Below, piece after piece: positions 1 through 35,699 of a stretch of 35,699 nucleotides of DNA (positions are counted from its first letter, which is position 1; every line of letters begins with the position of its first letter). A program made the position numbers and the translations under genes. The stretch comes from a bacterium. Lineage in GTDB: Bacteria; Myxococcota_A; UBA9160; SZUA-336. The notes below the pieces were generated by a model. That model did not search any database and was not told the DNA's origin. It saw only the letters and a list, made by a program, of their open reading frames with translations. Where the stretch lies: assembly GCA_024226335.1 (NCBI GenBank), contig JAAELY010000192.1, positions 1 through 35,699 on the forward strand, in the 5' to 3' direction.

Positions 1-301
1 CGAACGGCGCATTCCAACCCGCAGACTGCCGGGTGGGCGGAGTCACGAACTCTCTTACGCGTACTGAGTCCTGTGAACGGGTCAGATGGCCCTGTCGAGG
101 AAGACCCGGGGACTCGAAAGGCACATTCTTCGGACCACAACCCAAACCATCGGGCCTCTGCGGTCGATGTGAGCTGGCTCACAAATGAAATCCCGGACTG
201 CGTTTCCGTTGGCGAAGCGCAGCGTTCTCACTACTCTCTGCCCTGAGAAACGATGTGGCTCGAAGAGTCAACCTTGCATGTGGGCGCAGATGGGGGGAAC
301 G
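1..301. other. Leading non-coding stretch
   Basis: I see no convincing gene here. Open frames that cross it on either strand lack ribosome sites and have low-complexity Arg-rich translations. It must hold the promoter of the gene starting at 302. A weak candidate is TTGGCG at 209-214 with TACTCT at 232-237, 17 bases apart, but the -10 matches consensus at only three of six positions. Confidence 0.4.
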
Positions 302-745
302 ATGAGTCTTTTCTGGTATTTGCATCGGGGTCTTGTAGGGCGCTTCTTGCGCTCTGGAACGATCTCGCTTCTGGCACTCTCGATGATCGTCCTGGGACCG
401 GTGACGATGAGCGCGCGAGCGGGGATGGTATCGACTGAGTCGGTTCTCGAGGCCGAATCGCTCGATGCGCGCGCGCGGATTCACGAACTCGTCGATCGCG
501 AGAGAGTTAGAAGTGAACTCGAGGCGTTGGGCGTCGAACACGCCGAAGCGCACGCGCGCATCGATGCTCTGTCCGATCTGGAACTCGCCGCGGTCGCTGG
601 GCAGCTCGACAGATTGCCCGCGGGTGGGGGAGGGCTCGGCAGTGTGCTCCTGGCCGGGGTCGTCATCTTCATCGTTTTGATCGTAACCGACTCGTTCGGC
701 GTGACCGATCTGTTCCCGTGGGTGCACAAATACGAGTTGCAGTGA
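302..745 (+). CDS. PA2779 family protein (small exported/membrane protein)
   Basis: About 147 residues. The order is an N-terminal hydrophobic segment (residues ~18-37, ending in an ARA-type signal cleavage region), a charged helical middle with the family-like sequence ELEALGVEHAEAHARIDALS, a Gly-rich hinge (PAGGGGLG) and a C-terminal transmembrane helix. This is the usual PA2779 family pattern. ATG at 302 is preferred over an in-frame upstream ATG at 185 because GGGGGGAACG sits directly before it and the signal segment then lies at the N-terminus. It overlaps the next gene, a PA2778-type peptidase, which is its usual partner in other genomes. The biochemical role of the family is not established. 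Processing or transport of a small peptide with the peptidase is only inference. Confidence 0.8.
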   Translation: MSLFWYLHRGLVGRFLRSGTISLLALSMIVLGPVTMSARAGMVSTESVLEAESLDARARIHELVDRERVRSELEALGVEHAEAHARIDALSDLELAAVAGQLDRLPAGGGGLGSVLLAGVVIFIVLIVTDSFGVTDLFPWVHKYELQ

Positions 746-1725
746 CGCGAAACAGGGCCGAGCTCTGCAGATGGGCGATCCTCGGATGGCTCGTCTGTTG
801 TTCGGTACTGGCCTGCGCAACACCCGGAACGGATCGTCTGCTTCAGGAACCGGGTGGGTTTCCCGAGCAACTCGAACTGAAGGTACCCTTCGTCGCCCAG
901 CGCACCGATGAGTGTGGTCCCGCGGCCCTCGCGATGCTGCTTGCATGGAGCGGTACACCCGTGGACCTCGACGCCTTGGTCGCCGAAGTCATGGTTCCGG
1001 CGCGTTCAGGTAGCTTGCGTTCGGGGTTGATCGCGGGGGCGCGTCGCCGCGCACGCCTGGCCTACACGGTCAGGGGCATGGACGAACTCCTGCGCGAGCT
1101 GGTGGCCGGGCACCCGGTGCTGGTGTTGCAGAACAACGGACTCTCCTGGTTTCAGGTCTGGCACTACGCGGTCGTGATCGGTTACGACCTGACGGAAGCC
1201 AAGCTCATCCTGCACAGCGGAAGAAATGAATCGCGAAGGATTCCGCTGCGAACCTTCGAACGTACCTGGAGACGTTCGGATAGCTGGGGTCTGCTCGTGC
1301 TTCCGCCAGATCTCCTGCCGGTTACCGCACATCTTGATCGTTTGCTCGATGCGGTGCTCGGGCTCGAACGCGCCCAACACTTCGCAGAGGCGGAACGTGC
1401 CTATGAGGCGGTGTTGACGTACTGGCCGCAAAGCGGTGTGGCCTGGTTCGGTCTCGGGAATGCCCGCTACGCGAAAACGGATCTTATTGGTGCAGAGCAG
1501 GCGTTTCGCGCTGCGGTTGGGGTCGAGCCCGATCTTGAAGCGGCCTGGAACAATTTCGCGCAAGTACTGGCCGAGATGGGGCGACGCGGAGAAGCGCTCG
1601 CCGCTGTGCGGCGCGGGCTCTTGCTCAACGGACCTCGACACATGACCCTGAAGAAGACGCTGAGGGAAATCGAAAAGTCCGCCGCACCCGCGGTCCGGCC
1701 TCATGTCGGGGCAACGCTGCCCTGA
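742..1725 (+). CDS. PA2778 family cysteine peptidase, C39-like, with TPR tail
   Basis: About 327 residues from a GTG start whose GTGA overlaps the stop of the upstream gene, suggesting translational coupling. A GTG at 718 is the other in-frame option. From 742 the N-terminus is a short basic region, a hydrophobic stretch and a lipobox-like V-L-A-C (Cys25), so it is probably a lipoprotein. The peptidase fold is marked by DECGPAALAML (Cys58, nucleophile) and WHYAVVIGYD (His141), as in C39 bacteriocin-processing peptidases. The C-terminal part (~205-305) contains TPR-like helices (AERAYEAVLTYWPQSGVAWF and following repeats). The substrate is unknown. Pairing with a PA2779 protein is the normal neighbourhood of this family. 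Confidence 0.82.
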   Translation: MTRNRAELCRWAILGWLVCCSVLACATPGTDRLLQEPGGFPEQLELKVPFVAQRTDECGPAALAMLLAWSGTPVDLDALVAEVMVPARSGSLRSGLIAGARRRARLAYTVRGMDELLRELVAGHPVLVLQNNGLSWFQVWHYAVVIGYDLTEAKLILHSGRNESRRIPLRTFERTWRRSDSWGLLVLPPDLLPVTAHLDRLLDAVLGLERAQHFAEAERAYEAVLTYWPQSGVAWFGLGNARYAKTDLIGAEQAFRAAVGVEPDLEAAWNNFAQVLAEMGRRGEALAAVRRGLLLNGPRHMTLKKTLREIEKSAAPAVRPHVGATLP

Positions 1726-1788
1726 AAGTCGTGACGAATGGACCCCGTGCGGTTCTGTCGATGCGGCGCAAGAGCCGGTTTCGTCCCG

Positions 1789-1794
1789 TATAAT
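1789..1794 (+). promoter_or_regulatory. TATAAT -10-like hexamer upstream of the serine hydrolase
   Basis: A perfect TATAAT followed by GCG lies in the 192-base gap before the gene at 1918. I find no good -35 hexamer 16-18 bases upstream, so this is only a candidate. The same nine bases, TATAATGCG, recur at 3421 before the acyl-CoA synthetase. Confidence 0.3.
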
Positions 1795-1917
1795 GCGATT
1801 CGTACCTTGGAAACACCTATCGTTTGACCCGCTTCCCGCTCTCGACATTTCTTCTGGAATTCGATTGCAGCCGGATTCTTTTCCGGTAGCCGCGGTGGCG
1901 GATCAGGAGGTTCGAGA

Positions 1918-3138
1918 ATGCGCATTCGTCCGGAAGACGTCGGACTATCGAGTGAACGACTGGCCAGGATCGATGAGCATCTAAAACGGCGATATCTCGA
2001 TTCACACAAGATCGCCGGTGCTCTGACCCTCGTGGCCCGCAGGGAGCAGGTGGCCTACCTCTCTTCGGTGGGCATGATGGATATCGAGCGCGCCAAGCCG
2101 ATGGCTGACGACACGATCTTCCGCATCTACTCGATGAGCAAGCCGATCACTTCGGTGGCTTTGATGATGCTCTACGAACACGGGCAGTTCTCGCTCGAGG
2201 ATCCTGTACACAGATTCATCCCTTCCTGGAAGAACCTGCGCGTCTACCAGGCCGGAAACCATCCGAATTTCCTGAGCCAGCCCGTTGAACGCCCCATGTC
2301 GATCCGCGATCTGCTCTCGCATATGTCGGGACTCACGTACGGATTCATGGAGCGCACCAATGTGGATGCGGCCTATCGCAAGCTCGGCATTGGAGATCCC
2401 GACGAAGTTGCGACTTTGCAAGACATGATCGATCGGCTGGCCGAACTACCGCTGGAATTTCCCCCGGGGTCGGCCTGGAACTACTCAGTGGCGACCGATG
2501 TGTGCGGATACCTCGTGGAAGTGATTTCCGGGCAGCGCTTCGATCGCTATCTCGCCGAGAAGATCTTTGAACCACTCGGCATGGTCGATACCGGGTTTAC
2601 TGTTCCCGAAGACAAACGGGACCGCTTCGCGGCAAATTACGCACGTCGTCGCGACAAATCGCTCAAACTCGAAGACGATCCCGCGACGAGTCCATATTCG
2701 GGCGAGAAGACGTTCTTCTCGGGCGGCGGCGGGCTCGTTTCGACCGCAGCGGACTATCTGCGATTCTGCCGCATGCTGATCCGGGGCGGTGAACTCGATG
2801 GCGAACGTCTGCTGGGTCGCAAAACGATCGAACTCATGACCCAGAACCACCTGCCGGGTGGCGTGGATCTGACCCGGGTTGCGACCGGCAGCTTCAGTGA
2901 AACTACCTATGACGGTGTGGGTTTCGGTCTCGGGTTTTCGGTGACGCTCGACCCCGTGAGTGCGCATACAGTTGGCTCCGCGGGTGAGTACGCCTGGGGT
3001 GGCGCGGCCAGCACTGCATTCTGGATCGATCCCGCCGAGGAACTGATCGTGATTTTCTTGACCCAGTTCATGCCCTCGGGAACATTCAACTTTCGCGGGC
3101 AACTCAAGCAGTTGATCTATCCGGCAATCATCGACTAG
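1918..3138 (+). CDS. Serine hydrolase, class C beta-lactamase fold (EstB-like esterase)
   Basis: A 406-residue protein of the beta-lactamase/penicillin-binding-protein superfamily (Pfam Beta-lactamase). The catalytic SxxK is S72-M-S-K75. The second motif is Tyr189 in WNYSVATD. The third is the W-G-G at 360-362 (AWGGAAST), which replaces the KTG of true beta-lactamases and is typical of EstB-type esterases and related carboxylesterases/transesterases. No signal peptide is visible, so it is probably cytoplasmic and an esterase rather than an antibiotic-resistance enzyme. The start is supported by an AGGAGG about eight bases before the ATG. The acyl-CoA synthetase downstream on the same strand would fit a role in ester or lipid catabolism, which is inference from context. 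The substrate cannot be read from the sequence. Confidence 0.88.
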   Translation: MRIRPEDVGLSSERLARIDEHLKRRYLDSHKIAGALTLVARREQVAYLSSVGMMDIERAKPMADDTIFRIYSMSKPITSVALMMLYEHGQFSLEDPVHRFIPSWKNLRVYQAGNHPNFLSQPVERPMSIRDLLSHMSGLTYGFMERTNVDAAYRKLGIGDPDEVATLQDMIDRLAELPLEFPPGSAWNYSVATDVCGYLVEVISGQRFDRYLAEKIFEPLGMVDTGFTVPEDKRDRFAANYARRRDKSLKLEDDPATSPYSGEKTFFSGGGGLVSTAADYLRFCRMLIRGGELDGERLLGRKTIELMTQNHLPGGVDLTRVATGSFSETTYDGVGFGLGFSVTLDPVSAHTVGSAGEYAWGGAASTAFWIDPAEELIVIFLTQFMPSGTFNFRGQLKQLIYPAIID

Positions 3139-3166
3139 CGGGAATCGGGCGCGCCCGAATTTCCCG
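3139..3166 (+). terminator. Hairpin after the serine hydrolase gene
   Basis: It begins at the base after the stop codon. CGGGAA (3139-3144) pairs with TTCCCG (3161-3166), and inside them TCGGGCG pairs with CGCCCGA (3145-3158). There is no clear T tract, so it may be a weak terminator or an mRNA-stabilising hairpin. Confidence 0.45.
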
Positions 3167-3324
3167 AATCCGCGATGAGAACCTCGCACCCGCATCAGGG
3201 GCGCGAACTGTCGCCTCCTGACCCAGGTGTCCCCCCCTGCGAAACATTCGTCTGGCTGGGTGGAAATCACCGAGTTGAAAGCGTTTCGCGCGAGTGCGAT
3301 CCATTGTCTTCGAGGGCTGAAGAC

Positions 3325-3390
3325 ATGCGCATTCTACTGATCGCAATCTGGGTCACAGTGTTGGCGATCGGCCTCTGGGGTCGCGCCTGA
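3325..3390 (+). CDS. Possible 21-residue membrane peptide
   Basis: This very short frame codes for 21 residues, nearly all hydrophobic: MRILL then an Ile/Val/Leu/Trp-rich helix, ending GLWGRA. It starts with an ATG eight bases after GAGGG (3312-3316), a good ribosome site. It lies alone in the 447-base gap between the hydrolase and the acyl-CoA synthetase. I do not recognise it. A single transmembrane helix with one basic residue near each end fits the known class of bacterial small membrane proteins, but a frame this short can also arise by chance. Confidence 0.3.
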   Translation: MRILLIAIWVTVLAIGLWGRA

Positions 3391-3420
3391 CTCGAGCCGG
3401 ACGAGATCTCGTCGACCGTC

Positions 3421-3426
3421 TATAAT
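3421..3426 (+). promoter_or_regulatory. TATAAT -10-like hexamer upstream of the acyl-CoA synthetase
   Basis: A perfect TATAAT followed by GCG, 160 bases before the start at 3586. No convincing -35 is present. It is the second copy of the TATAATGCG also seen at 1789, which makes a shared promoter type plausible but unproven. Confidence 0.3.
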
Positions 3427-3585
3427 GCGCGCACGGCGGGTCGAGTCGACTCGGCCGCTCCAGAAAGTACTCCACGAACCTCAGATCCCGCTTTCTTCTC
3501 GTGAGTTCACTCCCGGGTCGGGTATCGAACGAGGCATGGAGTTCCAGTGCGGCGAATTCATGTTCGTCGCGGGGGGCGATGTCGC

Positions 3586-5202
3586 ATGGAGTTCAATCTC
3601 GCGGATATGTTCGAGAATGCGGTCGACGCCTTTGGCGACCGCGATTGCGTGGTGGCGGAAGGCAAACGGTCGACCTACGCACAGATGGAAGCGCGGGCGA
3701 ATCGTCTCGCGCATCATCTCGCCTCTCATGGGATCGAGCCCGGCGACCACGTCGGTATCTACGCCTACAACTCCGTGGAGTGGGTCGAGACGCTCTGGGC
3801 CGTCTTCAAGATCCGCGCGGTCTGGATCAACATCAACTATCGCTACGTCGAAGACGAATTGCGGTATCTGTTCGACAATGCTGATCTCAAGGCGCTGATC
3901 TACGCACGCGAGTTTGGACCGCGCATCGCGGCCGTGCGCGACTCCCTGCCGTTTCTTCAGCATGCGATCGTGCTCGAGGATGGCAGCGGCGCCGAAGCAC
4001 CGGCCCTGGATTCGATCGATTTCGAAGCGGCCGTGGCTGAGGGTTCACCCGAGCGGGACTTTGCCCCGCGTTCCGCTGATGATCGGTACATCATCTACAC
4101 CGGTGGCACGACCGGCTTGCCCAAGGGTGTGGTCTGGAGACACGAAGATGTGTTCTTCGCTCTGGGAGGAGGGAATGATCCGGCGACGGGTGTGCGCGCC
4201 GCGCATCCGGGAATCATGGTCGAGCGAGATGCCGGCCCTGCGACGTTTTTGCCGATCGCCCCGCTGATGCACGGAGCCACTCAGTGGTCGGTCATGGGAG
4301 GGGCTCTGGTCGGTCGCAAGAACGTCCTGGTCGCGAAATTCGATCCGCCCGAAATCTGGCGTCTGGTAGAGGCCGAGAAGGTCAATGGCATCATGATCAC
4401 CGGCGACGCGATGGGCCGTCCGATGATCGAAGCGCTTCACGAGGGCGGACCGACACGAGACCTGAGTTCCTTTTCGGTGCTGGTGAGCAGCGCTGCGATC
4501 TTCTCTCCGACGGTGAAGGATGACTTCTTCCGCTACTTCCCGAACCTGATCATCACCGATAGCATTGGAGCCTCAGAGAGCGGAAACAATGGCATGGTGA
4601 TCGTGACAAAAGGCAACTCGGCGATGTTGGGCGGGGGGCCGACAGTCAAGGCGGGTCCCGGTACGACGGTGCTGAACGACGACCTGGAACCCGTTATCCC
4701 AGGGGACGGCGTAGTCGGCAAGCTTGCGCGCTCCGGTGATATCCCGATCGAGTATTACAAGGATCCGGAGAAATCTGCGCAGACGTTCGTGACCAAGGGA
4801 AGCCAACGCTATTCCATCCCCGGTGATTTTGCCCGAATGGAGGCAGATGGCACAATCACGCTGCTCGGCCGGGGTTCGGTTTCGATCAACTCTGGCGGAG
4901 AGAAGATCTACCCAGAAGAAGTCGAGGCTGCGATCAAATCGCACTCCGATGCATATGACGCTGTCGTGGTGGGCGTGCCCGACGATCGATGGGGAAGTCG
5001 TGTGGCAGCGGTCGTACAGCCCCGAGAGGGTTCGACTCTGAGCCTCGATTCGATCCAGGAGCACTGTCGCAAGCACATAGCGGGTTACAAGGTGCCCCGC
5101 GAACTGCATATCGTGGCAGAAATCTGCCGTTCACCCAGCGGCAAGCCCGATTATCGCTGGGCAAAGGCCATCGCAACGGGCGAGGCGAGCTACTCGCCGT
5201 AG
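3586..5202 (+). CDS. Acyl-CoA synthetase (AMP-forming, FadD family)
   Basis: About 538 residues of the ANL adenylating superfamily. It should activate a carboxylic acid with ATP to an acyl-adenylate and then to acyl-CoA in the cytoplasm. The phosphate-binding signature is at ~170-180 (YTGGTTGLPKG), followed by VVWRHEDVF, as in the FadD17/FadD19-like branch that acts on bulky acyl chains such as steroid side chains. SGGEKIYPEEVE at ~436-447 is the hinge/A8 region, and the catalytic Lys motif SPSGKPDYRWAK lies near residue 519. ATG at 3586 begins the family-like MEFNLADMFE; the earlier in-frame GTG at 3547 adds an Arg-rich leader without support. Substrate assignment is inference. Confidence 0.9.
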   Translation: MEFNLADMFENAVDAFGDRDCVVAEGKRSTYAQMEARANRLAHHLASHGIEPGDHVGIYAYNSVEWVETLWAVFKIRAVWININYRYVEDELRYLFDNADLKALIYAREFGPRIAAVRDSLPFLQHAIVLEDGSGAEAPALDSIDFEAAVAEGSPERDFAPRSADDRYIIYTGGTTGLPKGVVWRHEDVFFALGGGNDPATGVRAAHPGIMVERDAGPATFLPIAPLMHGATQWSVMGGALVGRKNVLVAKFDPPEIWRLVEAEKVNGIMITGDAMGRPMIEALHEGGPTRDLSSFSVLVSSAAIFSPTVKDDFFRYFPNLIITDSIGASESGNNGMVIVTKGNSAMLGGGPTVKAGPGTTVLNDDLEPVIPGDGVVGKLARSGDIPIEYYKDPEKSAQTFVTKGSQRYSIPGDFARMEADGTITLLGRGSVSINSGGEKIYPEEVEAAIKSHSDAYDAVVVGVPDDRWGSRVAAVVQPREGSTLSLDSIQEHCRKHIAGYKVPRELHIVAEICRSPSGKPDYRWAKAIATGEASYSP

Positions 5203-5393
5203 CGTTCTTTCAGCCTGGCCGCGTGCTCGGCCCTGTCCGTTCTCTCCAGGCGCTCCAGGTAAGCGGGCAGATGACCCCGGACGTGCCATGGACCTCCCTC
5301 GGTCAGCACGGTGTGCATCGGATCCACTCCGGTGGGATGGTCGCGCATTGCATCACCATGCCAGCGGTCGAGTTCCCCGAGTGCCCGGCCGGC
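5190..5393 (-). pseudogene. C-terminal fragment of a sulfatase-like gene
   Basis: Read on the minus strand from an in-frame TAG at 5394-5396 down to a TAG at 5190-5192, there are 67 codons with natural protein composition. They include GELDRWHGDAM, the phrase VLTEGGPWHVRGHLPAYLER and an end in LKERYGE. From memory, a Gly-Gly-Pro-Trp/Phe-His-x-Arg-Gly-x-Leu-x-x-Tyr ending is typical of the C-terminus of a sulfatase subfamily. There is no start codon with a ribosome site, and the upstream part is cut off where the IS200-like sequence begins (~5400). It ends convergently, overlapping the stop of the acyl-CoA synthetase by about 13 bases. It may be the missing tail of the broken sulfatase at 8052-8765; that link is inference. 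Confidence 0.4.
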
Positions 5394-5399
5394 CTAGAC

Positions 5400-5759
5400 C
5401 AAGAAGGGAGACACCCCGGCTTTGCCGGGGAGGCATTCAGAGTTTGACAGTTCCGGGATTCGTCGGGAGAACTCCCGAGCGTGGACCGTGCAAAGCATCA
5501 CGCAAGGGAGACTCCATTGACGAGAAGAGGAAGTCTAAACCACACGGCGTGGGAGTGTAAGTGTCACGTCGTGTTCATTCCGAAGTACCGGAAGAAGACG
5601 ATCTACGGGACGGTACGTGTGGAACTGGGAACGGTGTTTCGCCGTTTGGCCGAGCAACGCGAAAGCTGGATCGAGGAAGGCCATCTTCAGGCTGACCATG
5701 TGCACATGATGATCTCGATTTCACCAAAGTATTCGGTGTCCCAAGTGACCGGTTACTAA
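5400..5759 (+). mobile_element. IS200/IS605-family element remnant
   Basis: The left side contains a perfect hairpin, CCCCGGC-TTT-GCCGGGG (5414-5430), like the subterminal hairpins recognised by Y1 transposases, and a second inverted repeat, TCGGGAG-AA-CTCCCGA (5463-5478). The transposase frame follows at 5517. The element loses its right part near 5759: no second half of the gene and no right-end hairpin is visible. The exact left end is uncertain by perhaps 10-20 bases. No accessory tnpB is present. Confidence 0.7.
5517..5759 (+). pseudogene. tnpA: Truncated IS200/IS605 Y1 transposase (TnpA)
   Basis: About 80 residues from a TTG start preceded by AAGGGAG. The frame matches the N-terminal half of TnpA: SLNHTAWECKCHVVFIPKYR near the start, then the HUH metal/nuclease motif DHVHMMISI and the following SPKYSVSQV. 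In complete proteins (usually ~130-150 residues) this is followed by the IKGKSA-type helix and the catalytic tyrosine. Here the frame diverges after SQV, giving TGY and a stop, so the catalytic Tyr is missing and the protein cannot transpose. Spelling around the start (LTRRGSLNH) also suggests small changes relative to intact copies. Confidence 0.85.
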
Positions 5760-5847
5760 CGGATAGGGAGCATAATGGGGGCTTCGGGGTTCTGATAAGG
5801 GTCTTGTTTGCACAGAGACACGCTTCGGCGCGGGCGTCTCGTGCCGC

Positions 5848-7827
5848 TCATGTGGGCACGCCGAGGGCGAGCAGGCCCCCGCCCTGGGCCCGGCGTAGTT
5901 GATCCGCGGCGACGATGAAGCGCTCCGCGTGGGCGACGGGGACAAGCACCAATCGCCTCACGTCCTCGCGATCTTCCCACGGCACAGTGGAAAGCACATA
6001 TCCAGGGTGCGATGCGAGCTCCAGCACGCGCCCTTCGCCGTCGCAGTCCGGCGTTGCATCCTCCGCCACTGCGCCAGCTCCCACGGCACGAGCGGCCGCA
6101 ACGAACTCGTCGCCGAAGACGAGCGCTGCATCGTGATTCCGCGCAACCAGGATCAGAGTGCTGTCGCGCACGCCCCAGACGAGATCGCGGTCAAGGATCG
6201 GTGAGAGGGTCCTGTCGTCGTTGAGGACGAACCGCTGTTCCGCCTCGCCGCTGTGGGGCCAGAGGTCCACGTCGCGGCTGGCGAAGGGCTCGCACTGGAC
6301 CGCCTGGCGCGGCTGGTCGGCGAGCCGGAGAACTCCGTCCGGCTCGAAGTGCACCACGATCGCATGGCCGACCGTTCCGACGCTCAGGTGCTGCCAATCC
6401 CTTCCCCGGAAAACGCCCTTCTCATGGGGCGAGCGAACGATCGCCTTCCCTGCATGCACACCGCCCAGGGAGAGGGGCACGGGCAGAGCGGAAGGAGCGC
6501 GTTGGCCCGTGACAGGCGTGGCCGAAACGTCCATGCGAAGGCGCAGTCGTTCCCGGTCGTTCAGATAGTTGGCCAGCACGACTTCGCCGCTCTTGGAAGC
6601 GCCGAGGACGAAGCCTCGCCAGGACTCCCAGGACGGCTGGATCGTGCCATCCCAGTTGACCACGAAGTGTGTGCGCTCCACCCGGGCCGGGAGGTTGCGA
6701 TGCACGGCGACGAGCATGCCCAACCCGGGCCGTCCTTCTACACGGCGCACTTCGCGGACCGGGGCGCACCCCTCGAAACCGTCTCGCACGATCTCCTCCG
6801 CAAGAGGCGCGCTCTTGAACGCTCGAGCCGCGATCTGCACGAGCGTCCGGTACGTCGGACCCAGATCCTCGGCGTCCACCATCCGCTCGCGCAGCGTCGC
6901 CCGGAGGTCGCCCTCGAAATCCGCCGACATCCTGCAGCGCTCGGCATCCAGCCGCAGAGCGAAGACGTCACGCCCCGATGCGGGCAACCCGCACTCGACC
7001 AGATACGCCCGGACGAACACGTCCCTCTGCTCGTTCGTCCTGCAGAAGCGGTCCATCGAGAAGGCGATGTCCTGGATCGCGGAACTCACGCACGCACTCT
7101 CCAAGTCCACAAGCTTGAGGCCGTCTCCATCCCGGACGAGATTGCCGTGATGGACGTCCCCATGGATCGTGACGAGACTGGATCCGGCCTCGGTGATGGG
7201 CGACGGACCGGCCTCAATCCAGCGGCGTTGCCACTCGGGTGGGATCGACTCGAAGAAATGCTGCGGCATCGAGGCGAATCTCCAGATGTACGAGGTACGC
7301 GACGCCTCGCGCAGAGCCGGATAGCGCTCGCACTTTCGGCTGCGGATCTCGTCGTACCAGGTCGGCTCGATGGCATGCACGCGCGCAATCAGCCGCCCGA
7401 CCTCCTCGCAGAGGTCGAGGTCGGGCGCGATCGAAGGGTTGCAACCGGCCCACTCCTCGACGAACCACTCGCGCTGGGGATCCTCGGCGATCCGGCAAGG
7501 ACCCAGCCCGGCATCGGCGAAGCGTTCCTGGGCCAATCGCATCCGATCGAAGAAGATCGGTTCCGCGGCCGCGGGGCAGAAGAACTCGTGCACGACATGC
7601 AGTGCCACCGGACGGGCGAGCGGCTCCGCCTGGTTCGTCAGCCGGTGTACCTTTCCTCCCGCACGCCCGCTGAAGTCCTCGACGCAGACGTCCGCGGCGC
7701 GAACAGACTCCCACCCTGCGAGCCGGCCGCGCAGTGCGTCCGCCATGGTCGCGGCGATCGCATCCGGATCTTCGCGCCAAGGCCTCGAGCGTGAGTTAGG
7801 GCGTTCCGGATCCTTCGATGCAACCAT
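5848..7827 (-). CDS. Choline/aminoglycoside kinase-like protein with C-terminal beta-rich domain
   Basis: A 659-residue intact frame. Residues ~25-330 look like the APH/choline-ethanolamine kinase fold: the HGD catalytic loop appears as IHGDVHHGNLV, the metal-binding segment as LVDLESA, and AGLGPCRIAED...WFVEEWAG plus LIARVHAIEPTWYDEI match the choline-kinase-like lobe. It should transfer phosphate from ATP to a small hydroxyl compound; the substrate is unknown. Residues ~350-659 are a second, beta-rich region not normal for this family. Phrases such as EQRFVLNDDRTLSPILD and HPGYVLST recall ricin-type beta-trefoil or AbfB-like repeats, but this is a weak resemblance. It sits among pseudogenes; its start is three bases from the stop of the cyclase stub upstream. 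ATG at 7746 is an alternative start. Confidence 0.72.
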   Translation of the reverse strand: MVASKDPERPNSRSRPWREDPDAIAATMADALRGRLAGWESVRAADVCVEDFSGRAGGKVHRLTNQAEPLARPVALHVVHEFFCPAAAEPIFFDRMRLAQERFADAGLGPCRIAEDPQREWFVEEWAGCNPSIAPDLDLCEEVGRLIARVHAIEPTWYDEIRSRKCERYPALREASRTSYIWRFASMPQHFFESIPPEWQRRWIEAGPSPITEAGSSLVTIHGDVHHGNLVRDGDGLKLVDLESACVSSAIQDIAFSMDRFCRTNEQRDVFVRAYLVECGLPASGRDVFALRLDAERCRMSADFEGDLRATLRERMVDAEDLGPTYRTLVQIAARAFKSAPLAEEIVRDGFEGCAPVREVRRVEGRPGLGMLVAVHRNLPARVERTHFVVNWDGTIQPSWESWRGFVLGASKSGEVVLANYLNDRERLRLRMDVSATPVTGQRAPSALPVPLSLGGVHAGKAIVRSPHEKGVFRGRDWQHLSVGTVGHAIVVHFEPDGVLRLADQPRQAVQCEPFASRDVDLWPHSGEAEQRFVLNDDRTLSPILDRDLVWGVRDSTLILVARNHDAALVFGDEFVAAARAVGAGAVAEDATPDCDGEGRVLELASHPGYVLSTVPWEDREDVRRLVLVPVAHAERFIVAADQLRRAQGGGLLALGVPT

Positions 7828-7830
7828 GGG

Positions 7831-8055
7831 TCACCGGCCGGCGGTTGGCCGGCTCCGCCTTCTCGTAGATGGCCCCTCGGAAAAGAAGCGCTCGAGGATC
7901 GCGTGCCACTGCTCGGCGCCGAGCTGCTCGGCCAGCTCCATCGAGCTCTTTACGTCGGCAAGCAGGATGGTCACCTGCTTGCACTCGCCCTCCAGCGTGG
8001 ACTTCGATTGCAGGATCCGGTCTGCGAGGTGACGCGGCGTTATCACTTTCTTCAT
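7831..8055 (-). pseudogene. N-terminal stub of a class III adenylate/guanylate cyclase
   Basis: The first ~58 codons match the entry to a class III nucleotide cyclase domain: TPRHLADRIL, LEGECKQVTILLADVKSSMELAEQLG (first metal Asp at ~34) and WHAILERFF. Intact proteins of this kind then continue with the VHRFEGTVNQ and GDGIMALFGAP segments and often AAA/TPR regions. Here the frame turns to unrelated SEGPSTRRRSRP and stops, so the second metal Asp and all substrate-binding residues are gone. The ATG overlaps the stop of the sulfatase remnant upstream (ATGA) and has GAGGATCGAGGC before it. It is a deletion remnant, almost certainly without cyclase activity. Confidence 0.8.
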
Positions 8056-8765
8056 GCCTCGATCCTCTTATCGCTTCCATCCGCCCACATTCTACCGGTG
8101 CCGGCTGTCGAGGAGCAGTGGACCGCGGCGCGTGCGATGGAAACAGCACTTCGGTGATGATCCGATGCGCCCGATCTTGGACCGCCCCGGCGCAGACTGA
8201 TCGCCAGCGCAAGGACGTTGCGGTTTGGCCGCCTACCGAGCAGTTCCAGGATCGATGCCGACAGATCGATCTGGTAGTGCAGGCCGCGATCAGTTCGACC
8301 CCGATTGGTTGCGACGGAATCGGGCCAGACGAGCAAGGTGGGTACGCGCGAGGTGTGCTCGTCGGCAAGATGGTGATCGCAGTACACGTTCAGCTCGCCG
8401 AGCGTCTCGCCGCGGTCTGAAGAGAACAGGATGGCGGTGTCATCGAGGATTTCGAGGTCGGAGAGCTTGTTGATCAGGCGACCGACGTGCTCGTCCGCGT
8501 AGCGGATGCCGGTGTCGTAGCCGTCGTACATTCGCCGGACTGCATCCATCGAGTCCCGCGAGATCACACCATTGCGTATCCCGAAGCGGCCCGTCAGAAG
8601 AGCTTTCCGGCTCGGCACGCAGGGCGTGTCCGAGGTGTAACAGCTTTCGAATCGGATACCGCGTGCAGCCAGTGCATCGATATTCGGGCTGGTGTCTCGC
8701 GGGTAGCCGTAGCAGCCCAGGTGGTCTGCACGCAGTGTATCGATATCGATGTGGAGTAGACGCAT
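8052..8765 (-). pseudogene. Broken sulfatase (internally deleted, tail lost)
   Basis: The 237-codon frame begins like an alkaline-phosphatase-superfamily sulfatase: metal Asps in HIDIDTLRADHLGCYGYPRDT and the formylglycine motif C49-V-P-S-R followed by KALLTGR. After GRFGIRNGV it jumps directly to a late segment (YDTGIRYADEHVGRLINKL), so roughly 150-200 residues normally present are missing. The second metal motif reads SDRGE, where SDHGE is expected. After the LSASILELLG segment the frame becomes unrelated. These three defects make a functional enzyme unlikely. The lost tail may be the fragment at 5190-5393, same strand and correct order, 2.7 kb away. Confidence 0.8.
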
Positions 8766-9073
8766 CCGCTGCGCATTTCAGCACAATCTCAGTGGGTCTT
8801 CCATGGGACGCCGTCCGCTCGAGGTCGCGCGTTCCTGGGTAACGAGCTAGAGTCGACGCTCGGCGAGGGATCCCCGTACGAAATAGCGCGCAAGTGCGAA
8901 GCAGCTTTCTGGAAAACCCCCCGAGAGGTTTGATGGGTTGCCCGATCCGATGCGGAAAACGCTCATCGGAATCGACACTCGTTTACGACACCGATGGCAT
9001 CCGATCGCCACGAACTCTTGTGGAGAGGTCATTTCAACCCCTCGGGTTTTGCTCCGGGGAGGGGGGATTCATC
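8766..9073. other. Non-coding gap between divergent genes
   Basis: About 308 bases between the sulfatase remnant (minus) and the exported protein gene (plus). A frame open from 8894 into the downstream gene carries Cys/Arg-rich residues and no ribosome site, so I treat it as leader. AGCTAGAGT at 8844-8852 resembles the -10 motif seen at other genes here, but it is over 200 bases from the next start. I see no riboswitch or other structured element. Confidence 0.4.
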
Positions 9074-10990
9074 ATGAGATCGACGACCAGGAAACGCTTC
9101 CTGTTGATCGCTGTGCTTTTCGGGTTGTTGCCGATTGCGGGTCTGGCTTGGGCTCATTCGATCTACCGTGATCTATGGGTTCATCCACGAGGCGAGCTAT
9201 ACGACCCAAAGCAGCACTATGCTGACCTGTCTGCAGAGAACTACTATTTCGCCGAGAATGACGTTCAGGTCTCCATCGGTGAAATGGCCATCAGCGCAGA
9301 GACGCAGTTGGCGGTCGATCTGGGTCCAGATCTGTTCGCCGTCGTCGAGCGTTCGAAAGGTTCTCTGATCCCTGTCATCTTGTTGGACACGAGCAACCAC
9401 GGGCATCCCGACAAGACGTTCCGAGGGCGCATCGAAGGCAATCAGGCCGTATTCGACCTGGCGCCTCTGCGCGAAGGCGGATTCCCGAGTTCGCTCTGGC
9501 AATTCGGTATTCGCTATTCCGCAGGTGCGGATGGGGACCTGAGCCTGAATGGGCGCTATCTGGCTTCTGTGGCTTCGGATGAAGCAAAGATCCGAAATCT
9601 ACCCGCGGTGGGCGCCGGGCCGCGCTTCGCTCCCGGCCTGGCAATCTTCAAACACCGCGCTGGAATCCCTTTTGACCTGGCCGATTTCATCGAGCATCCC
9701 GAGAAGTACGTCGAGGATTTTGATCGATTGACGCGCGCCCCCGACGAGGATGACTGGACGCTGGAGGATCGGGAAGGGAAGCTTGTCTCCCACTTCGGGG
9801 ACGAGGATCTCTATCTCGTTCGAACCGAGGGCGACTACGAACTCGCGGTGAAGTGGGGTGATGTTCCGCTCTTGCACTTCATGACGGACTACCTGTCGGT
9901 AGCTCCGAATCGCGATGCCTGCTACAGCTCGCTCGATACGCAACTCAGGAACTCGGACGAGAGCCACACGGTCGTTCCCTATCGCTACCTGTATTGTCCC
10001 GAGGCTTCCGTCGCACTGTTCGACGCCCCGGATGGTTACGAGATCGAAGTTGCCGCTCTACGTGGAGACGATGTCTACGAACGCACCGATATCGGAACCT
10101 CCATCGCCGACAATATTCGCCTGTACGCAAAGGAGATCTACCCTCGCTCTCCGTTGAACCGTTCCACCGGAACGATCGCTGGCAATGTGGTTGCGAGCTT
10201 CAAGGATGCCGGGCGCGATCTCGGCAGCATTCTCGGTCACGGAATCGTCGGCTCCCAGGAACGCGACGTCCACACTGGCCAGGTCTCCTACCGTCCTTCA
10301 CCGGTTACAGCAATCCCGCTGGCCGTGCTCTCGCTAGCGACTCTGGAGCCTTTTGACGCGCTGAGCCAGCTCTTCGAGGGTGTTGCGAGTGGCATCCAGG
10401 TTGGGGCCGATGCGGTCAGCGCACTGGACAACGGTGTGGTCAACCCCGCTCTCCAGGTCACGGTCGGCGCGGTCGCCGGTACCGAATCAGCCGACCAGGC
10501 CGGTCACTGGTTCGGGGCGACGACCCAGGCGGTCGTGAAGAACCTGCCGGGCGGAGAGCGGTCGGCAACGACCATAGATCCTGAGGCCTACTGGAATCAC
10601 AATCGCGGTTTCGCGACTTCTCGTTACACCCGTACGGACACCGAACTCAACATCGATCGCGCGGTGACCGTCCTCGACCTCGCGGGAATTAGTGCCATTC
10701 AGCGGCACAATGACGACCGTTGTCACCAGGACTGTGGCGAGTCGGAAGATCCCCCTAAGGGCAAGAAGCCGCCGAAGCACAAGAAGCCGCCTAAGCACAA
10801 GAAGCCGCCGAAGCACAGGAAGCCGCCGAAGCACAAGAAGCCCCCTAAGCACAAGAAGCCGCCGAAGCACAGGAAGCCGCCTAAGCACAAGAAGGTGTCG
10901 AAGTACAAGAAGGCGCCGCGACACAAGAAGCCGCCCGTCTGCAAGACGGGCAGATACAGGAAGCCCTCGAAGCTGGCGAGCCTTTTCTAG
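9074..10990 (+). CDS. Unrecognised exported protein with Lys/His/Pro repeat tail
   Basis: About 638 residues. A basic start (MRSTTRKR), a hydrophobic helix and an AWA cleavage site at ~26-28 form a clear signal peptide. The ATG at 9074 is supported by GGGGGG about six bases before it; in-frame codons further upstream give no signal sequence. Residues ~30-550 are acidic and soluble-looking, and I do not recognise a family. A segment at ~420-520 (LGSILGHGIVGS, GAVAGTESADQAGHWFGATT) is Gly/Ala-rich. A Cys pair in CHQDC precedes the tail of ten six-residue units of type PPKHKK and a final basic stretch. The tail may bind anionic surface polymer, nucleic acid or metal, which is speculation. A PilY1-like gene follows on the same strand. 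Confidence 0.75.
   Translation: MRSTTRKRFLLIAVLFGLLPIAGLAWAHSIYRDLWVHPRGELYDPKQHYADLSAENYYFAENDVQVSIGEMAISAETQLAVDLGPDLFAVVERSKGSLIPVILLDTSNHGHPDKTFRGRIEGNQAVFDLAPLREGGFPSSLWQFGIRYSAGADGDLSLNGRYLASVASDEAKIRNLPAVGAGPRFAPGLAIFKHRAGIPFDLADFIEHPEKYVEDFDRLTRAPDEDDWTLEDREGKLVSHFGDEDLYLVRTEGDYELAVKWGDVPLLHFMTDYLSVAPNRDACYSSLDTQLRNSDESHTVVPYRYLYCPEASVALFDAPDGYEIEVAALRGDDVYERTDIGTSIADNIRLYAKEIYPRSPLNRSTGTIAGNVVASFKDAGRDLGSILGHGIVGSQERDVHTGQVSYRPSPVTAIPLAVLSLATLEPFDALSQLFEGVASGIQVGADAVSALDNGVVNPALQVTVGAVAGTESADQAGHWFGATTQAVVKNLPGGERSATTIDPEAYWNHNRGFATSRYTRTDTELNIDRAVTVLDLAGISAIQRHNDDRCHQDCGESEDPPKGKKPPKHKKPPKHKKPPKHRKPPKHKKPPKHKKPPKHRKPPKHKKVSKYKKAPRHKKPPVCKTGRYRKPSKLASLF
10751..10930 (+). repeat. Ten 18-bp tandem repeats inside the Lys-rich tail
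   Basis: The unit is CCGCCGAAGCACAAGAAG, coding PPKHKK. The first unit reads PPKGKK, the next seven are PPKHKK or PPKHRK with third-position changes (CCG/CCT/CCC, AAG/AGG), and the last two are degenerate (VSKYKK, APRHKK). The silent differences show that the array is not brand new. The perfect 18-base core could still expand or shrink by slippage without breaking the frame. Confidence 0.95.
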
Positions 10991-11015
10991 GGAGTGGAGG
11001 GGATTGCCTGTCGAG

Positions 11016-11032
11016 GGGCGGCCTGGCCGCCC
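11016..11032 (+). terminator. Possible hairpin terminator after the Lys-rich protein gene
   Basis: GGGCGG (11016-11021) pairs with CCGCCC (11027-11032) around CCTGG, about 25 bases after the stop. No T tract follows, so it is weak as an intrinsic terminator. Confidence 0.3.
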
Positions 11033-11242
11033 TGGGCGGGTCACGATCGCCTTCTGGAGTTCTCCCGACGCGTGATTCCACTCTGCAGAGTTTTCCCGGT
11101 CCGCAAAGATTGCACTTCATGCGTGTGCAACTCGGCGCTCTAAGCAGCGCAGCGAGCGTATTGGCGCAGGCACGCCGCTTGCTCAATGAGCCTCCGACGC
11201 GACGTCCCTGATCCTGGGGGCGTCCTGGAAACGGAGCCGCAT

Positions 11243-14200
11243 ATGACCGCTCGATTCATCGCATTTCAGGCCGCACTGCTCGTGCTTCTACCCTCGATCG
11301 CTTTGGCCAGCGCCACCGACGATCTTTCGATCCTCTCGCAGAGCGTGCCTCCGAAGGTCGTGCTGCTACTCGATACCTCGGGTTCCATGCAGTTCGCGAT
11401 CAATCACGATGATTTCAATGTGAACACCACCCGCTGGAAGTTCAACGATCGGCATCCTCTCCGCCTGCACGACAACACGGACGGCACGTACTGCAATTTC
11501 GGAACGGTTCCCGAGGAAGCCGGTACCACAGGCCTCTGCCCCGGCAGCCAGCACGCATCTGCCGATGACCGCTGCCCGGATACGGACGATTTCGGATCCA
11601 GAAGGTACGGCAACAAATCGTATTACTGCGAAAACATGCCGAGTGGCTGCACGAATGCCCCGACGGGTTGGACCTGTTGGGTCGCGGGTTCGCGAACCTA
11701 TCTGGAATTGCCTGACTATGGTCCGCGCCACAGCACGGACTGGCAGCGCAACTACCTGCACTGGATCGCTCAGCAGATGCATGCGGGGAACCAGTTGACA
11801 CTCCCGGCTCAGGACCGCATCGGAGCCGCGAAAGACGCCATCAAGGGGCTGATCGACGGAATCAACACACCTGGACTTGCAGATCGTGTCCACTTTGGGC
11901 TGGCCCGGTTTGAGCTGAACAGCAACGGTGGTTATGTGCTGGTTCCCGCCGAAGACGGTAGTCGTAACGACATCTTCGCGCGTCTCGATGATACGACGAC
12001 TACGGGCTATACCTCGACCTATCCCAATGGTGGAACACCGCTCAGTGAATCACTTGTAGATATCGGCCGCTATTACGTGGGCTCGAACGAGCTCGGTGAC
12101 TACTCCGCCTACAATCGCAACGATGCCACTGGTTCAGTGCCTGACAGCCCGCTCGACTCGACCTGTCGATCGGCCTATGTGGTGGTCATGACGGACGGGG
12201 CGCCGACAAACGACCTGAACATCCATCATGGCGGAGACTTCACCTCCACGATCGGAAATGCGGATGGTGATACCAATGAGTCTCCTGATGCCTGGAGCGG
12301 TCGTACGCCGACCAACTACGTGCTCCCGTATTCGAGCAACTCGGGTAGCGACTGGTTGGACGACGTGGCCTACTACCTGTCTCATAACGATCTGATCGAC
12401 GATTCCGTCATGGAAGACGATCAGAGCATCTATACCTACTCGGTGGGTTTCACGATCGACCATCCGCTGCTCGACGAGACCGGAATGAACGGGCAGGGGG
12501 ACTACTTCACGACTGCGAATGCCGATCAGTTGCAGGCGGATCTCGAGGCGGCCCTGCTTTCGATTATCGAGAAATCGTCATCGCTGACCTCCGCTACGGT
12601 ACCTGCAAGTCGCTCCGCATTCGGTGACGGGTTCTATACGGCGTTTTTCATCCCCAGTAACAAACCTTCCTGGAAGGGTCACCTGCAGACCTACCGTCTG
12701 ACGCCAGACCTCCTGGTCGTGGACAAGAACGGCAATGCGGCTCTGGATATCAGCACGAATCTATTTCTGGAGCCGCGCTTCCCCTTCTGGGATGCCGGAG
12801 ACGAACTAGCAAGCGTCTCGCATCCGACGCGCAGTCTGTACACGACGAAGTCTTCTGCGCGGACGGCCTTCAGTACCGCGAACATCGCCGCGGCCGATCT
12901 TGGAGTGACGAATGGAGAGCTCACCTCCTACCCGAACGATCCGGCCGTGCCTTTTGCCACGACCGAAACGCTGACGGACGGAATCGTCGATTACATGATA
13001 GGGACGGATGCCTTCGATGACGACCGAGACACCGATACGGCAGAAAAGCGTTCCTTCGTTCTGGGTGACATCTTCCACTCCAATCCGATCAGCGTGGGTC
13101 CCCCTCCAAGCGCATTGCACGACGAGGACGGATTTGGTCCGGAAGATCTCTCGGGTACCTTCCTCTACGCGCAAAAGGCCAGGGATCGTCGTATCTTCGC
13201 CGGGGCCAACGATGGTTTCCTGCACGCCTTTAATGGGGGTTCGTTCAACCTGGGCGACAACCCCTCGACGCCCGAGACGGAGTCGGGCTACTACGACCTG
13301 GGCAATGGCCAGGAGGTCTTTGGCTACGTTCCGGGCTTCATGCTCGACTCGGTAAAGATGATCCCCCGCAACTCGCCGCGCGCCAACTACTACGTAGACG
13401 GCAGCCCGGCGGCAGCGGACATCTGGGTGCCCAGTAGCAGCGTCGACGTGACGAAAGAAGGCAGTGAATGGACGACTCTCCTGGTGACCGGAATGCGCCA
13501 GGGCGGGGCCGGGTATCTCGCCCTGGACGTGACGGATCCAGGTGCGACCGTGGTCGGGCCCCACGGCCCGTATCCCAAACTGATGTGGGAATTCGATGAC
13601 ACGAGTGAACCGCTGGGTGAGACCTGGTCCGAGCCGATCATCACGCGCGTGAGGATGAAGGCCAGTACAGGTGTTGGTGACTACTGCGGTCGGGATAGTA
13701 GCGATGACGGTGACTGTCGCGAGCAGTGGGTCGTGATTGTCGGCGGAGGCTACGATTCGAAGGCAGATCCCAACTTGAGCACGTTCGGATCCGATCCGAA
13801 CGATGCGAACTGGACCACATCGAGCAAGGCGATCTTCATGCTCGCGGCAGATACGGGGGACGTGCTGGCAAAGGTTGCCTACGACCCGAATGACTCGACC
13901 CTCAGCAAGATGAAGTACTCGCTGGCCAGCACTCCGGGAGTGCTGGATCTGGACCAGGATGGCCTGGCGGATGTCGTCTACATCGGTGACCTGGGAGGTC
14001 AGCTCTGGAAGTGGGATATCAGCGAGAAAGGTGAGGATGCGGATCTGGACGGCCTCGTGGACTCGACCGTCTGGCCCGCCGGTATCTACTTCTCCTCTCC
14101 CGCGGCCAACGTGGGTGATATCGACGGCGATGGCAACGACGACTACCACTACCACAGCATCTTTTTCCCGCCGATTGCCACCTACGTCGACAGTAAGTTG

Positions 14201-14815
14201 CTTCTCGCTTTCGCGAGCGGAGAACGCACGGATCTCAAGTACGAAGGGGCGGCTTCCTCGCCGGCGACGCTCGAGGGCCTCTATGACGACAACAACCGTT
14301 TCTGGGTGATATGGGATCGCGTTCCGATCGGCAGCGGGGCGTTCGATGTGGAAATCAGCGAGGGCTACCAGACGATTGGCGGAACTATCCGCGGTATAAA
14401 CGATATCACGACCCTGACATCGGATAATGCTCCCGATGATGACGGTTACTATATCAAGGTGCCTGATGGTGAGAAGTTCATCGTCAACCACATCGTGTTC
14501 TCGGGTCTGACGTTGGCACTGAGTTATGTTCCGGACAACTCTGGAACCGATATCTGCAACGCAGTCGGCGAGTCCAACGTCTACATCTTCGGCATCAGCG
14601 ATGGTACGGGAGCGTTGAGCAGCGGAACCGCACGTTCGGTCAAGCTGGGCAACGGGGCCCCGACCGACCCGCGAGTCTCGGTGTCACGAGACTCCAATGG
14701 CAACATGATCGTGGAACTGGTTGGGCAGACCTCGCTCGGAGAGGTCTTGAAGCTGCCGGTCCCCGCCGATCCACCACCGCCTTTCAGCAATGTTTACTGG
14801 CGGCAGCGCTTCTAG
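11243..14815 (+). CDS. PilY1-like protein: vWA domain plus calcium-binding beta-propeller
   Basis: About 1190 residues, close to typical PilY1/PilC size. ATG at 11243 gives a signal peptide (MTARFIAFQAALLVLLPS, cleaved near ALA-SA); the open frame from 11186 only adds an unlikely leader. The N-terminal vWA domain has MIDAS parts DTSGSM at ~43-48, NGGTPLSESL and VMTDGAP. Later, the PilY1 C-terminal propeller is shown by HSNPISVG, GANDGFLHAFNGG and VTGMRQGGAGYLALDVTDP. The calcium loop is DLDQDGLADVV at ~902-912, followed by YIGDLGGQLWKWDIS. PilY1 proteins sit at type IV pilus tips and govern adhesion and retraction. No type IVa pilus genes are in the window; a tad operon follows, so this may serve the Flp pilus. 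Confidence 0.9.
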   Translation: MTARFIAFQAALLVLLPSIALASATDDLSILSQSVPPKVVLLLDTSGSMQFAINHDDFNVNTTRWKFNDRHPLRLHDNTDGTYCNFGTVPEEAGTTGLCPGSQHASADDRCPDTDDFGSRRYGNKSYYCENMPSGCTNAPTGWTCWVAGSRTYLELPDYGPRHSTDWQRNYLHWIAQQMHAGNQLTLPAQDRIGAAKDAIKGLIDGINTPGLADRVHFGLARFELNSNGGYVLVPAEDGSRNDIFARLDDTTTTGYTSTYPNGGTPLSESLVDIGRYYVGSNELGDYSAYNRNDATGSVPDSPLDSTCRSAYVVVMTDGAPTNDLNIHHGGDFTSTIGNADGDTNESPDAWSGRTPTNYVLPYSSNSGSDWLDDVAYYLSHNDLIDDSVMEDDQSIYTYSVGFTIDHPLLDETGMNGQGDYFTTANADQLQADLEAALLSIIEKSSSLTSATVPASRSAFGDGFYTAFFIPSNKPSWKGHLQTYRLTPDLLVVDKNGNAALDISTNLFLEPRFPFWDAGDELASVSHPTRSLYTTKSSARTAFSTANIAAADLGVTNGELTSYPNDPAVPFATTETLTDGIVDYMIGTDAFDDDRDTDTAEKRSFVLGDIFHSNPISVGPPPSALHDEDGFGPEDLSGTFLYAQKARDRRIFAGANDGFLHAFNGGSFNLGDNPSTPETESGYYDLGNGQEVFGYVPGFMLDSVKMIPRNSPRANYYVDGSPAAADIWVPSSSVDVTKEGSEWTTLLVTGMRQGGAGYLALDVTDPGATVVGPHGPYPKLMWEFDDTSEPLGETWSEPIITRVRMKASTGVGDYCGRDSSDDGDCREQWVVIVGGGYDSKADPNLSTFGSDPNDANWTTSSKAIFMLAADTGDVLAKVAYDPNDSTLSKMKYSLASTPGVLDLDQDGLADVVYIGDLGGQLWKWDISEKGEDADLDGLVDSTVWPAGIYFSSPAANVGDIDGDGNDDYHYHSIFFPPIATYVDSKLLLAFASGERTDLKYEGAASSPATLEGLYDDNNRFWVIWDRVPIGSGAFDVEISEGYQTIGGTIRGINDITTLTSDNAPDDDGYYIKVPDGEKFIVNHIVFSGLTLALSYVPDNSGTDICNAVGESNVYIFGISDGTGALSSGTARSVKLGNGAPTDPRVSVSRDSNGNMIVELVGQTSLGEVLKLPVPADPPPPFSNVYWRQRF

Positions 14816-14841
14816 GGGATGGAACGAGAGAGGAAATGAAT

Positions 14842-15144
14842 ATGAAGACAATCAATATTCTGCTGCTCGTCTTGACGATGGGGGTGCTGTCGGTGCCCGC
14901 AACGCTTGCGACAGCGGCCATAGTCGATTCGGTCGAGGTCGAGGACGGATTGGTCACGGGGCTTCTCGAAGTCGTGAACGCGGCTTCGGGTACGGTGATG
15001 CTGGGCGGTGTTACCTACGATGTGCCGTCCGCGGTCGCCGATCTTTCGGCGTTCAGTGCAGGTGACGATGTGCTGCTCTCCTACGTCGAAACCGATACCG
15101 GGGTTCGCAGGGCTCTGTATCTGGTCCTGGGAGAAGTCGGCTAG
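14842..15144 (+). CDS. Small exported protein, DUF1344/DUF5666-like
   Basis: About 100 residues: an N-terminal signal peptide (MKTINILLLVLTMGVLS, cleaved after ATLA or TAA) and a single small beta domain. The segment GLLEVVNAASGTVMLGGVTY...LSAFSAGDDVLLSYVE resembles OB-like repeats in DUF1344/DUF5666 proteins, where a Gly-Val-Thr-Tyr strand is followed by a GD-V turn. This assignment is from pattern only. ATG at 14842 is chosen over 14836 because the ribosome site AGAGAGGA ends seven bases before it but only one base before 14836. It lies 26 bases after the PilY1-like gene and before a strong terminator, so the two are probably co-transcribed and functionally linked. Confidence 0.7.
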   Translation: MKTINILLLVLTMGVLSVPATLATAAIVDSVEVEDGLVTGLLEVVNAASGTVMLGGVTYDVPSAVADLSAFSAGDDVLLSYVETDTGVRRALYLVLGEVG

Positions 15145-15167
15145 GGGTTCCACACTCAGAGTCGGGG

Positions 15168-15205
15168 AACGACCCCTCGAGATCCTTTGATCTCGAGGGG
15201 TCGTT
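15168..15205 (+). terminator. Strong 17-bp hairpin terminator
   Basis: AACGACCCCTCGAGATC (15168-15184) and its perfect complement (15189-15205) enclose the loop CTTT; the strand then reads CTGCGTT. The T tract is short, but the stem is long and GC-rich. It closes the PilY1-like/small-protein unit and separates it from the tad operon. Confidence 0.8.
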
Positions 15206-15415
15206 CTGCGTTAAGGGCCGGGTTGCCCGACCTGAACGGAAGAAGACTACCCATCCTGGCCAGCAGAACCTTTCCACTCGCGCGCAACTGGGGAACAAAA
15301 GTTTCCCGGATGTGTAGAGCCGTCGACTTCAGTCCATCGCAATCTGCGTGCAGCGGCGTTTCCAAGACCCCGCCACGACGGAGTTTCACTCCGGCCAGGT
15401 AACCGCAGGCTGGAA
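15206..15415. other. Non-coding gap before the flp promoter
   Basis: No frame here has a ribosome site and natural protein composition. The stretch is likely the upstream activator region for the sigma-54-type promoter at 15416-15432. I see no obvious inverted repeat that would name a specific activator. Confidence 0.4.
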
Positions 15416-15432
15416 TTGGCCCACTCGTTGCA
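15416..15432 (+). promoter_or_regulatory. Sigma-54 (-24/-12) promoter candidate for the tad operon
   Basis: TTGGCCCACTCGTTGCA matches the RpoN consensus YTGGCACGRNNNTTGCW at the key positions: GG and GC have the required spacing, TTGCA is perfect, and within TGGCAC one base differs (A to C). Transcription would start near 15443 and leave a leader of about 85 bases before the flp start at 15528. Pilin genes are often RpoN-dependent (pilA of Pseudomonas, Myxococcus and Geobacter), so this is biologically sensible. Confidence 0.6.
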
Positions 15433-15527
15433 ACTCAGTAATTCGCCTCGGTGGAGTGCCGCCAGGCATGGGGATGAGAGTTGGTCTGATTCCTGTCGTG
15501 TCGTGAAATCTATCTAGGGGAAATCAA

Positions 15528-15683
15528 ATGCTGAAGCTCGTAAATCGTTTCATCCGCGAGGATGAGGGAATGGAAATGCTGGAGTGGGCGATCGTCGCCG
15601 TCGTGTTCGCCGTTGCGCTCGTGGGTGCGTGGCAGTTCGTGTTCGGACTCGTCAACGGCAAACTCCGCGGGATCACCTTCTAG
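15528..15683 (+). CDS. flp: Flp/Fap-type (type IVb) pilin
   Basis: A 51-residue pilin, the main subunit of the Tad pilus. The order is a short basic leader ending EDEG, a prepilin peptidase cut after Gly14, then M-E-M-L-E-W with the required Glu at +5, and a single hydrophobic helix to the short tail GKLRGITF. Classical Flp pilins have Tyr after the Glu (G/XXXXEY); here it is Trp. The ribosome site AGGGG lies eight bases before the ATG. It is the first gene of the tad operon and 34 bases before the prepilin peptidase. Only one flp gene is present in the window. Confidence 0.9.
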   Translation: MLKLVNRFIREDEGMEMLEWAIVAVVFAVALVGAWQFVFGLVNGKLRGITF

Positions 15684-15717
15684 GAAGTTCCCGAAATTGC
15701 ACCAACCAGACCAGGAA

Positions 15718-16362
15718 ATGATGACTCTGAATGCTGATACGACTGCGGAGACCGCGCCGACCGCGCGCTACGGGCTCCTTTCGGTGCTCGCAGCAGTGGC
15801 TCTGGCCTTCGGTCTCAACTGGTCTGGTCGTGTTGAGCCGCTGCCCGTCTTCGGATGGGCAGCGGCCTTCCTGTGCCTGGTCGTCCAACAAGACGTACTC
15901 CGTGGACGGATCCCGAATCTTCTGACGTTTACCGGCATCGCGCTCGCACTCGCTGCGAGCACATGGCTGGGAGGCGTTTCGGGTCTGCTCTCGGGTCTTG
16001 CGGGCGCGGGCGTGGCCTTCGGGCTGCTCCTTCCTGCATTTGCAGCACGCATTCTGGGTGCTGGGGATGTCAAAGCCATCATGGCACTGGGCGCTCTCTG
16101 GGGCCCCCAGATTGCGTTCTCGCTGCTCGGCTGGATGGTGCTCATCGGCGGCGCGATCGCCCTGCTCGTCGTGGGCATTCGCGGAGGACTCGGCGACATG
16201 CTCATGCGTTGGGCCGCGAGCTTTAGCGCATTCCGCGCCACGAACAAGTTTACCTATCTGCCGCCGGCGCCCGGAAGTGCTGCTTCTGGAAGCATGCCGT
16301 TCGGCGTTTCGATCGGTCTGTCTGTCATAGCTTTCAACATCTGGGGGACCCCATGGGCCTGA
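15718..16362 (+). CDS. tadV: Prepilin peptidase TadV/CpaA (A24 family)
   Basis: About 214 residues with five or six hydrophobic segments, so an inner-membrane aspartyl peptidase. The two catalytic Asps are seen in the Q-Q-D-x5-I-P-N motif (Asp ~58, VVQQDVLRGRIPNLLT) and in GAGDVK (Asp ~116). It lacks the N-terminal methyltransferase domain of PilD, as CpaA/TadV proteins do. It should cut the Flp pilin and the TadE pseudopilin after their Gly. ATG at 15718 and 15721 are adjacent; AGGAA before them suits the second slightly better. Its 3' end overlaps tadE by ten bases, so the two are translationally linked. Confidence 0.9.
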   Translation: MMTLNADTTAETAPTARYGLLSVLAAVALAFGLNWSGRVEPLPVFGWAAAFLCLVVQQDVLRGRIPNLLTFTGIALALAASTWLGGVSGLLSGLAGAGVAFGLLLPAFAARILGAGDVKAIMALGALWGPQIAFSLLGWMVLIGGAIALLVVGIRGGLGDMLMRWAASFSAFRATNKFTYLPPAPGSAASGSMPFGVSIGLSVIAFNIWGTPWA

Positions 16363-16769
16363 ACTCCCGCATGAAAAGAGAAGAAGGCGCTGCGATGCTC
16401 GAGATGGTCATCGTGCTCCCGCTACTCATGCTTCTTCTGTTCGGAATCCTCGAGATGGGACTCGCATTCGCCCGCTTCCAGGTGGTCTCGAATGCCGCGC
16501 GTGAAGGCGCGCGCGAGGCGAGTCTGTATCGAATCAACTGCGATGCTGGAACGGTGACCGGTGAGGTCAATACCGTCATCGCACGTTATGGCACCCAGTT
16601 TGGCATGACGCCCGGGAGCCTCTCGACGACCGTGACCGGAGCCTGTAGCGCCGGTGAGAGCACGGTTCGCGTCACATACACCAATAGTTTCATTGCACTG
16701 CCGAGCATCGGCGGGATTCCCAACTCGGTGAATCTCGTCGGCGAATCGGTGATGCGAAACGAAGTCTGA
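16353..16769 (+). CDS. tadE: TadE-like pseudopilin
   Basis: A 138-residue protein with the TadE pattern: a basic leader, cleavage after Gly12 (KREEG/AAMLEM, Glu at +5), a hydrophobic helix LPLLMLLLFGILEMGLAF and the phrase VVSNAAREGAREAS, which is diagnostic of TadE-like proteins. Two Cys (DCDAG-like region near 65 and GACSAG near 96) may form a disulfide in the periplasmic part. Most tad loci carry two pseudopilins, TadE and TadF; only this one is found here, so it may do both jobs. Confidence 0.88.
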   Translation: MGLNSRMKREEGAAMLEMVIVLPLLMLLLFGILEMGLAFARFQVVSNAAREGAREASLYRINCDAGTVTGEVNTVIARYGTQFGMTPGSLSTTVTGACSAGESTVRVTYTNSFIALPSIGGIPNSVNLVGESVMRNEV

Positions 16770-16797
16770 ACAACTCCTGATCAATAAGAGGGTAGAG

Positions 16798-17580
16798 ATG
16801 AAGAATCAACGCGCAATCCTGTTTCTCGGAGTCGCCGCACTGTGCGGTGTGCTGGCGGTCATTCTGACCCGCAGCTGGCTGCACGCGCAGATGCCTGGTG
16901 AAATTGCGGGAGTACAGACAATTCCGGTAGTCGTTGCCGCAGTGGGCCTGCCCGCCGGTGTCGAACTCGCCGCGCGCCAGGTCGATGTGGTCGACTGGCC
17001 CAAGGACAATCTTCCTCCTGGTACGCTGAGCGCACCTCACGCCGTGAACTCGCGCGTGCTGCGCCGAGCTCTGATCGAAGGCGAGCCGGTGCTCGAGTCG
17101 GCGCTTCTGCCGGTCGGGTCGGATGCTGGACTGACACCGCTGATTTCCGAAAATCACCGAGCCATGTCGGTCAAGGTCGATGCCGTAGTCGGTGTCGCAG
17201 GCTTCATCAAGCCCGGTTCGCACGTCGATGTGCTGGCGACGGTCCGACGTGTGGACTTCCACAAGCCGGTTCCCGAGTCGCACATCATCTTGCAGGACCT
17301 TCGCGTACTCGCGATTGATCAGACCCTCGAGAAGGCGGATCGCGGCAAGGCGGAAATCGTCAGTGTCGTGACGCTGGAGGTCGACCCGAATGAATCGCAG
17401 AAGCTGGCTTACGCGGTGGCCAATGGCACGCTGCAGCTCGCATTGAGGAATCCGGCCGACGATGCATCGGTGCGGACGAATAGCGTCACGGTGCGCGATC
17501 TCGTGAATCGCGGCACGCGGCGATCGGGCAACAGCGTAGAGACCGTTCGCGGCTCTTCGCGCTCGAAGGATTCGCTGTGA
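16798..17580 (+). CDS. cpaB: Flp pilus assembly protein CpaB/RcpC
   Basis: A 260-residue protein anchored by an N-terminal helix (residues ~7-26). The SAF/ChpA-like domain at ~40-110 is visible in IPVVVAAVGLPAGVELAARQ and LRRALIEGEPVLESALL. A RcpC/CpaB region follows: HRAMSVKVDAVVGVAGFIKPGSHVDVLATV at ~120-150 and VTLEVDPNESQKLAYAVANGTLQLALRNP. CpaB is a periplasmic partner of the secretin and may act on peptidoglycan or gate the pore. The start has GAGGG about six bases upstream. The C-terminal tail is Ser/Arg-rich and variable. Confidence 0.92.
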   Translation: MKNQRAILFLGVAALCGVLAVILTRSWLHAQMPGEIAGVQTIPVVVAAVGLPAGVELAARQVDVVDWPKDNLPPGTLSAPHAVNSRVLRRALIEGEPVLESALLPVGSDAGLTPLISENHRAMSVKVDAVVGVAGFIKPGSHVDVLATVRRVDFHKPVPESHIILQDLRVLAIDQTLEKADRGKAEIVSVVTLEVDPNESQKLAYAVANGTLQLALRNPADDASVRTNSVTVRDLVNRGTRRSGNSVETVRGSSRSKDSL

Positions 17581-17624
17581 TTCGCGGCTACAGAAATCAA
17601 CTCTCATCTGATGAAGGTGGAACG

Positions 17625-19253
17625 ATGATTCGAGAATACACACATAGTCAGGGCAGCATCAGCATGAGCAGCTCTCTTGCACATGCGGGCCGGGCGCTGG
17701 GTTACCTGGCCCTGCTTACCGCAATCGGGCTCTTCAGTGCGCCCTTCGCTTCGGCTCAGGTCGACCTGACGCCGAATAATGACGGAACTGTCGTGGTGGA
17801 GGGTGCAAAGAGCGGTGACGATATGCACCAGCGGCTCGAGCTGGAACGCGGCAAGACCGTAGTGCTCAAGCCGAGTTTCGCCGTCAAGCGCGTGGCCGTC
17901 GGCGATCCGAAGGTCGCGGATTTCGTGATGCACGGCTCCCGCGAAGTACAGATCGTGGGCAAGTCCGTGGGTGATACGAACATGATCATCTGGGACCGTC
18001 AGGGACGCATCCAGTCCGCTATCGACGTCCACGTCGGTGCGGTCCAGGCCCAGGTGGTGCGCGAGATCCAGCGCGTGCTGGGCAATAGTGACGTGAGTGT
18101 GGACATGGCCGGTGAGTCGATCGTCCTTCGCGGTACCGTCGCGAGTATCTCGGCCAGCGAGCAGGCGGAAGAGGTGGCATCCGCTTTCTTCGCGAAGAGC
18201 TCGAACGACGCTACGACTGACCCCGGTGCGAAGACCAACACTGTCGATACCGAACCACAGGTCATCAACATGCTGTCGGTCGGCGGAAATCATCAGGTGA
18301 TGCTCGAGGTCAAGATCGCTGAAGTGTCCCGCACCCTGAAGAAGAACATGGGTGCGAACTTTCGAGCGTTCTCCAATGGAAGTTCCAGCACGGGTGATTT
18401 CACCGTGTTCTCTTTCCTGGATGCCCTGACGAGCCTGAATGGAACGACGGGACTGTCGACGGTCGGAGACAGCATCACGCTTGCAGGAACTCTCCTGAAA
18501 GGCGACTTCCGAGGCGACCTGTTCCTCGAGGCGCTGCAAGTCGAAGGACTGGGCAAGATCCTCGCCGAGCCGACTCTGGTTGCGCGCAGTGGTGAGATGG
18601 CCAACTTCCTGGTCGGTGGTGAGATTCCGATCCCAGTCGTCCAGGGCGGCACGGGTGTGAACAATGTGACGGTGATCTTCAAGCGGTTTGGTGTGAACGT
18701 AGAGTTCACGCCCACCGTGCTGTCGCCGGATCGCATCCATCTGCTGATAGCTCCTGAGGTCAGTGAGCCTGACTTCAACTTCGGTACGACGGTCAGCGGT
18801 ACCACGGTGCCCGCCTTCCGTACTCGCCGCGCCTCGACTGGCGTAGAGCTGGCGGACGGACAGTCGTTCGCAATCGCGGGCCTTCTTCGCGAAGACATTA
18901 CGACCATGGTCAACAAGATCCCCGGTCTGGGTGAGGTTCCGATCCTCGGCTCGCTGTTCCGCAGTCAGGCCTTCGAGAAGAGCCAGACCGAGCTGATGTT
19001 GATCGTGACTCCGCGCCTGGTGAAGCCGCTAGGCCCGGGCCGGATTGCGCTTCCGACAGATCACTACATCGATCCCACCGACTACGAGTTCTATGTCCTG
19101 GGCCAGATCGAGGGACGGCATCCGATGACGGATCCGAACGCACCGACGACCTCGAGCATCTTCAAGAATGACGCGCCCGTTTCCGAAGCGGGCGGACTGA
19201 TCGGCGACTTCGGCTACCGCGTTGCGGTTCCGGCGCCGAATGGAGGCGAGTAA
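17625..19253 (+). CDS. cpaC: Tad outer-membrane secretin CpaC/RcpA
   Basis: About 542 residues. ATG at 17625 is chosen because GAAGGTGG precedes it; a GTG at 17577, overlapping the cpaB stop, is also in frame. The signal peptide ends at SAPFASA-Q. An N-terminal pilus-secretin domain (RGKTVVLKPSFAVKRVAVGDPKVADF) is followed by a BON-like segment and then the secretin barrel: LFLEALQVEGLGKILAEPTL, VEFTPTVLSPDRIHL and the signature IPGLGEVPILGSLFRSQ near 431-447, ending ELMLIVTPRLVKPL. The multimer forms the pore through which the Flp pilus crosses the outer membrane. Family length and all domains are intact. Confidence 0.95.
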   Translation: MIREYTHSQGSISMSSSLAHAGRALGYLALLTAIGLFSAPFASAQVDLTPNNDGTVVVEGAKSGDDMHQRLELERGKTVVLKPSFAVKRVAVGDPKVADFVMHGSREVQIVGKSVGDTNMIIWDRQGRIQSAIDVHVGAVQAQVVREIQRVLGNSDVSVDMAGESIVLRGTVASISASEQAEEVASAFFAKSSNDATTDPGAKTNTVDTEPQVINMLSVGGNHQVMLEVKIAEVSRTLKKNMGANFRAFSNGSSSTGDFTVFSFLDALTSLNGTTGLSTVGDSITLAGTLLKGDFRGDLFLEALQVEGLGKILAEPTLVARSGEMANFLVGGEIPIPVVQGGTGVNNVTVIFKRFGVNVEFTPTVLSPDRIHLLIAPEVSEPDFNFGTTVSGTTVPAFRTRRASTGVELADGQSFAIAGLLREDITTMVNKIPGLGEVPILGSLFRSQAFEKSQTELMLIVTPRLVKPLGPGRIALPTDHYIDPTDYEFYVLGQIEGRHPMTDPNAPTTSSIFKNDAPVSEAGGLIGDFGYRVAVPAPNGGE

Positions 19254-19546
19254 TGAAGCGCACGAATCTGGCACTGGCTCTGCTGCTGGCATCTGCTCTC
19301 AGCATGGGGTGCTACAGCGGAAACATGGTTCGAAAGGGCAACGTCGAACTCCACATGGGTCTCTCGCAGCGGGAAGCCGTTCAGCGGATGATCGCGGATC
19401 CGACTGCCGGTGAGCGAAATACACGCCCGGTCAGCGGGATCGATGCTCCGACCGCAGCGGGTGTGATGGACAACTATCACCGCAACGAGAGGGCCGAGAC
19501 CCAGGACAAGAAGGTCCGGGATCGCAGCCTCCGCAGCAACCGATAA
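19253..19546 (+). CDS. Small lipoprotein in the tad operon
   Basis: A 97-residue protein with a signal peptide and a lipobox LSMG-C at Cys20, so it should be lipid-anchored. The mature part is short and hydrophilic: MGLSQREAVQRMIADPTAGERN resembles the turn-rich repeats of small outer-membrane lipoproteins, and the end is basic. Its ATG overlaps the cpaC stop by one base (TAATG), so its production is tied to the secretin. CpaD/RcpB occupies this place in classical loci, but CpaD is about twice as long and I see no sequence match. A secretin-stabilising role is inference. No family is recognised. Confidence 0.75.
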   Translation: MKRTNLALALLLASALSMGCYSGNMVRKGNVELHMGLSQREAVQRMIADPTAGERNTRPVSGIDAPTAAGVMDNYHRNERAETQDKKVRDRSLRSNR

Positions 19547-19565
19547 GACAGGAGAAGCCGTAACA

Positions 19566-20780
19566 ATGTCAGGCCTGGCCATACTGCTCTACGTAGAAGA
19601 TCCCGCCTTCCGTTCTCGGATGGAAGAGCGTCTTGTGGGATCTGGGCGGGTACAGTTCGTCGAAAAGCCCGAGGGAATTGCTCAGCTGGTCAAGCAGCTC
19701 GGTACGATTCGCTTCGACGCGATCTACGTCGAGCTGGGCGAGAAGCCGTTGGAGCTTCTCGAGTTGCTGGAACGGCTCCCCGAGCCAAGGCCTGCATTGC
19801 TTCTCGGTGGTTCCAGAGACGACTCCGAAGCGCTAGTTCGCGCAATGCGCCTGCGCCCGGAGGCGTTCATCGCCGATCGCGAGATTGATGAACTGGACGG
19901 GATTCTCGAGGAACTGGAGAAGAGCTGCTCGGGTCTTCAGGAAGCTCACGGCGTGATTGCCGTGACGGGAGCCAAGGGCGGGGTCGGCACCACACTGCTC
20001 GCATGCGAGCTGGCCGCTGGCCTGCAGAATATCGGCGATCGCGTCGCCGTCGTTGACCTCGGACTCTATCAGGGTGATGTCGGCATCTACTTCGACCTCA
20101 CTCCACCCTACAATCTGGCCGATGTCGCGCGCAAAGGCGACAACCTGGATGGGGATTTCCTGCGTCGTGTTTCGTCGGAGCACAAGACCGGCCTCTCGAT
20201 CATCTCCGCACCCCAGCAGTATGAAGACGCCGCGCTTATCGAGCCTGCGCACATCGAACGCATGATTCGCTATTTGCGGCGCGAGTACGACTGGGTCGTG
20301 CTCGATATTCCACAGGAGTGGAGCGACGTCTCGCTCAAAGCGCTCGATCTGGCCGACATGATCTTGCTGGTCACTTCGCTGGAGGTTCCCGCGCTGACAC
20401 ACGCTCGAGAGCGTCTCAAGCTCTTGCAGCGACTCGGTGCAGATGAAGAGCAGATTCGCGTCATCGTCAATCGCGGTGACAACGCGCGCCTGGGTGGAGC
20501 GGAATTTGCAAAGGTTCTGGGCCGAAAGCCCGACGCCAACGTGCCAAGCGCCTACGAAGTGGCTCTGGCCGGGATCAATGAAGGAAGACTGGTCCGAGAA
20601 GTCGCGCCGGGCAGCCCGCTGGACGTATCGCTCCAGCGTCTTGCTGGCTACGTCTACGAGTGGTTCAACCTCGGTCAGATCGAGATCGAGCGTTCCAAGT
20701 CCTTCGTGCGCCGCATTGGCACGCGATTCACAAATTTCAGAGACACCGTAAAGGGGTTGACCAATGGCACTGTTGAATAA
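19566..20780 (+). CDS. cpaE: Pilus localisation ATPase CpaE/TadZ (MinD/ParA-like)
   Basis: A 404-residue protein. The N-terminal ~120 residues form a receiver-like fold (AILLYVEDPAFRSRMEERL, start of an atypical REC domain). The ATPase follows with a deviant Walker A, GAKGGVGTT, at ~134-142, then VAVVDLGLYQGDVGIYFDL and YDWVVLDIPQEW as the switch and Walker B parts. TadZ/CpaE dimers place the Tad machine at a pole and recruit the other parts. The last 17 bases overlap cpaF, again suggesting coupled translation. The AGGAG ribosome site is about eleven bases from the ATG. Confidence 0.93.
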   Translation: MSGLAILLYVEDPAFRSRMEERLVGSGRVQFVEKPEGIAQLVKQLGTIRFDAIYVELGEKPLELLELLERLPEPRPALLLGGSRDDSEALVRAMRLRPEAFIADREIDELDGILEELEKSCSGLQEAHGVIAVTGAKGGVGTTLLACELAAGLQNIGDRVAVVDLGLYQGDVGIYFDLTPPYNLADVARKGDNLDGDFLRRVSSEHKTGLSIISAPQQYEDAALIEPAHIERMIRYLRREYDWVVLDIPQEWSDVSLKALDLADMILLVTSLEVPALTHARERLKLLQRLGADEEQIRVIVNRGDNARLGGAEFAKVLGRKPDANVPSAYEVALAGINEGRLVREVAPGSPLDVSLQRLAGYVYEWFNLGQIEIERSKSFVRRIGTRFTNFRDTVKGLTNGTVE

Positions 20781-22143
20781 GCTCTTCGGGGAAGCGGTTG
20801 AGCCGCAGATCGCGCTGGTTCCGGCACCGGAACCCGTCCAGACGCTCGATCAGACAAAGGACGAAACGGAGCACCAGGAACTGAAGTCCCGCGTGCACAA
20901 TCAGCTCTTCGACTACATCGACCTGACCCAGGTGGGGTGTGTGAGTGAGGACAGGGTTGCAGGCGAGATCGCCATGGTTACGCGCAAGATCCTCGCGGAC
21001 GAGAAGACTCCGCTGACTCGAGAAGAGATGGAGCAGGTCGTCGAGGAGATCCAGCACGAGGTCTTCGGTCTAGGACCGCTCGAGCCGCTTCTACAGGATC
21101 CGACGATCAGCGACATTCTGGTCAACGGATTCGATCGTATCTATGTGGAACGGTGCGGAAAGCTCGAAAAGGTATGTGCTCGATTCAAGGACGATGAGCA
21201 CCTGATGCGCATCATCGACAAGATCACTTCGGGAGTGGGGCGTCGCATCGACGAACTCACTCCGCATGTCGATGCCCGCCTTCCCGACGGTTCGCGAGTC
21301 CACGCGATCATTCCGCCGGTAGCTCTCGATGGTCCGAAACTCTCGATTCGGCGTTTCGCCGTCGATCCGCTCACGCACGAGGACCTGGTGGGTTTCGGAA
21401 CGCTGACGGAGGGTGCCGTTGACCTGCTCAGGGCGATTGTCGGATCACGGCTCAATGTCTTGATCTCGGGCGGCACGGGTGCCGGAAAGACGACGCTGCT
21501 CAATGTGCTCTCCGGCTTCATTCCGGACAACGAGCGCGTTGTGACGATCGAGGACTCGGCGGAGCTTCAGTTGAAGCAGGAGCACGTCGTACGCCTGGAA
21601 ACCCGCCCGGCCAACGTCGAAGGACGGGGCGCGATTGCTGCTCGTGATCTGGTGATCAACTCGCTGCGTATGCGACCGGATCGAATCATCGTCGGTGAGG
21701 TGCGCGGATCGGAAGCGCTCGACATGCTTCAGGCCATGAACACGGGCCACGATGGCTCGCTCACCACGATCCACGCGAACTCTGCGCGCGACGCCATTAC
21801 GCGTATCGAGACCATGGTCGCCATGACCGGTCTCGACGTTCCGCAGCGGATCGCACGGCAACAGATTGCCTCGGCCATTCAGGTGGTCGCCCAGGTCACG
21901 CGCTTGAGCGACGGTTCGCGACGGCTGGAAAGCCTGATGGAGATCACCGGAATGGAGGGCGATGTCGTCTCGATGTCCGAGATCCTGCGCTTCGAGCGCG
22001 AGGGAATCGGTCCCGACGGCAAGATCATCGGCAAGTTGGTGCCGACGGGAATTCGGCCCCAATTCTGCAAGCAGATCCGCGAGGCGGGCAAGGAACTGCC
22101 CCAGTCGATATTCAATAACCCGATTAGTGGGACGGCACTCTGA
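20764..22143 (+). CDS. cpaF: Tad secretion ATPase CpaF/TadA
   Basis: A 459-residue cytoplasmic motor of the GspE/VirB11 superfamily. After an N-terminal helical part come the family segment [23 protein letters not shown], the Walker [11 protein letters not shown] at ~236-245, the Asp-box [11 protein letters not shown], the Walker B-like [20 protein letters not shown] and the His-box [12 protein letters not shown]. These are all catalytic features of CpaF/TadA, which hydrolyses ATP to build and retract Flp pili in TadA-type systems. It starts inside the end of cpaE and ends with TGATG overlapping tadB. No key residue is missing. Confidence 0.96.
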
Positions 22144-23108
22144 TGCACAAGCTGGAACCTATCGTTTATGTCCTCGTCTTTCTGACGCTGGTCATGCTGC
22201 TCGAGGGCCTCTACCTGCTATTCTTCGGTAGCAAGCGTCAGCGGAACAAGGAGGCGAGCGAGCGCCTGCGTCGCTTCGCAAACCACTTGCCAGCCGGAGA
22301 TCTCAGCGAAGAAGGTCGCACGATCATGGTCGACCGCGGTACTTCGGACGGACCGAGTCGCGTGCCTTTCAAGGACAAGCTCGAACTCTTCCTGTATCGC
22401 GCCGGAATGCCATTGAGCATGCGCATGTATCTCCTGCTTACCGCTCTTCTGGGCGGCGGTGGGTTTGCAGTCGGGTTCTTGATCTTGCGCGATCCGATTC
22501 GCGGCCTTGCATTGAGCGGTCTCGGTATTCTGCCGACTGTCTTTATCGCGGTACGCCGACGTCGCCGAATGGCAGCCTTTGACAAGCAGCTTCCGGAAGC
22601 GATGGAGTTGCTCTGCCGCTGCCTTCGCTCTGGACACAGCATGCGTTCGGGATTTCACCTGGTGGGCGAGGAGTTGCCGGACCCGATGGGTACCGAATTC
22701 GCTCGGGTCGCCGAAGAAGTTGCCTTTGGTATGGATCTGAGGGATGCGCTGCACAATCTGGCGCATCGCATCGACCATCCAGATATGCCGTTCTTCATCA
22801 ATGCGGTGATGATTCAACGAGAAACGGGCGGAAATCTGGCGGGAATCCTGGAGAGCATCGCGACCATGATCCGCGAACGGTTGCGCTTCTTCGCCAAGGT
22901 CAAGAGCTTGCTGGCTCAGATCAATATGACGGCGAACGCACTCGCGGTCATTCCGATCGTGATGGTCTTCGCGGTAAGCGGAGTCAATCCAGACTATATG
23001 GCCCCGCTCTTTGAGACACCGGCCGGTCACACGATGATCGGTATCTGCGTATTCCTCGTGACCGCAGGCTGGCTCATGTGCCGTCGCCTCGGCGTTGTCA
23101 AGTACTAG
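22143..23108 (+). CDS. tadB: Tad inner-membrane platform protein TadB
   Basis: A 321-residue membrane protein with an N-terminal helix (IVYVLVFLTLVMLLEGLYLLF), a helix pair at ~95-135 and a C-terminal pair at ~255-315. The cytoplasmic GspF/T2SSF domain in between has the typical PEAMELLCRCLRSGHSMRSGFHLVGEELPDPMGTEF and INAVMIQRETGGNLAGILESI. It forms with TadC the platform on which the CpaF motor acts. Start and upstream stop share one base. Confidence 0.93.
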   Translation: MHKLEPIVYVLVFLTLVMLLEGLYLLFFGSKRQRNKEASERLRRFANHLPAGDLSEEGRTIMVDRGTSDGPSRVPFKDKLELFLYRAGMPLSMRMYLLLTALLGGGGFAVGFLILRDPIRGLALSGLGILPTVFIAVRRRRRMAAFDKQLPEAMELLCRCLRSGHSMRSGFHLVGEELPDPMGTEFARVAEEVAFGMDLRDALHNLAHRIDHPDMPFFINAVMIQRETGGNLAGILESIATMIRERLRFFAKVKSLLAQINMTANALAVIPIVMVFAVSGVNPDYMAPLFETPAGHTMIGICVFLVTAGWLMCRRLGVVKY

Positions 23109-23123
23109 TCGGGAGAAGCTGAA

Positions 23124-24047
23124 ATGCTGCCTATTCTGTCACTCGTATTCCTAACATTCATGTGTGTCGCTCTCGGAATTCTGACGATGACCGAGAAGAC
23201 GCCGGCGCTCAGTCGTCTTCTGCGCTTGCACGATGCCTCGGGGGTGGACATCGCGCGAGATCCTGAAGAGATGAGCGAACGGCGGGACCTTCGCGAGGGC
23301 CTCGCGGCCCTCGCGACTCAGTTTGCAGGCAAGGCAGGGCGCCCGGACGGCAAGGGCTACGGAAGCGTCCGCCTACGCCTGATTCAGGCGGGTTACCGCC
23401 GACCCTCCGCTCTGTCCGTGTACATGGGCAGTCGCGTGGCGCTGACACTGTTTCTCGGCACGATCGTTCTGACCACGCCGCTTACCTGGGGCATGGAGAA
23501 CCTTCATATGTTTGGCGCACTCGCCGGGGCTGCAGGGCTGGGATTCGTGCTGCCCGGAATGTTCGTCGACCAGCAGCGTCGTCGCCGTCAGCGGGACATC
23601 CAGCGCGGTCTGCCTGATGTGATCGATCTGATGGTCGTCTGTCTGGAGGCCGGACTCGGCCTTTCTGCCGCTCTCTTGCGTGTGGCCACTGAGTTCGCCC
23701 AGAGCAATCCGACGATCGCTTCGGAATTCCGGCTCGTCGTGCTCGAGACGCAGGCCGGCAAGAGCAATTCGCATGCACTTCGCGGACTCGCAGAACGCAC
23801 GGGAGTTGCCGATATCAGTTCGTTTGTCGCCATGCTGATCCAGACGGAACGGTTCGGCACGGATCTCGCAGATACCTTCCGTGTCCACTCGGAGGCCATG
23901 CGTCACGCAAGGCTCCTGGCTGCCGAGGAGCTGGCGCAGAAGGCGCCTGTGAAGATGTTGGTGCCTGCGGCGTGTTTCATCTTCCCGGCGACCCTGATCG
24001 TGACCATCGGACCCGGAATCATGCAGATCATGAAGGCCTTTGAATAG
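23124..24047 (+). CDS. tadC: Tad inner-membrane platform protein TadC
   Basis: A 307-residue partner of TadB with the same GspF-type fold: RQRDIQRGLPDVIDLMVVCLEAGLGLSAALLRVA and FVAMLIQTERFGTDLADTFRVHSEAMR are the signature helices. The ending AQKAPVKMLVPAACFIFPATLIVTIGPG holds the last transmembrane pair. The ribosome site GGGAGAAG precedes the ATG. The pair TadB/TadC is standard for Tad systems, where two short proteins replace the single GspF/PilC. Confidence 0.93.
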   Translation: MLPILSLVFLTFMCVALGILTMTEKTPALSRLLRLHDASGVDIARDPEEMSERRDLREGLAALATQFAGKAGRPDGKGYGSVRLRLIQAGYRRPSALSVYMGSRVALTLFLGTIVLTTPLTWGMENLHMFGALAGAAGLGFVLPGMFVDQQRRRRQRDIQRGLPDVIDLMVVCLEAGLGLSAALLRVATEFAQSNPTIASEFRLVVLETQAGKSNSHALRGLAERTGVADISSFVAMLIQTERFGTDLADTFRVHSEAMRHARLLAAEELAQKAPVKMLVPAACFIFPATLIVTIGPGIMQIMKAFE

Positions 24048-24071
24048 GCCAAAAACGAACCTGGAGACCAT

Positions 24072-25139
24072 ATGCTGAAGTTCAGTTCTTCCACTCGGAT
24101 CACGCAGCGCTGCGTTGCTCTTGGCCTGCTGATCTTCAGTGCCGAACTTGCCGGTTGCGCATCGTTCAATTCGGCTGAAGTGGTCAATGGCTTCCCCGCC
24201 GCTTTGGAGCGCCAGCAGGCGCTTGAGGCGGCGAGAGCGGCGGAGCCCGCCCAACCGGAGGTGGGCTTCGAAGAACTGATGGCACAGGCCGATCAGCGGC
24301 GCGATCAGAACAAGGTCTCGGAAGCTGCACTGCTCTATATTCGCGCGCTGGGCCTGGAGCCGGGAAGTAGCGCTCCCCGCCAACGCCTGGCGTTCATGCA
24401 TCTCGAGAACGATCCGGCGCACGCGCAGATGATCTTCGAGCAACTTCTTGAAAGCGATCCGAACTCGGCAGATGCCTACACCGGACTGGGTCTGGCCCAG
24501 ATGGTGTTGGGCGATGTAGAGCCTGCTCGCGATTCTCTTGAAAGTGCAATCTCACTCGGCGCGACGACGGGCCGACCGGCCGCGGCGCTCGGCGTAATCT
24601 ACGATCGACTCGGAGAGTTCAGCGTAGCGCAGGGGCACTACCGTCAGGCGCTCGAACTCGAGCCGGGCAATGCAGATACTCTCAATAACCTCGGCACCTC
24701 ACAGATGCTCGACGGTGAGTTCGGTGCAGCGGTCGGTAGCTTTGAACGCGCACTGCGTCGTCGTCCAGGGGATTTCGCGTTCCTGAACAATCTGGGTCTG
24801 GCCCACGGTCGACTCGGCCAGTATGCCCAGGCAAGAGACGCCTTCGAAAAGGCGGATACGGACGCAGCGATCAACAATCTGGGTTATGTGCTCTCGATGA
24901 ACGGGGAGTTCGCACAGGCGATCGAGCACTACGAGCAGGCTCTGCTTTCGGGAAGAGGGGATCGCCTCACGGTTCTTCAGAACCTGCACGCAGCCCAGCT
25001 TGAACTCTACGGAAAGTGGGAACCCACTCCGGAACCGGCTCCGGTCGCGGTCCCCAAGAAGCCGAAGACCAAAGTGTCCGTGGCAAAACCCAGAGCAAAG
25101 CGCGACGCAGCCTTGGATGAGCGTCTGTGGCTGCAGTAG
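24072..25139 (+). CDS. tadD: TadD-like TPR lipoprotein
   Basis: A 355-residue protein with signal peptide and lipobox ELAG-C near Cys29. About five TPR units follow, for example EAALLYIRALGLEPGSSAPR, DAYTGLGLAQMVLGDVEPAR, VAQGHYRQALELEPGNADTL and AAVGSFERALRRRPGDFAFL. The C-terminal ~45 residues are Pro/Lys-rich (EPAPVAVPKKPKTK) and probably disordered. TadD is regarded as a pilotin-like outer-membrane lipoprotein needed for secretin assembly. The Pro/Lys tail is not a normal part of the family. Confidence 0.88.
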   Translation: MLKFSSSTRITQRCVALGLLIFSAELAGCASFNSAEVVNGFPAALERQQALEAARAAEPAQPEVGFEELMAQADQRRDQNKVSEAALLYIRALGLEPGSSAPRQRLAFMHLENDPAHAQMIFEQLLESDPNSADAYTGLGLAQMVLGDVEPARDSLESAISLGATTGRPAAALGVIYDRLGEFSVAQGHYRQALELEPGNADTLNNLGTSQMLDGEFGAAVGSFERALRRRPGDFAFLNNLGLAHGRLGQYAQARDAFEKADTDAAINNLGYVLSMNGEFAQAIEHYEQALLSGRGDRLTVLQNLHAAQLELYGKWEPTPEPAPVAVPKKPKTKVSVAKPRAKRDAALDERLWLQ

Positions 25140-25153
25140 GCGGGAATAGAAGC

Positions 25154-26302
25154 ATGAAGAGTACACGTCGCGAAGAAGGCTCGGTGTTCATCTGGGTCGT
25201 GGCCAGCATTCTGGTGATTGTCGGTTTTGCCTCGATCGCCATCGACTCTGGACAGATCTACGTAGCGCGCACCCAACTGGCGAGTGCATCGGATGCGGGA
25301 GCCCTCGCTGGCATGCAGGTGTTGCGAGCGGGCGGTACCATGCTCGATGCGCGCGCGGCCGCGGTGCGCGTTGCGGAGAGGAACCGAGTGCTCAATGGCG
25401 GTGTGCAACTGGCCTCCAGTGACGTCGTAATGGGCGATTACGACTACGTGGGCCGCGTATTTACACCCGGGGGAATCACTCTGGCGCCGGCCCTGCAGGT
25501 GACCGCGCGTCGCACCGCCGGTTCGGGTGCCGGGCGGCTTCCGCTGGCGCTGGGGTCGGCGATCGGATCCGATAACGCAGATGTCCTCGCGCGTTCCGTT
25601 GCGAGTGTGGGCTGTCGAGAGATCGTCCTGGTACAGGACGTGACGATTTCCTTTACGGAAGAGATCGCCGACGCGCGGGAAGCCCTTCACGCATTCGTCG
25701 ACGTCATGGCATCCAACACTCTTCCAGGAGACAGGCTCGGTCTGGTGATCTTCGCGGCCGAGAGCCGAACTCTGGCGCCACTCAGTCCTTTCCCACAGTC
25801 GCGATCAGAACTGGATGCCTTGATCGACTCCGATGTCATTCACTGCGAAGGAAAACAGGCAAACGTGGCTCAGATCTTTCCCGGTGAGCACAAGAAGAGC
25901 TGCGATGGAACAGATCAGGCCATGGGTATCAACGAGGCGCGCGAACTCTTTGCCAATAACGACTCGACCTGTGGTGGAGAGCGTTCGATCGTGATCGTTA
26001 GTGACGGAGTGCCTTGCCCGACCTTTGGCAATGGGGGGCACGCACCGGGCGGAACCGAAGCGGGCGTCATCGCGGCTGCGGGCGCCGCCGAGGCAGAAGG
26101 CCTGTCGATCACCCCGATCATGCTCTACGATCTGGGAGCGGACTCAACCCAATGCAAGCAAATCCCGGGCATGGGAGCTCTCAAGTTCAATAACTCGATG
26201 GCGCGTGGCTGGGGTCGACCCTTGGATACGCCCGACGAGGAGGAACTGGTCGGCTTGCTGCGCTCGGTTCTGGATCAGATCCCGGTCCGTCTGGTCGAGT
26301 GA
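25154..26302 (+). CDS. tadG: TadG-like Tad pilus protein with vWA domain
   Basis: About 382 residues from the ATG at 25154 (GGCGGGAA upstream); an earlier GTG at 25127 is less likely. The N-terminus is the TadE/TadG-like Flp signature: basic MKSTRREEG, then a hydrophobic helix and ARTQLASASDAGALAGMQVL. A vWA domain follows with a complete-looking MIDAS: DVTIS at ~160, the GTDQAM threonine and VSDGVP. Several Cys in the vWA part could form disulfides. TadG is a periplasmic or surface-exposed part of Tad pili, and vWA domains usually bind proteins through a metal. It is the last gene of the operon; its stop abuts the stop of the next, convergent gene. Confidence 0.88.
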   Translation: MKSTRREEGSVFIWVVASILVIVGFASIAIDSGQIYVARTQLASASDAGALAGMQVLRAGGTMLDARAAAVRVAERNRVLNGGVQLASSDVVMGDYDYVGRVFTPGGITLAPALQVTARRTAGSGAGRLPLALGSAIGSDNADVLARSVASVGCREIVLVQDVTISFTEEIADAREALHAFVDVMASNTLPGDRLGLVIFAAESRTLAPLSPFPQSRSELDALIDSDVIHCEGKQANVAQIFPGEHKKSCDGTDQAMGINEARELFANNDSTCGGERSIVIVSDGVPCPTFGNGGHAPGGTEAGVIAAAGAAEAEGLSITPIMLYDLGADSTQCKQIPGMGALKFNNSMARGWGRPLDTPDEEELVGLLRSVLDQIPVRLVE

Positions 26303-26875
26303 TCAGAGCGGCTCGTTCTCTTCCTTCAAGCGGATCTGGCCGAAGTTCTGCGGGTGCTTGCCTTTGATGTCCGTGTAGAACTTCCGGATCTCGTCCATGT
26401 CGACCTTGACGTCGCCGGTCAGCCGGAGCTCGGGCCCAAAGCCTCCACGGCGACGTTCGAAATCCAGGAAACCCAGGACGACCGGAACATCTGCTGCTCG
26501 GGCAATCTGATAGAAACCGGACTTCCAGTACTCCGCTGGGCTGCGGGTCGCTTCGGCCGGCACGATCAGGATGAGTTCATCGCGCTCCGCGTACGCATCG
26601 GCCATCTGCTCGACCATGTTCGCGCGCCGATCCCGTCGAATCGGAATTGCGCCCAGTTTCGGCAGGAGCCAGGCTAGAGGCCCGCGAAACAGGCTGTGCT
26701 TCATCATGACCGAGAAGTCCAGGCCGTGAAGCCAACCCAGCGCCACCAGGTAGACAAAATCCCAGTTCGACGTGTGAGGCGCTGCGATCATCACGTACTT
26801 GGCCGTCGCGGGTGGTGATCCTTCGGACGCCCATCCCCTGGAGGCCAGCATCAGCCTTGCGATCGTTCTCTTCAT
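26303..26875 (-). CDS. PlsC-like lysophospholipid acyltransferase
   Basis: About 190 residues of the 1-acyl-glycerol-3-phosphate acyltransferase superfamily. The catalytic H-x4-D is H34-T-S-N-W-D39. The later substrate loop reads AEATRS at ~107-112, where most members have PEGTRS, so Pro and Gly are replaced. Missing those residues suggests an unusual acyl acceptor or an off-family role. ATG at 26875 gives family length; the frame stays open to 27085 but with Arg-rich residues only. A TATGCT -10-like hexamer sits nine bases before the ATG. Its stop abuts that of tadG (TGATCA), a tight convergent pair. Confidence 0.82.
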   Translation of the reverse strand: MKRTIARLMLASRGWASEGSPPATAKYVMIAAPHTSNWDFVYLVALGWLHGLDFSVMMKHSLFRGPLAWLLPKLGAIPIRRDRRANMVEQMADAYAERDELILIVPAEATRSPAEYWKSGFYQIARAADVPVVLGFLDFERRRGGFGPELRLTGDVKVDMDEIRKFYTDIKGKHPQNFGQIRLKEENEPL

Positions 26876-26997
26876 TCGGCCTACAGCATACTCTGGATTC
26901 TCGGGACATGCATGCAAGCAGGATGCAGAAGATTCCAGGAACGTCGTTCGCGAGCGAAAGACGCCGCGCGTCAACGCGAGTGGGCCTTTCCCCGACC

Positions 26998-27006
26998 TGC
27001 TAGAGT
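26998..27006 (+). promoter_or_regulatory. Extended -10 promoter candidate (TGCTAGAGT)
   Basis: TGCTAGAGT fits the extended -10 form TG-n-TANNNT, 30 bases before the DUF3617 gene. No clear -35 is seen, which is common for extended -10 promoters. The same motif occurs before two more genes (31011 and 32092). Confidence 0.4.
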
Positions 27007-27036
27007 AGCGGGTCCGAAACTCCTCGGAGGGAAGAA

Positions 27037-27498
27037 ATGTCTGCGCTCTCGAACCCGGTGATGCGCGTGCTTTGCGCGTCCGCAATCGCCGCCTTTCTGG
27101 CCCTGGGCGGTCTTCCGGTATCGGCTCAGGCCGCGGATCAGATCACATTGAAGAAGGGGCTGTGGAATTTTGAAACGACTTCGGTGATGTCGATGATGCC
27201 GGAGCCGAAGACCGGCCGCTCCAGCGAATGCATAAAAGATGACCGATTTGATCCACTTGCTGAAATGACCAAGGGTGGGGACTGCAAGATTCAAGAGCGT
27301 TCCCGGAGCGGCCAGACGCTGAAGTGGAAGATGCTGTGCTCCAACGCCATGGGTGGCCCTCCGATGGAAGGCAGTGGCGAGATGACCTCGACCGGAGATT
27401 CGGTCACCGGAAAGATGGTGAGCCGCATCGACATGGCCGGTTCTCCCATCGAGATTGATATCACCTGGAAGGGCCGTTTCGCCGGACCGTGCAAGTAG
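27037..27498 (+). CDS. DUF3617 family exported protein
   Basis: A 153-residue exported protein with a signal peptide ending VSAQA-A near residue 32. The mature part has the DUF3617 pattern: LKKGLWNFETTSVM (Trp after Gly-Leu), Cys in SSECIKDD, Cys in GGDCKIQE, a Gly-Glu-Met strand (EGSGEMTST) and a final GRFAGPCK. The function of DUF3617 is unknown. The start is supported by GGAGGG eight bases upstream. It diverges from the PlsC-like gene and probably stands alone. Confidence 0.85.
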   Translation: MSALSNPVMRVLCASAIAAFLALGGLPVSAQAADQITLKKGLWNFETTSVMSMMPEPKTGRSSECIKDDRFDPLAEMTKGGDCKIQERSRSGQTLKWKMLCSNAMGGPPMEGSGEMTSTGDSVTGKMVSRIDMAGSPIEIDITWKGRFAGPCK

Positions 27499-27626
27499 CC
27501 GGCAAGTACGCAACTAACGATACTGAAGACTGCATCGGATCGTGAAGTTTGGCGTTTCCCGATGGCTCGGGTTCGCGTAAACTGGACTTTGTGTTGCAGG
27601 GGTTGGTGAGTCCGGTTTGACTCGAG

Positions 27627-28974
27627 TTGCGTGTGCCCTTCTCGTTTTGCAGTTGCTACAGGTTCATCCTGGTGCTCGTTCTTCTGATGGAGGTCGCACC
27701 AGATGCAGCGCGTGCGCAACTCGCTTCCGTGGGGCAGGTAGACGTCGTTCCCTATGAGGTCTCCAGCGGACCCATGTCCAATCCAGACGACACCGAGCAA
27801 GTCGTGTTCCACGAGCGGATCGAGGTCGAGGGTGCCGACTGGATCCGCATCCGTTTTTCGAACGTCTCTCTGGTTGAAGACGGGAGGCTCGAAATTGCCG
27901 GTGCCAGCGGACAGGTGCAAGTGATTCGCGCCGCCGATGTGCCAGCGGACGGTCGGATCCTATCGGCGATGTGGGGCGCCGGGGTACTGGATCTGAGCCT
28001 GGTTCTGGAGCCGGGAGGCGTAAGCGCGGGGATCGCGACAGAAGAGTTGCATGTCGGTAGCCAGGGGGGGGCCACCCCTGCTTCCGCGCGCGATCTGTGG
28101 AACGAGCGACGATCGCATTCTCGTTCAAACCCCGGCCCCCTGCATCGTACGCATGATCGGAGCTGACGGTCGCTGGGCCACGGGTTTCATGATTTCCGAC
28201 AATCAACTGGTGACGGCCGGGCATGTCGCGATTGCGTTGGATTATCCATGGTCGATCCACGCCAATGTCCCTCCGTCCGTGGGCGGGGTCGTCGCCATGC
28301 CCTTGCCGGAGGATCAATTCCTCGTTTCTGACGCGAACCAGGCGCAAGTCGTATTGGGCAGCCCGTTCCTGGCGGGGCACGACTGGGCCATTGCGACCGT
28401 AGAAGGAAATGGCGTGCGCAATCCGGGGGAGAACTGTCTCGCACAGTATTCCTGCGGTTTCGATGCGAATGATGCGGGACGTGTCGTGACGGTATCGGGT
28501 TTCGGTCTCGACGACGAACCCGAACGCAATGGTGTCTTGCAGTCGGACACAGGGCCGAGCGTCGGAGGTGGCGTGAATGCCTATGACGTCCGCTATCAGC
28601 TGGACACGCGTGAAAGTAACAGCGGTTCGCCCATCATCGACGAAACGGGGCTGATCGTCGGCGTTCATGCGTTCGGAAATTGCGGAGGCACCGACACTAT
28701 TCCGCTCGGAGACAACGGAGGGAGCCTGTTCTCGAACCCAGGGTTTCTGCAAGCCCTGGAAGACGTCGCGGGAAAGGTGGTCTGCGATGGAGCGTCAGGG
28801 CTCGCGGTGCCTGTGCCCGTTCAGTCGAGGCCCTGGAGGAATCTGCTCGTTGCTTCTCTGCTCGCGTTGTCGCTCGCGTTTCAATCCATCAGCCCCAGGT
28901 CCATCTCGCCGCCGTTGTACAAATCGACGATCTCCGATTCGGACAGAACACCCCGCCAGATCGCCATGGAGTGA
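27627..28974 (+). pseudogene. Trypsin-like serine protease, split by a frameshift in a G8 run
   Basis: Two overlapping frames make one protein. The first (TTG at 27627 or GTG at 27633) has a signal peptide ending DAARAQ and a beta-rich region. It runs through a run of eight G (28064-28071) and then loses sense. The second frame, one base later, continues with a trypsin fold: GRWATGFMISDNQLVTAGHV (catalytic His), GHDWAIAT (Asp) and ESNSGSPIID (Ser). Seven G instead of eight would join both into a protein of about 448 residues. It could be a real mutation, a phase-variable tract or a sequencing error. The C-terminus has a hydrophobic helix near 28840-28880 and its end overlaps the convergent LamG gene by about 94 bases. 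Confidence 0.75.
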
Positions 28975-30887
28975 ATTCCTCCGGCGTATGGCGAGTAGGC
29001 CGATGTCGTGAGCCCGAGCATGACGGTTCGCGGACTGGCACTCGGCGATCCGGATTGTGCCTGTACGGCATGTCCGGTAACCTGCACGCCGTTCACGAAT
29101 ACCGTCACTACGCCCGCTTCACTGCGAAGCACGATATTGGACCAGTGTCCGGGAGTGATTCCAGCGCTGAATCGACCGTCGTAGAACTTCCGTCCGTCAA
29201 GAGAGTGAATCCTCAGATTTACCGGAGAACCCGGCTCATCCCCCGCATAATCGAGTGAGATTCTGTCTCCAGGTCCGTAGGGATTGGCCAGTTCGAATAC
29301 TCCCATTCGCAACCCCAGATGCGATGGGCGCATCCAGACCGAAATCGTCCACTCGTCGATGATGCCGATCTGTTGGTTCGGCAGACTCTTGAAGTATCGC
29401 CCTCGGCCATCGAACTCGGCATAGGTGCCGTCGGCGTCGGTTCGGATCTCATTGGATGTCATCAGGAATGCGTTCGCGCCGACGTCGATCGCGAATCTTC
29501 CGTGGTTCCCGTAGTCGCGTCCGTAGGCATTTGCGTCGTGCCCAAGGCGCCACCAGTGCAATGGCTGAAGTCCAGAAACCTCGTCTGCGGGTGGGACAAC
29601 GGGATCGGTCGGGTCAGCAGGAACATCGGGTTCAGCGGGCACGTCAGGCTCTGCGGGCAGGTCGAGTACGCGCAGATTGACATCGAAGTCCTTGAAGCCG
29701 TCGTTGTAGAGTTGCAGGGCGTCGTCAGCGCTGAGTTCGGTGTTCCAGAGAGTGACCGAGTGCACGCTTCCGGGGAATCCATGGCTTCCATCAGGTGCGC
29801 CGCCGAGCGTCATGCGCAGGGGCGTTTGATCCATATGTCCAGCCACCAGCAAGGTGTCCTCCGCGATCAGGATACCGTTGGCGAAGATCCGCAATCGGAT
29901 GCCGTCGGTAACGACGAGGAGATGTGTCCAGGCGCCCGACTGCAGGCCGCCGGTGCCACGGACGTCGAACAGGAGCTGGCCAGAAGATGCGTGGGCCGTG
30001 AGTGTGATCGGTGTATCGGGTTCATTTGCGTGCACCGAAAGAGTGATCGAGTTGGCGAGGTTCGTGGAGCTGGTCTGGATGTGGATGATGTCCATCTGTC
30101 GATTCAATGCGCTCGGCCGGACCCAGGCCGCGAGGCTCCAGGTACCCCATAGGCCGAACAATTGATTCTCCGGACTGTGCATCCGTTCGGAAACGCCGTC
30201 GAAGTCCACGTAGGAGCCATCGGCTGCCGTGCCAATGTCTGTGTCGGAGATTCCGATCATCTCAGCGCCCGCGTTGATCAGATTCTGAGCGTGGCCGAAG
30301 TCTCGGCCCGGAAACCCCGCGTCATCGCCGAGACGCCAGTGATGCAAGAGTGCGGTATCTGGATCGGCGCTCGAAACGGGTACTCCAGGATCGGGTACTG
30401 GTTCGGGATTCGGCTGCGGCAGCGGGTCTGGGGCGGGAACTGCGGGGGGCTCTTCGACTGGCGGGTCTGCGTTTTGCACAACGAGCCGGTTTGAGAAATC
30501 CGATTCGATCTGCTGCCCGTCCACGACAGAGTACGCGGTCATCTCGACGTCGTAATTGATGCCTTCATCCACCATGAACCAGTTGAGAGCCGTCGACCCG
30601 GACTTCACCATGGGTATACCCACATCGATGCCGACAAGGTCCCGAACATCGTCGCGAACGAAGTAGAAGCGATATCCTTCGACATTGGGGTCTCCGGATA
30701 ACCTGGACATGACCATGAGACGCCGCTCCCCGGCTTGGGTGGGCTCCAGGAATCCTACTTCTCGCTCAGCCGCGTGCGCGATGTTTGCGAACATCAGCAA
30801 GGTCACCGCAAGAGCAAGGCCGCGAAGCGGAACGGTGTCATGGAGGTGGAAGAATGACAGTCTCTGGGGGAGGTATGGGCTACTCAT
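28881..30887 (-). CDS. Exported protein with two LamG-like domains
   Basis: About 668 residues. A long signal-type N-terminus ends with the hydrophobic stretch LALAVTLLMFANIAHA. A Fn3-like segment (RLSGDPNVEGYRFYFVRDD) and a Pro-rich linker (PPAVPAPDPLPQPNPEP) follow. Then come two homologous concanavalin-type LamG domains: HHWRLGDDAGFPGRDFG with TWSLAAWVRPS, and HWWRLGHDANAYGRDYG with EWTISVWMRPS. Both end with LYNDG/LYNGG as LamG_3 domains do. The two halves are a clear internal duplication joined by a second Pro linker (EPDVPAEPDVPADP). Such proteins bind sugars or proteins at the cell surface. ATG at 30920 is an alternative start. Confidence 0.78.
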   Translation of the reverse strand: MSSPYLPQRLSFFHLHDTVPLRGLALAVTLLMFANIAHAAEREVGFLEPTQAGERRLMVMSRLSGDPNVEGYRFYFVRDDVRDLVGIDVGIPMVKSGSTALNWFMVDEGINYDVEMTAYSVVDGQQIESDFSNRLVVQNADPPVEEPPAVPAPDPLPQPNPEPVPDPGVPVSSADPDTALLHHWRLGDDAGFPGRDFGHAQNLINAGAEMIGISDTDIGTAADGSYVDFDGVSERMHSPENQLFGLWGTWSLAAWVRPSALNRQMDIIHIQTSSTNLANSITLSVHANEPDTPITLTAHASSGQLLFDVRGTGGLQSGAWTHLLVVTDGIRLRIFANGILIAEDTLLVAGHMDQTPLRMTLGGAPDGSHGFPGSVHSVTLWNTELSADDALQLYNDGFKDFDVNLRVLDLPAEPDVPAEPDVPADPTDPVVPPADEVSGLQPLHWWRLGHDANAYGRDYGNHGRFAIDVGANAFLMTSNEIRTDADGTYAEFDGRGRYFKSLPNQQIGIIDEWTISVWMRPSHLGLRMGVFELANPYGPGDRISLDYAGDEPGSPVNLRIHSLDGRKFYDGRFSAGITPGHWSNIVLRSEAGVVTVFVNGVQVTGHAVQAQSGSPSASPRTVMLGLTTSAYSPYAGGIHSMAIWRGVLSESEIVDLYNGGEMDLGLMD

Positions 30888-30922
30888 TTCGAGGTGTTCT
30901 TCGGTACCCTCTAAATGCATCT

Positions 30923-30938
30923 CGTGATGACAATCACG
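30923..30938. promoter_or_regulatory. Inverted repeat CGTGAT-N4-ATCACG between divergent genes
   Basis: CGTGATGACAATCACG has perfect six-base arms. It lies just upstream of the LamG gene and about 90 bases before the methyltransferase gene. This geometry fits an operator for a dimeric regulator, but no regulator gene is nearby. Chance is possible. Confidence 0.35.
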
Positions 30939-31010
30939 TCAGGAGCGCCTGCACATGAGTTGCCGGTCGGCATATCCCTTTCGATGAAGGGAGTGAGCGG
31001 CAACGCAGCC

Positions 31011-31019
31011 TGCTAGACT
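31011..31019 (+). promoter_or_regulatory. Extended -10 promoter candidate (TGCTAGACT), leaderless geometry
   Basis: TGCTAGACT ends eight bases before the GTG at 31028. Transcription usually starts six to eight bases after the -10, so the mRNA would begin at or one or two bases before the GTG. There is no Shine-Dalgarno sequence. Confidence 0.45.
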
Positions 31020-31027
31020 TCTGCGCC

Positions 31028-32077
31028 GTGCCAAGAAATCCACTCACCCGCACTCAGGAGGCCCTCAGAAGGCGATTTTCGAGGAATTCGGCCCCGAGAC
31101 GGGCCATGCGTCAGGTGGCCCGGGTCCGCAAGAGACTGCGCCATCTCTACCGCAGTCCCGTGGCCCGGTTGCTCTCGCGGGTCCTACCGGCTTCGGTCAT
31201 GAGCGATCGGCGCTTTTTCGCTCTCTGGGAACGGCGCGGGTATCACGCAATTCCCGTGCACTTCTACTCGCCGATTCCCGAGCCCCACACACTCGTCGAA
31301 CGGCTCTGGGAGACCGAGTCAGAGACCGTGGGGATCGATTGGAATGATGCCGGCCAACTCCGACTACTTGCGGATATTCAGTCCGGATACAAACGCGAAT
31401 ACGATCAGTTCCCGACCGAGCGACTCGACGATCCCTATCGCTTCAGCTTGGCGAACGGCAGCTTTGGACGTGTCGATGCAGAGATGCTCTACGGCATGGT
31501 GCGCCACATCAAGCCAAAGCATTTCGTCGAGATTGGTTCAGGGCACTCGACTCTGCTCGCTGCGCAAGCATTGCTGCGAAACGAGAAGGACGGCCAACCC
31601 GGCGAGTTGGTGGCGATTGAACCATTTCCCGACGCGCGTCTGCGGAATGGCTTCCCAGGCCTTTCTCGCGTGATCCCCAAGCCGGTGCAGGAGGTCGGAT
31701 TCGACGAGTTCGAAAGCCTTGAAGCAGGAGATATCCTGTTCATCGATTCCAGCCATGTACTCAAGACAGGCAGCGATGTCCAATACGAATTCCTGGAGAT
31801 CTTGCCGCGTCTTCGGCCAGGTGTGTTGGTCCACGTGCACGACATCTTCCTTCCCGCAGAGTATCCAAGGGAATGGGTTCTGGGGATGCATCGCTTCTGG
31901 AACGAACAGTACATCCTCCAGGCTTTTCTGAGCCTGAATTCGTCGTTCGAGGTGCTCTGGGGCGCTCACTACATGTCGCTGCACTATCGGGATGAACTGC
32001 GGGCCGCCTTCCGGATCGGAGGATCTGAGCCTCCAGATGCCAGTGGGGGGAGTTTCTGGATTCGGCGCGTCCGCTGA
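31028..32077 (+). CDS. Class I SAM-dependent methyltransferase
   Basis: About 349 residues. The first ~80 are very basic (Arg-rich) and may be a tail that contacts nucleic acid or a membrane. The methyltransferase core starts near 150: HIKPKHFVEIGSGHSTLLAA holds motif I (E-I-G-S-G), GELVAIEPFPDA is the acidic-loop region and DILFIDSSHVLKTGSDV the next strand, as in the Methyltransf_24 type. The protein ends with WIRRVR. The GTG at 31028 fits an extended -10 only eight bases upstream; ATG at 31106 or 31199 are alternatives. Substrate unknown. A radical SAM gene follows 34 bases later with its own promoter-like motif. Confidence 0.8.
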   Translation: MPRNPLTRTQEALRRRFSRNSAPRRAMRQVARVRKRLRHLYRSPVARLLSRVLPASVMSDRRFFALWERRGYHAIPVHFYSPIPEPHTLVERLWETESETVGIDWNDAGQLRLLADIQSGYKREYDQFPTERLDDPYRFSLANGSFGRVDAEMLYGMVRHIKPKHFVEIGSGHSTLLAAQALLRNEKDGQPGELVAIEPFPDARLRNGFPGLSRVIPKPVQEVGFDEFESLEAGDILFIDSSHVLKTGSDVQYEFLEILPRLRPGVLVHVHDIFLPAEYPREWVLGMHRFWNEQYILQAFLSLNSSFEVLWGAHYMSLHYRDELRAAFRIGGSEPPDASGGSFWIRRVR

Positions 32078-32091
32078 CCGACGTCCGGCAG

Positions 32092-32100
32092 ACTGCTAGA
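32092..32100 (+). promoter_or_regulatory. Extended -10 promoter candidate (TGCTAGACT), leaderless geometry
   Basis: The same nine bases as at 31011, ending eleven bases before the ATG at 32112. CTGACC (32074-32079) is a possible poor -35, 15 bases upstream of TAGACT. No Shine-Dalgarno sequence lies between the motif and the ATG, so the message would be leaderless or have only a few leader bases. Confidence 0.5.
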
Positions 32101-32111
32101 CTCGAAAACGA

Positions 32112-33200
32112 ATGCAAAGCGCGAATTCCAAGCCGAAGTGGCAATTCAACGTGGACCTCGTTGGCGGCTGCAACCTGCGCTGCCCGTCATGCCCAGTTGG
32201 AAACCAGCCCGAAGTCAAACAGCCACGTGGCTTCATGAAGCCTGAGATGCTCGATCGCATCGTGAGCAAAGCGAAGCTCGAATGCGATGGAAGAGTCGAC
32301 TTCGCGCTGTACAACTGGACCGAGCCTTTCTTGCATCCGCACCTCGCAGAGATGATTCAGGTCATCAACTCCCATGGCCTGACGGCGGGCATCAGCTCGA
32401 ATTTCAACATCATGAAGAATATCGATGCCGTCATGGAGGCGAATCCGCGCTACCTGAAGATGTCGGTTTCGGGCTTCAACCAGCAGAGCTACGGGATCAC
32501 GCATCGCAAAGGTGACATCGAACTGGTCAAACAGAACATGAAACGGGTCGCTGAAGCGAAACTGCGCGCACGCGCGAGCACTCGCCTGGCCGTTCCTTTT
32601 CACCGCTACCTGGGCAATCACGAAGAAGAAGTCCAGATGTCTGCCTACGCGCAATCACTGGGATTTGAGTTCGATCCGGCCTGGGCGTATCTGATGCCGC
32701 TCGAGAAGGTCCTGGCCTTGGCCGACCCCGATGCAACCGATGTGAAGCTCACCGACGAAGATCGTGAAGTGGTTGCTCGTCTCGCTCTGCCGCTGGACAA
32801 GGCACTCGAGGTCGTGCGCGACGTAGACGAAGAGCACTGCAAGTTGCGGGATCAGCAGATGGCAATCAACTGCGAAGGCGGGGTGATGCTTTGCTGCACG
32901 GTCTATGATCCGAGAAAGTACACGCTCGGCTCCTATCTGGATATTCCGCTTGCGGAGTTGCAGGCGCTCAAGAAGGATCACGAGCAATGCAAGAGCTGTA
33001 TGGAGAACGGTTTGCACGTTCTGTTCACATACGCCTCGACGAAACTCGATGAGATCGCGCTCGAGAACGTTGCCCGCCACTATCCCGAGGCCCACCTTCA
33101 ATCGATGTCGGAGCGGCACCGAAGACGCCCGCGCGGAATCCGCGCCTGGCCGCGCAAACTGCGCCGACAGTGGGGCAAGTTTCGCGCACCCCCGAACTAG
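32112..33200 (+). CDS. Radical SAM protein with SPASM-like C-terminal Cys cluster
   Basis: A 362-residue protein. The 4Fe-4S cluster motif is C20-N-L-R-C24-P-S-C27 right after the first strand (FNVDLVGGCNLRCPSCP). The barrel follows (FALYNWTEPFLHPHLAEMI, LTAGISSNFNIMKN, LKMSVSGFNQQSY). The C-terminal part has CEGGVMLCCTVYDP and CKSCMENG, a SPASM-like set of Cys for auxiliary clusters. The last ~45 residues are Arg-rich. Such enzymes make radical-based changes in peptides or small molecules. The neighbouring methyltransferase suggests a joint modification pathway, which is inference. Its end overlaps the convergent hydrolase by four bases. Confidence 0.87.
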   Translation: MQSANSKPKWQFNVDLVGGCNLRCPSCPVGNQPEVKQPRGFMKPEMLDRIVSKAKLECDGRVDFALYNWTEPFLHPHLAEMIQVINSHGLTAGISSNFNIMKNIDAVMEANPRYLKMSVSGFNQQSYGITHRKGDIELVKQNMKRVAEAKLRARASTRLAVPFHRYLGNHEEEVQMSAYAQSLGFEFDPAWAYLMPLEKVLALADPDATDVKLTDEDREVVARLALPLDKALEVVRDVDEEHCKLRDQQMAINCEGGVMLCCTVYDPRKYTLGSYLDIPLAELQALKKDHEQCKSCMENGLHVLFTYASTKLDEIALENVARHYPEAHLQSMSERHRRRPRGIRAWPRKLRRQWGKFRAPPN

Positions 33201-34261
33201 AGAAGAGGCCGTTCTCTGCTCTTCCGGTTGCGACGTTGTGCGATCGCCTTGGAAAGTAGATCGACGGCTTGATCTGCTTCACGGCAGATGCGGGTCATCG
33301 TGATGAATCCGTGCGGTAGCGTCGGGTAGTGGCGGTGCTGGGTAACGACACCGGCCTTGCGTAGCTTCTCGACGTAGGCGAGCCCTTCGTCCCGCAGTAC
33401 ATCGAAGCCGGCGGTCAAGACCAGAGCGGGCGCCAGGTCGGTCAGATCTTCTTGAACAAGGGGTGAGATCATCGGGTGAGTTCGGTCCGCGGAATTGGGT
33501 ACATACATCTCGATCGAATCGTCCATCAATTGTTTGGTCAGTCCGTAATCGCTGGCGAAGGATCGATAGGATTCAGTGTCTGTGTTTGAAAGGTCGACGA
33601 CCGGGTAGATCAGGACCTGGAAGCCGATGTACCCAGCACCCTCCCTGTGATCCGCTAGACTGGCGGCAGCTGCGAGGTTGCCACCGGCACTATCACCGGC
33701 AACGGTCAGGGGCGCTTCGATTCCTCCAAGCGCTCCAGCGTTCGAGCGGGCCCAGGAAATAGCGCAACGCACGTCATTGATGGCGGCGGGGAAGGGATGC
33801 TCGGGAGCCATTCGGTAATCGACAGAAATCACGATGGCCTGCGACCTCAACGCGATTGATCGGGTCAATGCATCGGTCGTTTCGATGCTTCCCAAGATCC
33901 ACGCACCACCGTGCAAGTAGATGACGACGGGAAAAGGGCCGGTTCCCCGGGGTGTGTAGATGCGAACCGGAATTTCTCCGCCCGGCCCGGGAATCAGACG
34001 GTTTTCGATGCGGCCTTCGAAATCGACGGGTCGAGCGGCGATTCCGCCGAATCGCTCAAAGCCTTCTCGCATGCGCTGGAGGGATTCGAGTGTCTGCCAG
34101 AGTGCCCGGCGCTGCTCGTCTGACTGCGATCGGGTAAACATCGCCGCGAGTGCGAACGCGATGCCGAATACCGGTTTGATGGGCCCGTACGGGGTACGCG
34201 TGCTGCGCCAGAACCAGACCACCAGGGCGAGTGCGGGGACGGTCAGAAGCACGTAGAGCAT
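33197..34261 (-). CDS. Alpha/beta hydrolase, hormone-sensitive-lipase type
   Basis: A 354-residue protein with an N-terminal hydrophobic helix (LLTVPALALVVWFW) that would anchor it in the membrane. The HSL-family oxyanion motif is H117-G-G-A in YLHGGAWILGS. The nucleophile elbow is G-D-S191-A-G. The acid is Asp287 in AGFDVLRDEG and the base is His317 in LPHGF. It should hydrolyse short or medium acyl esters. The start ATG is preceded by TGATACACT with only six bases between, so the mRNA is probably leaderless. It may relate to the serine hydrolase and acyl-CoA synthetase genes elsewhere in the window, but it is not in the same operon. Confidence 0.9.
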   Translation of the reverse strand: MLYVLLTVPALALVVWFWRSTRTPYGPIKPVFGIAFALAAMFTRSQSDEQRRALWQTLESLQRMREGFERFGGIAARPVDFEGRIENRLIPGPGGEIPVRIYTPRGTGPFPVVIYLHGGAWILGSIETTDALTRSIALRSQAIVISVDYRMAPEHPFPAAINDVRCAISWARSNAGALGGIEAPLTVAGDSAGGNLAAAASLADHREGAGYIGFQVLIYPVVDLSNTDTESYRSFASDYGLTKQLMDDSIEMYVPNSADRTHPMISPLVQEDLTDLAPALVLTAGFDVLRDEGLAYVEKLRKAGVVTQHRHYPTLPHGFITMTRICREADQAVDLLSKAIAQRRNRKSRERPLL

Positions 34262-34267
34262 GCGCCA

Positions 34268-34276
34268 AGTGTATCA
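34268..34276 (-). promoter_or_regulatory. Extended -10 promoter candidate (TGATACACT), leaderless geometry
   Basis: On the minus strand TGATACACT is followed by six bases and the ATG of the alpha/beta hydrolase. Transcription would begin at the ATG. No Shine-Dalgarno sequence is possible in this space. Confidence 0.45.
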
Positions 34277-34411
34277 GTTCGAATCAGCTGATATACAGAG
34301 CCTTCGCAGGAAGTCGGCCGTCTTCTGGCGTCTCGCGATGTCCGCACCGGCGTCGCTCGAAATGATTTCGACGGTACGCGCGTTGCGGAATCGGTACAGG
34401 TCGCAGGACAA

Positions 34412-34446
34412 AGAAGGCCGGGATCGAAATCCGATCCCGGCCTTCT
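34412..34446 (-). terminator. Hairpin terminator of the PEP-CTERM gene
   Basis: AGAAGGCCGGGATCG (34412-34426) is a perfect 15-base complement of 34432-34446, with a five-base loop. Read on the minus strand it lies 21 bases after the stop at 34468 and the second arm runs into CTTCTTTGTCC. It is a good intrinsic terminator. Confidence 0.85.
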
Positions 34447-34467
34447 GAATCTGGCGACTGCGAGGCG

Positions 34468-35262
34468 CTAGGCGCGGCGTCCGCGAGCCACGAGAAGCAA
34501 CGCACTCAGACCCAGGAGGAGGGAGAGTGCGGGCTCGGGCGTGGTGATCTCACGGACCAACTTTACCTGAACCGCCTGCTCGAAGTCCGCGAAGCTATTG
34601 ACCTGCTCGAGGAACGATCCCGAACCGCCGATCACGTTGGCAAGATAGAACAGGTCGACGTTAGGCTCCTCGTTGAGGATGACCAGGCCGTTGATCGCGT
34701 CGATCCCTGAACCCAGGGCCGCGTCGCGAGCCGCGCTGGTCGAGGCAGCGGGTCCCTCGATGCCGTAGCCATCGTTGGTCGCTCCGTCTCCAGAGACATC
34801 GATCACTTTGCGGACACCTTCGTAGCCGTTTCCAGCGAACTGAGCAGCGCCAAAGTCGATCGCTTCGCCGACCGCGGTCTGTCCGAAGAAGGTTCCCGGC
34901 TGGATCGCGATCCAGTTGCCAAAGGAGTTCGCGCTCATCTGACTGTTGATCAGCGTCCATTCCTGGCCACCAGCATTCTTGATGATCTTCTGTTGCCCAG
35001 CACCCGACCAGTAGACGAACTGCACGGCAATTGCACCGATGCGACCACCAGATGTGTCGAGGATGGAATCAATAACTGCCTGGCTGCGAATCGCGTTCGC
35101 ATATCCAGTTCGCTGTAGATCGAATTCAGTCGAATCTACACTTCCGGATACGTCGACGAGGAGCTGAAGCTCGACGTCAACTGCGATCGCACTTGCTTCA
35201 GAAGCCAAGCCGAGACAAAAAACAACTGCAATTGCGGCGAACAGCCGCGATAGAATCCGCAT
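34468..35262 (-). CDS. DUF1194 (vWA-like) protein with PEP-CTERM sorting tail
   Basis: About 264 residues. The signal peptide ends near SEASA-IA. The vWA-type DUF1194 domain shows D37-V-S-G-S-V-D (MIDAS), GGRIGAIAVQFVYWSG, FGQTAVGEAIDFG and VIDVSGDGATND. The C-terminus is a PEP-CTERM signal: TPEPA, a hydrophobic helix and a final ARGRRA. Such tails are recognised by an exosortase (EpsH/XrtA type) and lead to sorting to the cell surface or biofilm matrix; no exosortase gene is in the window. AAGGA lies about eight bases before the ATG at 35262 but only two before that at 35268. A strong terminator follows. Confidence 0.88.
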   Translation of the reverse strand: MRILSRLFAAIAVVFCLGLASEASAIAVDVELQLLVDVSGSVDSTEFDLQRTGYANAIRSQAVIDSILDTSGGRIGAIAVQFVYWSGAGQQKIIKNAGGQEWTLINSQMSANSFGNWIAIQPGTFFGQTAVGEAIDFGAAQFAGNGYEGVRKVIDVSGDGATNDGYGIEGPAASTSAARDAALGSGIDAINGLVILNEEPNVDLFYLANVIGGSGSFLEQVNSFADFEQAVQVKLVREITTPEPALSLLLGLSALLLVARGRRA

Positions 35263-35699
35263 ACGCATTTCCTTCCCAAAAAAGGCGTTGAGCGTATATA
35301 TCGTCGGGTTTCGACTACAAAAGTGGCGCACGTTCAGAAGCGAATGCGCGCAAGCTGCGCATGGGCCCTGGTGAGGGAAAGGCGTTGCTGTCACGAGTTC
35401 GAGATGGTTATTGCGCGCACGCCGCACATCATCTGCGCTCTAGTGCGTGCACAAGAACTGCGCGCTCATGAGCGCGCCGCGAACAGGAGACGCGAGGAAT
35501 CCGGCAATCGAGCGTACCCAGAGCCGAAGATTGTTGATCGGGTTTCCGGAAGTGCAGCCTAGGGAATCTCTGCACAGGGAGGAATCGAGCGAGAAGCGGG
35601 AGTCGCCGCCTGAGCAAGAAGGGTGATCCGATCGCAGATCCGTAGATCTGCAGAGGGTCGCGCGACGCAGCGCAGGCGGATGCATCGCGCTTCGCAGCC
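35263..35699. other. Non-coding right end with GC-rich palindromes
   Basis: About 437 bases with no supportable gene; the frames that cross it are Arg/Ser-rich and lack ribosome sites. It holds the promoter of the PEP-CTERM gene and several inverted repeats: the perfect palindrome GCGCGCTCATGAGCGCGC (35460-35477) and the hairpin GCAGATC-CGTA-GATCTGC (35634-35651). These could be regulatory sites or part of an untranslated RNA. Confidence 0.4.

What the first reader, a model, noticed from the sequence alone, without database searches (positions are those of the whole stretch)
5848..7827. Kinase fused to a possible beta-trefoil (lectin-like) domain
The first half is a choline/aminoglycoside-kinase fold with HGD and metal-binding segments intact. 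The second half (~300 residues) is beta-rich and has phrases like EQRFVLNDDRTLSPILD and HPGYVLST, reminiscent of ricin-B or AbfB trefoil repeats. Such a fusion would be unusual and might target the kinase to a sugar or glycan. It is the only intact gene in a decayed zone, which suggests it is maintained or recently acquired.
Basis: partly seen in the sequence, partly recalled or inferred. Interest (0 to 1): 0.5.

Follow-up and report, generated by a model that had tools for sequence, protein, structure and literature searches.

The report
Orphan kinase with unidentified tail
A lone, probably imported bacterial gene joins a small-molecule-type kinase to a long tail that resembles nothing we could find; the proposed sugar-binding fold of that tail is neither supported nor excluded.

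Summary
The open frame is real: 659 codons on the MINUS strand, 5848-7827, with coding signal through both halves. Residues 134-280 match Pfam APH above cut-off, and C-lobe residues H222, D224, N229 and D241 are present. No family matches the N-lobe. It has no Lys between 60 and 164, and an alignment puts Glu81 and Arg95 where most relatives have Lys/Arg and Glu, so "intact kinase" is too strong.

The tail (345-659) has no significant Pfam match (best E 0.13) and no convincing solved relative. The genome, phage, plasmid and viral searches used gave no credible relative. A ricin-lectin profile scores it like shuffled sequence, its internal repeat is within chance, and AlphaFold models are unusable (mean pLDDT 31.8 and 39.3). 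The trefoil reading is unsupported, not disproved.

The gene is 67.2% GC against 59.9% for the rest of the contig and lies among gene remnants, so recent acquisition is likely. Best reading: an acquired orphan APH-fold phosphotransferase with atypical nucleotide-anchoring residues and an unclassified C-terminal module.

The parts
5848..7827 (-). The gene: 659 codons, ATG start, stop at 5848-5850
   Evidence: coding signal; GC 67.2%
6988..7428 (-). Residues 134-280: match to Pfam APH (profile 91-231 of 239), the C-lobe part of the phosphotransferase fold
7141..7164 (-). Residues 222-229, catalytic loop HGDVHHGN
7096..7107 (-). Residues 241-244, metal-binding DLES
7528..7608 (-). Residues 74-100, presumed beta-3 and alpha-C of the N-lobe, with Glu81 and Arg95 in the columns where most relatives have Lys/Arg and Glu
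   Evidence: the alignment is weak here
5851..6795 (-). Residues 345-659: unclassified C-terminal region
   Evidence: no significant match; models unusable:
6571..6666 (-). Residues 388-419 (FVVNWDGTIQP...), one of two look-alike stretches
   Evidence: within chance
6142..6231 (-). Residues 533-562 (FVLNDDRTLSP...), the other look-alike stretch
   Evidence: within chance
5481..5759 (+). Remnant of an IS200-type transposase next to the gene's 3' end
   Evidence: PF01797 profile 2-68 of 121, E 9.7e-18; no second copy in this genome
7831..8055 (-). 74-codon frame whose stop lies 3 bases before the gene's ATG; looks like the start of a class III adenylate cyclase
   Evidence: no Pfam match; the likeness is recalled, not tested
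8052..8765 (-). Sulfatase remnant, middle of the domain apparently missing
   Evidence: PF00884 in two stretches, best 77-177 = profile 200-300 of 301; PF01663 4-79 = profile 2-74

Best explanation
A single, probably recently acquired gene for an APH-superfamily phosphotransferase that carries an unclassified C-terminal region of about 315 residues. Shown: one open frame with coding signal in both halves, an APH C-lobe with catalytic Asp224, Asn229 and metal Asp241, an outlying GC content, and no detected relative of the tail. Inferred: the C-lobe binds metal and nucleotide and moves a phosphate onto a hydroxyl of a small molecule or macromolecule, with nucleotide held in an altered way because the usual N-lobe Lys/Arg and Glu are absent, as reported for homoserine kinase 2 (HSK2). 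Inferred and weakest: the tail is a beta-rich module that selects substrate or partner.
For: APH match and C-lobe residues. Coding signal in both halves. GC 67.2% against a mean of 59.9% and a maximum of 61.4% in 91 other windows of the contig, and above all 50 windows from 23 other loci of this genome. Remnants on both sides. Joint loss of the beta-3 Lys and C-helix Glu has a precedent in HSK2 (PMC4702295, passages).
Against: The N-lobe alignment is weak. Loss of both anchoring residues is equally what a dead kinase would show. Coding scores lie at or below the low end of the reference ORFs. The own-genome GC sample consists of APH loci only.
Confidence: 0.5

Rival explanations
1. One reading: the tail is one or two divergent beta-trefoils that bind a sugar or glycan and so aim the kinase.
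For: Phrases such as FVVNWDGTIQP, EQRF and HPGYVLST are in place. In the whole-domain lectin profile only 13 of 1000 shuffles reach the tail's -0.2 bits, the match being around EQRF. In the Foldseek list for residues 478-659, 15 of the 50 rows shown bear names I recognise as trefoil or trefoil-containing proteins.
Against: Unit profile -0.3 bits, reached by 541 of 2000 shuffles and 45 of 258 control frames, while the 15 lectins it was built from score 79-190. Internal repeat within chance. The Foldseek rows are at E 0.6-2, TM about 0.1-0.2. No significant Pfam match. This genome has no match to PF05270 or PF14200 at E<=0.001.
Confidence: 0.17
2. The kinase half is a pseudokinase or a decaying enzyme: phosphate transfer is lost, and the protein is a binder or a gene on its way out.
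For: The beta-3 Lys is absent under any alignment (no Lys from 60 to 164); Glu81 and Arg95 stand where 13 of 17 kinases have Lys/Arg and 15 of 17 have Glu; no family model matches the N-lobe; the neighbours are remnants.
Against: All four C-lobe residues are kept and the frame is open over 659 codons; a kinase group lacking both anchoring residues is described (HSK2; PMC4702295, passages).
Confidence: 0.28
3. The tail is not a real domain: a chance extension or the fused remnant of another gene.
For: No relative of the tail in the collections searched. GC-rich frames stay open easily: the opposite strand has a 513-codon frame at 6253-7794. Codon score below the lowest reference ORF.
Against: The tail's sense-versus-antisense score (0.078) is close to that of the kinase half (0.093) and positive in each window. 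Third-position GC is 0.70-0.92 in the five 60-codon windows from 301 to 600. Both halves share the outlying GC, 66.5 and 67.9%.
Confidence: 0.1

Closest known systems
APH phosphotransferase superfamily (PF01636)
   Same: Residues 134-280 match above cut-off; catalytic Asp, Asn and metal Asp kept.
   Different: Profile positions 1-90 (N-lobe) unmatched; usual Lys/Arg and Glu missing; extra 315 residues.
SrkA/YihE-type kinases (NCBIfam PRK11768)
   Same: Best NCBIfam hit, E 4e-9 over residues 135-275; relatives at 28-33% identity over 87-156 aligned residues include frames that I take to be of this type (naming recalled).
   Different: 36.3 bits against a cut-off of 194; the relatives have no comparable tail.
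Homoserine kinase 2 (HSK2, ThrB type)
   Same: Joint absence of the beta-3 Lys and C-helix Glu is reported for HSK2 (PMC4702295, passages); weak hits to PRK05231 and thrB_alt at E 0.013 and 0.018.
   Different: 14.5 and 14.4 bits against cut-offs of 271 and 255.9; HSK2 is a smaller protein (profile length 307-322).
Ricin-type beta-trefoil lectins (PF14200 and kin) and AbfB (PF05270)
   Same: Short look-alike phrases only.
   Different: No significant profile match.

Membership tests
APH phosphotransferase superfamily (PF01636) | Profile score above curated cut-off | tested here: met
   50 bits against 23.2
APH phosphotransferase superfamily (PF01636) | Catalytic loop Asp and Asn, metal-binding Asp | tested here: met
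   D224, N229, D241
APH phosphotransferase superfamily (PF01636) | N-lobe Lys/Arg and alpha-C Glu | tested here: not met
   Glu81 and Arg95 in those columns; no Lys from 60 to 164. The alignment is weak; some kinases such as HSK2 lack the pair
APH phosphotransferase superfamily (PF01636) | Phosphate transfer from a nucleotide | not testable with these tools
   Needs purified protein
SrkA (PRK11768) | Score above NCBIfam cut-off | tested here: not met
   36.3 bits against 194
Ricin-type lectin (PF00652/PF14200) or AbfB (PF05270) | Pfam profile match of the tail | tested here: not met
   No such family listed up to E 5 (whole tail) or E 10 (two pieces); own ricin-type profile at chance level
Beta-trefoil fold | Threefold-symmetric 12-strand fold | tested here: inconclusive
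   Models too poor (mean pLDDT 31.8 and 39.3); fold lists without significance
Beta-trefoil fold | Internal repeats above chance | tested here: inconclusive
   Score 35 against shuffle mean maximum 31.7, SD 4.9; many true trefoils show no sequence repeat (recalled)

The most novel reading that the evidence does not exclude
An APH-fold kinase with a reversed N-lobe ion pair (Glu81 on beta-3, Arg95 on alpha-C in place of Lys/Arg and Glu), fused to an undescribed beta-rich targeting module of six repeated units (two divergent trefoils or a six-bladed propeller), moved as a single cargo gene.
Probability: 0.08. Interest if true: 0.6.

Novelty: new variant of a known kind. Interest (0 to 1): 0.27.

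Why it matters
If the protein is active, it would be a small-molecule-type kinase that works without the usual nucleotide-anchoring pair and carries a recognition module that none of the libraries searched here holds. If it is inactive, it is an ordinary decaying import. The case also shows how easily a beta-rich orphan region suggests a trefoil to the eye when quantitative tests put it at chance level.

Tried and rejected
Relatives of the tail. Genome-contig scan with residues 340-659: 23 stretches matched a pattern, 0 confirmed. Sample of 377 genomes of the phylum: 3 matched at E<=0.001, one being this genome; the other two lie opposite longer frames of other genes and have a stop inside. 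90 genomes of the class: 4 matched at E<=0.01, one being this genome; four weak extra places (one in this genome) sit in frames of 114-238 codons, three of the four with stops; one is the antisense place, the other three were printed and not pursued. 57 genomes of another class: 0, which the tool says shows nothing without a positive control. Phages and plasmids by tblastn: no match up to E 0.1. Viral contigs: whole protein, two tail pieces and the kinase half, none confirmed. These scans use exact 8-residue patterns or single-sequence scoring and would miss distant relatives; metagenome contigs were not open to search.

Relatives of the kinase half. 16 of 59 relatives matched the whole protein, one being this genome; the 15 others match only within residues 128-283. 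377 phylum genomes at E<=1e-6: this genome and one more, residues 218-275. Plasmids: one weak hit, residues 197-276; phages: none. A second genome-contig scan gave 6 loci of 174 pattern matches, of which L084 is a DNA polymerase (my reading) matched by chance. This genome has 24 APH places, one being this gene. On re-check I read the frames of the 15 relatives and the 23 other own-genome places on their right strands: blastp with the tail hits 0 of 38 at E<=1; with the full protein all listed hits fall in residues 127-293. The long-tailed L041 has a P-loop kinase motif, not this tail (my reading). PADLOC: nothing up to E 1.

Alignment for residue counts: 18 rows chosen by me (6 genome-contig loci, 3 of 15 relatives, 9 of 23 own-genome places); L084 dropped before counting. 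Four of the 17 (L079-L082) are near-identical mycobacterial rows, with Thr in the beta-3 column.

Trefoil tests by own profiles, shuffles and regex: at or near chance. The 258 control frames are stop-to-stop frames on both strands of fetched loci, so many are not real proteins; one scored 162.8 bits and is probably a lectin left in. The 15 lectins are the profile's own training set. AbfB relatives were too rare for a profile of my own (1 of 140 genomes).

Structure: two single-sequence AlphaFold jobs, two Foldseek lists and one VIA-align second look, all uninformative. No row of the VIA-align list is named as a trefoil; that is not evidence against.

Papers: all four of 'aminoglycoside phosphotransferase', 'beta-trefoil', 'fusion', 'kinase domain': 0 papers. 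Three of 'phosphotransferase', 'beta-trefoil', 'choline kinase', 'domain fusion': 1, unrelated by its listing; 14 papers hold two of three terms, listing only, except PMC4702295, of which passages were read. (orphan genes in MAGs): listing only, not used. The library holds open-licence papers only.

A passing idea that the gene ends in mid-unit and is truncated was dropped: the unit phase was my own choice.

Full report
What is there. The frame is on the minus strand, 5848-7827, 659 codons, ATG start. The window is one whole contig (C192) of a genome of 5.75 Mb in 556 contigs, so a draft assembly, probably from a metagenome (inference). The organism was not identified. My guess of Myxococcota rests on one Cys-rich protein end in a genome of the same phylum (L018) and is no result.

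Is it coding? With codon tables from 17 reference ORFs of the window, read in sense and in antisense, the log-likelihood ratio per codon is 0.093 for residues 1-345 and 0.078 for 346-659, positive in 12 of 12 overlapping 100-codon windows. The reference ORFs give 0.092-0.228, so the gene sits at or below their low end. Third-position GC is 0.70-0.92 in the ten 60-codon windows covering residues 1-600. Both halves are most likely translated, but their codon usage is unlike that of the neighbours.

Origin. The gene has 67.2% GC (66.5% kinase part, 67.9% tail). The 91 other windows of the same length on the contig average 59.9%, maximum 61.4%. Fifty windows from 23 other loci of this genome average 62.3%, maximum 66.8%; these are all APH loci, not a random sample. 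On its 3' side lies a transposase remnant (PF01797, profile 2-68 of 121). On its 5' side lie a 74-codon frame without a Pfam match, which looks like the start of a class III adenylate cyclase (recalled, not tested), and a sulfatase with a gap in its domain match. The repeat search of 5150-9000 listed 18 direct families and 16 inverted pairs, none that I would take for insertion ends. The segment 5440-5900 has no second copy in the genome. Acquisition is likely; the vehicle is unknown. The acyl-CoA synthetase frame at 3547-5202 matches its two Pfam domains nearly end to end, so the decayed zone is about 5.4-8.8 kb.

The kinase half. PF01636 matches residues 134-280 at E 4.5e-13. In a MAFFT alignment with 17 kinases (18 rows, the DNA polymerase L084 left out) the catalytic Asp is kept in 17 of 17, the metal Asp in 17 of 17, the Asn in 16 of 17 and the loop His in 16 of 17; this protein has all four. 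In the N-lobe, the column with Lys or Arg in 13 of 17 holds Glu81 here, and the column with Glu in 15 of 17 holds Arg95. The alignment is weak there, but the protein has no Lys at all from 60 to 164. [quoted passage not shown] The enzyme may thus be active in an unusual way, or inactive; the data do not decide. Membership is at superfamily level: the best NCBIfam model, PRK11768, reaches 36.3 bits against a cut-off of 194. Among 38 APH frames from relatives and this genome, the best blastp hits to the full protein reach E 4e-8 and stay within the kinase core.

The tail. No Pfam family is listed for residues 340-659 up to E 5. Residues 481-659 give none up to E 10, and residues 345-480 one at E 0.13, below cut-off. 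Solved structures give only weak matches, the best a designed protein at E 0.024. No credible relative was found in genome contigs, phages, plasmids, viral contigs, samples of 377, 90 and 57 genomes, or 38 APH frames. The kinase half is almost as isolated.

Trefoil or not? Tested, this does not stand out: the best internal pair scores 35 against a shuffle maximum of mean 31.7, SD 4.9; the motif regex hits twice, and 677 of 5000 shuffles do as well or better; a ricin-lectin unit profile gives -0.3 bits, with 541 of 2000 shuffles as high. AlphaFold from single sequences reaches mean pLDDT 31.8 for residues 345-659 and 39.3 for 478-659. In the Foldseek list for the latter, 15 of the 50 rows shown have names I recognise as trefoil or trefoil-containing (IL-18, FGF-1, designed trefoils, IP3 receptor), at E 0.6-2 and TM about 0.1-0.2; sliding clamps are about as frequent. 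The list for 345-659 shows no such lean that I can see. The VIA-align second look tops out at Z 3.5, with no trefoil among its rows by name. Six four-stranded units would also fit a six-bladed propeller. I give the trefoil 17%.

Verdict. A real, isolated, probably acquired gene: an APH-fold phosphotransferase with atypical N-lobe residues and a C-terminal region of unknown fold. The confidences overlap, because the question whether the kinase is alive and the question what the tail is are separate.

Noticed in passing
15562-26302 (+), with 11186-14815 (+): A Tad/Flp-type pilus cluster: prepilin peptidase, RcpC/CpaB, secretin, ParA-like ATPase, T2SSE, two T2SSF, TPR protein, TadE/G-like protein with a VWA-type domain; a PilY1-type protein lies upstream.
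   Followed up: partly
8894-10990 (+): A 698-codon frame without a Pfam match up to E 0.01, just before the PilY1-type gene.
   Followed up: no
28881-30920 (-): A 679-codon frame with laminin-G-like (concanavalin-type) domains, E 2e-34.
   Followed up: no
L019 828-1184; L018 1501-1899: The tail gives matches at E 7.7e-4 and 1.7e-5 to frames lying opposite longer ORFs of other genes, a caution about such E-values in GC-rich genomes.
   Followed up: partly
L041 (contig C176 of the same genome), minus strand: An APH frame of 583 codons that runs off the contig start and carries a P-loop motif behind the kinase part: a different two-domain kinase of the same genome.
   Followed up: partly
6142-6396 (-) and around: Three APH-type kinases appear at Z 2.0-2.4 in the VIA-align list for residues 478-659, two of them over their first 95 residues; probably chance at this model quality.
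   Followed up: no
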